A program made the translations under genes and the position numbers. From an uncultured Prevotellaceae bacterium (GTDB taxonomy: Bacteria > Bacteroidota > Bacteroidia > Bacteroidales > Muribaculaceae): 64,000 nt of DNA. The stretch covers positions 1-64,000 of the forward strand of contig CAJLWM010000002.1 in the NCBI GenBank assembly GCA_905210415.1, given 5' to 3'. Below, piece by piece: positions 1 to 64,000 of the stretch (positions are counted from its first letter, which is position 1; each line of letters opens with the position of its first letter). A model generated the notes under the pieces. That model was not told the DNA's origin. It made no database searches and saw only the letters and a list, made by a program, of their open reading frames with translations.

Positions 1-898
1 CGTTTTTCTCGTCGGGCTGCATTTGTGCAAATGAGCGTCCGTCGGCTTCGTCAGGAATCCAGTGTGTGCCGTCTTTATGGCCGTATTGCAGGGTGGTGTA
101 GTCGGGGTAGCCCGGATACACCTTATCGCCATAGAGGAATGCCCAGTTAGTGGCGCTTGCTTCGCCGCGCTCGTTGCCCACCCAGCGGCAACCAGGACCA
201 CCATCGCTGAAGATGAGGGCTTGTGGCTGATTCTTGAGGATGTGAGCAAAGATTTTTGGAAAGTCGTAGTAGGTGCGACGGTCAATTTGGCGCATTTCGC
301 GAGAGCCGCCATAATATCCGTCACCGCCGTTTGCGCCATCGAGCCAGAACTCAAATATTTCGCCATAGCGAGTGGTGAGTTCCTCTATTTGCTTGTGATA
401 ATAGTCGAGGTAGGCAGGTGTGCCGTAGGTGGCAGCATTGCGGTCCCAAGGCGATAGGTAGAGGCCGAGTTTGAGTCCGTATTTGTCGCAGGCGGCACGC
501 AGTTCGCCCACCAAGTCGCCCTTACCGTTCTTATACGGGGTGTTGCGTATGCAATACTCGGTGAGTTGAGTTGGCCAAAGGCAGAATCCGTCGTGGTGCT
601 TGGTGGTGATGATCACGCCAGTCATGCCGGCAGCCTTGATGGTACGCACCCATTGCTCGCAGTCGAGGTTAGTGGGGTTGAATACCGACAAGTCGGTGTC
701 GCCGTAGCCCCATTCCTTGTCGGCAAAGGTGTTGAGGCCGAAGTGGATAAATGCGTAAGTTTCCATTTCGTGCCAAGCCAATTGATGCTCTGATGGCAGA
801 GGGCCTATGGCTTTTGGTGCAGCCACCTTAGTGGTGTTGCACGACATCAATGCGAAGCTTGTGGCAAGTATTGCTAATGCGCTTTTTTTCAATTTCAT
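1..898 (-). CDS. GH29 alpha-L-fucosidase, partial, lipoprotein, chimeric at window edge
   Basis: Reading from ATG at 898, the product starts with a lipoprotein signal (LMSC lipobox, Cys about residue 20), followed by a GH29 catalytic domain. Visible family motifs are HFGLNTF, the TTKHHDGFCLW block and WLDGANG, whose Asp187 is the expected nucleophile. It would remove alpha-linked fucose from host or dietary glycans at the cell surface. It follows the GH109-like gene by 14 bp, so the two are probably co-transcribed. The reading frame stays open to position 1, but the last 18 or so codons (positions 1-55) are an exact copy of rdgB (2675-2729) instead of the expected GH29 sequence after WIP-E-D. 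The real gene should be at least 150 residues longer. Confidence 0.88.
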   Translation of the reverse strand, partial: MKLKKSALAILATSFALMSCNTTKVAAPKAIGPLPSEHQLAWHEMETYAFIHFGLNTFADKEWGYGDTDLSVFNPTNLDCEQWVRTIKAAGMTGVIITTKHHDGFCLWPTQLTEYCIRNTPYKNGKGDLVGELRAACDKYGLKLGLYLSPWDRNAATYGTPAYLDYYHKQIEELTTRYGEIFEFWLDGANGGDGYYGGSREMRQIDRRTYYDFPKIFAHILKNQPQALIFSDGGPGCRWVGNERGEASATNWAFLYGDKVYPGYPDYTTLQYGHKDGTHWIPDEADGRSFAQMQPDEKN

Positions 899-912
899 TT
901 CAGAAGTTTTGG

Positions 913-2454
913 CTATTTTTTCTTAGATTTTTTTGCTTTGGCTTGTTGCTTTAGTGCTTGCGCTTTCAGCTCGGCAGTGCCTTGCTTGGCAGCGGCTTCA
1001 GCAGCGGCTTCTTGCTCTGGTGTGGCATAGGCGTGTTGATAGCCCTTCACATCATCCCAGTGACCGCGAGTGAAGTCGGGGATTTCTACAGGCGCGCAGC
1101 CGTTGTCCATCGATAGTGCACCGAGTTCGGCGAGGCAGCACCATTCAGCAAGGTCGTAAACGTCCATGTCGAGAGGTAGGCCGTTTTGTAGGCAGTATAC
1201 CAATCGGGCATCCATGATGAAGTCCATACCGCCGTGTCCGCCCACTTCTTTAGCCAACTTGCCGTATTTCTTGAGAATAGGGTGCTCGTACTTCTCAGAG
1301 ATAGCCTTGTGTTGCTCAGGCGACAGGAAGCTGTGTCCAGAGATGTTGTCGGCCTTAGGCATAGCGCCCTTTGCCACCAATTGGTTGCCGTCGATGGCAT
1401 AGCCTTCTACAGGATATTTGTTGGCAAAGCCCTTGGTGCCGGTGAGTTGATAAAGGCGGTTGTAGGGTTGTGGAGTCATGGTGTTGTGTTGGATTTCAAT
1501 CACCTTGCCGCCAGCAGTGCGCATAAGGGTGGTGGTGTGGTCGCCGTTGCGGAAGTTGTCGCAAGAGCCCTCGCGTTGTTGCACCAAATCCTTGCCGATT
1601 ACCGACTTGGTGTCCATAGCCACAAGAGTGGTCATGCGGTCGCCGCGGTGAATGTTGAGCGCTTGAGCCACAGGGCCAAGGCCGTGGGTGGCATACACGT
1701 CGCCGCGATTGTCGCGGTTGTAGCGCAAACGCCAGCCGAGTTTGTCGTTCTCGCCGTTTTTCCAATAAGCGTCCCAGAATGGGCTGAGGTCGTGTATGTA
1801 GGCGCCTTGAGCACGGATAATCTCGCCGAATACGCCTTGTTGTGCCATGTTCAGTGTGGTCATTTCAAACCAGTCGTAGCAGCAGTTCTCCAAAATCATG
1901 CAGTGCAGACGGTGTTTCTCGCTAAGGTTGATGAGTTCCCAGCATTGGTCGAGGTTCATAGCCGAAGGTACTTCTATTGCCACGTGCTTGCCGTTCTCGA
2001 GGGCGCACTTAGCTATAGGGAAGTGGTGATCCCAGTCGGCGCAGATGTATATGAGGTCGATGTCGCTACGTCGGCACATATCCACGTAGCCATATTCGCC
2101 GCTATAGATTGCAGCCTCAGGCAGACCTTGGTTGGTGAGATATTTTTGGCATTTTTCGGCACGGCTTTTCTCGTAGTCGCACAGAGCTACAGTGTGAGTG
2201 CCCGGAATATGGGCAAAGCGGTCTACGGCGTCTGGTCCGCGCATACCCAAGCCCGCAAAGCCCACGCGCACTACAGGCAACTTAGGTGTGGTAAGGTTGA
2301 TGACGTGCTTCTGACCCTCTGGGCGTTGAGGTACATCGGTCACGATAGTGTTGCCACGCCAGTGCCAGCCAGTGTTTGGTGACAAAGATTGTGCTTGCAT
2401 CGACACCGTGCATATGGTGATCAATGAGAGCAGGGAAATGATAAATCTCTTCAT
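913..2454 (-). CDS. GH109-like Gfo/Idh/MocA-family glycosidase
   Basis: A 513-residue protein with an N-terminal signal peptide (about 1-21), then a Rossmann fold with GFAGLGMRG at 65-73 for NAD binding and a Gfo/Idh/MocA C-terminal domain. The LENCCYDWFEMTTLNMA, THGLGP, GGHGGMD (about 405-411) and IPDFTRG stretches match the GH109 alpha-N-acetylgalactosaminidase family, which uses bound NAD in an elimination mechanism. The likely role is periplasmic removal of terminal GalNAc-type sugars, alongside the fucosidase downstream. The last 30 residues are an Ala/Lys-rich tail ending in KKSKKK, probably disordered. Other Gfo/Idh/MocA enzymes share the fold, so the exact substrate is inferred from family only. 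Confidence 0.85.
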   Translation of the reverse strand: MKRFIISLLSLITICTVSMQAQSLSPNTGWHWRGNTIVTDVPQRPEGQKHVINLTTPKLPVVRVGFAGLGMRGPDAVDRFAHIPGTHTVALCDYEKSRAEKCQKYLTNQGLPEAAIYSGEYGYVDMCRRSDIDLIYICADWDHHFPIAKCALENGKHVAIEVPSAMNLDQCWELINLSEKHRLHCMILENCCYDWFEMTTLNMAQQGVFGEIIRAQGAYIHDLSPFWDAYWKNGENDKLGWRLRYNRDNRGDVYATHGLGPVAQALNIHRGDRMTTLVAMDTKSVIGKDLVQQREGSCDNFRNGDHTTTLMRTAGGKVIEIQHNTMTPQPYNRLYQLTGTKGFANKYPVEGYAIDGNQLVAKGAMPKADNISGHSFLSPEQHKAISEKYEHPILKKYGKLAKEVGGHGGMDFIMDARLVYCLQNGLPLDMDVYDLAEWCCLAELGALSMDNGCAPVEIPDFTRGHWDDVKGYQHAYATPEQEAAAEAAAKQGTAELKAQALKQQAKAKKSKKK

Positions 2455-2538
2455 TATTGATATTGTTTAGTTGGTTGAAATATTTCGGTTATAGTTTATG
2501 AGTGTTAATCATCGATGAATTATGGTTGGGGATGAAAA

Positions 2539-2589
2539 TGCAACCATAAGTGGTTATAGTATCATAAGTCTAATATACTTATGGTTGCA
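2539..2589. promoter_or_regulatory. 12-bp inverted repeat overlapping the glycosidase promoter
   Basis: TGCAACCATAAG at 2539-2550 and its exact reverse complement CTTATGGTTGCA at 2578-2589 are separated by 27 bp. The right half-site touches the -7 box at 2588-2595 and the left lies in the predicted leader. A further partial half-site (TATGGTTG) is at 2521-2528. The geometry fits a regulator operator or a leader structure; which one is not shown by the sequence. Confidence 0.45.
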
Positions 2590-2595
2590 AATATA
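2588..2595 (-). promoter_or_regulatory. -7 box of the GH109/GH29 operon
   Basis: TATATTTG on the minus strand matches the Bacteroidota -7 consensus TAnnTTTG, about 130 bp upstream of the GH109 start. No clear -33 TTTG is seen. Confidence 0.5.
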
Positions 2596-2618
2596 ATGAT
2601 AATTGCTTGATGTGCCAA

Positions 2619-3197
2619 TTATTTAAGCAAAAAATCTATAAGAAGTCGTGTGGCTCTGCCGCGGTGGCTGATGGCGTTTTTCTCGTCGGGCTGCATTTGT
2701 GCAAATGAGCGTCCGTCGGCTTCGTCAGGTGCAAACACGCTGTCGTAGCCAAATCCGCCCTCGCCGCAGCGGCTGCTGAGGATTTTGCCTTTCACGATGC
2801 CCTCAAAGGTATGGGTCTCGCCAGCCTGACACAGTGCTATGCAGGTGCGGAATTGTGCCGAGCGGTCGGTTTTGCCTTTGAGGTTGCTCAGCAGCAGGTC
2901 GATGTTGTTCTCGCTGTTGCAGTCTTCGCCGGCATAGCGAGCCGAGCGCACGCCAGGAGCTCCGTTCAAGGCAGCCACTTCCAATCCGGTGTCGTCGGCG
3001 AAGCAGTCATATCCGTAGTGTTCCTTGATGTAGTTGGCTTTAATCAGGGCGTTGCCCTCGATGGTGTCGGCTGTTTCGGCAATGTCTTCGTGGCAACCGA
3101 TGTCCGACAGGCTGAGCACATTGAGTTGGCCCGACGCAATTTCTCGCAATTCTCGCAGTTTGTGTACATTGTTGGTGGCAAACACGATATCTCTCAT
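2619..3197 (-). CDS. rdgB: Non-canonical purine NTP pyrophosphatase (RdgB/HAM1)
   Basis: 192 residues from ATG at 3197, the usual length for the RdgB/HAM1 family that hydrolyses dITP, dXTP and ITP to monophosphates and keeps them out of DNA. Family motifs are the N-terminal FATNNVHK block, FADDTGLEV, PGVRSARYAG, GEGGFGYDSVF and the C-terminal ISHRGRA. The frame is open further upstream to 3404, but that extension runs into the dispersed repeat at 3241-3432 and is not family sequence, so 3197 is the better start. Positions 2675-2729 of this gene are duplicated exactly at 1-55. Confidence 0.95.
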   Translation of the reverse strand: MRDIVFATNNVHKLRELREIASGQLNVLSLSDIGCHEDIAETADTIEGNALIKANYIKEHYGYDCFADDTGLEVAALNGAPGVRSARYAGEDCNSENNIDLLLSNLKGKTDRSAQFRTCIALCQAGETHTFEGIVKGKILSSRCGEGGFGYDSVFAPDEADGRSFAQMQPDEKNAISHRGRATRLLIDFLLK

Positions 3198-3240
3198 ATC
3201 TTGATTTGTTTTTTGGTGTAGTGAATAAGTGTGTGCGCAG

Positions 3241-3432
3241 ATAAACCCAAATCGGTCATTAGGCCGTAAATGTAAGATTTTCCTACTGCTTGGAGTCTTT
3301 CGTTTTTTATAAGGCATCATTTGCTTGTTTTTAATTCGCAATAGCCTGCTATTACTCATTAAAAAGGCAAACAAAATCTGCGCGTATAAAATTCCGAAAT
3401 CCATCCAAGCCCTAATGCCCGAATTGGGATAA
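3241..3432 (+). repeat. Dispersed ~190-bp inverted-repeat element, copy A
   Basis: The element is flanked by ATAA at 3241-3244 and ATAA at 3429-3432. The ends are ACCCAAATCGGTCATTAGG and its imperfect inverse CCTAATGCCCGAATTGGG. The interior carries the family hallmarks: TACTGCTTGG, GTCTTTCGTTTTTTATAAGG, TTTTTAATTCGC and the small hairpin AATAGC-nn-GCTATT. It lies between the divergent rdgB and xerD genes. Same orientation as copies B, C and E. Confidence 0.85.
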
Positions 3433-3466
3433 AGCGCACTCTATGCAAAATTACAACAAATTTTGC

Positions 3467-3474
3467 TAAATTTG
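3467..3474 (+). promoter_or_regulatory. -7 box of xerD
   Basis: TAAATTTG, a full match to TAnnTTTG, ends only 7 bp before the xerD ATG. The mRNA would have almost no leader. Confidence 0.5.
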
Positions 3475-3481
3475 CGAGAGT

Positions 3482-4396
3482 ATGACTCAGATTACATCCA
3501 TATCACATCTCAAAGAGGGCTTCAATGCTTACCTTGCCTTGCAACGTGGGCTGAGCAGCAACACCGTGGAGAGTTATAGCCGCGATGTGGATAAACTGTT
3601 GCGATATATCGCCGAGGAGGGAATAGAGCTGCGCGATGTCGACGAGCCGTGCCTTGAGCAGTTTGTGTGTACGCTCATCGACCTTGGCGTGGTGCCACGC
3701 ACTCAGGCGCGCATCATATCGGGCGTGAAGAGTTTTTTCAAGTATTTGAAGATGGAGGGTTACGTTGTGAAAAACCCTACTCGATTATTGCCAACGCCAA
3801 AGATTGGGCGCTTCTTGCCCGATGTGCTGAGTGTGGAGGAAATAGATGAGATGATAGAAATGATAGATATGTCTACCACTGAGGGTATTCGCAACCATGC
3901 CATTATTGAGACGATGTATGGCTGCGGACTGCGAGTGAGCGAACTGATAGGGCTGCGTATGTCGCAGGTGTTTGCCGACGACGGATATGTGGTGGTGGAG
4001 GGCAAGGGCGACAAGCAGCGCCTTGTGCCAATCTCCGATGAGGCTTTGCAGTGCATTGCCGCTTATCGCGAGGAGGTGCGTGATCACATGGTGGTGAAGC
4101 CTGGCAACGAAGACATTCTCTTCCTTAATCGTCGAGGCAGTGCGCTCACGCGGCAGATGGTGTTTATTATCATTAAGGACCTTTGCGAGTTGGCTGGAAT
4201 AAAGAAAAAGGTGAGCCCGCACACGCTTCGCCATAGTTTTGCCACTCACTTGCTTGAAGGTGGTGCCAATCTGCGAGCCATACAGCAGATGCTGGGACAT
4301 GAATCGATAGTCACCACTGAGATATATGTGCATATCGACCGCAGCGCTTTGCGCAAAGAGATACTCCTGCATCATCCGCGCAACAATCGTGGCTGA
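3482..4396 (+). CDS. xerD: Site-specific tyrosine recombinase XerD-like
   Basis: A 304-residue tyrosine recombinase with an N-terminal SAM-like core-binding domain (about 1-100) and a catalytic domain. The catalytic set is complete: R151 in GLRVSEL, K175 in GKGDKQ, H247 and R250 in HTLRHSF, H273 in LGHES and nucleophile Y282 in TEIYVH. Length and motifs fit the housekeeping XerD partner that resolves chromosome dimers at dif, rather than a phage integrase. It is notable that directly oriented copies A and B of the dispersed element lie immediately on both sides of it. Confidence 0.92.
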   Translation: MTQITSISHLKEGFNAYLALQRGLSSNTVESYSRDVDKLLRYIAEEGIELRDVDEPCLEQFVCTLIDLGVVPRTQARIISGVKSFFKYLKMEGYVVKNPTRLLPTPKIGRFLPDVLSVEEIDEMIEMIDMSTTEGIRNHAIIETMYGCGLRVSELIGLRMSQVFADDGYVVVEGKGDKQRLVPISDEALQCIAAYREEVRDHMVVKPGNEDILFLNRRGSALTRQMVFIIIKDLCELAGIKKKVSPHTLRHSFATHLLEGGANLRAIQQMLGHESIVTTEIYVHIDRSALRKEILLHHPRNNRG

Positions 4397-4459
4397 AATG
4401 GGTGGGTTGCGTAGCACTGGTGGTTGCTTTGCACGGCAATTTGCGCTAACTTTGCTGAT

Positions 4460-4652
4460 ATAAACCCAAATTGGTCATTAGGACGTAAATGTAGTGATTT
4501 TTCTACTGCTTAGCGTCTTTCGATTTTTATAAGGCATCTTTTGCTTGTTTTTAATTCGCAATAGCTTGCTATTACTCATTAAAAAAGCAATCAAAATCTG
4601 CTCTTCTAAAATCTCGATATCCATCCAAGCCCTAATGCCCGAATTGGGATAA
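4460..4652 (+). repeat. Dispersed ~190-bp inverted-repeat element, copy B
   Basis: Flanked by ATAA at 4460-4463 and ATAA at 4649-4652. Same order of internal motifs as copy A, including the hairpin AATAGC-TT-GCTATT. It lies between xerD and the metallophosphatase gene, whose start is 25 bp downstream. Confidence 0.85.
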
Positions 4653-4677
4653 ACCGTAAAAACAAATAATAATAGAA

Positions 4678-5694
4678 ATGAGAAATACTACTATTCGCAT
4701 AGCTTTTGCTATGGTTATGCTGCTGCTTGGCGTTTCGGCTTGGGCACAGCAATTGCAGTTTGATAAAAACGGAAAATTCAAAATCGTGCAGTTCACCGAC
4801 GTGCATTGGCGTCCGGGAAATCCAAACTCCGACATTGCTGCTGAAAACATTGCCAGCGTGCTCGATGCTGAGAAACCCGATTTGGTGGTAATCACTGGCG
4901 ACATTATCTTTGGCTCGCCAGCCAAAACGTGTCTTGACAAGACTTTGAAGCCGATTATCGACCGCAAGGTGCCATTTGCCATCACTTATGGCAATCACGA
5001 TGCCGAGAGCGATTGGACTCCTCGCCAGATTCTCGACTACCTCATCACTTTGCCGGGCAATCTCACTACTACCACTGAGGGGCTTTCGGGTGTAACCAAC
5101 TATTTGCTTTCGGTGAAATCATCTACCGATAAGAAGAAAGACGCAGCGTTGCTCTATGTGCTCGACAGCCATCAATATTCACAGGAGAAAGACCTTACCG
5201 ATGGCTACGATTGGGTGAAATTCGACCAAATAGAATGGTATCGCCGCGAGAGCGCAGCGCACAAGGCTGCCAATGGCGGTGTGCCTGTGCCATCGTTGGC
5301 ATTTATGCATATCCCAGTGCCTGAGTATGCCGAGGCTGCTTGCGATCCAAACACATTGCTCATCGGCACGCGCAAGGAGGCTTCTTGTAATCCTAAAATC
5401 AACACCGGCCTGTTCGCAGCCATGCTGCTCGGACGCGACGTGATGGGTATGTTTGTAGGTCACGACCATGTTAACGATTACCTCTGCGATTGGAAGGGCA
5501 TGGTGCTTGCTTACGGCCGCTATTCTGGCGGACACACTGTGTATCACGACATTCAGGGCGACAATGGTGCTCGCGTGATAGTGCTCACTGAGGGCGTGCG
5601 CGGATTTGACACTTGGATACGTCTGCGCATCGGCAACAAAAAAATCAACGAGGTGAAATATCCTACCGATTTCCTTCGCTCAGGCGACGAATAA
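4678..5694 (+). CDS. Secreted calcineurin-like metallophosphatase
   Basis: 338 residues with a Sec signal peptide (about 1-23, ending SAWAQ). The metallophosphoesterase motifs are in order: D41-V-H43 in QFTDVHW, G-D75 in VITGDIIF, GNHD at 105-108, the MHIPVPEY histidine, and GHDHVND near the C-terminus. The last is the Gx H-x-H block of two-metal phosphoesterases. The closest general class is the Dcr2-like purple-acid-type phosphatases found in Bacteroidetes; the substrate cannot be read from sequence. The stop codon overlaps the 4-bp flank of a short palindrome (5691-5710) and a strong terminator follows. Confidence 0.85.
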   Translation: MRNTTIRIAFAMVMLLLGVSAWAQQLQFDKNGKFKIVQFTDVHWRPGNPNSDIAAENIASVLDAEKPDLVVITGDIIFGSPAKTCLDKTLKPIIDRKVPFAITYGNHDAESDWTPRQILDYLITLPGNLTTTTEGLSGVTNYLLSVKSSTDKKKDAALLYVLDSHQYSQEKDLTDGYDWVKFDQIEWYRRESAAHKAANGGVPVPSLAFMHIPVPEYAEAACDPNTLLIGTRKEASCNPKINTGLFAAMLLGRDVMGMFVGHDHVNDYLCDWKGMVLAYGRYSGGHTVYHDIQGDNGARVIVLTEGVRGFDTWIRLRIGNKKINEVKYPTDFLRSGDE

Positions 5695-5710
5695 ACCCGA
5701 ATCGGGATAA
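5691..5710. repeat. Minimal palindromic form of the dispersed element
   Basis: ATAA, then ACCCGAATCGGG, then ATAA. The 12-bp centre looks like the two outer ends of the ~190-bp element joined without any interior, and the flanking word is the same one found beside copies A and B. The left flank supplies the TAA stop of the metallophosphatase gene. Confidence 0.5.
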
Positions 5711-5750
5711 ACGAAGTATATTAGCGCGGCAGATGCCGCAAATTATATAG

Positions 5751-5792
5751 CCCGCCGTGGGGACATTCGGAGTCTCTCTGGCGGGTTTTTAT
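5751..5792 (+). terminator. Rho-independent terminator after the metallophosphatase
   Basis: CCCGCC at 5751-5756 pairs with GGCGGG at 5780-5785 and is followed by a T run. It lies between convergent genes. Confidence 0.7.
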
Positions 5793-5794
5793 TG

Positions 5795-6487
5795 CTACAA
5801 TAGAGGTGCGAAAAATGGGGCTGCTATCACGGTGATGATACCGCACACCACTATTGAGAGGCTACTCATAGAGCCTTCTATCGGGCCGAGCTCCATTGCT
5901 TTGGCAGTTCCGATGGCATGTGCCGACGAGCCGAGGGCTATGCCTCGTGCTATAGGGTCGGTGATACGCAGTAGTTTCAGCCATTTCTCGGCGAAGATGC
6001 CGCCTATCACACCGGTGATGATGATTACAGCCACAGATATCGACACGTAGCCGCCAAGTTCCTCGCACACGCTTATGCCGATGGCTGTGGTGATGGATTT
6101 AGGCAGGAAGGTGACGTAGGATGCGTGGTCGAGGTGAAGGAGCATGGCGAGCAGTAGCACTATGCAAAGGCTCGATAGCACGCCCGACACTATGCCTGCC
6201 ATCACGGCGCGCATGTTTTGCTTCAGCAAGTCGATTTGTTGATATAGAGGCACTGCGAGGCAGATGGTGGATGGGGTGAGCAGATAGGTGATTAAGTCAG
6301 CGCTTTGGTTGTAGCTTTCGTAGCTGACACCGAGCAGCGAAATGGCGGCAATCACAAGCACAATCGACACAAACAGTGGGTTGACAAACGACCATCCGGT
6401 GATACGTTTCAGATACATGCCTATGCCGTAAGAGCCGAGGCTTATCACTACTCCGAAGTATATTGAGTTTTCAAACAGATTATTCAT
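5795..6487 (-). CDS. lrgB: LrgB-family membrane protein
   Basis: 230 residues, almost entirely hydrophobic, with the LrgB/YohK family pattern: GIGMYLKRITG near the N-terminus, LLTPSTICLAVPLY in the middle, then FLPKSITTAIGISV, and RGIALGSSAHAIGTAKA near the C-terminus. The family pairs with LrgA and has been linked to holin-like control of murein hydrolases or to transport of small organic acids. Its start overlaps the end of lrgA by 8 bp, which indicates translational coupling. Function in this organism is inferred from the family. Confidence 0.88.
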   Translation of the reverse strand: MNNLFENSIYFGVVISLGSYGIGMYLKRITGWSFVNPLFVSIVLVIAAISLLGVSYESYNQSADLITYLLTPSTICLAVPLYQQIDLLKQNMRAVMAGIVSGVLSSLCIVLLLAMLLHLDHASYVTFLPKSITTAIGISVCEELGGYVSISVAVIIITGVIGGIFAEKWLKLLRITDPIARGIALGSSAHAIGTAKAMELGPIEGSMSSLSIVVCGIITVIAAPFFAPLL

Positions 6488-6845
6488 TTGATGCGCCCTC
6501 CTTGTGTCGCTGTATTACGTATTGTGTGATTAATCCTGCCACGCCCATCACCACGAATGTGCTGACGAAAGTGATTACCGAGTAGCTCAAGAGTGATTGG
6601 CTGATAAGGTGCCACGAATTCACCAGGCCTACTGCCGATGGAATGAACAGTGCCGGCATAATGGCAATGAGAAAAACGCTCACCTCGCGTATCTGGCGCA
6701 CTTTTATCACTCCGAAGTGCATGGCAGAGAAGAGCAGCACTATGCCGTAGATGCTGGCTGGTATGGGCAGTGAGATGAAGTAGTGCAGCAGTTCGCCCAC
6801 AAACGATATTGCTGCTATTATAAGAAATTGAAATAGATATTTCAT
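6480..6845 (-). CDS. lrgA: CidA/LrgA-family membrane protein
   Basis: 121 residues with four predicted membrane helices and the LrgA hallmark P-IPASIYGIVLLF near residues 27-40, followed by LFIPSAVGL. It is the small partner of the LrgB protein encoded immediately downstream with overlapping ends. The pair forms a membrane complex in other bacteria. Confidence 0.87.
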   Translation of the reverse strand: MKYLFQFLIIAAISFVGELLHYFISLPIPASIYGIVLLFSAMHFGVIKVRQIREVSVFLIAIMPALFIPSAVGLVNSWHLISQSLLSYSVITFVSTFVVMGVAGLITQYVIQRHKEGASNE

Positions 6846-6900
6846 ACTGTGTAGATTGTAGTTTCTTTTTTTATTCTCTGAAGTTGTTTGATTCAGTGTG

Positions 6901-7482
6901 TTATTTCGCGGCTTTACCCGTTTGCTCTATATACTGAGCTATAAGTTGGCTGGTGTGTTCCCATCCAAGTCGGCAGCTGTCGATGCAGAGATCGTAGTCG
7001 TTGGCATCGCCCCAAGTGAGACCGGTGTAGTATTTGTGGTAACAAGCGCGGCAGTCGTCGGTGTCGTTCACCACTTGTTCGGCATTAAAGAGATTGACTT
7101 GCTCTTCCTCGGCAGTGTTGGCAATGCGCTGAGTCTTGTCTCCTTTGAGAAACACCGACACCAGATCGCCGCGGTTGGCGAAGATGCTATTGCCGCATCG
7201 GCCGATGATTATGCAGTCTTGATCGCCGATAAGGCGGTTGAAGGCCTTGTTGAATCGCTGTTTCACGTCGTCGCTTGCCTCGGCATTGTCGCTGAGAGCC
7301 ATAATGAAATCGTCGACCGGGCGTTCTTCGAAGAAATAACGCATCTCATCGAGAATGCCTTTTTGCTTAGCGAGGTCGAAAAGCATCTGGCGAGTGTAAA
7401 GCACCAGATTGAATTGTGATGCGAGCAGTTCGCCCACATGCACTGCGCCACATCCACATTGGCGCGCAATAGTGATAATCAT
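6901..7482 (-). CDS. Cytidylate kinase-like family protein
   Basis: 193 residues of the cytidylate-kinase-like (AAK-type, Cytidylate_kin2) family. The N-terminal MIITIARQCGCGAVHVGELLA corresponds to the P-loop region, usually GRQ-GSGG in relatives; here it is degenerate, with Cys residues in place of Gly/Ser. The IIIGRCGNSIF block at about 91-101 is the second conserved motif. Relatives are thought to be nucleotide or small-molecule kinases of unknown substrate. It is a single gene between lrgA and the MBOAT gene. Confidence 0.75.
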   Translation of the reverse strand: MIITIARQCGCGAVHVGELLASQFNLVLYTRQMLFDLAKQKGILDEMRYFFEERPVDDFIMALSDNAEASDDVKQRFNKAFNRLIGDQDCIIIGRCGNSIFANRGDLVSVFLKGDKTQRIANTAEEEQVNLFNAEQVVNDTDDCRACYHKYYTGLTWGDANDYDLCIDSCRLGWEHTSQLIAQYIEQTGKAAK

Positions 7483-7523
7483 AACCTAAATATATAATTG
7501 TGTGAGAGTGATGGTGCTACTGT

Positions 7524-9050
7524 TTAGAATTGGAAATAGATAAACGGTTGCACGTCGGCACTCTTAAATTGTATTACAATCCATACGGTGACCACCAGCA
7601 TCACCACGTAGGCATACATTGGTAAGCGAGCCGCCTTGCGGCGAAGCATGCGCTTGGTGGCATCGGGCACGAAGTGCAGTGCGTAGCCCACTATGATGAG
7701 CGTGAGCACTTGCCAATAGCCAGTGATCCATTGCCATGCCACGTCGGGGTGGAAGTTGGTGGCGATTTGATTGATCATTGCCAACGAATTGGCAAAATCA
7801 ACGTTTCTGAAGAATATCCAGCACAGACACACAAAGTGGAATGTGAGCAGGATGCACAAGGCCCTCAACAGTGCATAGCGATGCTTTTGCTTGGCACCGA
7901 TGCCGGTGATGCTCATCCATATCTTGTGCAGCGACAGCGCTATGCCGTGAAGCAATCCCCACAACACGAAGTTGAGCGATGCGCCGTGCCACAAGCCACC
8001 GAGAAGCATGGTGATGATGAGGTTGATGTGTTGGCGCACTACGCCTTTGCGATTGCCACCGAGCGATATGTAGAGGTAGTCTTTAAGCCAAGAAGATAGC
8101 GAAATGTGCCAACGGCGCCAAAACTCGGTGATGGACGCCGATTTATAAGGGCTATCAAAGTTGATATTGAATCGAAAACCCAGCAGCAGCGCCAGTCCGA
8201 TAGCCATGTCGCTATAGCCAGAGAAGTCGCAATAGATCTGCAGTGCGTAGCCATACACGCCCATAAGGTTTTCAAATCCGGTGTAGAGCGAGGGGTTGTC
8301 GAAGATGCGTTCCACAAAGTTCACGCTGATATAGTCGGAGATCACAATCTTCTTCACCACACCACACACTATGTAGTAGAATCCGGTGCCGAGCATAGTG
8401 CGAGTGACGCACAGCGGACGGCGTATCTGTGGAATAAAGTCGCGGGCGCGCACGATAGGTCCTGCCACCAGTTGCGGGAAAAACGACACATAGAAGGCGT
8501 AGTCGAGCAGATTGTCGAGCGGCTCAATGCGTCGGCGATACACGTCGATAGTGTAGCTCATCGACTGGAATGTGAAGAAACTGATGCCCACAGGCAGGAA
8601 TATGTCGAAAGCGTCGAAATGCAGGCCGCGCATGTCGGCTATCATCTGTGCGAAGAAGTTGGTGTATTTAAAGAAACCAAGCAGTGAGAGGTTGATGGTA
8701 GTGGATAAAGCCACCAGCCAGCGGCGCGACCGATTGTCGTCGCACTGCCCCATGCGGCGCGCTATCAAGAAGTCGCTCAGGGTGACTGCGGCAAGCAGCA
8801 CAAAGTATAGGCCGCTGCTCTTATAATAGAAGTAATATGAGAAGCAAGTCACGAAGAGCAGGCGCAGAGTGGTGGTGCGCTGCATGCACCCGTATATGCA
8901 ATAGAATATCGCAAACAGAATCACAAACAATCCCGTGCTGAATATCATCGGCTCGTGGGCATTGTAGGTAAAGAGTTGGCTATGCTCGCACAGCACTTGC
9001 CAGCCCTGCATCAATAGAAGTAATATTTTATCGATATATTCTGTCATCAT
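7524..9050 (-). CDS. MBOAT-family O-acyltransferase (AlgI/DltB-like)
   Basis: 508 residues with about ten or more membrane helices. MBOAT family landmarks are FLPVGISFFTFQSMSY (about 152-166), SFFPQLVAGPIVR (189-201), YCDFSGYSDMAIG (273-285), FWRRWHISLSSWLKDYLY (310-327) and the catalytic GGLWHGAS, with His355 and a second His369. Such proteins take an acyl group from a cytoplasmic donor and pass it across the membrane for O-acetylation of an envelope polymer. The upstream gene encodes an SGNH-type protein 4 bp away, the usual partner for the extracytoplasmic transfer step. Confidence 0.92.
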   Translation of the reverse strand: MMTEYIDKILLLLMQGWQVLCEHSQLFTYNAHEPMIFSTGLFVILFAIFYCIYGCMQRTTTLRLLFVTCFSYYFYYKSSGLYFVLLAAVTLSDFLIARRMGQCDDNRSRRWLVALSTTINLSLLGFFKYTNFFAQMIADMRGLHFDAFDIFLPVGISFFTFQSMSYTIDVYRRRIEPLDNLLDYAFYVSFFPQLVAGPIVRARDFIPQIRRPLCVTRTMLGTGFYYIVCGVVKKIVISDYISVNFVERIFDNPSLYTGFENLMGVYGYALQIYCDFSGYSDMAIGLALLLGFRFNINFDSPYKSASITEFWRRWHISLSSWLKDYLYISLGGNRKGVVRQHINLIITMLLGGLWHGASLNFVLWGLLHGIALSLHKIWMSITGIGAKQKHRYALLRALCILLTFHFVCLCWIFFRNVDFANSLAMINQIATNFHPDVAWQWITGYWQVLTLIIVGYALHFVPDATKRMLRRKAARLPMYAYVVMLVVTVWIVIQFKSADVQPFIYFQF

Positions 9051-9054
9051 GCGG

Positions 9055-10428
9055 TTAGTATTCGGCCTCGTAGGATAGGCGGCGGAGGTAGTTGTCGTAG
9101 CCGGCGATGATGGCGTCGTAGAGATATTTTGCCATTTGTCGTCCGCCGAGGTGATTGATGTGTGTATAGTCGAGGTTGGCTTTGCGAGGACGCTCGTTCA
9201 CCATCTTCACAATGCTGCCAGTGCCACCCATAGCCTCAAACATGTTCCAAAAAGCCACGCCTTCGTCGGCTGCGATGTGCTGCTGCTCGGCAATTAGTTG
9301 CTTGATGCCGCGCATGGTCTTCATCACGCCATCTACATTCTCCTCGCGGTCGGCCACGCTCACCACCAGAAAACCGGTGTTTGGCATAGCCTGCTTGAGA
9401 TGGTTGATGACAAGGCACATCTTGTCGTGATATTTTGAGTAGTTGGTCTGTTGCGTATTAGCCACGTTGAGGCCATACATCAATATCACGAGGTCGTAGT
9501 GGCGCAGTTGGTTGAGCTGCGAGAGCATCTCATGGCTGAGGTTTCGCAGCTGCTCGCCCGAAGAGGCGCGCAGGGCATAGTTGTCGAGAATCACGCCACT
9601 GCGAGGGTCCATTGTCACGCCATAGCACATCACGCTGTCGCCTCCGTTGGCGATGCAGAAACGCACTTTGCCCAATCGGCCATTCACGCTGATGTGCTGT
9701 ATGCGATTGCTGCCGTCAATGGCATATTCGTTGGTCAGAGTGCCGTTGGTGGTGACGGTGATGGTGTTGGGGATGAGAGATCGAAACAAGATGCTTGCTG
9801 TATGGCAGGTGTCAAGGAGCGAGCAGTATTTTTTCTGACCGCGTACTTCGGTGTATGCCCCGCTGCTTGGGGTGAAGTAATATCCTGGTATTGAGGCATA
9901 GTTGGCGTGATAGCCATGAGGCGTGACAGCGCTATGTTCGGTCCAACCGTTGAAGTTGTGCAACACCGTGCGACGGAATCCGTGCGATTCGTTTGCCATA
10001 GGCACAAATCCCACGCCGCATCCGCCGAAGCGCTTTTGCAGCATCTCGCGCAATTCGCCGGTGAGGATGTCGCCCTCGATATAAGAGTCGCCCATCACGG
10101 CTATGCGCACAGGCCGGTTGAGCCCTTTCACATTGTGCAGTGCGTGGTAGAGGGGCAGCATGCCGCGTTCGTCGGTGCTATAATCGTCGATGCACTTCAC
10201 GCCGTCGGGGCAAGAGTCTACATAAGCCTGCTTCTTGGTTGGTGGCGCTACTATGGCGATGGAGTCATCGCCAGGCGTAGGCACAGAGCGCAGTTGGCTG
10301 AGCATATCCACGCCACGCAGTTGCACCCCCGCTATTGTAATGGTGGGCAGTTGGTGCATGGCTATGAGTATAGCCACTGAAGCCACCACTATTGCTATGC
10401 CATATCCTATGTAGTTTTTGTATCTCAC
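9055..10428 (-). CDS. Membrane-anchored SGNH hydrolase-like acyltransferase partner
   Basis: 457 residues from GTG at 10428. The N-terminus has one membrane anchor (about residues 5-24), followed by a periplasmic SGNH fold: GDSY at 113-116 (nucleophile Ser), LMYGLNVAN as the Gly/Asn blocks, and a C-terminal D-x-x-H pair in YTHINHLGG. The frame is open to an ATG at 10500, but a TAATTTTG promoter box lies at 10449-10456, between that ATG and the GTG, so the GTG is the likely start. Together with the downstream MBOAT protein it probably O-acetylates a surface glycan, as AlgX/AlgI-type pairs do. Confidence 0.82.
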   Translation of the reverse strand: MRYKNYIGYGIAIVVASVAILIAMHQLPTITIAGVQLRGVDMLSQLRSVPTPGDDSIAIVAPPTKKQAYVDSCPDGVKCIDDYSTDERGMLPLYHALHNVKGLNRPVRIAVMGDSYIEGDILTGELREMLQKRFGGCGVGFVPMANESHGFRRTVLHNFNGWTEHSAVTPHGYHANYASIPGYYFTPSSGAYTEVRGQKKYCSLLDTCHTASILFRSLIPNTITVTTNGTLTNEYAIDGSNRIQHISVNGRLGKVRFCIANGGDSVMCYGVTMDPRSGVILDNYALRASSGEQLRNLSHEMLSQLNQLRHYDLVILMYGLNVANTQQTNYSKYHDKMCLVINHLKQAMPNTGFLVVSVADREENVDGVMKTMRGIKQLIAEQQHIAADEGVAFWNMFEAMGGTGSIVKMVNERPRKANLDYTHINHLGGRQMAKYLYDAIIAGYDNYLRRLSYEAEY

Positions 10429-10448
10429 ACCGTATATATTTCGGGAGG

Positions 10449-10456
10449 CAAAATTA
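10449..10456 (-). promoter_or_regulatory. -7 box of the SGNH/MBOAT operon
   Basis: TAATTTTG on the minus strand fits TAnnTTTG and is about 20 bp upstream of the GTG start at 10428. It decides against the longer ATG start at 10500. Confidence 0.5.
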
Positions 10457-10614
10457 GTAAAAATACGGCAAACAACGGTTTTATTCCCGCTAAAACACAA
10501 TATTATAATGTAAGATATGCGCTAAGTGGCAGATATATAGTGTCTTGCGGGTGTGTGTTTGTTTTTTACAAATATTTGTCAAAAAATTAAAAACGACATT
10601 TAAACCAAGGTCGG

Positions 10615-10622
10615 TATATTTG
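10615..10622 (+). promoter_or_regulatory. -7 box upstream of the dcu remnant
   Basis: TATATTTG fits TAnnTTTG and lies about 90 bp before the ATG at 10713. No good -33 box at normal spacing. The rest of the gene-free stretch 10429-10712 shows nothing else recognisable. Confidence 0.45.
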
Positions 10623-10712
10623 CAATAAGAAAATCGCAGAGCGATGTTTTTTCGGCTCTGCAAGAGTGTTTTCAAGTAAATAATCAAAATCAACCATAAA
10701 AAACGGAACCTT

Positions 10713-11012
10713 ATGGCTACAGCTTTAATTATATTACAATTTGCCATCGTATTGGCTCTCATTTTCAAAGGTGCCCGTGTGGGTGGCATCGGACTCGGCA
10801 TCTCGCCATTGGCGCTCGTGGCTATGTTCCCGGCTGTAAACGGCTATTTCTTCTTGCCAAACTACCCTACTACGGTGGCTGCGATTAACTTCGACCGCAC
10901 GGGTTCTACGCACATCGGAAAATTTGTTATCAATCATTCCTTTCAATTAGCAGGATTTATTACTACCTTTGTATCCATAGGTGTGGGATACTTGATTATC
11001 CAATTCCTATAA
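10713..11012 (+). pseudogene. Anaerobic C4-dicarboxylate transporter (Dcu family), large internal in-frame deletion
   Basis: Only 99 residues where Dcu antiporters have about 430-450. Residues 1-29 match the Dcu N-terminus (ALIFKGARVGGIGLG). From about residue 31 the sequence is the Dcu C-terminus: MFPAVNGYFFLPNYPTTVAA, INFDRTGSTHIGK, then VINHSFQLAGF. Roughly 340 residues of the transport core are missing while the frame is kept. In Bacteroidales this transporter exchanges aspartate or fumarate for succinate and sits beside aspA, as here. The remnant cannot be a working antiporter. It is either a real deletion in this strain or a collapsed assembly. Confidence 0.8.
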
Positions 11013-11110
11013 GTGTAATGCGCTCGTTGGAGAAAGATGTCTAACGGGCGCGTTATAAACCATTTGCAAACACATAATAAACCTAAACTGAACAAACTTT
11101 AAAATCCGAA

Positions 11111-12367
11111 ATGAAAAACCATTTCCTACGACGTGCTATGCTGCTATTGGCAGCGATGCCAATTTTAGCCACGGCGCAAGATGCCACCTGTAAGCCAAGT
11201 GGCGACGATAGCGACTTGAAATCGCTGTATGAGATCGTGTCAAAACATGAGCAGAAGAGCAAGGCTCTAAACTTCTTTATCAATTTTAGTGGTGGATATC
11301 AGGTGCTTAACGACTCGCGCGAAAGCGGATGGTCGTCGCGCTTGCACAACCGAAGCCTTAGCCTGGAGATGTCGGGCTGGGTGACCGACAACATCTATTA
11401 CCGTCTGCGCCACCACCTGAATAGGCCAAACGACATTCCTGGCTATGATGGATTCGGCAAAGCCACCGACTATATGATGGTGCGCTGGAGATTCAACGAT
11501 CATTGGGCTATTGAAGTGGGCAAGAAATGCCAAGCCCTCGGCGCATTTGAGTTCGACGAGAATCCGCTATATGTATATCAATATTCCGATATAGAGTATA
11601 ATCTGGATAGCCCTCAAGCCGCCATCAATCTGGTGTATAACGTTAATCCCGACCACCAATTCACTGCCGAGGTGAGCAACACCTACAGCGGCAAGTTTGA
11701 GAAGGAATTCGGTGAAAACGCATGGCTCACCACAGGGCGATATGTAGATGATGCCACTTCTGGCGAGAAGAAGCTTGAGATGGAGTTGCTCGAGAAAATT
11801 AATCATCCGCTCACATATGCTGTGGGCTGGAACGGATCGTTTTTCGACGGGTTGCTCGAAAACCACTGGTCGTATATGCACCGCGCCCAAGCCAAGCACA
11901 AGTATAGCCGATTTGTTCGCCTTGGTCAGAAGTTGAATTTCAGCAGATTGCAGTGGTATGTCGACTATAATATGACATACGACGACCTCGATAGAATGAA
12001 GATTGCCAGTGGCGAAATCCGCGACGTGATGAGTTCGCCAGAAGAGAATGTCTACCTTGGCAAGGTGCGTTATCAAGGCATTGTGAGCAAGATGAATTGG
12101 CAATTTGCCTCAGCGTGGAACTTGGTGCTCAAGGGCACGTATGAAACGGCAAGCGTCACCAAGTCGGAGCAATTCAAAAACTACCGCAAGGCGTATGGCT
12201 ATGTGGGCAGCGTGGAGTATTATCCTGCTATGAAGCAGAAGCAAGACCTTCGCCTATTCCTCTCGTATATGGGCAGAAAATACCAATATAACAAGGCAAG
12301 CCAGTTGGTCGACTACAACACCAACTGTGTGGAGATAGGCTTGATGTATCGAATGAAGATATATTAA
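11111..12367 (+). CDS. Outer-membrane porin-like beta-barrel (OprO/P type)
   Basis: 418 residues with a signal peptide (about 1-22, ending ILATAQ) followed by alternating aromatic and polar beta-strand segments and ending in an aromatic residue (MKIY), as barrel proteins do. The pattern (NFSGGYQVLNDSR, LRLRHHLNRP-like turns, WRFNDHWAIEVGKK) resembles phosphate-selective porin O/P family members of Bacteroidetes. It lies between the dcu remnant and aspA and may supply substrate to the aspartate/fumarate module; that link is from position only. Confidence 0.7.
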   Translation: MKNHFLRRAMLLLAAMPILATAQDATCKPSGDDSDLKSLYEIVSKHEQKSKALNFFINFSGGYQVLNDSRESGWSSRLHNRSLSLEMSGWVTDNIYYRLRHHLNRPNDIPGYDGFGKATDYMMVRWRFNDHWAIEVGKKCQALGAFEFDENPLYVYQYSDIEYNLDSPQAAINLVYNVNPDHQFTAEVSNTYSGKFEKEFGENAWLTTGRYVDDATSGEKKLEMELLEKINHPLTYAVGWNGSFFDGLLENHWSYMHRAQAKHKYSRFVRLGQKLNFSRLQWYVDYNMTYDDLDRMKIASGEIRDVMSSPEENVYLGKVRYQGIVSKMNWQFASAWNLVLKGTYETASVTKSEQFKNYRKAYGYVGSVEYYPAMKQKQDLRLFLSYMGRKYQYNKASQLVDYNTNCVEIGLMYRMKIY

Positions 12368-12486
12368 CGCCCCAGACCGGTCTATCGCCAATGTGTGGGC
12401 GAGAATGTGTTTCTCTCATTACTGGTGGCGTAGCCGGTGATAAGATTTTGCAAAGCAGTTTGCTTTTTACAAATTATCGTTCGTTT

Positions 12487-12523
12487 TTTGTAAATATTGT
12501 GTGTAAGTATCGCTATATCTTTG
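12487..12523 (+). promoter_or_regulatory. aspA promoter
   Basis: TATCTTTG at 12516-12523 fits the -7 consensus. A TTTG at 12487-12490 could serve as -33, although the 25-bp spacing is a little long. The leader to the ATG at 12597 is about 70 nt. Confidence 0.5.
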
Positions 12524-12596
12524 CATCAGATAATTGATACATTTTTATTCACACACGAATGAAACGAAATTATTAACCATTTAAACTATATAACTT

Positions 12597-14015
12597 ATGA
12601 CTAACGAAAAGAAATTTAGAGTAGAGTCAGACCTTTTGGGTGAACTCAAGGTTCCAGCTGACGCACTTTATGGTGTACAAACACAGCGTGGTATCAACAA
12701 TTATCATATCTCTCGCAAAAAGATGAGCGACTATCCTGACTTCATCGTTGCTATTGCTTACGTGAAGTTGGCTGCTGCTCAAACCAACCACTCTCTTGGT
12801 GTAATCAACGATGAAATCTCTGGCGCAATGTCAGAAGCTTGCCGCGAACTTATCGATGGCAAGTGGCACGAAAACTTCCCAATCGATATGGTGCAAGGTG
12901 GTGCGGGTACATCGGTAAACATGAATGCCAATGAAGTAATCGCCAACCGTGCCCTCGAAATCATGGGCCACGAAAAGGGCGAATATCAATATTGCTCTCC
13001 AAACGACCACGCAAACTGTGGCCAGAGCACCAACGACGCTTATCCAACATCAATCCGCTTGGCTTTGATCCGCATGAACGTTCACTTGGTGGGCGCTTTG
13101 ACAGGCCTTATCAGCGCATTGCGCTTCAAGGCTGAAGAATATGCCGACACTATCAAGATGGGCCGCACTCAATTGCAAGATGCAGTGCCTATGACCATCG
13201 GACAAGAGTTTAACGCTTATGCCAACACCCTCGAAGAGGAAATCCTCAACTTGGAACGCAACGTGAAACTCCTTCACGAAATCAATATGGGTGGTACTGC
13301 CATCGGTACTGGCTTGAACGCTGTTCCTGGTTTCGCTAAGCTTTGCGCTGCTAACCTCAGCAAGCTCACTGGCGAAAACTTCGTTTCGGCAAGCGACTTG
13401 GTAGAAGCAACTCCTGACACTGGCGCTTATGTAAGCTACTCATCTGCTTTGAAGCGTTTGGCTATCAAGCTTTCTAAGATTTGCAACGACTTGCGTTTGA
13501 TGGCTTCAGGTCCTCGTTGCGGCTTGAACGAAATCAACCTTCCTCCTAAGGCTCCAGGTTCTTCAATCATGCCAGGTAAGGTCAACCCAGTTATCCCAGA
13601 AGTTACCAACCAAGTTTGCTTCAAGGTTATTGGTAATGACACTACCGTAAGCTTCGCTGCTGAGGCTGGTCAATTGGAATTGAACGTGATGGAACCAATT
13701 ATCACCGAAAGTCTGTTTGAAAGTCTGTCTTGGATGAAGAACGTTATCGAGACACTCACAGAAGAATGTATTTTGGGCATCACTGTCAACAAAGAACGTT
13801 GCTATGACATGGTTAAGAATAGCATCGGTATCGTTACCGCTCTTAACCCAATCATTGGCTACAAGAACAGTTCTAAGGTTGCTAAAGAGGCTCACGCTAC
13901 CGGTCGCTCGGTTTACGACATCGTGATTGAAAGTGGCCTTTTGAGCAAGGAAGAACTCGATAAAGCACTCGACCCTAAAGAAATGCTTCACTCACACAAG
14001 TTTACTTTGAAGTAA
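12597..14015 (+). CDS. aspA: Aspartate ammonia-lyase
   Basis: 472 residues of the aspartase/fumarase superfamily, converting L-aspartate to fumarate and ammonia. The signature GSSIMPGKVNPV is at 321-332. The early ALYGVQTQRGINNYHIS, the GGAGTSVNMNANEVIANRA block and QSTNDAYPT fit AspA rather than class II fumarase. Codon use is visibly more biased than in neighbouring genes (for example GAA, AAC and GGT preferred), which suggests high expression. Fumarate made here would feed anaerobic respiration. A strong terminator follows at 14113. Confidence 0.95.
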   Translation: MTNEKKFRVESDLLGELKVPADALYGVQTQRGINNYHISRKKMSDYPDFIVAIAYVKLAAAQTNHSLGVINDEISGAMSEACRELIDGKWHENFPIDMVQGGAGTSVNMNANEVIANRALEIMGHEKGEYQYCSPNDHANCGQSTNDAYPTSIRLALIRMNVHLVGALTGLISALRFKAEEYADTIKMGRTQLQDAVPMTIGQEFNAYANTLEEEILNLERNVKLLHEINMGGTAIGTGLNAVPGFAKLCAANLSKLTGENFVSASDLVEATPDTGAYVSYSSALKRLAIKLSKICNDLRLMASGPRCGLNEINLPPKAPGSSIMPGKVNPVIPEVTNQVCFKVIGNDTTVSFAAEAGQLELNVMEPIITESLFESLSWMKNVIETLTEECILGITVNKERCYDMVKNSIGIVTALNPIIGYKNSSKVAKEAHATGRSVYDIVIESGLLSKEELDKALDPKEMLHSHKFTLK

Positions 14016-14112
14016 AACACCCTGAGTGGACATACTTACTCAGGAGAAAAGGTTCTCGCGAGAGAACATTCTTTCTGAAGTTTATATAACTAATTCCCAT
14101 TAATGTCTACTA

Positions 14113-14173
14113 AAAGCCTGCAAGCAAATCCTTTTTTCTTCTTATGGATTCAGCTTGCAGGCTTCCTTTTTTC
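14113..14173 (+). terminator. Terminator after aspA
   Basis: AAGCCTGCAAGC pairs with GCTTGCAGGCTT across a loop of about 32 nt that itself carries AATCC/GGATT, followed by CCTTTTTT. Confidence 0.8.
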
Positions 14174-14612
14174 CTATTCCTCAGCCATCGGAATTCGTGT
14201 TATCCGTAAGCATCCCACCAATCAAATTCTTAAAAAACAAAAATGACCCATATCTCACGCCCCAATGAACCCCAAAAACGGCCACCGATGTAAGGTTATA
14301 AGGTTAAGTGGTTATGTGGTGAAACAGGTTAAACCAAAAGCCCCAACAAGAAACCGCCAACCGCACAAAGCCACCGTTCGGTAAAAGCCACCCACCCCAC
14401 TAAGCCCCCCCCCAAGAAAGATGATACGAGCAAATCGCAATCCATATAAATTGCTCTAACCACCATTCTATAACCACTAACCTTCGGCGAAGCCGACTAA
14501 TAAACAAAAGAGCCCCGGAGGTATCTCCGAGGCAATGCGTTATGGGATAGAAGCCTTTCGGTCGAGACATCAGGTTCGATTTACGATAGCCCGACGGCGG
14601 AGCCGGAACGCC
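14174..14612. other. Gene-free stretch between aspA and res
   Basis: No coding sequence supported. It holds degenerate GGTTA-rich words at about 14293-14335 and their inverse at about 14459-14482, a run of nine C at 14405-14413, and a hairpin at 14513-14536 (AGCCCCGGAG with CTCCGAGGC). The arms of that hairpin resemble the terminator after the porin at 35924. It may act as a terminator, but no T run follows on either strand. Confidence 0.5.
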
Positions 14613-17600
14613 CTAATCTATACCATTAATCAGGTTGTAAAGATTTTCAAACTTATCTACAACGCCATATCTTACTTTTGAGGTTGAAATGCGGTTGAAG
14701 AGTTTCTTGGCACATTCTGTCTTGGCTTTTTCTACACCTCTTAGTTCCATACCATCGAGGGAACCTTTGGTTTCAGCCACGAAGAAAACGTGTCGCACTG
14801 TTCTGTCGTTGAACACAATAGCCCAGTCGGGAGCATAGTTGCCAACCGGCGTAGGAATTTTCAATTTGCGTGGTAACTTAGCATAAACCTGTACCTCAGT
14901 AGCACCTTCAAGAGCCTCTGCAAATGCCTTTTCACCCTCGCTATCAAAAGCAATGTATGGCGTAATGTGCTTCTGAGCCTCAATAACCTTATTGATGTTG
15001 AGTTTTCGCTCGGGCACGAAGATGCTGCTGTCGTACTTGCCGGCAATACGGTTGTAGGAAATATGCTCTACAATCATAGTTGCCTTTTGCTCACGAATAG
15101 TCTTAACCACATTGCGGATAAATTCTTCGGGGTTGTTTTTGAACAGCAGGATTTTATTTTCTATGCCTTGCAGTATCTTTACCACTGAGCGGCGTGTGAG
15201 CCTTGCACCTCGGGCGATGTCGCCCACGAGGTCATAAGGCACGTTTGAAGTGCTTACGTCGGTCAGTTCGCTTGTTGTGGTCTTAGTGCTGCCAAACTCC
15301 GTAACTTTATCGCTGTCCTGTGTGCCTGTAACCTTTACATACTGCAACTTCGTAACAGTAAGATTAGCTCGCAAAGCGGCAACGACTTTCTCGATAAGTT
15401 CGTTGCTATCGTAGTGGACGGTATAGACATACTTGTTGTTTATCTCGTTCCACATTTCCTGGAAACGTTCGTTGTCGAAGTTCTCGTTAAGATTGTTCTC
15501 CGGTGTTGACGTTTCCACCGGCTCAACCATATCATCAAGCACTTTCGGATTGAAGATGCCTGCCACGAGTTTCATAACACCCTCGGAAATCGGTTGCAAT
15601 TTCGGTGGCAATGGAGCGAGTTCTCCCTTGTCTGCCGCTGCAAGGTATGTCGGTGTAAGTCGTCCGTCGTCATCCACATAATCGTTTTGATACAGATAGC
15701 CTATAATAGTAGAAGCCTCGGCAAGAGAAATCTTGTGCTGCTCGCCAGTAGCATCTTTCACGATGCGACCGAGGAAGTAGTCCTGCGAAGCCGCCGTAAC
15801 ACGGTCGCGCAGAGCCTCGCAAGTTTCACGTTGTAGAGCCGAAGTGAAGTCGGCATAACTCTCATTGGCAATCACAGTGAGTACGTTGATAGCGTGAATA
15901 TCATCGCCGAGTGTCTGCTTATCCTGACGCACACCGTCTTTGTCAACGCAAAGACGCAAGCCACGTCCAACCTCTTGCCGCTTGGCAGTAGTGGAGTTGC
16001 TGTGGCGGAGTGTGCATATTTGGAACACATTCGGGTTATCCCAGCCCTCACGCAGAGCGGAGTGCGAGAAAATGAAGCGAGTGGGTTCTTCAAAACTGAG
16101 CAGTCGCTCTTTGTTTTTGAGAATAAGGTCGTAAGCCGAAATGTCGTCAGACATATCCGAGCCACGTTTCACCGAACTGTTCACCGAGCGGCCTTTCTTG
16201 TCGATAGAGAAGTAGCCGCGGTGAGTTTCGTATGGGCGGAACCGACGCAGATACTTGTCGTAGTCGGTATCGAAAACGGTCATATACTTATTGACAAGTC
16301 GGGCGTATTCTTCCTCGAAGATACGCTGAAACTTACCTTTCACCTCATTGCCCTCTTCGTCGTATTGGCGATAGTTCGCCACCTCGTCAATAAAGAAAAG
16401 CGAGAGGCACTTTATTCCACGATTGAAAAGTTCTTTTTCTTTCTCGAAGTGAGCACGGATAGTCTCACGAATCTGCACTCGTTGCATTGCTTCCTCGTTG
16501 CTGTCGCCAATCACTTCGCCGCAGGATATGGTTGTGCCGTTCAGGAACGTAACGTAGCCGCGACCGCGAGGATTAATCTCCGTCACAGTGAAGCCCTCAT
16601 ATTCTGTAAGTCCGCTTTCGGCTCGCAAGTCGTCGCCCACGTCAAATTTCTTGATTTCACGGCGTATTGCTCCAGCAGCGTTGTGAGTTTCGAGTTCGAT
16701 GCGAGCCACCGGCGGGTGCTTTGGAGAGAGTTCGATGCCGTCGAGGTAGAGATAATGACTTGTGCCACGCAAGTTCTTTATCTCGAAGCCTTGCACCTGT
16801 ATTCGCTTCACGAGGCGTTCTTTGTAGGCGTCGTAAGCGTCGAGAGCATATATCGTGTCGTGTTTGGTTTTGTGGGTGGCTGAGTAGTTGAGTGTGAATA
16901 GCGGATTAAACTTTTTGAGTGCAGTCTGTGTGGCCTCGCCCTCCATTTTCTGTGGCTCGTCCATGATGATAATCGGGCGGTTGGCGGCAATAACGTCTAT
17001 CGGACGGCGAGAAGCAAACTCGTCGCGCTTTGAATATATAATTTTACTTTCCTTACTTCTTGCGCCCTCTTTCATTGAAGCGGCAAAGGCTTGGGTGTTG
17101 ATAATCATTACCGAAATGCCGCTGTCCTGCGAGAATTGGTCGAGCTGTTGCAGGTTGCTGCTGTTATACACAAACCAGCGAGCCTTTTTGCCGTAATGCT
17201 CCATGAAGTGGTCTTCGAGCATGCTGAAACTCTTAGCCACGCCCTCACGAATGGCGATGCTTGGTACCACGACGATGAACTTACACCAGCCATAACGGCG
17301 ATTGAGTTCAAACATCGTCTTGATGTAAACGTAAGTCTTACCAGTACCTGTTTCCATCTCGATGTCAAGGCTCACACGTCCTTGTCCTTTGGCGAGTGAG
17401 GTGCTTGGCTGAATGAGTTGAGCCACCTGAATGTCGCGGATATTGTCTAATATCTGCTCATTTGTCAGCACAATCTCGCCATTGCTATAGCCCGAATCTT
17501 CACCCTCAAAGGCGATAGTTTGGGCTCGTTTGCCGAGGTCGATGCGATAGCCCTTTTGTCCTTGCTGAGCCGGCTGCCCTGCAAAGACATTGACGGTATT

Positions 17601-17648
17601 CTCCACCGCCTCGGTTTGGTATTGCTGTATCTTAAACTTAAACTTCAC
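14613..17648 (-). CDS. res: Type III restriction endonuclease Res subunit
   Basis: 1011 residues, GTG start. An N-terminal superfamily 2 translocase has Walker A METGTGKT at 98-105, motif II DEPQ at 230-233, NYSATHK at about 254-260 and a late REGWDNPNVFQ plus QEVGRGLRL (motif VI). The C-terminus carries a PD-(D/E)xK nuclease: PD at 940-941 and E959-T-K961 in AETKG. This is the ATP-dependent cutting subunit that works with Mod. It is the last gene of a six-gene minus-strand operon. The 101-bp gap upstream holds two tandem hairpin repeats. Confidence 0.94.
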   Translation of the reverse strand: MKFKFKIQQYQTEAVENTVNVFAGQPAQQGQKGYRIDLGKRAQTIAFEGEDSGYSNGEIVLTNEQILDNIRDIQVAQLIQPSTSLAKGQGRVSLDIEMETGTGKTYVYIKTMFELNRRYGWCKFIVVVPSIAIREGVAKSFSMLEDHFMEHYGKKARWFVYNSSNLQQLDQFSQDSGISVMIINTQAFAASMKEGARSKESKIIYSKRDEFASRRPIDVIAANRPIIIMDEPQKMEGEATQTALKKFNPLFTLNYSATHKTKHDTIYALDAYDAYKERLVKRIQVQGFEIKNLRGTSHYLYLDGIELSPKHPPVARIELETHNAAGAIRREIKKFDVGDDLRAESGLTEYEGFTVTEINPRGRGYVTFLNGTTISCGEVIGDSNEEAMQRVQIRETIRAHFEKEKELFNRGIKCLSLFFIDEVANYRQYDEEGNEVKGKFQRIFEEEYARLVNKYMTVFDTDYDKYLRRFRPYETHRGYFSIDKKGRSVNSSVKRGSDMSDDISAYDLILKNKERLLSFEEPTRFIFSHSALREGWDNPNVFQICTLRHSNSTTAKRQEVGRGLRLCVDKDGVRQDKQTLGDDIHAINVLTVIANESYADFTSALQRETCEALRDRVTAASQDYFLGRIVKDATGEQHKISLAEASTIIGYLYQNDYVDDDGRLTPTYLAAADKGELAPLPPKLQPISEGVMKLVAGIFNPKVLDDMVEPVETSTPENNLNENFDNERFQEMWNEINNKYVYTVHYDSNELIEKVVAALRANLTVTKLQYVKVTGTQDSDKVTEFGSTKTTTSELTDVSTSNVPYDLVGDIARGARLTRRSVVKILQGIENKILLFKNNPEEFIRNVVKTIREQKATMIVEHISYNRIAGKYDSSIFVPERKLNINKVIEAQKHITPYIAFDSEGEKAFAEALEGATEVQVYAKLPRKLKIPTPVGNYAPDWAIVFNDRTVRHVFFVAETKGSLDGMELRGVEKAKTECAKKLFNRISTSKVRYGVVDKFENLYNLINGID

Positions 17649-17676
17649 GTTATTTCAGTTTTTAGTAAGTTGAAAT

Positions 17677-17750
17677 GTGTACCCGATTTTGCGTTTTCGG
17701 GTACATATTTAGCATAACGTGTACCCGATTTTGCGTTTTCGGGTACATAT
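17677..17750. repeat. Two tandem 32-bp palindromic repeats between fic and res
   Basis: Copies at 17677-17708 and 17719-17750 are identical over 32 bp. Each is a 9-bp perfect inverted repeat, TGTACCCGA and TCGGGTACA, around TTTTGCGTTT. The repeat period is 42 bp, close to four helical turns. The second copy ends on the first base of the Fic stop codon. There is no T tract in the transcribed direction, so these are not ordinary terminators. They could be an operator for res or RNA hairpins that adjust expression between genes. Confidence 0.8.
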
Positions 17751-18631
17751 TAATCGTTTTGTTCATAATAATATGAATAGTCGATACCTTTCATAAACAT
17801 CTCGCGGTCGTTTATCTTGTCAGTCAAAGCATCGGTTATCAGTTCTCTTATTCTTTGAGAATTTACCGGGCTTAGCCGCATTGCTTCCATATAGTCGGTC
17901 TTATCAATTTGGCTCCAGTCAACGCACTTTTTCAGAGAGCGTTTAAGAATTAGATCAAGCCAAATTCGAGTACTTCTGCCATTGCCCTCCATGAATGGGT
18001 GAGCTATGTTCATTTCAACATATTTATCCACTATCTCCTCAAGCGTTGTTTCGGGCATCTTCTCTATTTGTGAAAGTGTCTCACCTAAAAATCTCGAAAC
18101 AGCAAATTGAAATCCTCCCTTTGCGATATTTTTCTGACGTATCTGTCCGGCAAAGTCGTAAAGCCCACCGAACAAAAAAGCATGGATTTGCTGCAATCCT
18201 CGTGCTGTCCCCACTTCTATGGTTTGCAACAGGGTGCTATCCCATAATTGATACGCTTTATCGCGGCTTTTACTGTCTATTTGGTTTTCACCGGTAATTA
18301 ACCAGCGAGCAAAGGCTGATGCGTGTTTGCTTGGAACTGATTCTATCAACCGAAGTAATTCATCTTGAGGTAAACAATCGGTAAGATAACGCTTGCCATC
18401 TGAGGCTACGAGTTTCAGTTGGTTACAAATTGTAACCAACTCATTTCCGGCTTTTGTCAAACGATGCTTCAACACTTTCCAATAATTGCGTGGATTCTTG
18501 CTATCGGTAAGTACGGCTATTACGTCAACCACCGAGAACAACCAGCGATTGCTGTCATAGTCCCATGCCGCACGCACTTCTTGGTCATTAAAGAAGCGTA
18601 TTGATATTTTGTTTTGTTTGTCAGCAGCCAT
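17750..18631 (-). CDS. Fic-family protein with N-terminal Bro-N-like domain
   Basis: 293 residues. Residues about 8-112 look like the Bro-N type seen in phage antirepressor-like proteins ([36 protein letters not shown]). The C-terminal part is Fic: flap YDFAGQIR at about 158-165, [10 protein letters not shown], and the catalytic motif HPFMEGNGR at 211-219, complete for AMP transfer from ATP to a target hydroxyl. The last residues read SYYYEQ; S286 and E290 match the C-terminal inhibitory S-x-x-x-E-(G/N) helix of class III Fic enzymes, with Q in place of G. It starts 6 bp after mod and precedes res. Confidence 0.87.
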
Positions 18632-18637
18632 AAATTT

Positions 18638-20602
18638 TTACAGTATTTTGCAAGTGGTATCGGGGGAGTAGTTGGCAAAGAGTTGGTCGAAGTTATCGAG
18701 CACGTTGTCGTTGGCGGCACTGGCGTCTCGCATCACGAAATACACAGGCTTTTGCTTGGCTATTTCGGTGATAGTGGCTTCGTTAACGTCGCGGTCGAAG
18801 CAAGCCATGAGGTAACCGCCATCAACGCACCACACCTCTTTGCCGGCGATTTCAGTCTTTTCAATCTTAGCCGAGAGTTCGATGCCGAGGTCGAGCATCA
18901 CTTGGAACAGCAAGTCTTCGCCCGTGCGGTCAGGCTTGATGTTGTCGGCAAGAGTGAAAAGATTATTGGCATTGAAGTCATCCGGCGTGTAGTACACATC
19001 TTCCATATTGCTCGAATCGAGTTTCAGCACACGGAAACCGATGTCGAGGTCTTGAGCCATTACCCCGGCTTCTTCTTTCACTTTGCGACCGGCACGGCGT
19101 ATTCGCTCCTTGCCAATTTCGCAAATGTTGTTATAACCTGCTTTGCGAGCCTCACTCTTTTCATCTGTAACTTCCGGGAGTTGTACCATAATGAATTTGC
19201 GATGCCCACCGTCCTCTGCATTGAGTTTCATTACAGCGTGTGCGGTAGTAGCCGAGCCGCTGAAGAAGTCGAGGATAATATCATTCTCTTTTGCAATAGA
19301 ACTTACAAGTCGTTGAGCGACATATACAGGTTTAGGATTATCAAATGGAAGTCCCATAGCTGTGTCAGAACCTCCATAATACAACAAAGAAGAAACTGAC
19401 TCTGTCATATTTTCTTTTAAAAAATACTTTTGACGGGGTTGAGTTGTTTCGTCTTTTCCAAATTCGACTTTACCTAAATATAGAATTTCATCCATCTTTG
19501 AATCTGTAAAACGCCAACCTTTGGATGGTACAGGGCAAGGTTTTCTTGTAATAGGATGTAATAAAGGTCTGTGTGACCGAGTTTCAGGCTTATCAGGAGC
19601 TGCCATTGACACAGGTTGGTATATGCGCCCTTCATCATCAATGAAAGAATATGCTAATTCCCCACCACTTAATTCTGCTTTATGTTTCTTTATCCATTCC
19701 TTATATTCATCACGTACTTTTTCTGTAACTCCACCATATTTCTTAATTAAACCCTCTACTACAGACAGCATTGCTTTTGCATTTTCTTTTTCTTTCAAAA
19801 ACGGAGTTTTAATCGAAAATTCACATATATTTTTGCAAAAAACAAGTATGGATTCATGTTGATAGGCGACGCCAGCAACAATTCCTTTAGGATTTCTTTT
19901 ATCCCAAATAATTGTACCTAAATAATTATGTGCTCCAAATATTTCTTTGCAGATTGATTCTAAGATAGCTACTTCATGCTCATCTATATGAAGGAGAATA
20001 GCCCCATCTTCCGTCAGCAAATCTCTTGCCACTTTCAGACGTGGGTATATCATATTGAGCCAGTCGGTGTGGAAACGACCGTTGCTTTCGGTGTTGCGTT
20101 GCATCGGGTCAACGGTTTGATTGCCTTCATCGTCAAACAAGCCGCTTTGTGCCTCGAAGTCGTCTTTGCCTTGTGTAAAGTCGTCGTTATACACAAAGTC
20201 GTTGCCAGTGTTATATGGTGGGTCGATGTAAATCATTTTCACCTTACCGAGGTAGGTTTCACGCAACACTTTCAGCACATCGAGGTTGTCGCCCTCAATG
20301 TAGAGGTTTTGCGTGTTGTCAAAATCCACACTTTCCTCACGGCACGGGCGGAGCGTTTGCGTGGTGGGTGTGTTGGCGAGGCGTGAAGCGGCACGCTTGT
20401 CGGGCCAGGTAAACTGATAGCGTTCCTCGCCCTCATCGAGCACCTCATTCGACAACTCCGCACGGAGTTTGTCGAAATCTATGGCAAGTTCCGGCTTGCC
20501 CTCTTTATCGAGCCTTTCGGTGACGCACTGCGGAAACAACGCAGCAATCTTCTGCACATTTCCGCCCACCACGTCCCGGCTCATCATCTTTAACTTATCC
20601 AT
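18638..20602 (-). CDS. mod: Type III DNA methyltransferase Mod subunit
   Basis: 654 residues of the beta-class adenine-N6 methyltransferase type: catalytic DPPYNTG at 127-133 comes before the S-adenosylmethionine site FSGSATTAHA at 447-456. The region between (about 230-440) is the target recognition domain. It sets which sequence is methylated and, through Mod, where Res cuts. The DNA for that domain (about 19280-19920) is clearly more A/T rich than the conserved ends, as expected if recognition domains are exchanged between strains. No simple-sequence repeat for phase variation was seen. The product ends 6 bp before fic. Confidence 0.94.
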   Translation of the reverse strand: MDKLKMMSRDVVGGNVQKIAALFPQCVTERLDKEGKPELAIDFDKLRAELSNEVLDEGEERYQFTWPDKRAASRLANTPTTQTLRPCREESVDFDNTQNLYIEGDNLDVLKVLRETYLGKVKMIYIDPPYNTGNDFVYNDDFTQGKDDFEAQSGLFDDEGNQTVDPMQRNTESNGRFHTDWLNMIYPRLKVARDLLTEDGAILLHIDEHEVAILESICKEIFGAHNYLGTIIWDKRNPKGIVAGVAYQHESILVFCKNICEFSIKTPFLKEKENAKAMLSVVEGLIKKYGGVTEKVRDEYKEWIKKHKAELSGGELAYSFIDDEGRIYQPVSMAAPDKPETRSHRPLLHPITRKPCPVPSKGWRFTDSKMDEILYLGKVEFGKDETTQPRQKYFLKENMTESVSSLLYYGGSDTAMGLPFDNPKPVYVAQRLVSSIAKENDIILDFFSGSATTAHAVMKLNAEDGGHRKFIMVQLPEVTDEKSEARKAGYNNICEIGKERIRRAGRKVKEEAGVMAQDLDIGFRVLKLDSSNMEDVYYTPDDFNANNLFTLADNIKPDRTGEDLLFQVMLDLGIELSAKIEKTEIAGKEVWCVDGGYLMACFDRDVNEATITEIAKQKPVYFVMRDASAANDNVLDNFDQLFANYSPDTTCKIL

Positions 20603-20671
20603 ATATAGCTAATGTTTAATTCGTATGAAAACAGTCTTTATTCCACTTATCGATATTTGTATCGACATAAT

Positions 20672-21253
20672 TCATAATATTTTCAAATGCAATCGTTGAT
20701 TGCGTATTATATGTTCGTGATAATTCCGTTGCCAAATTCCCTGTAGGGGCGCAATATTTTGCGCCCGCCCGGTTGAATGAGGACCGGCAATATTTTGCAA
20801 TTGCAATTGACGTTTGACTTCAATGGAACAAGCGGCTTTAAATGAGCGAATAATCACAGCAAGCCTCGAATTAAAATGATTATCATCTCGCAGCTCACCA
20901 TGACGCGGCGGACGCAAACAACCGATATTTTTTTTTGAAGTTTGAATTGCTTGTGTGGGCATTGTATGTGCGGGCGCAAAGTATTGCGCCCCTACCGGCT
21001 TTTGTGCCCCCACATATAACACTATATGGATGTGATTGGGCATCACCACGTAATTCAACAACTCAACATCCTTATGATGATTTGGAATTGACAATAAACA
21101 CTCGTTTATGATATTTCCGATTGTCGATAATTCAAGCTCTCCATTATAAATATTGCCGAAAATATGTCGTTTATCATTGGCACAAATTGTAACGAAATAA
21201 ATTCCGCTATTATAATTATGCCATTCAGCCCGAAATGTATGTCTATCACTCAT
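20672..21253 (-). CDS. REP-associated tyrosine (Y1/HUH) transposase, RAYT
   Basis: 193 residues of the Y1 transposase / RAYT type. The HUH motif is in MPNHIHIV (71-78, H74 and H76) and the nucleophile candidate is Y178 in WQRNYHEHIIRN. Start ATG overlaps the stop of the DUF4391 gene (ATGA), so it is translationally coupled to a restriction operon. Two stretches of the protein (about 82-95 and 157-171) are encoded by a G/C-rich palindrome of about 24 bp present in opposite orientations. These look like REP sequences that the gene has absorbed in frame. Proteins of this family process such hairpins in other genomes. Confidence 0.86.
   Translation of the reverse strand: MSDRHTFRAEWHNYNSGIYFVTICANDKRHIFGNIYNGELELSTIGNIINECLLSIPNHHKDVELLNYVVMPNHIHIVLYVGAQKPVGAQYFAPAHTMPTQAIQTSKKNIGCLRPPRHGELRDDNHFNSRLAVIIRSFKAACSIEVKRQLQLQNIAGPHSTGRAQNIAPLQGIWQRNYHEHIIRNQRLHLKIL
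20743..20768 (-). repeat. REP-like palindrome inside the RAYT gene, right-reading copy
   Basis: GTAGGGGCGCAATATTTTGCGCCCG reads on the plus strand here. The arms GGGCGCAA and TTGCGCCC pair around a short A/T loop. The same sequence with one base changed occurs in inverse orientation at 20971-20995. Confidence 0.7.
20971..20996 (+). repeat. REP-like palindrome inside the RAYT gene, inverse copy
   Basis: CGGGCGCAAAGTATTGCGCCCC followed by TAC. It is the inverse of the palindrome at 20743-20768. Both copies keep the reading frame open. Confidence 0.7.
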
Positions 21254-21852
21254 ATTTCACCTCCTTTCAATCGCTTAATTTCATTATAGAGTTCACGCTT
21301 GCGGCGAGGTTGCTTGGTAGCGTTCATTTGACGCTCCAAGTTAGCTATTTGTTGTTGGAGTTTCTGCTTTTCCTCGTCGATTTTGATTTGTTCGGTGAGC
21401 GAGTTTTCTTGCTCCACCACAAAATTTCCAATCGAGGAAATAAGATAACTCCACACCATGTCAAAATTCAGTCCGATTAATGGCAAAGAAGCATCATTGA
21501 CTTGTAGCCATTCGGATATAAAGAATTTTGTATGGTAAGCCGCAAACCTAACCTTGTCGGCATATCGCAAAGCGAAGATAATTCGCTGCGGAATTGCCTT
21601 TGCAATAAGGACTATAGCCTTGCTGTCGAAGTCGGAACGCTTCAACTCAACATCAACCACGAAGATACCTTTAACTTCCGTTCCCTCTGCCACGGCAGGA
21701 AGTGTGGTTGAAATAATGGCATTGACAAAATCAAGTCTTGCAACGCTTGTATCGATTAACAAGCGTTGAGCGGCTGAAAACTGATATTTCTGATAAATAT
21801 TAGCTTTCGGCAGTGGCTTCTTGACTTCAGTTGATTTTGGCAGTCCGTACAT
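21250..21852 (-). CDS. DUF4391 domain protein
   Basis: 200 residues. The N-terminus GLPKSTEVKKPLPKANIYQKY and the VKGIFVVDVELKR block are typical of DUF4391, a family of unknown biochemical role found beside SNF2-type helicases and type III restriction genes. The last 50 residues are a Lys/Glu-rich coiled coil (about 150-195). It starts 3 bp after the helicase gene and its TGA overlaps the next ATG, so it is firmly inside the operon. Confidence 0.85.
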   Translation of the reverse strand: MYGLPKSTEVKKPLPKANIYQKYQFSAAQRLLIDTSVARLDFVNAIISTTLPAVAEGTEVKGIFVVDVELKRSDFDSKAIVLIAKAIPQRIIFALRYADKVRFAAYHTKFFISEWLQVNDASLPLIGLNFDMVWSYLISSIGNFVVEQENSLTEQIKIDEEKQKLQQQIANLERQMNATKQPRRKRELYNEIKRLKGGEI

Positions 21853-21855
21853 AAT

Positions 21856-24800
21856 TTATCTCACCACTAAAAAGCAAATAAGTTCAAAATCATCAAGGCC
21901 CCGGATTTCGTTTCCGAAAAGCGTGCCCGTGTCGCCGTCGAGGAAAGAGAACAAGTCGGTTTGTTCCTTTACCTTGACGATAGAGGAGATCGCGTCGCCG
22001 AGCAACTTGGAGTAAGTGCCCATGTGTGAACCATCGCGAGTTTCGCCATTGAACTTACGGCAAAGTTCCATAATCGGCTCAGCCTTGCCACGGCAAAGAT
22101 GCCGCAAATGGTCGAGCAGGTCTTTAGGTTCGAGGTGGTTGATAAACACTTGCGAATCCTTTGTGATATATACCAAATAGAATGGGTGCAAGCGGTTCTT
22201 GCGGTCGATGTTCACACTGTTGTTGCGATTCTTCAGCACATAGATTACGCCTTGTGGGTTATCGTCAGAAGCCGGAACAACAGCATGCAGCCCCATTGGG
22301 GTATGCTCGATGTCGTTGTGCTTCTTCATATATTCGAGCAAGTCGAGGCGGAACTCGTTCAAGCCCAAATCCATAATCGAAACGCCGGTGTTCATCTCCT
22401 CGATATCAACCACTTCTTCTTGCAGACGAAGAAGTTGGTCGCGACGATATTTCAAGTCGCCCTTTTCTTCGGCAGAAATCGGGTTGTCATCGCCTGTGGC
22501 AGTGAGCACCGATACTTTCATTCGAGCTTCCACGCGAGCCTTTAGGTCGATATAAGCATCGAGGTCCATATCGGGCCAGTAGTTTACAAGTTGAATGACT
22601 TCGTTTTTCGAGCCGATGCGGTCGATACGTCCGAAACGTTGAATGATACGCACCGGATTCCAGTGTATATCGTAGTTAATGAGATAGTCGCAGTCCTGAA
22701 GGTTTTGACCTTCGGAGATGCAATCGGTGGCAACGAGCACATCAATCTCATTTTTGAGATTGGGATAAAGTGCGTCACGTTCTTTCGACACCGGGGAGAA
22801 AAGAGTAAGCACTTTGTTGAAGTCAAGTTTTTCACGCAATTTCAATGTGCTTCGAGCCTCGATGTCGCCCGAAACGAGTGCAGTGTTGATGCCGTGCTTG
22901 TCGAGAATTACCTGCGAAATATTGTCGTAGATATATTGAGCCGTGTCGGAGAACGCAGTGAAGATAATGATTTTGCGGTTGTTGCCATTGATTGGGTGAG
23001 CGAATTTGTCGCGAATGTCCTGCAACAACTGCTGTAATTTACTGTCGTGCTTCGGCGTGATGTCGGCAAGCATAACGAGCAGCAAATTGAGATTATAGAG
23101 GTCTTTACTGAGATAATCTCGCCATTGCACATAGTCCATATCTTTGAGGTCGATTTTCGACTTCTTGCCGCCGATAAGCACAGCATCCTCGCGGTCATCG
23201 AAATCAAAACCGAAGTTATCACTTTCCTCTGCGGCTATTGAATAGTCATCAACCGACGTATCGCCACCATTGAAATTGTCAATGGTATTGACCGTTTCAG
23301 CGATGAATTTCTTAATCCTTTCGAGCGTGAGGCGGAAAGAGTTCACCGAACTCTCCAAGCGTTTGAGAAGATTGATGCTCATAAGGCGGCGCAAACCACG
23401 TTCTCGTCCGAGGCGTGAAAGGTTGGCATATTCATCGTCCTCGCTCTTGTTGTATTTTGCGGCTTTGCTCGCAAGAATAAAGTCCGATGGCGTGTAGATA
23501 GCGAGGTTAAGCTCGCTCAAAACACTATAGATTTCGTTAAACGTAACGGTTTTGCGGTCGGCAAGATCCGTGAGTTTAGGAGTGCGAGAGATTGGCTTCA
23601 ATCGCTTCGGGAATTTGCCGATATCGGTTGTGTCGTAATATTGTTCGATATGCTTACGCGAGCGAGCAATCGTAACGGAGTCGAGCACTTCAAAGAAATC
23701 AAAACTGAGGCTGTCGAGCAGTGCTTTTGTGGTTCGCTCCTCGGCAGGAAGTTTGCTCCAGCGGTTAAAGGCAGCCTGTGCCTGGCGGAAAATATCGTCA
23801 ATGGAGTTCTCGGTTTTGAGAAGTCCGTTGATGTTCGAGGCATCGCCCTCGTAGGCGAGAGCAAGTTGATTCTTCAAGTCATTAAAGCGGTTGTTGACCG
23901 GCGTTGCCGACAACATCAATACCTTTGTCTTGACTCCGGCTCTAATCACTTTGTTCATCAGTTGGAGATAACGGTTCTCGCGAGGGTTCTCATCGTTCTC
24001 ATCGGTAGTTACTTTGCCACCATTGCGGAAGTTGTGGCTTTCATCTATAACCACGAGGTCGTAGTTGCCCCAGTTGATGCGTTCAAGGTCTGTTCCGTTG
24101 GAATAGCCGTATGAACGCGAAAGGTCGGTGTGATAAAGCACATCATAACGAAGGCGGTCGTTTACCAATGGGTTGTTTACATAGTTGCCACGGTAGGTAA
24201 TCCAGTTGTCAAACAATTTCTTCGGGCATAGTACGAGAACCGATTTGTTGCGGTTTTCGTAATACTTAATGACCGAAAGTGCTGTGAACGTTTTGCCAAG
24301 ACCTACGCTGTCGGCAAGAATGCAGCCGTTAAACTTCTCCAACTTATTGATGATGGCGAGAGCTGCATCACGTTGGAAGTTATAGAGTTTATTCCAGATA
24401 ACGCTCGACTTGAAGCCGGTTGCCTCATTTGGCAGTACGTCTTCCGAAATATCTTCGAGAAATTCGCTGAAGATATTGTAGAGCGTTACGAAATAGATAA
24501 ACTCAGGTGCATTCTCTTTGTAGGCGTTGGTGATGTTGTCGATAACAATTTCTGTAACATCGGTAAAGCGTTCACCGTCGTACCACATTTGGTTGAATGT
24601 GGCGAGAAATTGGTCGGCATTTGGCGATGGAAGCCGCATAATTTGCGGAGCAATATTATTGCCTTTCTCGCAACCGAGTTCTGGAGTTGTAAACTCGTTG
24701 AACGGCATATAAGTGAAAAGGTCCTCGTCGTTTTCCACCGTCAAATTACCATTGACAAAGCCATTGGTAATATTTGATTTGAAGCAAGCCTTTCGGCGAA

Positions 24801-25131
24801 TCCATTCAGCACATTCTCGTGCAATCGCTTTTTGAGATAATTCGTTACGCAGACGAATCTCAAATTCCGAGCCGAAAAGATTGCGTTCACGATTGAGTTT
24901 CGGGATAAAAAACTCACGTTTCTGCTTTGATGTATTTGATTTACTGAACGTTGGAGCAGTGAAAATGAACCGCAGTTCAGCAATGTTTTCGAGTTCTTCT
25001 TTGAGTGCTTGATAAGCATAAATGGAGAACGACGCAGCGGCAATAGAAAGTCGAGAGCCGCTTTGCAAGTCGGCTTTCAGACCATCAACGACTTTCTCTG
25101 TCGTATTGTTATATAATTTGGGTGTCTCCAT
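21856..25131 (-). CDS. SNF2-type superfamily 2 helicase of the defence operon
   Basis: 1091 residues. Helicase motifs are Walker A DSVGLGKT at 274-281, DESH at 363-366, LSATPVNNR at about 411-419, and in the second RecA-like lobe DCISEGQNLQDCD and QRFGRIDRIGS (about 815-845). This is a Swi2/Snf2-like DNA translocase. The first 230 residues resemble the phospholipase-D-like region that precedes many such helicases, but I see no H-x-K motif, so that domain call is weak. It is the first gene of the operon with DUF4391, RAYT, mod, Fic and res. Confidence 0.9.
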   Translation of the reverse strand: METPKLYNNTTEKVVDGLKADLQSGSRLSIAAASFSIYAYQALKEELENIAELRFIFTAPTFSKSNTSKQKREFFIPKLNRERNLFGSEFEIRLRNELSQKAIARECAEWIRRKACFKSNITNGFVNGNLTVENDEDLFTYMPFNEFTTPELGCEKGNNIAPQIMRLPSPNADQFLATFNQMWYDGERFTDVTEIVIDNITNAYKENAPEFIYFVTLYNIFSEFLEDISEDVLPNEATGFKSSVIWNKLYNFQRDAALAIINKLEKFNGCILADSVGLGKTFTALSVIKYYENRNKSVLVLCPKKLFDNWITYRGNYVNNPLVNDRLRYDVLYHTDLSRSYGYSNGTDLERINWGNYDLVVIDESHNFRNGGKVTTDENDENPRENRYLQLMNKVIRAGVKTKVLMLSATPVNNRFNDLKNQLALAYEGDASNINGLLKTENSIDDIFRQAQAAFNRWSKLPAEERTTKALLDSLSFDFFEVLDSVTIARSRKHIEQYYDTTDIGKFPKRLKPISRTPKLTDLADRKTVTFNEIYSVLSELNLAIYTPSDFILASKAAKYNKSEDDEYANLSRLGRERGLRRLMSINLLKRLESSVNSFRLTLERIKKFIAETVNTIDNFNGGDTSVDDYSIAAEESDNFGFDFDDREDAVLIGGKKSKIDLKDMDYVQWRDYLSKDLYNLNLLLVMLADITPKHDSKLQQLLQDIRDKFAHPINGNNRKIIIFTAFSDTAQYIYDNISQVILDKHGINTALVSGDIEARSTLKLREKLDFNKVLTLFSPVSKERDALYPNLKNEIDVLVATDCISEGQNLQDCDYLINYDIHWNPVRIIQRFGRIDRIGSKNEVIQLVNYWPDMDLDAYIDLKARVEARMKVSVLTATGDDNPISAEEKGDLKYRRDQLLRLQEEVVDIEEMNTGVSIMDLGLNEFRLDLLEYMKKHNDIEHTPMGLHAVVPASDDNPQGVIYVLKNRNNSVNIDRKNRLHPFYLVYITKDSQVFINHLEPKDLLDHLRHLCRGKAEPIMELCRKFNGETRDGSHMGTYSKLLGDAISSIVKVKEQTDLFSFLDGDTGTLFGNEIRGLDDFELICFLVVR

Positions 25132-25181
25132 TATATAAGAAAGTTTGATATGTTATGCCGATTAAGGCGGTGTTTTAAATA

Positions 25182-25189
25182 CAAAGTTA
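25182..25189 (-). promoter_or_regulatory. -7 box of the defence operon
   Basis: TAACTTTG on the minus strand, about 50 bp upstream of the helicase ATG. This is the only good promoter box found ahead of the six genes. Confidence 0.5.
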
Positions 25190-25781
25190 CGAAATATTTT
25201 TTAACTAAGATGCCGAAAACTATATGTTTAAGGGCATACACCACGGCTCTTTCATTTAAGATTTCGTTGCTCACTTAAAAATGTTGTTATTTTATAGCGA
25301 GTTTTCCTTGGATGGTGAGGGCGCTTTTTGCCCGCACGGTTCATAATTCATTGGGCGATTCGACGATTGGCGGATATGTTTCCGATGATACGGATTTCTT
25401 TGATTTTCAGCGAAATAAGTGCTTAAATAAATAGGTCGAATGGCAGATTTTTTGTAACTTTATAGTTGACAATCAAAAAGTTATGAATAAAATCAAGCCA
25501 CTCGACCAAGACATTTTGATTGTAGCAACATACGATATATTCTTTAATATTTCCTTTATTATCAAGCATAAACAATACTTTTAGCCGCCTTTTCATGGTT
25601 GCTGTATTGTGCGTTTCGTGGCGCCTGTTGTGGGTGCCCTAAACCGGTTTGCATCCGCAAGTTACTAATATTATTCGATTTAGCAAATAGTTTGCGGGTG
25701 TTTTTCTGTGATTCGGGGGTGGAGTCGCATTGTTGTTGGTTAGAAGTTCACACAGATGGCGCTGACCACGCGGATGGGGTG
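25190..25781. other. Gene-poor stretch between the defence operon and the AraC gene
   Basis: No convincing gene. A 33-codon open frame starts at 25483 (begins MNKIKPLDQDIL, ends at 25584) after a near-consensus TAACTTTA box, but I do not recognise it. The rest has mixed composition and no clear repeat. Confidence 0.4.
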
Positions 25782-26621
25782 CTATTTGTTGCGGTAGGCC
25801 AATGGCGTCATGCCCGAACGCTGCTTGAAGAAGTTGGTCATCGCGCTTTGGTCGCTGAAACTTAGTTCGTCGGCTATTTCGCCCATTGTCATATCGCTTT
25901 GTTTCAGCAGGTTGCAGATTTCTTTGTAGACGAGTGTGGTGACGTGGTCGTTGACGGTGGTGCCACTGATTTCCTTCACCAGACGAGAAAGATAGACGGA
26001 TGAGATGTTTAGTTTGTTGGCATAGAAGCGTATCTGGCGTTCCTTGCGGAAATTGCGATATAGGTGGTGCAAGAAGATCTCATAAACCTCCTTTTTGTGT
26101 CTTAGGTCGTGAGAAAGGATGCAGGTTTCGTATGGCAGTTCTTCGATGATGAGTCGGAGCACGTTGAACATGCCGTTGATCATTTCAATCTTGTTGATGT
26201 GCTGGTGTCGCACAATGTCGCGTATGAAATGAAATATGTCGATTATGCTCTTGTATTTATCAATAGAGAGGTGATAGCGAGTGGCTTGTGTGGTGAACGA
26301 CTCGTCGATCAAGACGCATTCGGCCTCGAAGTCGCTTGAGATAGCCTGTAGCTTGGCAGTGTCTTTTACGGGAACAATCAGCAATTCGCTGCTTATTAGC
26401 TCTATGCTTTCGGCGCCTTTTTCGTTAAGCAGTATTTTGCAGGAGCCTTGCTTCACAAGCAACAGTTTGGTGAAGAGCGTGCGTTGTTCCACCATTTCTA
26501 TGAAATCTCCACCATCGTCTATGGTAACAGAGAAGTGTGCGGCATAAGCGCCAAATATATCATCGAGATGATATTTGGTGGCAAAATCTTCTAAGTTGTA
26601 GACCGTCTGTTGTTTTATCAT
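25782..26621 (-). CDS. AraC-family transcriptional regulator
   Basis: 279 residues. Residues 1-150 form a cupin-like ligand-sensing half without strong signature; residues about 180-279 are the double helix-turn-helix of AraC/XylS proteins, with IRFYANKLNISSVYLSRLVKE as the first recognition helix region and GEIADELSFSDQSAMTNFFK plus GMTPLAYR as the second. It is divergent from the LD-carboxypeptidase gene, so it may control that operon; nothing in the sequence proves it. Confidence 0.88.
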   Translation of the reverse strand: MIKQQTVYNLEDFATKYHLDDIFGAYAAHFSVTIDDGGDFIEMVEQRTLFTKLLLVKQGSCKILLNEKGAESIELISSELLIVPVKDTAKLQAISSDFEAECVLIDESFTTQATRYHLSIDKYKSIIDIFHFIRDIVRHQHINKIEMINGMFNVLRLIIEELPYETCILSHDLRHKKEVYEIFLHHLYRNFRKERQIRFYANKLNISSVYLSRLVKEISGTTVNDHVTTLVYKEICNLLKQSDMTMGEIADELSFSDQSAMTNFFKQRSGMTPLAYRNK

Positions 26622-26851
26622 GCTGTCGGTTGCGCTCTATTAGTCAGTGCCAGAGAAGAATAGCCCCACAATCTGATGATGATGACGCATTCTTGCCATT
26701 GGCGTCAAAGTGTATGAATATTGGTTTGACAAGTTAAAGGTACTCATTTTTTAGCGAATCGAAAAACATCCGAAAGAAAATAATGCACGAAATCGTGCTG
26801 TAATGTGCCGGATTGTAGGGGTGAAAGTGCATATTGGTCGGAAATTATAAG

Positions 26852-26859
26852 TAACTTTG
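26852..26859 (+). promoter_or_regulatory. -7 box upstream of the LD-carboxypeptidase operon
   Basis: TAACTTTG fits the consensus and leaves a leader of about 130 nt before the ATG at 26994. The rest of the divergent region 26622-26993 shows no repeat or RNA motif. Confidence 0.45.
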
Positions 26860-26993
26860 CGTGAGTGTTGTTGCTTTTTTTCGGGCTTACTACTACAGAA
26901 ATTGTTTGCTGCCACCATGAGTGAGTGGCAATGCGAGAGCGCGAAAAGCAGGCGCAACGAGATAATGGAAACTACAAAAAACTACAATCTACG

Positions 26994-27983
26994 ATGAATA
27001 TAACTACAAGAATCTACATTACAATTATGGCTGTGGCGTGCAGTGCAATGGCATCGCTGGTGTGTGCGCAGTCGCTCGTACGACCTGCGGCATTGCGCCC
27101 AGGCGACAAGGTGGCTATCATATCGCCAGCCAGTGCGCCCGAACGGTCGTATGTCGAAGGCGGAGCCGAGGTGCTGCGCAGTTGGGGGCTTGTGCCAGTG
27201 TATGGCAAGCATGTGCTTTCGCGTAACGGCAATTTTGCCGGCACCATCAGCGATCGTCGCGACGACCTTGAGTGGGCGTTTGCCGACGATAGCATCAAGG
27301 CGATAATGTGCAGTCGTGGTGGCTATGGCTCTATACAAGAGTTGGTGAAGACCGATATGAGCATTCTGCGCAATAATCCTAAGTGGATAATCGGCTATAG
27401 CGATATCACCGCCATACATGGTTGTATGGTGCAGCAAGGCATTATGAGCATACATGCCCACATGCTTGAGCATCTCAATCGCAGCCAAGGGGCCGACTCT
27501 TGCGACGTGTATCTGCGCAAAATCATTTTCGGCGAGATGCCTTGCTACGAATTGCCATCGCATGCGCTCAATCAGCAGGGCGTGGCAGAGGGCCGACTCG
27601 TGGGTGGCAATCTCTCGTTGCTCACATCGCTCATCGGCACAAAATTCGACATGCTGCATCCCGACGACAACGCTCCGTTGGTGCTCTTCATAGAGGATGT
27701 GAATGAGAATTTCGACCACTTGAACCGCATGTTTTATCAACTCATCGCTTCGGGCGTAATCGACCGCGTGAAGGGTGTGATATTCGGCGACTTCTCAGGC
27801 TTCCGCCCAGTGGCTGGCTTCAGCACTGTGGAGGACGTGTTTCATAGCCTCGTGAAGGACTACAACATCGCAGTGTGCTATAAATTTCCGTGCGGACACA
27901 CCCGCAAGAATTTCCCGATGATTGAGGGCGCCAACGTTAGGCTCACGGTGAGTGAAGATGGCACCACACTGCAGTATCTATAA
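26994..27983 (+). CDS. LD-carboxypeptidase (peptidase S66)
   Basis: 329 residues from ATG at 26994, chosen because it begins a signal peptide (about 1-25, SLVCAQ); the upstream in-frame ATG at 26925 adds only a polar stretch. S66 hallmarks are MCSRGGYG (105-112), GYSDITAIH with nucleophile Ser136, FIEDVNE (Glu) and the late CGHTRKNFP (His). The family cuts the L-Lys/DAP-D-Ala bond of peptidoglycan tetrapeptides during recycling. Next gene (MscS) starts 20 bp downstream. Confidence 0.92.
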   Translation: MNITTRIYITIMAVACSAMASLVCAQSLVRPAALRPGDKVAIISPASAPERSYVEGGAEVLRSWGLVPVYGKHVLSRNGNFAGTISDRRDDLEWAFADDSIKAIMCSRGGYGSIQELVKTDMSILRNNPKWIIGYSDITAIHGCMVQQGIMSIHAHMLEHLNRSQGADSCDVYLRKIIFGEMPCYELPSHALNQQGVAEGRLVGGNLSLLTSLIGTKFDMLHPDDNAPLVLFIEDVNENFDHLNRMFYQLIASGVIDRVKGVIFGDFSGFRPVAGFSTVEDVFHSLVKDYNIAVCYKFPCGHTRKNFPMIEGANVRLTVSEDGTTLQYL

Positions 27984-28003
27984 GAATAACCAAAAACATA
28001 TAT

Positions 28004-30823
28004 ATGATGAAATCATTATTTTATCGCATAATGGCAGCCTTGATGCTGATGATGAGCATCGCTCCTGCACAGGCTGTGCTGAAGGAGAAAAACCTTGAGC
28101 AAACGCTCAACGTGCTGCGTGCCGAACTCGAGCAAAACTACAAGAAGCAAAAGGTTGTGATGACGCTTTATGAGAAGCGCACTCAGGAGCAGCACGACCA
28201 GCTTGTGCTCACAATGCAGAAGTGCAATCAGATTTCGCTTATCCTCTATTCGCAACGCGAAGGCTTCACATTTGATATGGCTTATGCTTGCCAGCAAGCC
28301 ACCGATATGTATAACAACACCAACATATCGAAACTTCCGTATGAGCGCATTCGCAAGAAGATGAAGGACGAGGTAGACCGCTACGACCTACTTATACAGT
28401 CGCTCGAAAATCTGCCACCTGCAATTGGCCGACATATGCACAGAGTGCAGCCTTCCGACACACTGCGCATGCACGAGATGCAGCGTCGCCTCGACAGCAT
28501 CGCTGAGGCTTATGGCCAAGACCCTTTCACCCTTGATGCCGACGAGCAACAGGCGCGCAATGAGTGTGTGGTCTATGCCAAGGCGCTTCGCAACAATATG
28601 GTGCGCATGATGAATAAGATTGAGCGCGACACCAAGCACTATCAACACGTCAACAAAAAGGTGGAGGAACTCAATGCTTATGCTGTGAGCAAATATGAAT
28701 ATTTGCGACAAAACATATTCCTGAACCGTGGCGACAGCTATCTGAAACTGCTGGCTAATCTGCCATTGGTGCTATATATGGTAAAGAATGAGATATCGGA
28801 TAAATATGTGGCATTTGAAGATGTTGAGGGCAGAAGCCACAATGGCAAGGTGCACCATCACGACTCGCACTCGCAATGGCGTGGCGTGGTGATTCCTATC
28901 ACCTCGGTGTTTGTGCTGTTTTATGTGATAGTGTCATCGGTGTTGAGTTATATCGTCACCCGATGGCTCTTGCCTCGTCGCATACGCGAGAAAGATGAAT
29001 ATAAGAAGAAACAACCTATCTTGCTGCTTGCGTGCGGATTCATCATCTTTATGATTTCGGTGGGTGTAGCTCGCACATTCTTGACAAACAATTTCTTGAT
29101 GATGGCGGTTGACTTGCTGCTCGAATTCTCGTGGCTGGTGGTGTTCATCTTGCTGTCGTTGCTATTCCGCCTCAATGGCGACCAAATCAAGGAGGGCGTG
29201 AAGCAATACGCCCCATTCCTCACGATGGCGTTTCTGGTGATATTGTTCCGCATAGTGTTTATTCCAAACAATCTTGTCAACTTGATATTCCCGCCAATAT
29301 TGGTGCTGTTCACCTTTTGGCAGGCGATTATACTCCGTCGCCGCAAGGTGCAGATACCGGGCAGCGATATGGTGTATACCGTGATATCGCTTGTGGCAAT
29401 GGTTTTAGCATGCGTGGTGTCGCTTGCAGGCTTCACACTGATGGCCGTGGAAATCATGATCTGGTGGACATTCCAGTTGGCGTGCATCCAGACCATCACT
29501 TTCCTTTTCGACCTGTGTAGCATCTACGAGACTAAGACCTTGTTTAAGCGTGTGCAGAAGGCTTATCGCGAAAAGAACAACGGCAAACTGCCTACCGACA
29601 AATTGCGTGAAAACATCGCGAAAATCAAGGAGCAAATCACTGCTGCCGCTACCGATGACGAGGCAGACGCTTTGCGCAAGAATTTGGCTGATGCTGAGAA
29701 GAAACTCAATGTGCTCATTTATAATATCCGCGACAACATCAATAAGAAGATGCTCAAGGGCGACTATATCGGTCACACTTGGTTCTTCGACCTCATCACC
29801 AAGGCTGTGATACCGGTGATGGGAGTGGTGTCGGTGCTGATGAGTATATTTATGGCAGCCGAGATGTTTGATATGACCGACTTGTTCTTCAAGTACCTAA
29901 GCGTTGACTTCGTGTCGACATCGTTCTTGCATCTGTCGGCCATGAAGCTCAGCGTGGCTATTTCGCTGCTGTTTGTGTTTAAATATGCCAACTATGTTAT
30001 GCACGCCGTCTATCGCGACGTGAGAAGCAAGCACAACGAGCTACTGATAGAGCAAGAGAAGAAAAAACAGCGCGAGCGTGGTCACCAAAGCGAAGAGGTG
30101 GTTTTGCCAAACAGCAATCTAACTCTCGCCAACAACATCATCACTCTGGTGGTGTGGGGCTCTTACTTCATAATGATTCTGTATATGCTCAATGTGCCTA
30201 AGAGTGGCATCACCATCATCACCACCGGTCTGGCTACTGGTATGGGTTTTGCCATGAAGGACTTGCTTGAGAACTTCTTCTACGGCCTGTCGCTGATGAC
30301 CGGACGTATCAGAATAGGCGACTACATAGAGTGCGACGGCATTGCCGGCAAGGTGGAATCAATCACCTATCAAAGCACACAGGTTGTGACCCGCGATGGC
30401 TGCGTGATTGCGTTCCTCAATTCGCAGTTGTTCTCTAAGAACTTTAAGAACCTCACCCGAAACCACAAGTATGAGATGGTGAAAATACCTATCGGCGTGG
30501 CCTACGGCGTGAATGTGCAGCATGTGCGTGAGTTGCTCATTGAGCGCATCAATAGTGTGATTGCCACTAAGCGCCATAGCGTGTCAAACATTGTGAAGGC
30601 AGGCACTTCGGTGAGCGTGGCGTTCTCGGGCTTTGGCGACAATAGTGTAGACCTTACAGTGGTGGTATGGGTATTGGTAGAGGAGAAGGCTACGTTTATC
30701 AGCGAAGCCAACGAGGCTATCTACAATGTGCTCAACGAAAACAATATTGAGATTCCATTCCCACAAACCGATTTGCACATTCGCGATTCGGTGGTTCTGC
30801 CTATCGCTAAAGAAGATAAATAA
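28004..30823 (+). CDS. MscS-family mechanosensitive ion channel, large
   Basis: 939 residues. A signal-like N-terminus is followed by a long helical periplasmic part (about 25-270), about eight or nine membrane helices, and the MscS core near 690-930. The core includes ITTGLATGMGFAMKDLLENF, the pore-lining helix and its extension, then RIRIGDYIECDGIAGKVE of the beta domain. A coiled-coil segment with Lys/Glu-rich sequence lies near 510-590. It would open under membrane tension to release solutes in osmotic down-shock. Second gene of an apparent LD-carboxypeptidase - MscS - DUF2851 operon. Confidence 0.92.
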   Translation: MMKSLFYRIMAALMLMMSIAPAQAVLKEKNLEQTLNVLRAELEQNYKKQKVVMTLYEKRTQEQHDQLVLTMQKCNQISLILYSQREGFTFDMAYACQQATDMYNNTNISKLPYERIRKKMKDEVDRYDLLIQSLENLPPAIGRHMHRVQPSDTLRMHEMQRRLDSIAEAYGQDPFTLDADEQQARNECVVYAKALRNNMVRMMNKIERDTKHYQHVNKKVEELNAYAVSKYEYLRQNIFLNRGDSYLKLLANLPLVLYMVKNEISDKYVAFEDVEGRSHNGKVHHHDSHSQWRGVVIPITSVFVLFYVIVSSVLSYIVTRWLLPRRIREKDEYKKKQPILLLACGFIIFMISVGVARTFLTNNFLMMAVDLLLEFSWLVVFILLSLLFRLNGDQIKEGVKQYAPFLTMAFLVILFRIVFIPNNLVNLIFPPILVLFTFWQAIILRRRKVQIPGSDMVYTVISLVAMVLACVVSLAGFTLMAVEIMIWWTFQLACIQTITFLFDLCSIYETKTLFKRVQKAYREKNNGKLPTDKLRENIAKIKEQITAAATDDEADALRKNLADAEKKLNVLIYNIRDNINKKMLKGDYIGHTWFFDLITKAVIPVMGVVSVLMSIFMAAEMFDMTDLFFKYLSVDFVSTSFLHLSAMKLSVAISLLFVFKYANYVMHAVYRDVRSKHNELLIEQEKKKQRERGHQSEEVVLPNSNLTLANNIITLVVWGSYFIMILYMLNVPKSGITIITTGLATGMGFAMKDLLENFFYGLSLMTGRIRIGDYIECDGIAGKVESITYQSTQVVTRDGCVIAFLNSQLFSKNFKNLTRNHKYEMVKIPIGVAYGVNVQHVRELLIERINSVIATKRHSVSNIVKAGTSVSVAFSGFGDNSVDLTVVVWVLVEEKATFISEANEAIYNVLNENNIEIPFPQTDLHIRDSVVLPIAKEDK

Positions 30824-30850
30824 TCAGACACTTAATACCAGGGGGCACAG

Positions 30851-32134
30851 ATGGAGAAACTAATGCAATATGTGTGGCAGCATAGGCTGTATGCGTCAGA
30901 CGATATGGTGACCAACGATGGCAGGCGTGTGCGCGTTATCGACACGGGCATGCTCAACACCGATGCAGGGCCCGATTTCTTCAACGCCAAGGTGGAGATT
31001 GACGGTCGCCTATGGGCAGGAAATGTGGAGATGCACGTTCGCGCCAGTGATTGGCGCCGACACGGGCACGACAGCAACCGCGCCTACGACTCGGTGATTC
31101 TGCATGTGGTGGAGAAGGACGATGCGCCGGTGTATCGCACCAATGGCGAGCGTATTCCGCAGGTGGTGCTGCAATGCAACCGCGATTTCAACCTCAGCTA
31201 CAACCGACTGATGGAGGCTAAAACCGAGTTGCCGTGTGCCGAAGCCATCCCGCAGATGCCACCGTTGCTCATCACCGAGTGGGTGGAGAGCCTTGCTTTT
31301 GAGCGCTTGCACCACAAGGTGGATCGCCTTGCCGAACTATGCGAGATGTATCATGGCAGTTGGGAGGATGTGTGCTATGTCACGCTTGCCCGAAATCTTG
31401 GTTTTGGCATCAACAACGACGCTTTTGAGCGACTGGCTCGCTGCACACCGCTGCGCTTGCTGCATAAGCATAGCGACTCGCTGCTGCAGATAGAGGCTAT
31501 GCTGTTTGGTCAGGCAGGAATGCTCTCGGCTGAGAATCATCGCGACGACTCCTACTACCAGCAGTTGTGCCGCGAATATGCCTTCCTTGCCAATAAGTTC
31601 TCGTTGCGACCCATAGAGTCGCATTCGTGGAAATTGGCGCGGATGAGGCCGCAGAATTTCCCATATCGCCGCATCGCATTGTTGGCTCACTACATTGTGG
31701 GCGGTTTCAACCTGTTTGCCGACATTCTGGCGGCTGCCGATGAGGCTGAGTTGCGACAATTGTTCTCGGTGAAACTCTCAGGCTACTGGGCAAATCATTT
31801 CACCTTCGGCAAGGAGTCTACAAGCGATGTGCGTGCCATGAGCGACCGCAGCATCGACATTATTCTTATCAACACTGTGGCGCCGTTGCTCTATGCTCGC
31901 GGTGAATTGGTGCACGACTATCAGTTCACCGACCGTGCAGTGGCTCTGCTTGAGGGCTTGAAGCCAGAGAACAACTCCATAGTGCAGCAATTTGCCCATG
32001 CGGGGATAAAGTGCCGTGATGCGCTCACCTCACAGGCTCTCATAGAGTTGCGCCGCGAATATTGCGAGGCGCGAAAGTGCATATACTGTAAAATAGGGCA
32101 CCGCTTGCTCAGCAAGGCTGCGCGTAAGCAGTGA
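30851..32134 (+). CDS. DUF2851 family protein
   Basis: 427 residues, cytoplasmic by composition. DUF2851 sequence runs throughout: LMQYVWQHRLY near the start, TDAGPDFFNAKV, GNVEMHVRASDW, YDSVILHVV and a C-terminal CEARKCIYCKIGHRLL with paired cysteines. The family is common in Bacteroidetes and has no assigned function. It starts 27 bp after the channel gene. Confidence 0.88.
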   Translation: MEKLMQYVWQHRLYASDDMVTNDGRRVRVIDTGMLNTDAGPDFFNAKVEIDGRLWAGNVEMHVRASDWRRHGHDSNRAYDSVILHVVEKDDAPVYRTNGERIPQVVLQCNRDFNLSYNRLMEAKTELPCAEAIPQMPPLLITEWVESLAFERLHHKVDRLAELCEMYHGSWEDVCYVTLARNLGFGINNDAFERLARCTPLRLLHKHSDSLLQIEAMLFGQAGMLSAENHRDDSYYQQLCREYAFLANKFSLRPIESHSWKLARMRPQNFPYRRIALLAHYIVGGFNLFADILAAADEAELRQLFSVKLSGYWANHFTFGKESTSDVRAMSDRSIDIILINTVAPLLYARGELVHDYQFTDRAVALLEGLKPENNSIVQQFAHAGIKCRDALTSQALIELRREYCEARKCIYCKIGHRLLSKAARKQ

Positions 32135-32143
32135 ATAATATAG

Positions 32144-32189
32144 CAATGGCTCTGCCGGTGGATGTCACCAAAAGCAGAGCCATTGTTTT
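32144..32189 (+). terminator. Terminator after DUF2851
   Basis: CAATGGCTCTGC at 32144-32155 pairs with GCAGAGCCATTG at 32174-32185, followed by TTTTG. Just beyond it is the small palindrome CCCTAATTAGGG (32191-32202). Confidence 0.8.
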
Positions 32190-32221
32190 GCCCTAATTAG
32201 GGATATTGTTGTTTAGTGCAA

Positions 32222-34408
32222 TCAGTTCACTACTATCTCATCAATGAAGAACCACGATGGGTAGCCCACGCCGTAGTGCCATGAAGGGCATTCGATGGTG
32301 CCATCCACTTGCACCTTGATGTAGCGTGCCTTAGCGGCTTTTTCCACCTTAAATTCCACGAACTTCACGCTTGGGTCGCGGTCTTCGTCGCGATAGAATT
32401 CGCCGAGAGGAGTGTATTTCTCGCCGTCGGTAGATACTGAGTATTTCACTCCCTTAGGCAATAGTATCCATTGTCCCAATTGGTGTAGGCAGTCGATGCT
32501 CACGCTGGTGATAGGCTTTTCTTCGCCAAGGTCAACCACAAAATCGGCATTCTTGCCTTCCCAGCCTATCCACGATTCCACGAATGTGGTTCCGCCGTAG
32601 AGGCCGTCGGTGAGTGCTGTTTCGCCCAACTTGGCATATTTGCCTGTAGGGCCTTCGATGAATGTAATCTTGGCGTTGGAAGCAAGATTGTTGGCACGAC
32701 GAGCCAGATAACGCTCGCGATAGAGTCGGCAATAGTCTACAGGCGTATTGTTGCGCTCGTTGAGCGTAGGCACTTCAAATTCCACTGCACGCTTCTCAAA
32801 GAGATCGAGCTTGGCACTCACTTCATCTATGTCGGAAATGCCTTGAGCACGCTCAATCTCGAGTTCTGAGTATTGCAAAGGCAGACGAGTGAGGCGCACG
32901 CGGTCGAGGTATTTCTTGTCGTTGGCAACGGCAGCCTCGGCTTGGTCGAAGAGTTCGTTGTAGGCACGGCGGCAGTTGGCATTGAGCATACCATCCTTGT
33001 GAGTTACAGGCGAATCGTATATCCATAGATCCTTGCCGCTTGCGAGCAAAGCACCTTCGAGTTTTTTCTCATATTGATAGATGTATGGAGCGGCTTTGCC
33101 GTAATATCCATGCATAAATGTTTGCATCAGCGAGTCGCAGTCGAGGTCGGGATTCCACATCAATTTGCTCACCATATATGAGCGCATTTCGGCGAAATCG
33201 CCACCGCGCGAACTTGCTATCTGCGAGAAGTGCATAGTCACGTGGTTTTTCTTAAACAGCTGGATATTCTTCTGAATGATAGGGAAGTTAGGGAATGGTG
33301 AGAGGAAATTATCGAAATTGATACCATAGTCCCAAACAAAAATGTTGTTTGAAATCTTGCTCCATCCCTCGAGTGCTTCCACAAATTCTCTGCCCGAAGC
33401 GTTGTCGGTCAAAGGCACTTCGCGTTTGCAGTCGATGTCGCAAAGCATGATGTTCACGTTAGGCAGTGGCTTGACGTGCTTAGGTGGTTGCATTGTGAAG
33501 AGATAAGCCAATGTGCTGAATTGCTTGTCAGGGAAGCGTTCGGCAAGACGGTTGACAAAGTGGATAAAGTTGCCCGAGAGCGCGCCTTCATATTCGTCTA
33601 CCTTCTCGCATTCTGGGCAGTGGCAGTTGGTGTAGTTGCCGTCGTTTTGGCTCACAGAAATCATTGTTTTGCCAGGGTTGGCGCGGAAAATAGAGTCGAT
33701 TTGTACAGCAGCAGCCTCAAACACGGCTGGATTGGTCAGACACCATTGGCTGGCGTGGCCAGGGCGGCGTTTGCCATTGATAAATGAGTAATACTCTGGG
33801 TGGCTTTCACCGAAGCGGTCAGAAGGCAGAATGCGGTTGAAAGTGTGTACCCAATTGTTGCCGGCAAACTCGTCGGCTGGCACCTCAAGGCGAAACCAGA
33901 TGCGGTAGAGAGGGTCGATGCTTGTAGAGTAGTTTTGAGTCTGGCGATAGCGGAACGCAGGATTCTCGTGGCGGTTGATGTCGGGCAGGGTGATGGTAGA
34001 CATCTTAGGCACGTCGAGAGCTCCGGCTGCATAATATGCCACACCAAGATAATTCTCAAGCAGAGTCACCACGCCATAGAGTGCGCCATTGTCGCCGCCA
34101 CTGCTGATATAGAGTATTCCGCGGTGGCTCTCTAAGCGAAAACCGTCTTCTGTGAGGGCATCGGTATTGCCATAACCGATTGCCACGTCGCCATTGCGTG
34201 GAGCGCCCTTAATGATGGGCAGTTGAGCACCGCTGATGCGGCCTACGAAGTCTTGTAGCAGGGTAGCTGCTTTGCTGTTTATGCTGTCGGCATCGGCAGG
34301 TATCACTATTCGAGCCACAGCCTTGCCGTCTTTCACGATGGTCTGGTTGGCACAAGCAAATCCAGTAGCCAAGATGGCAACAAACAAGGAAATAATAGTT
34401 CGTTTCAT
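32222..34408 (-). CDS. DUF4838 glycoside-hydrolase-like protein with C-terminal F5/8-type domain
   Basis: 728 residues with a signal peptide (1-20, ATGFACA). Residues about 25-130 look like the alpha/beta domain that precedes GH20 and GH67 catalytic barrels. About 160-500 are the DUF4838 barrel (HTFNRILPSDRFGESHPEYY, SVSQNDG, CHCPECEKVD, FVWDYGINFDNFLSPFPNF). About 580-728 form a galactose-binding-like F5/8 type C domain (DFVVDLGEEKPITSVSI, ARYIKVQVDG). A secreted or periplasmic carbohydrate-active enzyme is likely; no substrate is established for the family. Confidence 0.85.
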   Translation of the reverse strand: MKRTIISLFVAILATGFACANQTIVKDGKAVARIVIPADADSINSKAATLLQDFVGRISGAQLPIIKGAPRNGDVAIGYGNTDALTEDGFRLESHRGILYISSGGDNGALYGVVTLLENYLGVAYYAAGALDVPKMSTITLPDINRHENPAFRYRQTQNYSTSIDPLYRIWFRLEVPADEFAGNNWVHTFNRILPSDRFGESHPEYYSFINGKRRPGHASQWCLTNPAVFEAAAVQIDSIFRANPGKTMISVSQNDGNYTNCHCPECEKVDEYEGALSGNFIHFVNRLAERFPDKQFSTLAYLFTMQPPKHVKPLPNVNIMLCDIDCKREVPLTDNASGREFVEALEGWSKISNNIFVWDYGINFDNFLSPFPNFPIIQKNIQLFKKNHVTMHFSQIASSRGGDFAEMRSYMVSKLMWNPDLDCDSLMQTFMHGYYGKAAPYIYQYEKKLEGALLASGKDLWIYDSPVTHKDGMLNANCRRAYNELFDQAEAAVANDKKYLDRVRLTRLPLQYSELEIERAQGISDIDEVSAKLDLFEKRAVEFEVPTLNERNNTPVDYCRLYRERYLARRANNLASNAKITFIEGPTGKYAKLGETALTDGLYGGTTFVESWIGWEGKNADFVVDLGEEKPITSVSIDCLHQLGQWILLPKGVKYSVSTDGEKYTPLGEFYRDEDRDPSVKFVEFKVEKAAKARYIKVQVDGTIECPSWHYGVGYPSWFFIDEIVVN

Positions 34409-34457
34409 AAGGTTTTAGTTATATGTATGTTATGAGTAGTCAGTCGTTATGTATATG

Positions 34458-34465
34458 CAAAGATA
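34458..34465 (-). promoter_or_regulatory. -7 box of the DUF4838 gene
   Basis: TATCTTTG on the minus strand, 50 bp before the ATG. Confidence 0.45.
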
Positions 34466-34534
34466 GTGCAAACCTGATTGAGAATGAAATAAATATTACG
34501 ATTTCTCATTAAGTGGAAAGATAAGAAATAGAAA

Positions 34535-34567
34535 TTTGGAGGGAATGGGCTTTAGTTGCTAAATTTG
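34535..34567 (+). promoter_or_regulatory. Promoter of the OprP-like porin
   Basis: TTTG at 34535-34538 and TAAATTTG at 34560-34567 with 21 bp between them: both Bacteroidota boxes at the expected spacing. This is the cleanest promoter in the window. Confidence 0.65.
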
Positions 34568-34666
34568 CAAAATAATTCAATTTGGGCGCTGATGCAGTGT
34601 TTTGTGACTGTGTGGTAATGTGCTTATGAAAAAACGATTACTCAAATAATTTTACTTAAAACTCTT

Positions 34667-35812
34667 ATGACAAAATATTTAAAGGTGGCGCTATCGTTGG
34701 CGCTTGCTCTCTCTACGTGGAATAGCGCATTCTCTTCGGATGCGCAGGGTGATGCCGACATGCCTTCAGCCGAAAAGCAACAAAGCACTTCGTCGGTGAA
34801 AAAGGCGCTGCAGAGCACCTCGTTTGGCGGTTATGTGATAGGTAAGGCTTCTGCCAACAATCAGGAGGGCGCTACGCACTCCAATTTTGAGCTTCGCCTG
34901 GTGCGTGTGTATGCCAAGGGTAAGGTGCTCGATTTTGCTTATAATCTGCAGTTGCAGGTCAATGGCATCGGTGGCAGCGCTGGCGAAAAGGGTCCTCGCA
35001 TAGTGGATGCTTGGGTGGAATGGCAGCGATTGAGCTATGCCCGCATCAAGTTCGGCCAGTTTAAGCGCGCATTTATGTTTGAAAATCCAATGAATCCATG
35101 GGATATAGGATTCGGCGCTTATGCTCAAGCCACATCTAAATTGTCGGGCATGTCAGACCGTTGCGGAGAGCACGATTGCAACGGACGTGATATAGGTGTG
35201 CAATTGCAGGGCGACTTGTTGCCATCGTGCGTCGACGGACACGCTTGGGTGCATTATCAAGTGGGACTCTGGACAGGTAATGGTATCAACCATGCCGACA
35301 ACAATAGCCATAAGGATCTTATCGGTGGTGTGTATGTGTCGCCATTGAAGGGCTTAAACATCGGTTGGTGGGGCTGGAATGGCCGCTACAAATCATCTAC
35401 CGGCATTACGGTCGACCGCAAGCGCTGGTCGGCTGGTGCAAGCTATCAGGGTGCATTCACCGTAAGAGGTGAATATGTGCACAGCTATGGCCATAAGGTG
35501 AGCGATTGGGATGCCACAAATGGCGTGTGGAATGGCTCTGCCAAGAGCGAGGGTTGGTATGTGATGGCTGGCGCTCCTGTCACCCACGATAAGAAACTGC
35601 GCTTTTATGCCAAGGTAGACTCGTATTCTGATTATCTTCATCTCGACTATTCTACCACAAAGAATATCTATGGGCTGACAGCAGAATATTGGTTTATGAA
35701 GAATATGAAACTGCAGCTCAACGGCAATGTGGTGAACGATAAAGCCGCAGAGCATAAGGGTAAAGACGGAAAATACAGCAACATCGACCTGCAAGTCTAC
35801 TGGCGATTCTAA
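34667..35812 (+). CDS. Phosphate-selective porin O/P family protein
   Basis: 381 residues with a signal peptide (about 1-23) and a beta-barrel ending in the typical YWRF. The sequence SFGGYVIGKASANNQ, FELRLVRVYAKGKVLDFAYNL, VEWQRLSYARIKFGQFKRAF and the NPWDIGFG turn fit the OprO/OprP family of outer-membrane porins. Two Cys pairs (CGEHDC) sit in an external loop. It is a single-gene unit with its own promoter and terminator. Which anion or sugar passes cannot be told. Confidence 0.87.
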   Translation: MTKYLKVALSLALALSTWNSAFSSDAQGDADMPSAEKQQSTSSVKKALQSTSFGGYVIGKASANNQEGATHSNFELRLVRVYAKGKVLDFAYNLQLQVNGIGGSAGEKGPRIVDAWVEWQRLSYARIKFGQFKRAFMFENPMNPWDIGFGAYAQATSKLSGMSDRCGEHDCNGRDIGVQLQGDLLPSCVDGHAWVHYQVGLWTGNGINHADNNSHKDLIGGVYVSPLKGLNIGWWGWNGRYKSSTGITVDRKRWSAGASYQGAFTVRGEYVHSYGHKVSDWDATNGVWNGSAKSEGWYVMAGAPVTHDKKLRFYAKVDSYSDYLHLDYSTTKNIYGLTAEYWFMKNMKLQLNGNVVNDKAAEHKGKDGKYSNIDLQVYWRF

Positions 35813-35923
35813 TCAGTCACTGGAGCGCTCTATAGCAATCGGTAATTCCACTTTAATCGGGTTTAGAGTGGCTTTACCGCTCTGGCTGATGATATAATAT
35901 GTAACTATATGATACCTAAATAT

Positions 35924-35962
35924 GACAGCCCCGGAGAGTGCTCCGAGGCTGTCATTATTTTC
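35924..35962 (+). terminator. Terminator after the porin
   Basis: GACAGCCCCGGAG pairs with CTCCGAGGCTGTC around AGTG, then ATTATTTT. Confidence 0.8.
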
Positions 35963-36019
35963 ATATCATATTGAATAGCACTAAAAGTGCTTGAAGTAGA
36001 GGTTTGCTGTAAAACGTGA

Positions 36020-36241
36020 CTATAAAGTGTTCTGGCGTTTCAGCATATCAATACGTTCTTTGATAAGTTTCTTGGGGAGGCGGTTATTTGAACTTAGAAG
36101 ACGCTCCAATGCGCTAATCATTTCACCGGGGCTAATATCAGTATTATTAGTCAACATATCGGTGAGGAATAATATACCGGAGACTTTTATGTTTTCAAGC
36201 GTAGCCTTTTCCTTCAATTTTTTGTACTTTAACAGACTCAT
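36020..36241 (-). CDS. Small protein of unknown function next to the att-like site
   Basis: 73 residues, Lys/Leu rich, no recognised domain (begins MSLLKYKKLKEKATLE). Its ATG lies inside the tRNA-Met 3' fragment, in the sequence of the anticodon loop read on the other strand. It may be the last remnant of an integrated element that used this site, or not a gene at all. Confidence 0.35.
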   Translation of the reverse strand: MSLLKYKKLKEKATLENIKVSGILFLTDMLTNNTDISPGEMISALERLLSSNNRLPKKLIKERIDMLKRQNTL

Positions 36242-36278
36242 AATCTGGAGGTACCTGGTTCAAGCCCAGGCTGGTCCA
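36233..36278 (+). other. 3' fragment of a tRNA-Met(CAT) gene, att-like site
   Basis: The sequence reads as a tRNA from the anticodon arm to the 3' end: CAGA-CTCATAA-TCTG gives anticodon CAT, then a variable loop, the T arm CCTGG-TTCAAGC-CCAGG and the acceptor strand CTGGTCCA. The 5' half (D arm and acceptor GGACCAG) is absent upstream. Tyrosine-integrase elements leave such 3' halves at one end. The inverted repeat at 36286-36321 and three GTGACC words downstream (36331, 36342, 36561) support an attachment-site reading. Confidence 0.65.
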
Positions 36279-36285
36279 TGCTGAA

Positions 36286-36321
36286 AATCAGGCATTTACA
36301 AACATTTGTAGATGCCTGATT
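36286..36321 (+). other. Long hairpin next to the tRNA fragment
   Basis: AATCAGGCATTTACAAA pairs with TTTGTAGATGCCTGATT over 17 positions with a single T-G wobble and a CA loop. It could be the old tRNA terminator or part of an integrase attachment region. Confidence 0.6.
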
Positions 36322-36350
36322 TCGTTTATGGTGACCTTCAGGTGACCTTT

Positions 36351-36543
36351 TTAACCCCAAATCGGTCATTAGGCCGTAAATGTGAATTATTTTAATACTG
36401 CTTGGCGTCTTTCGTTTTTTATAAGGTATCTTCTGCTTGTTTTTAATTCGCAATAGCTCGCTATTACTCATTAAAAAGCAATCAAAATCTGCGCTTCTAA
36501 AACTCCGAAATCCATCCGAGCCCTACTGACCGAATTGGGTTAA
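36351..36543 (+). repeat. Dispersed ~190-bp inverted-repeat element, copy C
   Basis: Flanked by TTAA at 36351-36354 and TTAA at 36540-36543. Left end CCCCAAATCGGTCATTAGG, right end CCTACTGACCGAATTGGG. It splits a region with GTGACC words on both sides, so it inserted into the att-like arm region. Its partner D lies in opposite orientation beyond the haem operon. Confidence 0.85.
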
Positions 36544-36623
36544 AACCAAACATTGAAAAAGTGACCTTTTGAGATTTAATGCAACTTGAATTATATTGGT
36601 TATAGTTGCCTGTATTCCCATAA

Positions 36624-36658
36624 AAAAAGATGCACCCATAAAAAAGATGCATCTTTTT
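36624..36658 (-). terminator. Terminator of the hmu operon
   Basis: AAAAAGATGCA and TGCATCTTTTT, 11-bp stem; a run of seven T follows in the minus-strand direction. Confidence 0.75.
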
Positions 36659-36697
36659 CATTAGAGAGAAAACTATTATGAATCTTTCGATTCTTTT

Positions 36698-37024
36698 TTA
36701 TTCTGGGACGTAGATAATTTCGCCGTTATCAAGCTCGTAAGCAATACCCACTTTCTTACCTTTTTTGCCACTTTTGTTTGACTGGTCTTCGCTTGGTGTA
36801 TACTTATTAATCTTCTCACCTTCTTTGGTAATGATTTCCATATTGTCCTTTCCAGGGTTCTTTACCATGGTAAAGTCATCCTTGCTTAGCATTTCCGTCA
36901 TATCATAACGAGTGACCAGCGCCACCATCAGTGCTACGGCAAATACCATAGCCACGTCGAACAGGTTGCTTACAACGCTCATTGGATCGTTGTCGTCCTC
37001 TTTGCGCAATAAATTTCTTTTCAT
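36698..37024 (-). CDS. hmuV: HmuV, DUF2149 protein
   Basis: 108 residues with one membrane helix (about 20-38) and a DUF2149-type body (NPMSVVSNLFDVAMVFAVALM near the N-terminus is the family pattern, here DPMSVVSN). It belongs to the accessory membrane set of the hmu haem operon and resembles the small ExbD-like partner of the HmuU channel. Its ATG overlaps the HmuU stop by one base. Confidence 0.82.
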   Translation of the reverse strand: MKRNLLRKEDDNDPMSVVSNLFDVAMVFAVALMVALVTRYDMTEMLSKDDFTMVKNPGKDNMEIITKEGEKINKYTPSEDQSNKSGKKGKKVGIAYELDNGEIIYVPE

Positions 37025-37623
37025 CAGGCATTTCTCTTTTCGTTCAACACTTCAGACAAGAATTCCAGATTGGTCATATCTTGCAGATACCAGCGTTGTT
37101 TTACTTGCTGTGTGATGAAACCAATGGCTGCAGCAAACAGACCAACTACAGTTGTAGCAAAAGCCACCTGCATGTTGTAAGCCATAGAAGCGATATCACC
37201 AGTTGACAGACCTACCAAGGCAGGACCCATAGGAATCAAAGTACCCATCAAACCAAGCATCGGTCCCATCTTGCTCAATGTTTTAGAAGTAGCCAAATCT
37301 TTGTCTGCCAAGATTTCGTAGTCTGCCAGTAGACGGCTAACGTGTGCCGGGCTGTCTTTCTCTTCCATAATCTTGCGGATTGATTTAACAACCAGGGTGT
37401 TTGACTTTTTAGGAAGCCTGTCGGCCAGTGTATCCATATTCTCCGCTGTCAGCGCGTCAAACTCTATACGGAGCAACGCTTCGGTTTTACGGATGGCGAT
37501 GTACTGTCCGAAGAAACTTCCAATCAATAGCAATGAACGGACAAATAAAGCGATAAGCAAAACGATAACAGGAACCAAAAGCCCTGTTGAAATCCAATAT
37601 AGAATGTCGGTTATATAACTCAT
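37024..37623 (-). CDS. hmuU: HmuU, MotA/TolQ/ExbB proton-channel family protein
   Basis: 199 residues with three membrane helices (about 10-35, 115-140, 145-170) and the family core GPMLGLMGTLIPMGPALVGL followed by FATTVVGLFAAAIGF. Such proteins harness the proton gradient to drive outer-membrane import or a membrane-bound enzyme. In hmu operons it is thought to energise the HmuS/HmuR haem steps with HmuV. Confidence 0.88.
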   Translation of the reverse strand: MSYITDILYWISTGLLVPVIVLLIALFVRSLLLIGSFFGQYIAIRKTEALLRIEFDALTAENMDTLADRLPKKSNTLVVKSIRKIMEEKDSPAHVSRLLADYEILADKDLATSKTLSKMGPMLGLMGTLIPMGPALVGLSTGDIASMAYNMQVAFATTVVGLFAAAIGFITQQVKQRWYLQDMTNLEFLSEVLNEKRNA

Positions 37624-37665
37624 GATAATTTAAATTTTGTATGTTAATGCAAAGATGATTTCGTA

Positions 37666-38358
37666 TTATTTCTTGTATGGTTTATTCATTTTATAGCGGC
37701 GTAATGCCAGCCCCATCATACCGCCTACTAATAGCATGACGATAATTCCTACCAAAGCACTCCAGTCTATTTCACTGATACCATTTACAGCCGTACGGCC
37801 ATTTACGGTAGCAACAATACCTAAGATTGCTGTTAATGCGTTGGTTATAAAAAGAAGTTCCAGGCGGATTTCTTTTTCAGGAAGTAACCAGCGAAGTCCA
37901 ATTGTTCCTAATGGAATGAGTACGAGTACCAATGCGGCCATAATCCATGCTACAGTTGCAAAATCTTTTCCAGGGAAAGTAAAGATCAATGCTACCAGCA
38001 TACTGAAAAGAACCGGAAAAATCAGTACGCCAGGAAACCAGCGCAACAACCGGTAGGTCCATAAAGTACGTTTGTTGACAATTCCACCCGTAAGCATGTG
38101 TATAGCCAACATACAGAAAGCCAGTTGAGTACATACCTCTATACTTAGTATTACCGATGTATCTAACATTAATTCCGGATTTGCCAGCCAGTCTGCAATC
38201 TGTGTTTTTGATTGTTCGATAGCGTATGGCCACATATTGCCAACAAACAAGGCGCAGCCCACAGAGGTTACTGCTACTGCCCATCGTTTGCTGTAGGTCT
38301 GCTTCAGCAAAAAGTTGAAGCAGACCAATAAAATCAATATAAGTACAACTGTTTGCAT
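37666..38358 (-). CDS. hmuT: HmuT, integral membrane protein of the haem operon
   Basis: 230 residues with six to seven membrane helices and no enzyme motif (MQTVVLILILLVCFNFLLKQ at the start, KMNKPYKK at the end). It is assigned by its position, 2 bp after hmuS and before hmuU, which is the order of hmuYRSTUV in Porphyromonas and Bacteroides. Its biochemical role is unknown. Confidence 0.78.
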   Translation of the reverse strand: MQTVVLILILLVCFNFLLKQTYSKRWAVAVTSVGCALFVGNMWPYAIEQSKTQIADWLANPELMLDTSVILSIEVCTQLAFCMLAIHMLTGGIVNKRTLWTYRLLRWFPGVLIFPVLFSMLVALIFTFPGKDFATVAWIMAALVLVLIPLGTIGLRWLLPEKEIRLELLFITNALTAILGIVATVNGRTAVNGISEIDWSALVGIIVMLLVGGMMGLALRRYKMNKPYKK

Positions 38359-38360
38359 GT

Positions 38361-41300
38361 TTATTCTTCTTGTTGTTGCTTACGTTTTCGGCGAATAACA
38401 ATGACAATCACGGCAAATACAATGATTACCGCTACTGCCACCATCGTATTGTTCAATAGATTGGTATATTCTTCGCTTTCAGATATAGACATTTCCTGTT
38501 TTTTCATAACCATGCCTTTGTCTGCTTTTTCTGTTACCTTCTCGCGTACATCTTGAATCTTTTCCTTATAAGCCTGTGCGCTTTGAGCATCGGTATTCTG
38601 TGCAATGAAGTCGCGTAACTTAGCGTTGTCGCATACAAAGCCTGAGCATCCTGCGTTATACTTATTAACCAGTTCTGTGTGCAATTTAGCAATTTCTTTC
38701 AATTGCTCTCTGCTTGCTTTCCACATTCCCTTACGAGCAGTTTCCATCATAACGGCTGTCATTTCTTGCAGAGCAGCAGGGTTCTGGTTTTCGAAGAACT
38801 CCTTCACACCCAGATTGAATTTATCTTTAACATAAACGTTATAGATTTCATCCCACATCTCTTTATCGATAGCCTTTGGTTTCATTACGTTCCATCCGTA
38901 GGTGTTACGAACGATTTCTGCAAATCCACCCGCTGCACTGGCTTCACCCTTCATCTTTTCGCGGATGTAGTTAGGGTTGAAGATGGTAGTACGGCTTTCA
39001 ACACCGATGGCTTCTTTCACTTCTTGCATGCGAACATTGTTACGGTTACGGTAGTCGCTCAAGTAAGCATCCGGATCCTTACCGGTAACATTACGAACAG
39101 CCAGGTTCATACCACCCATAAATTCGTATACGTGGTCAAGACTTAAAGCACCCCAAGTGTTGCTCTGACGTGGTTGGATAACGGCATCGGTACGTGTTAA
39201 GGCAGCTTCGAAAGCAAACTGCTTGAAAACTTCCCAATTCTTTTCGCTACCGTAGTATGCACCCATGTTGTTCAGGTAAGTGTCGGCAATTTCCTTTTCG
39301 CTTTCCCAACGATCGCCAGCTTCTACCATACCTTGAATTCCTGTGCCATAACAGCCATTCATACCACCGAATACACGGAAGGAAGCCATTTCACGAGCAT
39401 CTTTTGGAGTCAAGCCCTTTTCAATCAAGGTACGTTCGGCTTCTACTACACCGGCAGATACCATGTTTTCGAACTCATCGTTCTTAGCAGCTGCAGCCAT
39501 TTCAACTGCACGGTTGATCAAGAACAAACGAGACGCAGCCAGATCGCGTAACTGACCACTGGTTTGAACGACTACATCGATACGAGGACGACCTAATTCT
39601 TTAGAAGGAATCAGACGGATATCGCTTACACGTCCGAATGCATCGCGAATAGGTTCAACACCTAGCATATATAGAATCTGTGCAATAGTAGCACCTTCTG
39701 TTTCAATGAATTCACCACTCCATAAGGTATAGCTAACCTTGCGAGGAATAGAGTCGTTGTGGCGTTTCTTATACAGATTAATCGTATTGTTTGCCAAACG
39801 GATACCTTTTTCCCAAGCAGCTTCTGAAGGAGTAGCTTCGGCATTGATAGAGTACAAGTTACGACCTGTAGGTAATGTATTAGGATTAGCAATAGGGTCG
39901 CCACCAGGTGATGGCTTGGTGTAACCACCATTCATACCGTTAATTAGGCTAGCCAATTCTATCTCTGGACTTTCTTTCAAAGCCTTACGATAGTTGTGTA
40001 CATTCTTTATGGCACGTTCCACCTCCATGATAGCAGTTGCTTTTGTAATCTGCTCTTTGGTGTACTCTTTTTTCTTCATCATCTTCTTCTTCATCATCAT
40101 GGCAGCCATACCGCCTTTCTTAGCAGTATTTTTGTCGCCGGCTTTTGCTGTATTGGCTTTGCTGTCAGACATGCCTTTCATGCCGCCCATCATACCACTT
40201 TTGCCATCTTCAGACTCTTCGGCAGCTGCCATCATCATGGCCATCATGCCATCAGGGTTGCTGCGTGATTTGTCAATCTTACGAGCCTCTTCTAATTCTT
40301 CTTTCGTGATATGAGCTGTTTGCATTACCATTTCATCGTTACATGAATGAGGTGATGCCAACAAGCGAGTTACCAAGGCACGAGCAGGGTTCAAATAGCG
40401 GGCAGTGAATATGCTGCGGTGTTTCTCTACTTGCGGTGCTGCCTTACCATTCAACTTGTCGAGGGCCAACACGCTGTAAGCGATTGGTTCAACAGACATG
40501 GCATATACACTTGATTGGATACGGATATCTTCGTAAGGAATACCCATGGTGTAAAGCTGACCTGTAACCTTTTCGTTTGCTAATTCTTCAGCAAAGCTTT
40601 CGATACGTGCTACTTCATCTTCTGCATATGGTTTTCCCTTGATGCTATCTAGTTCCAGTTCGCGGTGAATACCCATTTTCATGGTATATTCTTTCACTTT
40701 TAAAGAAGCCTTATCTAAAGTTGCTTGTGTGTGATTTCCTTCACCCAGTAAGTTATTGTAATTTTTGATAGCTTCATTCAGCTCACGATAAATACCTCTA
40801 ACGTTACTTTCCATGAAAGGAGGAGTAAGGTATGACTGCAAACCTGCGTAAGAACGACGCTTGGCAATGATACCTTCTCCTACATTACCGATAGAGTATA
40901 TATAGAAGTGAGGCAATGCACCAACCAGGCGGTCGGGCCAGTCTTTCTGACAAAGTGCAACCTGTTTCTTTGGAGTAAATTCCAAACTACCATGCGTACC
41001 GAAGTGAATTATAGCATCGGCTTTAAATCCAAATTGAGTCCACAAATACGAAGCAATATAAGTATGTGGAGGTGCAGCATTGGTTCCGTGTACAATTTTG
41101 AATGAGTTAGAACCTGCACCCGCTGCATTCTGCGGAAGAACCACAACATTACCAAATTTCAAACGGGCAACTCCTAAACGGCCGTCTTCAGTAGTCATGT
41201 ACTGACCAGGGAATTCGCCGTTAAGTGCTACCACTTCTGCATATTTTTCAGGACGAATGGTTGCTTTTACCCAACCTTCATATTGTTCTTTTGTAATAAG

Positions 41301-42611
41301 CTCCGGCTTGCCATTTTTCATAAATTTGGTGAAAGCACCTTCTGCATAAGCATTGAATACAGCACCTTGGGCTTGAATCATTTCGCCCAATTCTTTATGG
41401 CTCTTTGGTAAATTGTCTACGCGATAGCCTTCTTCTTTCATACGGACCAGCAGGTTGTATAAAGAAGGTACTACTTCCATACCGGCAGCAGCCAACGCAT
41501 TTTGACCAGGACCTTTATAGTAATAGATAGCTACACGCTTTTCTGAATTTGGTTTGTGCTTCAGGCTGATGTAGTTGTTTACACTCTTTACAAAAGTTTC
41601 TAATCGTTCTGGAATGGTATACGATTCTTGCATACCATCTTCATCCAAGCGATGTCCAAACAAAACAAATGGGCGCAGTGCACCATCAATTTCTGGAGTA
41701 ACTACGCTCTGCGACAAGAAACCACCGTTCATGCCCATTGGGTCGTTTTCCCATTTGTCTACCAAACGGTTCACGTTCAATGGAGAGAATAATGGAATAT
41801 TTTGTTTTGTCAGATAGTCTACCATATAGTCTCCCATACGACCATGTGCCATATTGATGACAGCCGACGCTTTGATAGAGTCAATGTGATGTTTGCAAAC
41901 AAACTTTCTCATTGAACGAATAGGATAGACCACGTTACCGGTTTCTTCTAATTTGGCAATCAGGTCGGTTGGTTCACCCATCTGGCCCGTTACTACAATG
42001 CCAGGGGCATTCTCTTTCCAAAGATTATTCTCTTTCAAGAACTTATGATAATCGGCAATAGTATTGAAACCTAAAGGGTCTTCTTCTGGTTTCTTAGGGT
42101 CGATATGGTAAATCATATCGTTGGCAGCTTCAACAACCATTTCTGGTTCTGCTATATTGAATATCTTTTTGTCGATATCCTTTCTAACATAGTTCAGCAA
42201 ACTGCGGTAGTTTCTACGTCCTCCGTTACTCAAGTACTTGCGTAAAGAGTCTGCAGCAACAGAATCCACAGAACATATGTTGTTCATCGGATTAGTAATG
42301 GCTGTAGTCAAGACAGGTAAACCATTATCGGCAGCTTTCTTGATTACGGCACGCTGATCTTCTGTAATGCGTAATCCCATGGCATTGATAAAAATCATGT
42401 CATAGTCGTTCAGTTTGTCGAGCTCATCTGTACTAACTTCTTCAATCTTGATGGAGCTGTTGGTGTTTGCTTTCGAGATATGTCCCAAAGCAATCACCTG
42501 ATAGTTGATGAATCCCACCTTTGTAGTGCTGGCGAAAACGTGCCACACTACAAAAGCAATCAGAGCTACAACAGCTATTGAGCCTCCAATTAAAAGGTTC
42601 TTCTTTTTCAT
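38361..42611 (-). CDS. hmuS: HmuS, CobN-like chelatase-family protein
   Basis: 1416 residues related to the CobN/BchH large chelatase subunit, with membrane anchors at both ends (about 6-26 and 1385-1405), so it is held at the membrane. CobN-type blocks include FGTHGSLEFTPKKQVALCQKDWPDR and FPLP-like GVARLKFGNVVVLPQNA. In hmu operons HmuS acts on haem taken up by HmuR and is proposed to remove the iron. Residues about 775-855 form an unusual Met/Lys/Gly-rich low-complexity insert (for example MAAMMMKKKMMKKK), probably a flexible linker. Confidence 0.9.
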   Translation of the reverse strand: MKKKNLLIGGSIAVVALIAFVVWHVFASTTKVGFINYQVIALGHISKANTNSSIKIEEVSTDELDKLNDYDMIFINAMGLRITEDQRAVIKKAADNGLPVLTTAITNPMNNICSVDSVAADSLRKYLSNGGRRNYRSLLNYVRKDIDKKIFNIAEPEMVVEAANDMIYHIDPKKPEEDPLGFNTIADYHKFLKENNLWKENAPGIVVTGQMGEPTDLIAKLEETGNVVYPIRSMRKFVCKHHIDSIKASAVINMAHGRMGDYMVDYLTKQNIPLFSPLNVNRLVDKWENDPMGMNGGFLSQSVVTPEIDGALRPFVLFGHRLDEDGMQESYTIPERLETFVKSVNNYISLKHKPNSEKRVAIYYYKGPGQNALAAAGMEVVPSLYNLLVRMKEEGYRVDNLPKSHKELGEMIQAQGAVFNAYAEGAFTKFMKNGKPELITKEQYEGWVKATIRPEKYAEVVALNGEFPGQYMTTEDGRLGVARLKFGNVVVLPQNAAGAGSNSFKIVHGTNAAPPHTYIASYLWTQFGFKADAIIHFGTHGSLEFTPKKQVALCQKDWPDRLVGALPHFYIYSIGNVGEGIIAKRRSYAGLQSYLTPPFMESNVRGIYRELNEAIKNYNNLLGEGNHTQATLDKASLKVKEYTMKMGIHRELELDSIKGKPYAEDEVARIESFAEELANEKVTGQLYTMGIPYEDIRIQSSVYAMSVEPIAYSVLALDKLNGKAAPQVEKHRSIFTARYLNPARALVTRLLASPHSCNDEMVMQTAHITKEELEEARKIDKSRSNPDGMMAMMMAAAEESEDGKSGMMGGMKGMSDSKANTAKAGDKNTAKKGGMAAMMMKKKMMKKKEYTKEQITKATAIMEVERAIKNVHNYRKALKESPEIELASLINGMNGGYTKPSPGGDPIANPNTLPTGRNLYSINAEATPSEAAWEKGIRLANNTINLYKKRHNDSIPRKVSYTLWSGEFIETEGATIAQILYMLGVEPIRDAFGRVSDIRLIPSKELGRPRIDVVVQTSGQLRDLAASRLFLINRAVEMAAAAKNDEFENMVSAGVVEAERTLIEKGLTPKDAREMASFRVFGGMNGCYGTGIQGMVEAGDRWESEKEIADTYLNNMGAYYGSEKNWEVFKQFAFEAALTRTDAVIQPRQSNTWGALSLDHVYEFMGGMNLAVRNVTGKDPDAYLSDYRNRNNVRMQEVKEAIGVESRTTIFNPNYIREKMKGEASAAGGFAEIVRNTYGWNVMKPKAIDKEMWDEIYNVYVKDKFNLGVKEFFENQNPAALQEMTAVMMETARKGMWKASREQLKEIAKLHTELVNKYNAGCSGFVCDNAKLRDFIAQNTDAQSAQAYKEKIQDVREKVTEKADKGMVMKKQEMSISESEEYTNLLNNTMVAVAVIIVFAVIVIVIRRKRKQQQEE

Positions 42612-42632
42612 TTATTTGCAAATAAGTAGTTA

Positions 42633-44867
42633 TTATAGTTTAAATAAGTCTGCAATGTTGATGCTAACAGAACCAACACAGCTGATACCCTTCTGAGGAA
42701 CCTGTACTACAGCGTCGGCAGAAGTGTCTTTGTGGTTGAATAAGTTGTCTACCATGAAACCGCAGGTAATACCTCTTGGCATTTGTAATGTCAAGTTTAA
42801 AGAACACATGGTACGAGGATTGTATGTAACGTACGACATCTGGTCCTTTTCTGAATCGTAGCTATACGTATCCAATTTAGAACACCACTGTCCGTTCAAG
42901 GTAATTGTACCTGTTACTTTTTTGAACTTCTTGGTGTAAGAGGTATTGAAAGTAATGCTATGAGGACGAACGTATGACATGTTTTTGCCTTTGAATTCAG
43001 AATAGTCGTCCACAAATGCATAAGAACCTGTCATTGATAAACCGAACTTATATTTCATACGAACGATAGCTTCAACACCTGTAGTATACGCTTTATCGGT
43101 ATTCTCATAGATCATATCGTTTCCATTTGGATGGTCCACCATGGTAATCTTATCGTGGAAACGGTTGTGATAGGCAGAAACAGAGGCATTGAATCCACCC
43201 TTGTTGAATTCGGCCGATGCATTGACCTGGTGGCTCTTTTCAGCTTTCAGATCTTCGTTACCATAGATAATGAACATACCCAAACCACCCATATCGTATT
43301 CCGAATACAATTCTTTCAAAGATGGCGTACGGTATCCCTGTGCATAACCGGCACGGAATGTCCAAGGTTTACCTAAATGATACATCATAGAAAGTTTTGG
43401 AGTGATGTGGAAAGGATATTCATCTTCATGATCAGCACGTACACCTAAGATTACACTGAAATCATCAGTAACCTTCCAGTCGTCTTGTGCATAGAAGTCC
43501 AGGTGCTTGCGGTCAAAGTGAGACGAGTCGCGCATCATGTAGTGTTTCATATACTCTATTTCGCCTTCAGTACCGGCACTGATGGAGTGATTGCCAAAAG
43601 TAGCCGTATAGTTCAAACGCAGTGTCTGCTGGCGATGGCTGAAGTCGGTAGAAGTACTGTCTATTTCCCAATAATTCTGCTTCTTGTCGTAACGGTCAAA
43701 GATGTACGAAAGGTCTAATTGCTGGTTGTCTGCAATCAAGTACTTCATTTTACCTCCTAGTGTATAGTCCACATAGTTTTCGCGGAACTTCTTGCCATTG
43801 CGTACATCTCGTTTGTTATGGTAAAGAGTACCTTTTACCTCTGCACTCAATTTATCAGTAAATGAATAGCCGAATTTCTGAGAAGCATCCCAAATCTTAT
43901 AACCATAGATGGTTGTCTTGTAGGCGCGGTCTTGCTTCGTTTGCTCAGAGCCATCGGGTAAGATGGTAGTAATATCCTTACCTTCAGTATCGCCAATGGT
44001 ATAGGTATCTCTGTGGCGGAAACCTACAGTGGTGTAGGTAGAATAACGGCTCTTCTTTGCACCGATAGAAGCCGAATAGTTTTCGCCGTTGATACCAGCA
44101 TAGCGGGCACTTACATTTCCGGAGAACGGACGGTTGGCCGATTTGGTAATGATGTTGATAACACCACCCAGTGCATTCGACCCATAGAGGGTAGATGCTG
44201 CACCACGTACTACTTCAATACGCTCAATGTCATCTACATTAAAACGAGAGAAGTCTACATTCTTTGCTGCGCCTTCGCCCGAAACACGTTCGCCATCAAC
44301 CAAGAACATGATATAGTCACCACCTACACCTTGATAAGTAATGGTAGGAGCCTGACTCATGCTATTGTAACCAATCTGTATACCAGGCAATTCATATTGC
44401 AACAATGTTTGAAAATCCTGTGGATTAACACGTTTGATGTCGGCACTAGAGATTACGCGGGTTATGACAGGAATCTCTTTCAGTGGTTTTTCAACACGTA
44501 CACCGGTTACCACCACTTCGTCAATCAAATTGTCTGATGGCTCCATACGCACCACAATGCGTTTCTCGTTATCTGTTATGGTTTCAACAGACTGCGTTTT
44601 ATAACCAATAAAGCTAACCCGCAAAGTCTGCCTTCCTGCATTTCGTAAGATGATGTCGAACTCACCTTCTGTGTTGGTACCGGCTCCGATGGTAGTACCC
44701 ACCACTACCACAGTAGCACCAGGCATGGGCAACCCTTCTTCATCTATAACTTCCCCTTTGATGCTATGTTTAGCTCCTTCTCCCTCGTTGGGTTCGATAC
44801 CAAAAACGGTAGCCGGAGCTACCGTTAAGAGTACTATGAATATACAAAAAAATCTTTTCACATTCAT
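42633..44867 (-). CDS. hmuR: HmuR, TonB-dependent haem receptor
   Basis: 744 residues: signal peptide (about 1-23), a CarboxypepD_reg-like domain (35-110, IKGEVIDEEGLPMPGATVVV), a TonB-box-like EVVVTG at about 122, the plug domain (LLQYELPGIQIG, RGAASTLYGSNALGGVIN) and a 22-strand-type barrel ending in ADLFKL. It imports haem across the outer membrane with TonB energy. Its ATG overlaps the HmuY stop (TAATG), so translation of the two is coupled. Confidence 0.92.
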   Translation of the reverse strand: MNVKRFFCIFIVLLTVAPATVFGIEPNEGEGAKHSIKGEVIDEEGLPMPGATVVVVGTTIGAGTNTEGEFDIILRNAGRQTLRVSFIGYKTQSVETITDNEKRIVVRMEPSDNLIDEVVVTGVRVEKPLKEIPVITRVISSADIKRVNPQDFQTLLQYELPGIQIGYNSMSQAPTITYQGVGGDYIMFLVDGERVSGEGAAKNVDFSRFNVDDIERIEVVRGAASTLYGSNALGGVINIITKSANRPFSGNVSARYAGINGENYSASIGAKKSRYSTYTTVGFRHRDTYTIGDTEGKDITTILPDGSEQTKQDRAYKTTIYGYKIWDASQKFGYSFTDKLSAEVKGTLYHNKRDVRNGKKFRENYVDYTLGGKMKYLIADNQQLDLSYIFDRYDKKQNYWEIDSTSTDFSHRQQTLRLNYTATFGNHSISAGTEGEIEYMKHYMMRDSSHFDRKHLDFYAQDDWKVTDDFSVILGVRADHEDEYPFHITPKLSMMYHLGKPWTFRAGYAQGYRTPSLKELYSEYDMGGLGMFIIYGNEDLKAEKSHQVNASAEFNKGGFNASVSAYHNRFHDKITMVDHPNGNDMIYENTDKAYTTGVEAIVRMKYKFGLSMTGSYAFVDDYSEFKGKNMSYVRPHSITFNTSYTKKFKKVTGTITLNGQWCSKLDTYSYDSEKDQMSYVTYNPRTMCSLNLTLQMPRGITCGFMVDNLFNHKDTSADAVVQVPQKGISCVGSVSINIADLFKL

Positions 44868-45526
44868 TATTTTGACATATATTCGTAAGCGAACTTAACA
44901 GCCTTTTTTCCAGCACCGTTCAAATGATCAGAGAATTTCAATTTAGCCCAGTTGCCATTTGCGCATTTTACAATGTAAACATTATCTGTAATAGTATACT
45001 CGAATGGAGGCATTTTGCCAGTAGGAGTTTTAGTAATCCATTTGCACAATTCAGCATTCAAGGTACCATCAGCATAACCTACCTGGCCTTTCATCATGTT
45101 AGACATGTCGACAATCAGTTTCTTGTCTTCTGCTTTCACTGTATGGTCTTTTACAAAGCCTGTAGTAGGAAGAGTAACCACTTCCTTAAAATCTTTAAAT
45201 GAAGTCTGAACAGCTTCGCTATTGTTTGTGCGAATTTCGTATTGGTGGATAGCGATATCCCATTCTGTTGGAACTTCGCCGTTTATTTCAGGATTTTTGG
45301 TGTCTGCAATCTCGGTTTTATCAGTGATGTATTTCCAAGGGCCTTCTACAGTTACATTCTTAACATCGCCTGTTCTTAAATTAATGTAAGACCATTCTGC
45401 ATAATTGCACAGAACTTCCATGTTCTTTACACCTTTTGAGGTTGGAGGCTTTACATCGTTACCGTCACTGCAAGCTGCTGTGCACAATGTGATTGCAGCC
45501 ATTGCCAAGAAATTTTTTACTTTCAT
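44867..45526 (-). CDS. hmuY: HmuY, haem-binding lipoprotein
   Basis: 219 residues with a lipoprotein signal (LCTAAC, Cys about residue 19). The rest matches the HmuY family: NYAEWSYINLRTG, WDIAIHQYEIRTN and the late FEYTITDNVYIVKCANG stretch. HmuY is exposed on the outer surface and hands haem to HmuR. It is the first gene of hmuYRSTUV, as usual. Confidence 0.9.
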   Translation of the reverse strand: MKVKNFLAMAAITLCTAACSDGNDVKPPTSKGVKNMEVLCNYAEWSYINLRTGDVKNVTVEGPWKYITDKTEIADTKNPEINGEVPTEWDIAIHQYEIRTNNSEAVQTSFKDFKEVVTLPTTGFVKDHTVKAEDKKLIVDMSNMMKGQVGYADGTLNAELCKWITKTPTGKMPPFEYTITDNVYIVKCANGNWAKLKFSDHLNGAGKKAVKFAYEYMSK

Positions 45527-45560
45527 AAACTATACCTTTATTAATTTGTTTTTTTTGATG

Positions 45561-45568
45561 CAAAGGTA
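45561..45568 (-). promoter_or_regulatory. -7 box of the hmu operon
   Basis: TACCTTTG on the minus strand, 35 bp before the hmuY ATG. A CAAA/TTTG candidate -33 at 45596-45599 is spaced slightly too far (27 bp). No Fur-type palindrome was recognised. Confidence 0.45.
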
Positions 45569-45756
45569 TGTACTGCGAAAATAAGGAGCAATACTCAAAA
45601 ATAATGAAATTTTAGTACTGTATACATAGCATAATACAGAATTCTATGAATACCTGAGATTTATTATATTTATAGAATATTCAGGTGAAAGGGACAATTT
45701 ATACTAGATTTTTGCGATTCGAGCAGATCTGTAGGGCTGGAAAAGAGTATTTTTTT

Positions 45757-46019
45757 GGTTCATCCGACATTTCGAGTGATAGTGTCCTAAAAAGGAAAAC
45801 CGCTGAACAAATTGTAGATTTGAATTTCGGACAACAAATATACAGTCATGAACAATAGTTTTCTATATCATGCTTGGGGGCTTTATACTCACAAATGCAC
45901 TCGTGAAGAATACAAAGGTGACACGATGATCTTGCATGTTGAAGCAAAAGATCGTGAAAAAGAATGTCCAAAGTGCGGCCACCGTCATTTGGTCAAGAAA
46001 GGTTTTCGCATACGTGACC
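45757..46019 (+). mobile_element. Truncated ISL3-family insertion sequence, left part
   Basis: The stretch starting GGTTCATCCGACATTTCGAG is a possible left inverted repeat (weak). A transposase promoter box TAGATTTG is at 45815-45822. The transposase then runs for 57 codons and stops being family sequence exactly at the left flank of dispersed copy D (46020). No right part of the element is found beyond copy D. Confidence 0.6.
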
Positions 46020-46066
46020 TTAACCCAAATCGGTCATTAGGGCTTGGCAGGATTTCGGAATTTTAG
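45848..46066 (+). pseudogene. ISL3-family transposase N-terminal fragment
   Basis: Residues 1-57 match the ISL3 transposase start: FLYHAWGLYTHKCTREEY, then the zinc-ribbon-like CPKCGHRH and the beginning of the DNA-binding domain (KKGFRIRD). The following 15 residues are encoded by dispersed copy D and are unrelated. ISL3 transposases are about 400 residues, so more than 80 percent is gone. Confidence 0.82.
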
Positions 46067-46211
46067 AAGTGCAGGTTTCAATTGCTTTTTAATGAGTAAT
46101 AGCCAGTTATTGCGAATTAAAAACAAGCAAAAAATGCCTGATAAAAACCGAAAGACGCCAAGCAGTAGAAAAAACACCTCATATACGTCCTAATGACCGA
46201 TTTGGGATTAA
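46020..46211 (-). repeat. Dispersed ~190-bp inverted-repeat element, copy D (inverted)
   Basis: Flanked by TTAA at 46020-46023 and TTAA at 46208-46211. The terminal repeats are the best preserved of the family: CCCAAATCGGTCATTAGG at the left and its exact inverse CCTAATGACCGATTTGGG at the right. Interior motifs run in the opposite direction to copies A, B, C and E. Confidence 0.88.
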
Positions 46212-46307
46212 TAGTGTTTAGGTGTGTAAATTTACTAATATTTCGTCAAAATGCACACCAATAACACATATTCAATACGGATTTTAACAAATATTTTAGT
46301 GTCTGGG

Positions 46308-47591
46308 TTATCGGGTGTAGAAGTCGATGATGCGGTTGATGGCGCGTTGGCAAACAGGGCAGAATGCAGGCGCCTTGTTGGTACGCATGCGGCAGTTGAG
46401 TGCAGGGCGATACATCCCCTTTTCGTTGTATCCAGCGCCCACAAATGCGCCCACCTTGTTGCTATATTCCTCGTCATCGGGTGTGGGTATAGGCGTGCCT
46501 TTTTCCACCATGTCGCTCCATTTGCTTTTGAAATCTTTCATCGATGTGATGTTTTGTTCCCAAGGCTCCACGTTGAGGTCGTAGGTGGCTGGATCGCCGT
46601 AATCATATTCGTCGGCAAGACCGCCGAAGCTGTGGCCAAATTCGTGTACTACCACTGGTGCGAAATTAGGATTGTGGGCAGTGGTGAGGGTGTATTCGTT
46701 GTAGATTCCGCCACCGCCATATTCGTTGGTGTTTGCGAGAATGATGATGTGTTCGTAGAGAACGCCCGATATGGCATCGTGTATAGCCTTCACGCGAGTG
46801 GTGGTGAGGTAGCGGTCGCTATAGAATGTGCTGAAGTGCGAACCGAAGGCGGTGCTGCGCCATTCGCCGAGACGTGGAATGCTCATGCCACTATCGCGCG
46901 ATGGGGTGAATACAGCCACAATGTTGAAGTCGTCTTTGCGGGTCTTAAATGGTTCGTGGTTGAACAGCGAATTGCAAGTGGCTTGAGCGTCGTTGTAGAA
47001 TGTGTCGCGCTCGGCTTGCGAATAGCCTTCGCCAAGTATCACCACATCGATGCATCGCTCCACGCTGCCGCCTTTATGCATATAGCGATAGTCGAGGTTA
47101 GGGTCGCGGTGACGTTGCTCGATGAGGATGTCTTGTGGATTGATGGTGTGAGTATATTTCGCTATGGTCTCGTGCGAGGCGTTGATGAGCGTGACAGTCA
47201 CCTCTACGGTGCGCTGTGGCATAGGCACCAGCATAGTGTGGTCGAACGAGCGTGCTGTGGTTTTAGCCTCGTCGGTAGTGAGCCATTCGTTGAATAGCGT
47301 TGAGAAAGAAGTCTGATAGATAGTGGTGCCAGTGGCAGCATCCTTCATCACCAGTTGACCGTTGCCGAGCAGTGGCATTTGGTCGAGGTGTTTGCGTCGT
47401 CCAGCCCAGATGGCAGTTTTCGACATCTCGTAGAGCGCTATGCCTTGGTGTTTGGCATCGCCATACAACTGATAGTCGATGCGCAGAGTAGTGTTGGTGA
47501 AATAGTCGCTAAATGTCACGTTGTGCTTCTTGGCGAATGCTGAGATTGCGCTCACGAGGCATACTGCAATGATAAGAAGTCTTTTTGCCAT
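46308..47591 (-). CDS. Peptidase M64 (IgA peptidase-like) metalloprotease
   Basis: 427 residues from ATG at 47591, where a signal peptide begins (AKRLLIIAVCLVSAISAFA). An open frame further upstream overlaps mutS and is not needed. Residues about 20-140 form the M64 N-terminal domain. The zinc site HEFGH is at 316-320, followed by GLADEYDY with the third ligand. DVVILGEGYSQ at 182-192 is a family block. Related clostridial enzymes cut immunoglobulin A; Bacteroidetes members are secreted proteases of unproven substrate. The gene starts 33 bp after mutS. Confidence 0.9.
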   Translation of the reverse strand: MAKRLLIIAVCLVSAISAFAKKHNVTFSDYFTNTTLRIDYQLYGDAKHQGIALYEMSKTAIWAGRRKHLDQMPLLGNGQLVMKDAATGTTIYQTSFSTLFNEWLTTDEAKTTARSFDHTMLVPMPQRTVEVTVTLINASHETIAKYTHTINPQDILIEQRHRDPNLDYRYMHKGGSVERCIDVVILGEGYSQAERDTFYNDAQATCNSLFNHEPFKTRKDDFNIVAVFTPSRDSGMSIPRLGEWRSTAFGSHFSTFYSDRYLTTTRVKAIHDAISGVLYEHIIILANTNEYGGGGIYNEYTLTTAHNPNFAPVVVHEFGHSFGGLADEYDYGDPATYDLNVEPWEQNITSMKDFKSKWSDMVEKGTPIPTPDDEEYSNKVGAFVGAGYNEKGMYRPALNCRMRTNKAPAFCPVCQRAINRIIDFYTR

Positions 47592-47623
47592 GGTGATTAT
47601 GTTTTGGTTTTGGGCAAGCGGTG

Positions 47624-50263
47624 TCAGCACTTGCCAGTGAGTATTTTTTTGATTTCGTTGAGTTTGTTGAGGGCTTCCACCGGAGTGAGGTTGTTGATGT
47701 CGGCGCCGAGAATCTCGTCGCGCACTTGGCAGAGCACAGGGTCGTCGAGCTGGAAGAACGATAGTTGCATACCGCTTTCCACCTTCGATTGAGGCACGTT
47801 GCTCATATTGATGTCGTTGGAGTGGTCTTCCTCAAGTTGCTTCAGCACTTGGTCGGCTCGTTTGATGATTACCTGAGGCATACCAGCCAGTTTGGCAACG
47901 TGAATACCGAAGCTGTGTTCGCTGCCTCCTTTCACCAGTTTGCGCACGAAAATCACCTTGCCTGCAATCTCCTTCACCGACACGTTGTAGTTGACTATAC
48001 GGTGAAACGATTTCTCCATCTCGTTGAGTTCGTGGTAGTGTGTGGCAAACAGAGTCTTAGGGTGACAACGGCTGTGTTCGTGCAGATATTCCACAATCGA
48101 CCAGGCGATAGAAATGCCGTCGTAGGTGCTTGTGCCACGACCCAACTCGTCGAAAAGCACGAGGCTGCGCTCGCTGATGTTGTTGAGGATGCTTGCCGCC
48201 TCGGTCATTTCCACCATAAAGGTAGACTCGCCGAGTGAGATGTTGTCGCTTGCGCCCACGCGAGTGAAAATCTTGTCTACGATGCCTATTTTAGCCGCTT
48301 GTGCCGGTACATAGCATCCTATCTGAGCCATCAGCACAATGAGGGCTGTTTGGCGCAGCAGAGCCGATTTACCCGACATGTTAGGACCAGTGATCATGAT
48401 TATCTGTTGGTCGTCGTTGCCGAGGTGTATGCTGTTGCTGATGTATCGCTCGTTGATAGGCAATTGCTTCTCAATCACAGGGTGGCGGCCCTCGGTGATG
48501 TCAATCACGAGCGAATCGTTGAGCTCTGGGCGGTTGTATTTGTTCTCGATAGCCACGCGAGTGAACGATAGCAGGCAGTCGAGGTGAGAAACCAGGTTGG
48601 AATTGAGTTGGATAGCCGGTATATAGTCGGTGACGGCAGCCACCAGTTCGTTGAATAGTCGGGTCTCAATCACGGCAATCTTTTCTTCTGCGCCGAGAAT
48701 CTTCTCCTCATATTCTTTGAGTTCGGGAGTGATATATCGTTCGGCGCTCACCAGCGTCTGCTTGCGAATCCAATCCTCAGGCACCTTGTCCTTGTGAGTG
48801 TTGCGCACTTCTATGTAGTAGCCAAACACGTTGTTGAAGTCTATTTTCAGGCTTGGGATGCCAGTGCGTTCGCTTTCCGACTGCTGCATGCGCAGCAAGA
48901 AGTCTTTGCTTGAATGGCTGATGTGGCGCAATTCGTCGAGCTCGGCATTCACGCCAGGATTGATGAAGTTGCCACGAGCCAGCAGATTTGGGGCATCGGG
49001 ATTGATTTCGCGAGCTATTCGGTCGCGAATGAGTTGGCAAGTGTTCATTTGCTCGCCGATGCCTTGCAGCACATCGTGGTTGCTTGCCGAGCAGAGGGCT
49101 TTGATAGGCTCGATAGCCGTGAGAGCCATGCGCAGTTGCACCAGTTCGCGCGGAGTGATGCGACCCACAGCCACTTTTGAGATAAGGCGCTCAAGGTCGC
49201 CAATGGTTTCGAGTTGCTGCGTGAGCAATTCGCGTCCTTCCACGTATTTGAAGAAATATTCCACCACGCTCAGCCGGCGGTTGATTTGCTCCACGTCTTT
49301 GAGAGGGAACAATATCCAGCGACGCAGCAATCGGGCGCCCATAGGCGAGAGAGTGCGGTCGATTACCGATAGCAGGCTCTTGCCGTCTTCGCTCATGGCG
49401 TCGATGAGTTCGAGGTTGCGGATGGTGAATTTATCAAGGCGCACATATCGCTCAGCCTCGATGCGCGAGAGAGTGGTGATGTGGCTGATGTGAGTGTGCT
49501 GAGTGATGTCGAGATAGCAAAGTATAGCACCCGAAGCCACTATGGCATTGTGCATAGTGTGAATGCCGAAGCCCTTGAGGTTTTTGGTCTCGAAGTGCTT
49601 TAGCAGGCGGTCGGTAGCCGTTTCTTCGGTGAAAATCCAGTCGTCGAGTTCAAAAGATAGATAGTTGGCGTTGAAGGTTTTGTTAAACAAGTCGCGTTTG
49701 CCTCGCTCCACCAGCACTTCCTTAGGCGAGAAGTTGCCAAGGAGTTTTTCCACATAGTCTTCAGTACCCTCGGCAGTGAGAAATTCGCCCGTACTGATGT
49801 CGAGAAACGCCACGCCCAACGCCTTTTTGCCGAAATATACGGCAGCGAGGAAGTTGTTTTCGCGCAGGTTGAGCACATTGTCGTTGATCGACACGCCCGG
49901 CGTCACCAGTTCGGTGATGCCGCGTTTCACGAGTTTCTTGGTGAGTTTAGGGTCCTCAAGTTGCTCACAGATAGCCACGCGCTTGCCGGCACGCACCAGT
50001 TTTGGCAGGTAAGTGTCGAGGGCATGGTGAGGGAAACCAGCCAGTTCCACACTTTGCGCCGAGCCGTTGGCACGTCGGGTGAGGGTAAGTCCAAGAATTT
50101 CAGATGCGGTGATGGCATCATCGCTGAATGTCTCGTAGAAGTCGCCTACACGAAACAGCAATACGGCATCGGGATGTTTGCCTTTCATCTCGATGTATTG
50201 TTTCATCAGCGGTGTTTCAACTATTTCTTTTGCCACGTTGTTTTCGTTTTTGCTTGTATCCAA
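47624..50263 (-). CDS. mutS: DNA mismatch repair protein MutS
   Basis: 879 residues of MutS1. The mismatch-binding loop motif in [13 protein letters not shown] is near 38-50 (Phe and Glu of the F-x-E pair). The ATPase has GPNMSGKS at 626-633, [13 protein letters not shown] and FATHYHEL. The order is connector, core, clamp, ATPase and a short helix-turn-helix tail ending near [11 protein letters not shown]. It recognises base mismatches after replication. Housekeeping gene, intact. Confidence 0.97.
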
Positions 50264-50285
50264 GTCGGTAATGACCGATGAACAA

Positions 50286-50316
50286 CAAAGTTAGCAAAAT
50301 TCCCACTATCGTGCAA
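50286..50316 (-). promoter_or_regulatory. mutS promoter
   Basis: TAACTTTG (-7) at 50286-50293 and CTTG at 50314-50317 as a near -33 box, about 20 bp apart, on the minus strand. The -7 box lies 22 bp before the ATG. Confidence 0.5.
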
Positions 50317-50317
50317 G

Positions 50318-50361
50318 AAAAAACCACCCCCGCCGGCAACGAATTGGGCTGCTGGCGGGGG
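50318..50361 (-). terminator. Terminator of the LRR gene
   Basis: On the minus strand a 12-bp G/C-rich stem (TGCCCCCGCCAGCA side with TGCCGGCGGGGG) is followed by GGTTTTTT. Confidence 0.8.
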
Positions 50362-50389
50362 CAGAATTGATATCGTATTTCTGTGGGGA

Positions 50390-51566
50390 TTAGTTGACGA
50401 GGGTCTTGAACGACTTGCCAGCTGCTTTCACGATGAAGACGCCTGTGGATGGTGCTGTGATGCTCTTCTTGGTGCCGCGATAGAGCAGTTGGCCGTTGAT
50501 GCCGTAGAGCTCTACCACGTCGGCAGCTTCAGCGCCTTCCACGATGATTTCGCCGTTGTTGGCATACACCTTCAACGCATTGCTGGTGATTGCATCTACG
50601 CTTGTGAAGATTTCTGATTTCTTGAAGTGTTTCCAACCCTCAGCCGCTTTGTAGGTGTTAACGTAGCCTCCTGTCACGCGAAGTCGAGCGGTGTCGTAGG
50701 TGTTTTTGTCGAACACGTTGAGTCCGCCCACGTTTTTGTCGCAGGTGCTGTCGTAGTCGCAATTCATTGTCGGAGGAACAGGATTGAATGAATTCACTCG
50801 CTTTAGTCCTGTGCAGCCAGCGAATGCCTTGTCGCCAATGCTATTCACGCTGGTGCCTAATGATATCCACTCCAAAGAACTGCAACCAGCGAAAGCCGAT
50901 TCGCCAATGGTGGTGACAGCGTCGGGGAACAATGCGTTTGGCAAACTAAAGCAACCTTCGAATGATGATTTGCCGATGGTTTTCACTTTCTCGCCGATAG
51001 TGAGTTGGGTTGCGCTCATGCAATACGCAAATGCGTAGTCGCCGATTGTGGTAACTTTCTCGCCGATAGTGAGTTGGGTTGCGCTCATGCAACCCATAAA
51101 TGCGTGGTCGCCGATTGTGGTAACGTTCTCGGGGATGATGATTTTAGACAGATTGGTTGCGGCAAACGATGCTTCGCCGATAGTATGCAAAGAGTCGCTA
51201 TTGGTAAAATTGATGGTGGAAAGTTTGCTACATTGTGCGAAAGAGTAGTTGCCTGTGTGCTCTATTGGTGCTGTGATGGTTAGTTCTGTCACTTCCCCTA
51301 ACTCATAGAACACGTAGTCGCCGATAGATGTGATGTCGCCAGAAATCACGATGGATGTTATTTGTTTTCTAAGACTTGGGAATGGCAATTTGGATTCTGT
51401 GGCATTAGGCATATCGCCAGTGCCGGTGATGGTGAGCACACCGTTGTCGTCGAGAGTCCAAGGAAATGCCGCTGCCCAGAAGTTTGCCCGAAGTAGCCGC
51501 ATTAGCTGTAAAACATGCAAATAAAGAGAGAGTAAATACAAACAATACTTTTAAATTTTTAGCCAT
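50390..51566 (-). pseudogene. BspA-like leucine-rich repeat surface protein, frameshifted near its N-terminus
   Basis: The body (about 370 residues) holds the LRR_5/BspA repeats, with units such as TIGDYAFAYCMSATQLTIGE, and ends in a Bacteroidetes sorting-type C-terminal domain (GINGQLLYRGTKKSITAP). The proper start is ATG at 51566 with a clean signal peptide (KNLKVLFVFTLSLFACFTANA). That frame does not join the LRR frame; the shift is within about 51480-51500, where GGGC could carry one extra base. The longest single frame, 50390-51541, lacks a signal peptide. Two adjacent repeats are identical over about 69 bp. Real decay, contingency switching or a base error are all possible. Confidence 0.75.
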
Positions 51567-51736
51567 AGCACTCTATTGTATTTTGTCGTCCGCAAAGTCC
51601 TCCAAAGCGGATATTTTTTTAATCATAAAAGGCGCGAGGACTTATGCCGTAAGTAGGGCTGCACCTTTTCCGCAGTCTTGTTGGTCGGAGCAAATGCTAT
51701 TGCCTACAGAGCGTGTGGCGAAGTGTTTGTTTCAAC

Positions 51737-51923
51737 TTAAACCCAAATTGGTTATTAGGTCGTATATGTTATTTAAGACTACTTGAAGTCTTTCGTTTTT
51801 TATAAGGCATCTTTTGCGTGTTTTTAATTCGCAATAGCTTGCTATAACTCGTTAAAAAGCAAACAAAATCCGCACTTCTAAAATTAGAAATACATTCAAG
51901 TCCTAATAACCGAATTGGGTTAA
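51737..51923 (+). repeat. Dispersed ~190-bp inverted-repeat element, copy E
   Basis: Flanked by TTAA at 51737-51740 and TTAA at 51920-51923. It is the most diverged copy (187 bp; ends ACCCAAATTGGTTATTAGG and CCTAATAACCGAATTGGG), yet end changes are matched: the GGTTATTAGG end pairs with CCTAATAACC. It lies between the LRR gene and the GT11-like gene. Nothing else is recognisable in 51567-52074. Confidence 0.85.
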
Positions 51924-52074
51924 ATTTGGTCAGACTGACAGTGAATCTACTTAATATGGTTTTGGCGGCAAAAGTAGATAAAGTTGTGGACATAAGTGAA
52001 ATAAATGCCGTGAAAAAATAGCGTAAATGTAACTGAAATGTCACAAAATATGTTCGAAGCGATATATCGTGCGC

Positions 52075-52896
52075 TTAGGTTACGGGAATTGCTGTCCAAT
52101 AGATAGGAATCAGGTCGGTGGGTTTGTTGTCAGCATCGGCCGACCATCGCTGTGGCACAATCACAATCTTGTCGGGGTCGGGGTTGAGCCAAGCCGCCCA
52201 CCACGAGGTGAGTGTGTTGGCGCAGATGATGTGGTTGCTGTGCAGCATAGCCTGCATAAGATCGAAATCAGAGAGATTGGCTGTGGAGACAAATATGCTG
52301 TCGTCGGGCAGCAACAATTGCTGCTTCACGAGTTCGGCATCGCTGGTAAACACCAGAAATTGCGCATCGGTGATATAGGTGCGAATGTTGGCTATCGCCC
52401 AGTTGTAGTAGTCGGTGGTGCAGGTGTTGCTTGGGCTTGTGGGTTGATGTATGTGCAGAGCCACAGTTTCGCGTCTGCCCTTGTGTGCAAGTATGCCCTT
52501 CGCGGCATCGCTCAATTGACATTCGGGCACGATAAATGCGCGGCTCACATCCTCGTTGGCAGCCTCGAAATAGCGTGGCGATGCCCACGAGCCTATGCAG
52601 AGGCCTTCGGTAGCATCAATCACGTCGCGCGCAAACACGCCAAATGTGTCGGTGATAACGTTGCCCTTGTCGGCCGTTTTGCCGAAAATTCCTTTCAGGC
52701 GGTCGCTAAGCGAGGTGCGAAAGGGAGCCACATCGTTGGCGGTAGCCTCGGTGTAGCCAGTGAGTGCGAATTGTGAGGCAATCCATTGCTTTGGGGTGAG
52801 AAGAGCCACATTGTCGCCTTGGTTTTTTAGGCGAAGATATAGCGCATATTGAAACATCTGCTCGCAGAGAGAGCCAAATATCTTAATGATTTTCAT
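52075..52896 (-). CDS. GT11-like glycosyltransferase with altered donor-site motif
   Basis: 273 residues related to alpha-1,2-fucosyltransferases of family GT11. The start FGSLCEQMFQYALYL (7-21) matches GGLGNQMFQYA, and FTSD (183-186) and ANTLTSWWAAWLN (226-238) match FSDD and SNSSFSWWAAWL. The GDP-fucose-binding H-x-R-R-x-D block is replaced by HIHQPTS at 148-154, so either the donor differs or the protein has lost activity. Downstream of a methyltransferase-like gene and YfhO on the same strand. Confidence 0.75.
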   Translation of the reverse strand: MKIIKIFGSLCEQMFQYALYLRLKNQGDNVALLTPKQWIASQFALTGYTEATANDVAPFRTSLSDRLKGIFGKTADKGNVITDTFGVFARDVIDATEGLCIGSWASPRYFEAANEDVSRAFIVPECQLSDAAKGILAHKGRRETVALHIHQPTSPSNTCTTDYYNWAIANIRTYITDAQFLVFTSDAELVKQQLLLPDDSIFVSTANLSDFDLMQAMLHSNHIICANTLTSWWAAWLNPDPDKIVIVPQRWSADADNKPTDLIPIYWTAIPVT

Positions 52897-52899
52897 TGA

Positions 52900-53619
52900 T
52901 TATATCCAAATTGAGAAGTCTTGTCGAGGAAGCGATTGTCGGGCAACAAACACCGCAAGCCTATCGTTGCTAAACGACATGCCGTGCTGTGCATATTGGC
53001 GGCTGTCTTCCCACATCTGTCGCATAAGGCGGTCGTTGGCGATGTTGCGGAAAATCACCACACCCTCGCTATCGAGGATTGAATTGACGAAGTATTGCAG
53101 TTGGCTGTAGTTGTCGACGTGCGAGATGCTGTTGATGACTATAAACGGATGATCGTCGTCGGCAAGTGCTGCGGGATAGTCGGTGACGGCATTCACTATG
53201 CTGTTCAGATGGGTGATGCGGCTCTCAAACTGGGTGAAGATGCCACTGGTGGCATCGCAGGTGAGGCTTGCCGGGTCGAAGAGCCACAGGTGGCTTTTGC
53301 TGTTCACCATTAGCGTGGTAGCAGCCGAGAGTCCGTAGTTTGAGCCAATCTGCAGCACGTTGAGCGGATTGAAATAGTTGACAATGCGGAAAAGCAACTT
53401 GGCATTGTGCAGCGACATGGGTCGCTTGCGTTTGCCGGTGTGCTTTATCGCCTGCTTGATGGCGGTGTGCAGATACTCTATGCTTTCGTAGGCATAGTAG
53501 TGATATTTTTGGCGCATCACGTTGGTGATGAAGTAGAAGGCAAACGGCGAGTGAACGCCGAAGCCCTTGCTTCGCCAGAAACGTTGCCACATAGTGAGGT
53601 GTTTAGAGAGGTTGTTCAT
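52900..53619 (-). CDS. Class I SAM-dependent methyltransferase-like protein
   Basis: 239 residues from ATG at 53619; a longer open frame upstream is only the shadow of YfhO. VLQIGSNYGLSAATTLM at about 88-104 corresponds to the S-adenosylmethionine-binding glycine loop, but the usual GxGxG is reduced to GSNYG. HLWLFDP follows as the acidic strand. The fold is inferred and the substrate unknown. Its stop is 3 bp before the GT11-like start, so the two are expressed together. Confidence 0.68.
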   Translation of the reverse strand: MNNLSKHLTMWQRFWRSKGFGVHSPFAFYFITNVMRQKYHYYAYESIEYLHTAIKQAIKHTGKRKRPMSLHNAKLLFRIVNYFNPLNVLQIGSNYGLSAATTLMVNSKSHLWLFDPASLTCDATSGIFTQFESRITHLNSIVNAVTDYPAALADDDHPFIVINSISHVDNYSQLQYFVNSILDSEGVVIFRNIANDRLMRQMWEDSRQYAQHGMSFSNDRLAVFVARQSLPRQDFSIWI

Positions 53620-53632
53620 AGTGCGGAGAGTG

Positions 53633-56128
53633 TTATTCGTTTTCGCTTTCTGACTTGCGCATACGGCGATAGATGTTGACGTTGAGGGCAACGAGCAGCG
53701 ACAAATATATAAGCACGATGGCGATTGTTGCCACTGTGTCGGCTGTGCGCACGGTCTGTGGGTCGAACACAAACGAGATGGTGTGATGACCAGCAGGGAT
53801 ATTGAGAGCGCGAAGCACATAGTTGACACGACCGATTTCCACTTCCTTGCCATCGATAGTGGCTTTCCATCCCCATGGGAAGTAAATCTCAGAGAATACA
53901 GCCACACCACCATTTTGCGATGTGGCGCTATATGTGAGGGCATTAGGAGCGTAAGTGGTCTCGTAGATAGTGTCGCCGGCGGCTTTTGGTTTGGCATTGC
54001 CAAGCACCGATGAGAATTTACTGTCGGCCACGGCTTGTGTGGCTGTGTGCAGATTATTGAGTGCGCCCATTTCGGCAGCGGCACCGTCAACGTAGCTTAG
54101 GGTATCAACAAACCAAGCATTGCCCAGCGCGTCGGGGTTGATCATCACCACGCTGTCGCTTTGGATGATATACTTGGTGTTGAGCATATTTATCACTTCT
54201 GGATTGCCCTTATTGATCTGGTGGTCGATAAGGTCTTGGTAGCGGGTGAGCTTAGCAGCGTGGTAGCCACCGATGCACTTGTGGAAGTATGATGGCATAG
54301 CCTCGCTGAAGTTGGCGATGTCAAATACGCGATAGTTTTGTGCAGTGTCGGCAAGTATCTGGCGGTCAACGGCACGAGGCTCGAAGCTCTCTACGGTGCC
54401 CATTGGTGCGGTAAACGAGTCGGTGTTGAGGTAGCGCTTGTTCACGGTGAATAGGTCGGCAAAGAGGATAATGGCAGTGGCAAGCGCTGCATAGCGGGCT
54501 TGTACCTTGTCCATAAGATATGCCCAAAGCACTACGCCACCCAGCACGAGGAAGATGAGCGAACGCAGAGCGTCGGCTGAAATCATCGACTTGCGGATTG
54601 ATTCGATTGCCATGAATAGGCTTGGATATTGTTGCAGCAGACCAGCCGAAACGAGTTGGTCGTATTCGCTGTCGCTATAGATGCTAAACACTGTTGGCAC
54701 GAAGTAGATGAATAGGCAGATGGCGAGGCATGCTCCCATTGTGCCGAAGAAGGCGCGGCGATGCTCTTGCCACCAGCGTGGTGTGGTGAACATCTGCTGC
54801 AGCGTGAGCATAGCCAGTAGCGGCATGGTGAATTCGGCTATCACCAATATGCTTGCCACAGTGCGGAACTTGTTGTACATTGGGAAGTAGTCGATCATCA
54901 GGTCGGTGAGCCACATCATGTTGCGGCCCCAAGCCAGAAGTATCGAGAATATTGTCACAGCCAGCAATGCCCATTTCATATGGCCTTTGATGGTGACGCA
55001 GCCGAGCACGAATAGTGCAAAAATCAGGGCCCCCACATACACAGGGCCGTTGGTCATAGGCTGATTGCCGAAGTATTGTGGAAATTGCGACATGAATTGA
55101 TACTCTTGCATTGATATTTCGCCGCTGTTGAGCATCTGTTTAGCCATGTCGGTGTCGGTAAGAGGCAAGAAGCGATTGCTGCCTTTCTCAGGTTTGATAG
55201 TGGCGCCACCGTTCACGTTAGGCACGAGCAGAGTCATTGTCTCGGCTTTGCCATAGCTCCAAGCGGTGATATAGTCTTTGTCGAGTCCGCTTGCTGAGGC
55301 GTTGCTTGGATTGCCTGATGCTATCTCGCTGTGTCCGCCACGCATGGTTTCCTTAGAATACTTGAGTGTGCTATAGAGGTTAGGTGCATTGGCAGCCACG
55401 GCAAGCAGGGCAGCCACGGCGAGAGCGCCAGTGGCGGTGAGCCATTGCTTCACGGTCTTATTGCGGATGGCTGTGGCAAGGTAGGCAAGCGCCATAGCCA
55501 CTATCACGAATGCGAAGTAATAGGTCATCTGCACGTGGTTTGATGCCAATTGTATGGCGGCAAAGAGTGCAGCTACGGCACTACCGGTGAGTATGCGTCC
55601 GCGATAAGCCCACACGATGCCGGCTATTGTAGGTGGAATGTAGGCCAGGGTGACGTATTTCCAGATATGGCCTGCGCCGATGAGGATGAAGAAGTAGCTT
55701 GAGAAGGCATAGGCTATTGCGCCCATCACGGCGATATACCATTTCACATCAAATGAGAGCATCAGGATGAAAAATCCCACCATCATGATAAACACCAGAT
55801 TGACAGGAGAAGGGAAGCCTAAGCCCATCACCTTGTTGACCCACGATAGCAGCGAACTGCTCTCGTATGACGGGGTGATTTGAAATGTAGGCATACCAGA
55901 GAATAGCGAGTTGGTCCAACGCGACACTTCGCCAGAGGTGGCCTCGAATGCCTTCACTTCTTGACCGTTGGCAATGCCTTGGGTCACGTCGTGCTGGCGG
56001 AGCACGTTGCCTGTAACGTCATCGGGGTAGAAATAAATCCATGAGATTGCTGCGAATGCAACGATTGAAATTATTAGGGTGATTATAGAGTGCCAACTCT
56101 TATTTGTGATAGTTTTTGCCATATTCAA
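53633..56128 (-). CDS. YfhO-family multispanning membrane protein
   Basis: 831 residues with 12 or more membrane helices and large external loops. YfhO features are SRWTNSLFSGMPTFQ near residue 70, GAIAYAFSSYFFILIGAGHIWKY, and a C-terminal periplasmic domain (SEIYFPWGWKATIDGKEVEI). YfhO proteins resemble GT-C-type glycosyltransferases and are linked to glycosylation of wall or lipid polymers in Firmicutes. A second in-frame ATG two codons in (MAKTITNK) is an equally likely start. The methyltransferase-like and GT11-like genes downstream suggest a surface-sugar job for the cluster. Confidence 0.88.
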   Translation of the reverse strand: MNMAKTITNKSWHSIITLIISIVAFAAISWIYFYPDDVTGNVLRQHDVTQGIANGQEVKAFEATSGEVSRWTNSLFSGMPTFQITPSYESSSLLSWVNKVMGLGFPSPVNLVFIMMVGFFILMLSFDVKWYIAVMGAIAYAFSSYFFILIGAGHIWKYVTLAYIPPTIAGIVWAYRGRILTGSAVAALFAAIQLASNHVQMTYYFAFVIVAMALAYLATAIRNKTVKQWLTATGALAVAALLAVAANAPNLYSTLKYSKETMRGGHSEIASGNPSNASASGLDKDYITAWSYGKAETMTLLVPNVNGGATIKPEKGSNRFLPLTDTDMAKQMLNSGEISMQEYQFMSQFPQYFGNQPMTNGPVYVGALIFALFVLGCVTIKGHMKWALLAVTIFSILLAWGRNMMWLTDLMIDYFPMYNKFRTVASILVIAEFTMPLLAMLTLQQMFTTPRWWQEHRRAFFGTMGACLAICLFIYFVPTVFSIYSDSEYDQLVSAGLLQQYPSLFMAIESIRKSMISADALRSLIFLVLGGVVLWAYLMDKVQARYAALATAIILFADLFTVNKRYLNTDSFTAPMGTVESFEPRAVDRQILADTAQNYRVFDIANFSEAMPSYFHKCIGGYHAAKLTRYQDLIDHQINKGNPEVINMLNTKYIIQSDSVVMINPDALGNAWFVDTLSYVDGAAAEMGALNNLHTATQAVADSKFSSVLGNAKPKAAGDTIYETTYAPNALTYSATSQNGGVAVFSEIYFPWGWKATIDGKEVEIGRVNYVLRALNIPAGHHTISFVFDPQTVRTADTVATIAIVLIYLSLLVALNVNIYRRMRKSESENE

Positions 56129-56136
56129 TGTGTTGT

Positions 56137-56160
56137 GTGAAATATTTCACCCCAAAATTA
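56137..56160 (-). promoter_or_regulatory. YfhO promoter with adjacent perfect palindrome
   Basis: TAATTTTG at 56153-56160 (minus) is a -7 box. Immediately downstream is the 14-bp perfect palindrome GTGAAATATTTCAC at 56137-56150, at the expected transcription start. It is a plausible operator. Confidence 0.45.
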
Positions 56161-56221
56161 CAAAATTCTCTGCGAATGATGAAATGCACGGTGCCATATA
56201 ATCTGAAATCTGCACGTTTAG

Positions 56222-56249
56222 CCCGATTCCTAATTGACCGATTCGGGCT
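56222..56249. repeat. Possible relic of the dispersed element
   Basis: CCTAATTGACCGATTCGGGC resembles the right end of the ~190-bp element, preceded by GCCCGATT as a shortened left end. The flanks (TTTA and TCAG) are not matched, so this is weaker than the five full copies. Confidence 0.4.
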
Positions 56250-56283
56250 CAGGCTTGTGTGGTAGGGCAGTGTGATAGAGAAA

Positions 56284-56319
56284 AAGGAGCAACGTGACGC
56301 TTTTGCCACGCTGCTCCTT
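56284..56319 (-). terminator. Terminator of the outer-membrane barrel gene
   Basis: AAGGAGCAGCGTGGC pairs with the CGTCACGTTGCTCCTT arm on the minus strand, and the T run TTTTTCTC follows. Confidence 0.75.
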
Positions 56320-56350
56320 GGAGGGATATATTGTATTTGAAATGGGTTGC

Positions 56351-59300
56351 TTAGAATCTGCCAGGACCGCCAAAGCCTCTACCGCCAGGAGGTGGTCCAA
56401 CAGGACGACCATCAGGACCGCCCGGGCCAAATCCGTCGTAATCCATGCCAGATTTGCTCTTCTTGGCAAATGTCTGGAATCGATAGGAAACTGTGGCAAG
56501 CACATAGCGGCCAATGTTGTTGCTCCAGCTTTGCACTTCGTTTTGACCAGAGTTGCTGAAACTGATGCTCTTGCGTTGTCCGAGCATATCGTATGCCTTA
56601 ACGCCCACGGTGGCATTTTTGCCCTTCAAGAATTGATATTCAAGCGAGGCATTCCATATCCATTGCTTGGTGTCGTAGCCCGATGAATAACCCGATGTGG
56701 CGGTGTAGTTTAAGTCGGTGTTGAGCACGAAGTTTGAGAAATATAATGTGCCGTTGAATGCTCCTCCGTAAGAGTGGATGTCGCGGTTGTTGGTAGTGGT
56801 GAGGCTGTTGCGCGCTTGTTGATAGCCGTAGGTTGGGCGCAACTCCAATTCAAGAATTGAAGTGCGGAAACTCATACCCGGCGAGATGTTTAAGTTGAGC
56901 GAACCAGCCTTGTTGAGCATATCGTCGGAGATGTGCTTCAAGATGCTTTCGGCCGATGAGAGGTCGCTGGTGGAGATGTCGCTACGACCCACGTTGTAGC
57001 TTTCGCTGCGGCTATAAGATAGGCGCATAAAGCTGCGGAAGAAGAAGCGCTTGCCCGGAAGTGGCATGCTCAGCATGTTCATCACGCTTGCGTTCCAACT
57101 GCCGTCGAGGTTGGTATAGGTAGATGCGCTCTTACCGGTGTTTTGGTCGGAGATTGTCACTGCCGAAACGTTGTTCTTGGTGTATTTGAATCGGGCGTTG
57201 ATCATCCAGCTGCGTTGTGCCTCGCTATTGAAGTCGTTGAAGCGGAAGTTGAGGCGGTGGCTGAAAGTTGCCTTCAGATTAGGGTTACCAACCGAGATGC
57301 GCATTGGGTTGCTCACGTCGGGCACGGCTTGCAATTGGCTCACCGATGGTTGGTCGGCGCTGGCGCGATAGTCGAGCGAGAGGCTGCGAGTCTTGGTGAA
57401 CTTATATCTGAATCGGGCGTAAGGTGCTGGGCTCCATAGCCAGCTGGTGGTGATGTTGCGAGCAGGGTTGAGCAGGTCGTCGCTCTTCTGCATTGCACCC
57501 ATCAATTGCACACCGGCATCAAGGTTGTAGGCTTTGTTCACCTTCTTGTAGCCCACTTGTATGTTTTGCGTGAAGAATTGGTTGCGGAATTGGCTGCTCT
57601 GGTTGGCGTTGAACACGTCGAGAGCATCGTGCACGTCGTAGTCTCGGGCGAGGATGTCATATAGCATCTCTTCGTTTTCGAGGGTTGAGAATCCGAATGT
57701 GCGCTTCACCGAACGCTTGAAGTTCTCGTCGTTGAGCAGGCTGTACATAAAGTACTGGCTGTTGAGGGCTGTTGATGTGGTAGGCACATCAGAGAGAGTG
57801 GCGTAGCGGTCGAAAACGTTCTTGTCGCTGTTGTTGAATTTGTAGCTGCCGCGATAGGCAATTTGCAGGAAGTTGGCTTTTGATACGTCGCCGAGCGGTT
57901 CGGTCCAAGTGATACGTCCACTCACGGTGTTGCTCCAAGTGTGGTTGCGTATGAGTTGGGTGATGTCGTCGTCTTGGGTGTCGTCGCTCTCATATTGGTT
58001 TACGGTGTGAGTGATGTTGTTCTCGTGTGTGTTTGAGAGCTGATAGCGCAATTGTGCGCTGAAGCTACGACCCTTGTGCACCTTGAAGTTGTGGTTGTAG
58101 ATCAGTTCGCCGTTGAAGTTGTAGCTTTTGCCGTTGTCAACGTCTTGCTCCACGCTCTTGTTGATAGGTCGGAGCGACGAGATGTTGGCACCGGTGCTTG
58201 TTTGCGATACTGAGTTGTCCCAGCTCTTGTTGAAGTTGAGCTGCATGCCAGGGCGGAACTCAAATGTGTTGCAAGAGTCAATCTGCCAGCGCATTCTGAA
58301 GAAAGCGTTGAGGTTGTGGCGATTGTTGTTGCTGAGCGATTTCGACTCAGTGAGATTGGTGTAATCAGAAAAAGTGGTAGTGGTGGACTTTTGGCTTTGG
58401 TAGTCGCGGTTGGAGTGCGAATACATCACGTGGCCACCGATGCGGAATTTCTCTTCCGAACCCACGTTGAAGTTAAAACCGAGGTTTTGGCTGCTGTTGA
58501 TGCCGCTATTGCCGCCGCCACGCGAAAAGCGTGCTGCGCCGCCGTCGGTGAAGCCCATATTATTGGTGTTGTTGGCACCGCCGATGAGTGTGAATTGGTT
58601 GCCGTCGCGGAAGTAGTTGGCCATGCCGCGCGCCATATAGCGGTTGTCAGTGCCATATCCGCCGGTGATATTGCCCATCCAGCCTTGGTTCATACCCTTC
58701 TTCACAGTGAGGTTGATTACGGTTTCTTCCTCGCCGTCGTCCACGCCCGTGAGTCGGGCAAGGTCGCTTTTGCGGTCAATCACTTGCAGTTTGTCCACGA
58801 TGTTGGCGGGCAAGTTTTTGCTTGCCACGGTGGCGTCGTCAGAGAAGAATTCTTTGCCGTCGACAAGAAACTTAGTCACCGTTTTGCCGTTGGCTGTGAT
58901 AGAGCCGTCGCTGTTCACTTCCACGCCAGGCAAGCGCTTGAGCAGGTCTTCTACTACGGCGTTCACTTGGGTTTTATAGCTGCCCGCATTATATTCCACG
59001 GTGTCTTCTTTCACTGTGATTTCGGTCTTTACGCCCACTACAGTGGCTTCCTTGAGCATAATGCTGCTTGGTGAGAGGGCAATCTCGCCGAGGGCTACGT
59101 TGCCACTTGCCGGCACGGTGATGGCGCGATTGACGGTGTTGTAGCCCAGATAAGAAATCTTCAGCACATATTTTCCTTGGGCTGGTGATGCTATAGAGAA
59201 TTTGCCGTTTGCGTCGCTGGTGGCACCGTTCACGAAGGTGCTGTCGCGGTTGGCTTTCACCAGCCGGATGCTTGCCTCCATAAGTGGCGACTTATCGTCG

Positions 59301-59395
59301 GCACCTATCAGGCTGCCTGTGATTTTTGCGTTGGCGCACAATGTCACTGCTATAGCCGAAAGAGTAGTGAGTAAATGATAGATGAACCTTTTCAT
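56351..59395 (-). CDS. Outer-membrane beta-barrel family protein (TonB-receptor-like)
   Basis: 1014 residues: signal peptide (1-23), a CarboxypepD_reg-like domain (about 25-110), a plug-like domain (VVEDLLKRLPGVEVNSDGSI, TVTKFLVDGKEFFSDDA, NIVDKLQVIDRK) and a long barrel with the outer-membrane protein beta-barrel family pattern. The last 30 residues are Gly/Pro rich (GFGPGGPDGRP...). It resembles TonB-dependent receptors without a SusD partner, so the cargo is unknown. It has its own terminator. Confidence 0.87.
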   Translation of the reverse strand: MKRFIYHLLTTLSAIAVTLCANAKITGSLIGADDKSPLMEASIRLVKANRDSTFVNGATSDANGKFSIASPAQGKYVLKISYLGYNTVNRAITVPASGNVALGEIALSPSSIMLKEATVVGVKTEITVKEDTVEYNAGSYKTQVNAVVEDLLKRLPGVEVNSDGSITANGKTVTKFLVDGKEFFSDDATVASKNLPANIVDKLQVIDRKSDLARLTGVDDGEEETVINLTVKKGMNQGWMGNITGGYGTDNRYMARGMANYFRDGNQFTLIGGANNTNNMGFTDGGAARFSRGGGNSGINSSQNLGFNFNVGSEEKFRIGGHVMYSHSNRDYQSQKSTTTTFSDYTNLTESKSLSNNNRHNLNAFFRMRWQIDSCNTFEFRPGMQLNFNKSWDNSVSQTSTGANISSLRPINKSVEQDVDNGKSYNFNGELIYNHNFKVHKGRSFSAQLRYQLSNTHENNITHTVNQYESDDTQDDDITQLIRNHTWSNTVSGRITWTEPLGDVSKANFLQIAYRGSYKFNNSDKNVFDRYATLSDVPTTSTALNSQYFMYSLLNDENFKRSVKRTFGFSTLENEEMLYDILARDYDVHDALDVFNANQSSQFRNQFFTQNIQVGYKKVNKAYNLDAGVQLMGAMQKSDDLLNPARNITTSWLWSPAPYARFRYKFTKTRSLSLDYRASADQPSVSQLQAVPDVSNPMRISVGNPNLKATFSHRLNFRFNDFNSEAQRSWMINARFKYTKNNVSAVTISDQNTGKSASTYTNLDGSWNASVMNMLSMPLPGKRFFFRSFMRLSYSRSESYNVGRSDISTSDLSSAESILKHISDDMLNKAGSLNLNISPGMSFRTSILELELRPTYGYQQARNSLTTTNNRDIHSYGGAFNGTLYFSNFVLNTDLNYTATSGYSSGYDTKQWIWNASLEYQFLKGKNATVGVKAYDMLGQRKSISFSNSGQNEVQSWSNNIGRYVLATVSYRFQTFAKKSKSGMDYDGFGPGGPDGRPVGPPPGGRGFGGPGRF

Positions 59396-59631
59396 CGTTC
59401 GCTGATTGCGTTTGTTACTTAAAATTATACCTGTTCTTCTGTTAAGCCCATTTCAGACGTTATAGGCATGGTGAAAACCGCTGCATTTCTGTGGTTAGCC
59501 GACTGTCTTTGGGTGATTTTACGGTTTTTAGATGCAAAGTTTGGCTTAAAGTTAAGATTTGATGCGAAAAAAATTATTAAAAAGGCTCCTGTTTACTAAT
59601 TTGTGCGTATCAATTTCGTGTAATGTCGCTA

Positions 59632-60888
59632 TCAAAAGGCGGATGCGAATTTGGTGAAAGGAACAACCTTGATGCTATATCCGTCTTTGATTATTTCTCT
59701 CTCATCGTTGTTGGTGATGATTATCAGGTTGTTGCACTTTAGTTCTTCGGCACATTCTATAAGACTTGCAACCTCGCGTTTTTCGGTTTTGGGGGAGGTC
59801 ATGTCGTAGCACACCTGAATCAGTTGGTGTATGTGTGCGCCCTTGCGTGTCACGAAGTCCACTTCGCGGTCGTTGCGCGAACGATAATAAAACAAAGAAG
59901 TCTCTACTTGAAATCCTTGGCGTAGCAGTTCCACAAACACCTCATTCTCCAGCAATCGTCCCAAATTCTCACTAATATTGAAGGCTTTTGATGTAACAAA
60001 ACCATTGTCGATAACATATACCTTGGTAGCTGCCTTTTTCATTAGCTTCAGTTTGTTGTTGAAGCGTGGCAAGTAATAGAACAAGTATGGTTCGTGCAGA
60101 TAGTCCATGAACTTGCGTGTTGTGGTAACACTCGACATCGATAGCTCGGTTGATATATCGTTGGCAGAAAGAGGGTTGCAGAAGTTTGATAGCAGGTATA
60201 GGGCAAGATTGTTCAGGTCGGTGATGTTGCGTATATTGTGGCGTTTTGCCACATCTTTCCATATTATAGAGTCGAATAGTGTGGAGAGATAACTGCGTGT
60301 GATGCTGCGCATATTGATGGTTTCGGGATAACCACCATTGCGCAGATAGTCGTCGGCAATCACGGTAATCTTGGCATTTTGTGTGTCGTTGTTGCCAAGA
60401 GCGTTAATGCCTTTCCATTGCAATGTTTCAGAAAGGCTGAATGGCAGCATTTCCACTTGCAGATATCGACCTGTGAGCACAGTTGCCATTTCGCTGCTCA
60501 ACATCTTGGCATTGCTGCCAGTGATAACAAGGTTCTTGCCGCGGCGGTATAATTTTGACACCCAAACGTCCCAGTCTTTCAGGTTCTGTACTTCGTCGAG
60601 CAATAAGTATTCATAGCCAGGGTATACTTCGTCGAGAGTGCGCATCACAAGATCTTCATCCCAATTTGATAGCAGAAGGTTGTCATCGAAATTGAGATAT
60701 GCAAAGTTTTTGCCTTGCAACATAAGCAGGGCATATGTGGATTTGCCTACACGTCGAGGGCCGGTGATGAGTTTTATCATTGGGTTGGCGAGAAGAACAG
60801 ACGTGTCGGTGCTCGACTTGCGCATGAGGTAAGGTCGCGCTAATAGTTCATCGCGTTCCTTGCGCTGGTTTTGTATGATCGTATTCAT
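59632..60888 (-). CDS. AAA ATPase with DUF4143 C-terminal domain
   Basis: 418 residues. AAA_14-type P-loop GPRRVGKST at 43-51, Walker B LLLDEVQN at 95-102, sensor-like VITGSNAKML, then a C-terminal DUF4143 domain with a PD-(D/E)xK-like end (RSRNDREVDFVTRKG and IQVCYDM). Such proteins are very frequent in gut Bacteroidetes, often in many copies, and are of unproven role. It stands alone between the barrel gene and the ABC exporter. Confidence 0.88.
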   Translation of the reverse strand: MNTIIQNQRKERDELLARPYLMRKSSTDTSVLLANPMIKLITGPRRVGKSTYALLMLQGKNFAYLNFDDNLLLSNWDEDLVMRTLDEVYPGYEYLLLDEVQNLKDWDVWVSKLYRRGKNLVITGSNAKMLSSEMATVLTGRYLQVEMLPFSLSETLQWKGINALGNNDTQNAKITVIADDYLRNGGYPETINMRSITRSYLSTLFDSIIWKDVAKRHNIRNITDLNNLALYLLSNFCNPLSANDISTELSMSSVTTTRKFMDYLHEPYLFYYLPRFNNKLKLMKKAATKVYVIDNGFVTSKAFNISENLGRLLENEVFVELLRQGFQVETSLFYYRSRNDREVDFVTRKGAHIHQLIQVCYDMTSPKTEKREVASLIECAEELKCNNLIIITNNDEREIIKDGYSIKVVPFTKFASAF

Positions 60889-61052
60889 AATGCGCTTGTA
60901 ATTTTAGTTGCTGGTTTGTAAGGGCAAATATATAGCTTTTTATTCAATAAAACACGTTGTAGTGGATAAAAAAGTCGGATTTTATCCATTACGAAGCAAT
61001 TTAGTGGATAAAATAGGGAATTTTTCAGAAATAGGTGAGAGAAAAATCTAAT

Positions 61053-61130
61053 GCTCCATCGGCATGCGGCATGCACCGGTGGCTGTGGTGCTGTTCGCCG
61101 CCTGATGGGCGGCGGAATGGGCGATGGAGC
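61053..61130. other. Folded G/C-rich element upstream of the ABC exporter
   Basis: GCTCCATCG (61053-61061) and CGATGGAGC (61122-61130) form an outer 9-bp stem. Inside are GCATGC-G-GCATGC and a hairpin CGCCGCC-TGAT-GGCGGCG region (61096-61114). The layout is like a branched RNA or cruciform. It is far more G/C rich than the A/T-rich sequence around it. No T run follows and no known RNA family was recognised. The remainder of 60889-61211 has only the promoter noted separately. Confidence 0.5.
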
Positions 61131-61147
61131 TGATGGCTGGCGGCAAT

Positions 61148-61180
61148 ATTGCTCGTATTCAATTATTATTGCTAATTTTG
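61148..61180 (+). promoter_or_regulatory. Promoter of the ABC exporter
   Basis: TAATTTTG at 61173-61180 (-7) with ATTG at 61148-61151 at 21 bp spacing as a near -33 box; the ATG is at 61212. Confidence 0.55.
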
Positions 61181-61211
61181 CAGAGAATTAATAGAATATG
61201 CATATTTAAGA

Positions 61212-63038
61212 ATGAAAGAATTTCTGAAAATACTATACCGATTTGTGCCTCGTTACAAGAAATACTTGGTGCTAAATGTGTCGTTTAATTTGCTTGCGGC
61301 GTTTCTCACGCTGTTCTCGTTTGCGCTTATCATTCCTATCCTGGAGATGCTGTTTAAGATTAATCCAGCCACATATAGTTATATGCCGCTCGGCAGCGGT
61401 TCGCTTAAGGAAGTGGTGGTAAACGATTTCTACTACTACACGCAAATGGTGATAGAGCAGTGGGGACAGAGCATGGCGCTTGCGGTGCTCGCCGTGATGC
61501 TTGTGGTGATGACAGCCCTGAAGACGGGTAGTGCCTATCTGAGTGCTTTCTTCATGGTGCCCATACGCGCCGGAGTGGTGCGCGACATACGCAACACCAT
61601 CTATCACAAGATTATGGAATTGCCGTTGGGCTTCTTCACCAATGAGCGCAAGGGCGACGTGATGGCTCGTATGAGTGGCGATGTCACTGAGGTGGAAAAT
61701 AGTATTATGGCATCGCTCGACATGATGTTTAAGAATCCTATCATGATTATCGTTTGCCTCACCACAATGATAATGGTGAGTTGGCAGCTCACCGTGTTTG
61801 TGCTTGTGCTGCTGCCTGTGGCAGGATATGTGATGGGCAAGGTGGGCAAGCGCCTCAAGCGCGTGTCGCTTGAGGGTCAGACACAATGGGGCGTGATACT
61901 CTCAAATATCGAGGAGACGCTCGGCGGGCTGCGCATCATCAAGGCGTTTAATGCTCAGCATAAGGCAGAGGCGCGTTTTCGTGGCGAGAATGGCAAATTT
62001 GCGCAGATCACCACACGCATGATGCGTCGCCATGAGTTGGCTCACCCGATGAGCGAATTTTTGGGCACATCCACCATTGCCATCGTGCTGTGGTTTGGCG
62101 GCACGCTCATCTTGATGGGCAATAGCAGCATCAGTGCGGCATCGTTTATCTATTATATGGTGATATTCTATAGCATCATCAATCCTGCCAAAGATCTCTC
62201 TAAGGCATCATATAGCATACAGCGCGGATTGGCATCGATGGAGCGTATCGACAAGATTTTGAAAGCCGAGAATCCGATAGCCGAACCAACCGATGCTAAG
62301 CCATTGCTTGCGCTCAAGCAGATGATTTCGTATAGCAACGTGCGCTTCCGTTATGGCAGCGAGTGGGTGGTGGACAATGTAAGCCTCGACATTCCTGCTG
62401 GCGCCACAGTGGCTCTTGTGGGTCAATCGGGTTCGGGAAAGAGCACCCTTGCCGACCTTTTGCCACGCTTCTACGATGTGAATGAGGGCTCGATAACCAT
62501 CGACGGCATCGACATACGCCATGTGCGCACCACCGATTTGCGCGCATTGATGGGCAATGTCAATCAGGAGGCAATCTTGTTTAACGACACATTCTACAAC
62601 AATATCACTTTCGGAGTGGAGCAGGCATCGATGGACGATGTGATACATGCCGCCAAGGTGGCTAACGCCTATGAGTTTATCATGGCGTCGGAGCAGGGAT
62701 TCGACACCAATATCGGCGACCGTGGATGTCGCCTTTCTGGCGGCCAGCGCCAGCGCATAAGCATAGCGCGAGCCATATTGAAAAACCCTTCGATATTGAT
62801 TCTCGATGAGGCCACATCGGCGCTCGACACCGAGAGCGAACGATTGGTGCAGGAAGCCCTCGACAATCTTATGCACGGACGCACCACGCTGGTGATTGCC
62901 CACCGCCTGTCTACGATAAAGAATGCCGACTTGATATGCGTGATGCACGAGGGCCGCATAGTGGAGCGTGGCACACACGATGCGCTCATCGCTCAAGACG
63001 GCTACTACAAGCGATTGGTGGATATGCAGAAGTTTTGA
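61212..63038 (+). CDS. ABC exporter, fused membrane and ATPase domains (MsbA-like)
   Basis: 608 residues: six membrane helices within about 15-330 and a nucleotide-binding domain with Walker A GQSGSGKST at 404-412, signature LSGGQRQRIS from 508, Walker B ILILDEATSALD near 528-539 and the switch His in IAHRLST. It has the half-transporter layout of MsbA-type lipid flippases and peptide exporters, so it works as a dimer. Size and the lack of accessory domains favour a lipid or lipid-linked sugar exporter; substrate is not provable. Confidence 0.9.
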   Translation: MKEFLKILYRFVPRYKKYLVLNVSFNLLAAFLTLFSFALIIPILEMLFKINPATYSYMPLGSGSLKEVVVNDFYYYTQMVIEQWGQSMALAVLAVMLVVMTALKTGSAYLSAFFMVPIRAGVVRDIRNTIYHKIMELPLGFFTNERKGDVMARMSGDVTEVENSIMASLDMMFKNPIMIIVCLTTMIMVSWQLTVFVLVLLPVAGYVMGKVGKRLKRVSLEGQTQWGVILSNIEETLGGLRIIKAFNAQHKAEARFRGENGKFAQITTRMMRRHELAHPMSEFLGTSTIAIVLWFGGTLILMGNSSISAASFIYYMVIFYSIINPAKDLSKASYSIQRGLASMERIDKILKAENPIAEPTDAKPLLALKQMISYSNVRFRYGSEWVVDNVSLDIPAGATVALVGQSGSGKSTLADLLPRFYDVNEGSITIDGIDIRHVRTTDLRALMGNVNQEAILFNDTFYNNITFGVEQASMDDVIHAAKVANAYEFIMASEQGFDTNIGDRGCRLSGGQRQRISIARAILKNPSILILDEATSALDTESERLVQEALDNLMHGRTTLVIAHRLSTIKNADLICVMHEGRIVERGTHDALIAQDGYYKRLVDMQKF

Positions 63039-63051
63039 TGTGATGGAGCGG

Positions 63052-63726
63052 TTATAACGAGCCTTGCTCGATGGCTACGCAGATGCGTTCCACCATGGCA
63101 TCGTTTTTGTCCTTCTCAGGATTGTAGGGGTTCTTCATGTTCACGCCGAAGAAGCGCCCAAAAGTCTGCCAGAATCCGGCGCGAAACGAGCCGAGAAATG
63201 CCTTCACGATGTTGTAGGACGTTTGATTGGTTTCGCGGTTGATGAGTTTGCACAGCATCTTGCCTTGGCTGCGGGTCATCTTCTTCATCACTGGTTTGTA
63301 TTGGCGGAAAATCTCCTTTTCGAAGCTTTTCAGATAAGCCTCTTTCTCCTTCTTTGTGGGGAAAGTCTCAAGATATTCGTAGGTCTCAAGCAGCGTGCTG
63401 CATATGAGCTTTGCGTAAGGCAGCGTGCGCTTCACGTCGCGCACGGTGCGCCAATAGAATTCTTCTTCCTTCTTGTTCTTAAACCGTTCGGGCGGGAAAA
63501 TGGTGATCGGGTTAAACACGAGCATCATCAGCGTGTCGCCACTCTCTTGGTCGCGGAAATGATAGTAGCCGGCAAACACCTTCTGTCGCGCCGAAGGAAT
63601 CTCGGTCATAGCAGGCAGATTGTTCATAGGATTGTCGAGCTCCTCCTTTTTTGCCGTAGGCGAAGCCAAAGCACTGCTTATAGCGATGCTCATCACCGAG
63701 AACAATATTATCAAACGATGCGTCAT
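63052..63726 (-). CDS. DUF4294 family protein, exported
   Basis: 224 residues from ATG at 63726, the start of a signal peptide (THRLIILFSVMSIAISSALA). A longer frame to 63867 overlaps the terminator at 63816-63849 and is not used. The DUF4294 body covers FYWRTVRDVKRTLPYAKLIC, LETFPTKKEKEAYLK, FEKEIFRQYKPVMKKMTRSQ and GSFRAGFWQTFGRFFG. This family is restricted to Bacteroidetes and is of unknown function. It is convergent with the ABC exporter, 13 bp apart. Confidence 0.88.
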   Translation of the reverse strand: MTHRLIILFSVMSIAISSALASPTAKKEELDNPMNNLPAMTEIPSARQKVFAGYYHFRDQESGDTLMMLVFNPITIFPPERFKNKKEEEFYWRTVRDVKRTLPYAKLICSTLLETYEYLETFPTKKEKEAYLKSFEKEIFRQYKPVMKKMTRSQGKMLCKLINRETNQTSYNIVKAFLGSFRAGFWQTFGRFFGVNMKNPYNPEKDKNDAMVERICVAIEQGSL

Positions 63727-63815
63727 TAGCCTTAATTTGGCGACAAAAATAGTGCATAACGGGCTAATAGTGACAATAAATTCTATTAATATTTCTAAAT
63801 TGCTGACCAATACGC

Positions 63816-63849
63816 AAAAGGGCGGGGTAGCCATCAGGCTCCCCACCCT
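63816..63849 (-). terminator. Terminator of the gene at the right edge
   Basis: AGGGTGGGGAGCC, loop TGAT, GGCTACCCCGCCC, then TTTTGCG on the minus strand. Confidence 0.75.
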
Positions 63850-63937
63850 ATGAAGTTCGTTGTCCAAATCCGCGCCGTAGGACCAACGCGATGAAGCGCA
63901 GTGTTATCCTATATTCGCGGTCTGGGTAAGTAATACG

Positions 63938-64000
63938 TTATCTTGCCACCAATCCGGCAACGCCCACTGTGAGGGTCTTGTTGTCGGCAATACCATAGAT
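63938..64000 (-). CDS. C-terminal end of an unidentified protein
   Basis: The minus strand from the window edge reads 20 codons (IYGIADNKTLTVGVAGLVAR) and then TAA at 63938-63940, followed by a good terminator. Alternating hydrophobic residues could be a final beta strand. Too short to name. Confidence 0.45.
   Translation of the reverse strand: MYGIADNKTLTVGVAGLVAR

Follow-up and report, generated by a model that had tools for sequence, protein, structure and literature searches.

The 64,000-nucleotide stretch of DNA analyzed here (the window), from an uncultured Prevotellaceae bacterium, carries six ORFs on its minus strand, which according to the ORF list and translations follow the order SNF2, DUF4391, RAYT, Mod, Bro-N/Fic and Res (Table 1). 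This arrangement raises the question of whether the six genes are parts of one defence system, a smaller core with passengers, or a chance cluster. Junctions computed from the ORF coordinates measure 3 bp, a 4-base ATGA overlap, 69, 6 and 101 bp; the six genes, their shared strand and these lengths had been given in an earlier note on this DNA and were the same on re-reading of the coordinates. The "one good promoter" of that note can be kept as a putative promoter, "good" being a visual reading only: the element TAACTTTG, at 25189-25182, fits by eye the Bacteroidetes consensus TAnnTTTG. Family calls were made on the six genes and one AraC neighbour through Pfam and PADLOC scans, with NCBIfam cut-offs also applied. 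Elsewhere in the window, a low-GC run at 37-45.5 kb was considered as a second defence island and rejected; it consists of ordinary genes (encoding HmuY, a TonB receptor, CobN-like and ExbB-type proteins), and a PADLOC scan of the run gave zero matches.

Table 1. Features of the locus, listed in the direction of transcription, with positions in the window.
Feature	Position	Strand	Basis
Candidate promoter element TAACTTTG (Bacteroidetes -7 type)	25182..25189	-	by eye; 50 bp upstream of SNF2 start
Core 1: SNF2-type ATPase, 1091 aa	21856..25131	-	Pfam SNF2-rel, Helicase_C
Core 2: DUF4391 protein, 200 aa	21250..21852	-	PF14335 3.2e-29
Cargo, DUF4391-Mod gap: RAYT-like ORF, 193 aa	20672..21253	-	NF047646 5.2e-12
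Core 3: type III Mod, N6-adenine-type methyltransferase, 654 aa	18638..20602	-	PF01555 1.4e-32
Cargo, Mod-Res gap: Bro-N/Fic, 293 aa	17750..18631	-	PF02661 9.9e-11
Core 4: type III Res, 1011 aa, GTG start	14613..17648	-	PF19778 6e-30, PF04851
Candidate terminator after Res: GC-rich hairpin, then T-rich run	14501..14533	-	by eye

Type III restriction enzymes recognize an asymmetric site of 5-6 bp, methylate one strand and cut at head-to-head sites, and both Mod and Res of the window are of this type. Mod, as an N6-adenine-type methyltransferase related to EcoP15I Mod (4zcf_A, 5.7e-81), matches PADLOC MTase_III at 4.2e-227 and has the catalytic motifs DPPY at 127 and, of the FxGxG type, DFFSGS at 445; in close relatives its centre has diverged, which is what a swap of target recognition would be expected to produce. 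Res, related to EcoP15I Res (4zcf_C, 1.7e-69) and matching PADLOC REase_III at 4.5e-298, combines an SF2 helicase with a C-terminal PD-(D/E)XK-type nuclease and carries TGTGKT at 100, DEPQ at 230 and ETK at 959; the pattern D-x(9-25)-[EQ]xK occurs within the C-terminal 150 aa of the window protein and of 50/50 homologues.

The SNF2 protein has an intact Walker A motif (GLGKT at 277), DESH at 363 and motif VI at 831, all three kept in 77/77 homologues. It matches PADLOC C3a139 "HKD+Snf2" (E 4.6e-117, residues 178-1090), a name not found in the literature searched. A motif search found no HxK motif in the window protein, and HxK-x4-6-D/N occurs in the N-termini of 4/77 homologues. The predicted structure of SNF2 reached a pLDDT of 40.9, its alignment consisting of 15 near relatives only. 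For DUF4391, an AlphaFold2 model built from 48 sequences (mean pLDDT 91.6) has an alpha/beta N-terminal part and long C-terminal helices forming a coiled coil, and a PDB fold search with it returned no confident match. Matches to DUF4391 over the Pfam cut-off were found in 17/296 and 25/299 genomes of two phylum samples, both counts including the centre genome, which was picked for carrying DUF4391. The literature searched yielded one paper with the domain, where it appears, in the part available, in a domain table of TM7x host strains (PMC7784981). The functions proposed below for SNF2 and DUF4391 are inferred from linkage and motifs.

SNF2, DUF4391, Mod and Res form a core in fixed order. 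In a sample picked by SNF2, the best 80 of 538 confirmed loci, in which close relatives are over-represented because only the best were kept, DUF4391 follows SNF2 in 75/75 loci whose sequence runs on for at least 400 bp past it (73 by BLAST, including a fragment in L013, and L051 and L053 by HMM), Mod is present in 55/55 loci with at least 5 kb and Res in 49/49 with at least 9 kb, a few genes in these counts being split or fragmentary. Of SNF2 relatives at greater distance, several hundred are found on plasmids alone (531 records, most covering <80%). Seen from DUF4391, 61 Pfam places comprise 47 full-length and 14 partial ones. The full-length places are flanked by SNF2 in 45 cases, by Mod in 38, by both in 36 and by at least one of them in all 47; nine of the 61 places are in genomes that were selected because they carry the system, and without these nine, 38 full-length places remain, with SNF2 in 37, Mod in 32 and at least one in 38. 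Among the nine full-length places lacking a flanking Mod, three (L087, L088, L099) run out at, or close to, the end of their contig, three (L089, L096, L108) have Mod farther along the same contig (L070, L238, L240), L110 is at the contig end in L242, and the remaining two are L122 and L126. Two places lack a flanking SNF2: L086, which is the L027 locus with SNF2 past an insert, and L116, at a contig start. Half of the partial places (7 of 14) adjoin SNF2 or Mod and the other 7 do not.

The four genes were also found in order in 10/10 named records fetched, namely plasmids of E. faecalis, L. innocua, Acinetobacter, Variovorax, Lactococcus, E. coli, Aeromonas and Mycolicibacterium and two faecal virome contigs, so that plasmids of Bacillota, Pseudomonadota and Actinomycetota also carry the core. 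A bare core of the four genes lies at 3234-12562 of the E. coli plasmid pRHB11-C04_3 (CP057895.1). Where two core genes adjoin, they lie close together, with a median gap of 3 bp in complete loci of the 80-locus sample, and core distances correlate from locus to locus (r 0.64-0.88, 46 loci, 0/2000 permutations), close locus pairs not being independent of one another. Of 14 loci retrieved for the lack of a DUF4391 in the vicinity, 10 (L227, L228, L232-L237, L244, L245) have Mod-Res without SNF2-DUF4391, so SNF2-DUF4391 is read as an add-on module to type III restriction. Loci L016 and L019 are 98/85% identical in SNF2-DUF4391 and 38/45% in Mod and Res, and any contact made by SNF2-DUF4391 must therefore tolerate very different partners. 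The proposal of the earlier note that the helicase/DUF4391 pair belongs with mod/res is thus borne out by the linkage counts from both SNF2 and DUF4391, and the same linkage agrees with its view that the locus exceeds plain type III restriction; the second recognition layer that it saw in the helicase and DUF4391 is a conjectural role. Its check on whether the two pairs are mostly found apart has a divided outcome, since they are together when seen from SNF2 or DUF4391 and apart in those 10/14 Res-picked loci without nearby DUF4391. The six-gene composite system that it proposed has to be reduced to the four-gene core, with Fic and RAYT as passengers.

The RAYT-like ORF falls short of the curated cut-off (NF047646, 45.9 bits vs 80); an NHIH motif is visible in its translation. 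Its frame ends early, and in the DNA a stretch just downstream in another frame resembles the usual RAYT C-terminus. BLAST gave zero RAYT matches in the 80 loci, and the ORF is apparently a one-off, decayed passenger. The Bro-N/Fic protein has a Bro-N head (~1-118; PF02498 slightly below cut-off, 23.4 vs 25.6 bits) fused to an NmFic-type Fic domain (~117-290). It scores 273.2 bits against NCBIfam ProtAdlyltaseNmFic (cut-off 230), matches PADLOC PDC-S04 end to end (2.4e-143) and aligns to the NmFic structure 5ckl (1.7e-68). The catalytic motif HPFx[D/E]GN[G/K]R is present as HPFMEGNGR at 211 and in 29/29 aligned Fic sequences; the C-terminal [S/T]xxxE inhibitory motif, which defines class III Fic proteins, is present as SYYYE at 286 and in 28/29. 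A relative of the window Fic was found by BLAST in 1/80 loci (L003), downstream of Res and outside the operon, and the best 20 relatives in a family sample lie in other loci, several of them adjoining type I restriction genes. Judged from these sequence comparisons, Fic is a passenger and not a fixed part of the operon. Its Bro-N head also heads PDC-S13-type proteins and, weakly, RhuM inserts in the same Mod-Res gap.

Fic and RAYT occupy positions that are commonly filled in relatives, as ORFs of at least 90 aa fill 15/74, 40/61 and 26/58 of the gaps between core genes, with 95/102 insert ORFs on the operon strand. DUF4391-to-insert junctions overlap in 27/36 cases and insert-to-Res junctions in 17/27 (median -4 bp), as measured on ORFs called mechanically from the first ATG, GTG or TTG, by which overlaps may lengthen and false small ORFs arise. 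Cargo is not needed, since 11/57 full loci have none, and it turns over quickly, as 37/41 pairs with SNF2 at least 85% identical have no cargo cluster in common. A Pfam scan of 85 of 88 plus-strand inserts of at least 120 aa found, among the families listed, Abi_C (6), Schlafen AlbA (6), AbiGi (4), DUF4238 (4), RhuM (4), YhcG (3), zeta toxin (3), TIR (2) and more besides, and none of these was among the 25 commonest of 124 Pfam families, those listed, for 85 random flank control genes. PADLOC gave 34 families, one member each, on flank genes and 151 and 166 on the two insert sets; matches to PADLOC models are not confined to inserts, as a few flank genes have them, and many inserts match none of the listed defence families. 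The PADLOC PDC families were found by embedding and are not independent support for defensive cargo, but the Abi and toxin Pfam families are. Such cargo is also present in plain type III loci (L227, L245). On one Aeromonas plasmid, an AAA ATPase and DUF4276 pair, presumably the make-up of PARIS, lies between Mod and Res. PARIS is described, in the part of the source available, as sensing the anti-restriction protein Ocr (PMC12839542). Because gaps often carry a toxin-like effector, the suggestion of the earlier note that Fic could act as a fallback if restriction is blocked fits the pattern and is plausible.

Among systems already described, DISARM class 1 pairs the DrmD helicase with the DrmMI methyltransferase, and the window resembles it in tying an SNF2-type helicase to an N6-adenine-type methyltransferase. 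However, the best NCBIfam match of the window SNF2, DrmD (NF038317), reaches 143.7 bits vs a cut-off of 610, the locus has a type III Res, and DrmB and DrmC were not recognised among the six genes: neither was among the PADLOC families listed for the six genes and the AraC neighbour (25/41 for SNF2, 25/30 for Mod), where DrmA appeared as a partial match inside the SNF2 helicase only. Relative to the EcoP15I class, with which it shares alignable Mod and Res (4zcf) and kept catalytic motifs, the window adds the SNF2 and DUF4391 core genes upstream and cargo in the gaps. The BREX-related BR/Hma systems, as far as covered by the part available of PMC12839542, have in common with it an SNF2-family helicase, an N6 methyltransferase and back-up effectors lodged inside the core locus, but they centre on a DUF499 ATPase, which a Pfam scan did not find in the six genes or in one neighbour, and the Type-2 BR helicase bears an HKD nuclease, whose active motif is missing from the window SNF2 N-terminus. 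Defence genes embedded in restriction loci are known from earlier work: two papers (PMC12255303, PMC12988326), in their available portions, name Payne et al. 2024 as the source of the guilt-by-embedding approach, and the first of them gives DarTG2 within a type I system as an example. The window agrees with that work in that its Fic matches PADLOC PDC-S04 and the four RhuM inserts match PDC-S05, and differs in that the genes are lodged in a type III variant of four genes with turnover of the gap contents. RM operons have also been proposed to unite restriction of DNA and toxin domains, DOC and RhuM among them, in a multi-level defence (PMC3710099), although the loci treated there, in the part available, are PrrC/HEPN-type and not SNF2-DUF4391-Mod-Res. 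The four-gene core was not described in the literature searched by gene combinations, a search that did not reach Payne et al. 2024.

Altogether, the locus is probably a four-gene type III restriction variant with exchangeable back-up effectors in its gaps. The observations behind this reading are the order and linkage across phyla, the intact motifs, the fast exchange of cargo and the diverging centre of Mod. Six unrelated genes, defensive and mobile, brought together by chance would account for the apparently decayed RAYT without match in the 80 loci and for the sporadic window Fic type, but SNF2, DUF4391, Mod and Res keep their order in the loci whose sequence is long enough, and this order recurs across phyla, which is more than chance; as an account of the whole locus a chance cluster is highly improbable, being already refuted for the four core genes and holding for RAYT. 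It could also be proposed that SNF2-DUF4391 and a plain type III system are two independent systems placed in one operon for shared expression and transfer. The loci with Mod-Res alone in the set fetched for that, and the L016/L019 pair, in which Mod-Res changes beside a conserved SNF2-DUF4391, speak for such independence. However, an independent system should at times stand alone, and SNF2-DUF4391 was never without Mod where sequence was long enough (55/55, among the best 80 of 538), every one of the 47 full-length DUF4391 places was flanked by SNF2 and/or Mod, and the core junctions are tight, making this proposal unlikely.

The cargo itself could be read differently, as selfish or addictive passengers, toxin modules that stabilise the operon and are not tied to restriction as back-ups. 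Fast exchange, complete loci without cargo and Fic relatives in many other contexts would all be expected of such passengers, but the inserts share the strand of the operon and overlap with its genes at the junctions, many of them are members of abortive-infection families, and the PARIS-like pair on the Aeromonas plasmid would be of a kind described as sensing an anti-restriction protein, so that we hold a purely selfish role to be rather improbable as well. Cargo may nonetheless be expressed in the gaps without restriction gating. A stronger proposal, in which SNF2-DUF4391-Mod-Res is a plug-in platform whose core reports restriction status and gates unrelated toxins in the gaps, and in which the Bro-N head, as a connector shared by some of the plugs, may sense the restriction complex, is speculative and more doubtful still.

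If the locus is a type III variant with back-up effectors, Mod would modify an asymmetric site in the DNA of the host, and Mod-Res would cut invading DNA that lacks the mark, both as in EcoP15I. SNF2-DUF4391 would act as a dedicated motor module working with the Mod-Res complex, with DUF4391 as a possible adaptor through its C-terminal helices; the module could travel along DNA, or remodel it or the phage proteins bound to it, and might thereby keep restriction working in cases that defeat Mod-Res by itself. The gene in the gap would be a back-up effector, silent while restriction is intact; in the case of Bro-N/Fic, the C-terminal inhibitory motif of the protein itself would keep it inactive. 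Were restriction blocked, Fic might AMPylate a host target, and replication would stop. Precedents for such targets are GyrB and ParE, which are reported, in the part available of the source, for certain other Fic proteins; of the Fic proteins tested there, only a fraction act on them (PMC7479194).

With these data, DUF4391, a domain of unknown function, comes to mark a type III restriction variant of four genes, and the gaps of its relatives become an indexed catalogue of candidate abortive-infection effectors, through which restriction gating of such effectors can be tested directly. If the extra motor alters the abilities of the type III enzyme, this would bear on how restriction stands against phage counter-defence, and an E. 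coli plasmid holds a compact version of the core that is directly testable.

The SNF2, DUF4391, Mod and Res genes of the operon form a core whose order is constant throughout the best 80 of 538 confirmed loci, a sample obtained by scanning genome contigs with 15 aligned SNF2 sequences and characterized through BLAST with the six window proteins, gene layouts and a check for contig ends. All four genes were matched in 57 of these 80 loci; in the others, the sequence ends too early or DUF4391 is detected by profile only (L051 and L053). DUF4391 follows SNF2 in 75/75 loci with at least 400 bp of room, Mod in 55/55 with at least 5 kb and Res in 49/49 with at least 9 kb, split or fragmentary genes being counted as present (Mod of L018, L042 and L051, Res of L042 and DUF4391 of L013, among others). 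At a further locus, L242 (G131:C110), Res precedes SNF2-DUF4391 on the same strand, an order that differs from the other loci and perhaps reflects two adjoining systems or an assembly join.

The linkage was also examined from DUF4391 and from Res. Pfam DUF4391 was above its cut-off in 17/296 and 25/299 genomes of two phylum samples (centre genomes counted in) and in 0/14 control genomes. Flanks of at most about 1.5 kb were inspected at 61 DUF4391 places, and among the 47 at full length SNF2 was present at 45, Mod at 38, both at 36 and at least one partner at 47. Nine places come from genomes picked for carrying the system; leaving them out gives 38 full-length places, with SNF2 at 37, Mod at 32 and at least one partner at 38. 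A partner stands beside seven of the 14 partial matches and is missing beside the other seven. Res was found at E 1e-60 or better in 42 of the 296 genomes of the DUF4391 phylum sample. Fourteen Res loci (L226-L237, L244 and L245) were fetched for having no DUF4391 nearby; ten carry Mod and Res but lack the SNF2-DUF4391 pair, and the sequence is cut short in the other four. In the material examined, the pair thus accompanies Mod-Res, whereas Mod-Res often occurs without the pair. Three pair-less loci (L234, L235 and L237) carry, close to Mod, a different helicase of only weak similarity (score 94-97) and are possibly another helicase-coupled type III variant.

Named records were picked for good SNF2 or DUF4391 matches, and all ten fetched contain the four core genes in order (see table). 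The E. coli version is rare in that species (10/5426 genomes by megablast), and looser SNF2 relatives occur on plasmids in 531 records, 94 of them with at least 80% query coverage. In a table of PMC7784981, DUF4391 is one of the domains enriched in TM7x-nonpermissive hosts, which may point to where the system occurs in Actinomycetota.

Coordinates of features in the window and in related loci, with the named records that carry the core
Feature	Record	Coordinates	Remark
AraC-type regulator	window	25782-26621	upstream neighbour of operon; family scan
ORF resembling aspartate ammonia-lyase	window	12597-14015	past operon end, opposite direction; read by eye
HmuY to ExbB-type gene run	window	37024-45526	minus strand, low GC
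Other-frame stretch after RAYT	window	20600-20672
Bro-N protein (PDC-S13)	L245	4039-4872	Mod-Res gap
Core	E. faecalis pJXZ076-85K
Core	L. innocua pLIS41
Core	Acinetobacter sp. CS-2
Core	Variovorax sp. PDNC026
Core	Lactococcus cremoris pJM1D (L257)	2102-7464	coordinates of the SNF2 gene, split by IS712 (istA, istB)
Core	E. coli pRHB11-C04_3
Core and three cargo genes	Aeromonas media pE31A (L260)	7702-14174	coordinates of the three cargo genes; Res cut off by the stretch
Core	Mycolicibacterium vanbaalenii JOB5
Core	two unverified faecal virome contigs

The window Mod and Res both align with EcoP15I, and the tested motifs are kept in 58/58 Mod and 50/50 Res homologues, as are the SNF2 ATPase motifs in 77/77. 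The nearest PADLOC model of SNF2 is labelled 'HKD+Snf2'. Because no HxK motif was found in the window protein, and HxK-x4-6-D/N occurs in just 4/77 homologue N-termini, SNF2 is probably a motor without the HKD nuclease. The predicted DUF4391 fold begins with an alpha/beta domain and ends in long C-terminal helices; few of its residues are fixed (P5, K16 and G127 are invariant in 48 sequences), and structure comparison gave no confident relative among known structures.

Distance matrices of 46 loci with four near-complete core genes were correlated for every gene pair (DUF4391-Res 0.88, SNF2-DUF4391 0.84, Mod-Res 0.84, SNF2-Res 0.76, DUF4391-Mod 0.74, SNF2-Mod 0.64; 0/2000 permutations each). 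Loci L016 and L019 share 98% identity in SNF2 and 85% in DUF4391, versus just 38% in Mod and 45% in Res, a contrast showing that the two operon halves can be exchanged as blocks. When six close Mod pairs were compared in 50-column blocks, the outer blocks were mostly 70-100% identical and central ones fell to 0-30%, as would be expected from swapped target recognition; one pair differs in the first block too.

Additional ORFs, 90 aa or longer, lodge in the gaps between core genes (SNF2-DUF4391, 15/74 loci; DUF4391-Mod, 40/61; Mod-Res, 26/58), and 11/57 complete loci have none. Most lie on the operon strand (95/102). With mechanical ORF starts, junctions overlap, as in the window's DUF4391-RAYT ATGA, in 27/36 cases between DUF4391 and insert and 17/27 between insert and Res (median -4 bp both); for the remaining kinds of junction the median ranges from 3 to 12 bp. 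Of the 88 plus-strand inserts that reach 120 aa, 85 went through a Pfam scan together with the two cargo genes of the window. Among the families listed, those of the DUF4391-Mod gap include DUF4238 (4), AbiGi (4), TIR (2), AAA_21 (2), RloB, AbiEi and Fic (1 each), and those of the other two gaps Abi_C (6), Schlafen AlbA (5), AAA_14 (5), RhuM (4), YhcG (3), zeta toxin (3) and Fic (2, one being the window's). Two insert sets matched 151 and 166 PADLOC families. For 85 control genes, drawn at random from 314 situated no closer than 2 kb to the core, the 25 Pfam families listed of 124 include metabolic, envelope, TPR and phage-integrase ones; in PADLOC they hit 34 families, each with a single member, which means that a few flank genes match defence models too. 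Cargo clusters were not shared in 37/41 pairs of loci with any cargo and SNF2 at least 85% identical, nor in 618/635 pairs below 65%. Plain type III loci also hold Mod-Res gap cargo, a YhcG protein in L227 and, in L245, a protein of PDC-S13 (a PADLOC candidate defence family found by embedding in restriction loci), and gap cargo is therefore not peculiar to the variant with four core genes. On the Aeromonas plasmid, two gaps are filled: a 900-aa ATP-binding gene lies between DUF4391 and Mod, and genes for an AAA ATPase and a DUF4276 protein lie between Mod and Res, the latter two resembling PARIS in make-up. PARIS is described in a passage of PMC12839542 as responding to the anti-restriction protein Ocr.

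For the window itself, the six genes that the earlier note had placed on one strand were confirmed on the minus strand, positions and junctions included, and its family calls (SNF2-type ATPase, DUF4391, RAYT-like, type III Mod, Bro-N/Fic and type III Res) match family scans. On survey its interpretation is supported in part, though not a composite of all six: the four-gene order recurs, RAYT has no BLAST relative in the best 80 of 538 loci, and the 20 best Fic relatives (57-95% identity), from 297 genomes sampled in the family to which the Muribaculaceae genome of L004 belongs, lie beside other genes, 0/20 in this operon. The RAYT frame stops early and the stretch that follows reads, in another frame, like the usual RAYT C-terminus that is absent from the gene; RAYT is taken for a passenger in decay, unless the assembly is in error here. 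Elsewhere in the window, a run of HmuY, TonB-dependent receptor, CobN-like, one unassigned ORF and ExbB-type genes probably serves the uptake of haem or metal, not defence.

The window Fic is an NmFic-type enzyme, above the curated cut-off, with an intact catalytic motif and a class III C-terminal inhibitory motif, and its whole length matches the PADLOC candidate PDC-S04. Database proteins 99-100% identical to it carry Muribaculaceae and Sodaliphilus names, which makes a gut Bacteroidales the probable source of the window. In the 297 genomes, Fic was matched at E 1e-30 or better in 85, some matches covering one domain only, and 44 neighbours of the 20 best relatives include Methylase_S (5), N6_Mtase (3), HsdM_N (3) and HSDR_N (2); Fic is thus travelling cargo, often close to restriction genes. 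The Bro-N head of Fic recurs in the L245 protein (E 9e-23), whose C-terminal domain is unlike Fic, and in 11 further proteins (L246-L256) with C-terminal parts resembling that of L245, one only over a short stretch. The four RhuM inserts, also from the Mod-Res gap, have weak similarity to this head (E 1e-5 to 8.4e-5). One head on different effectors of the same gap is the best hint of a sensing part, though the similarity to RhuM is weak.

Literature searches found no published description of the SNF2-DUF4391-Mod-Res core. The general phenomenon is already known, with precedents in parts of the literature that describe restriction loci carrying toxins (PMC3710099), DarTG2 within a type I locus (PMC12255303) and back-up effectors in BREX (PMC12839542). 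The four-gene architecture and its linkage are well supported; from the linkage we infer that SNF2-DUF4391 helps Mod-Res, and by analogy with this class of precedents Fic would act as a fallback effector.
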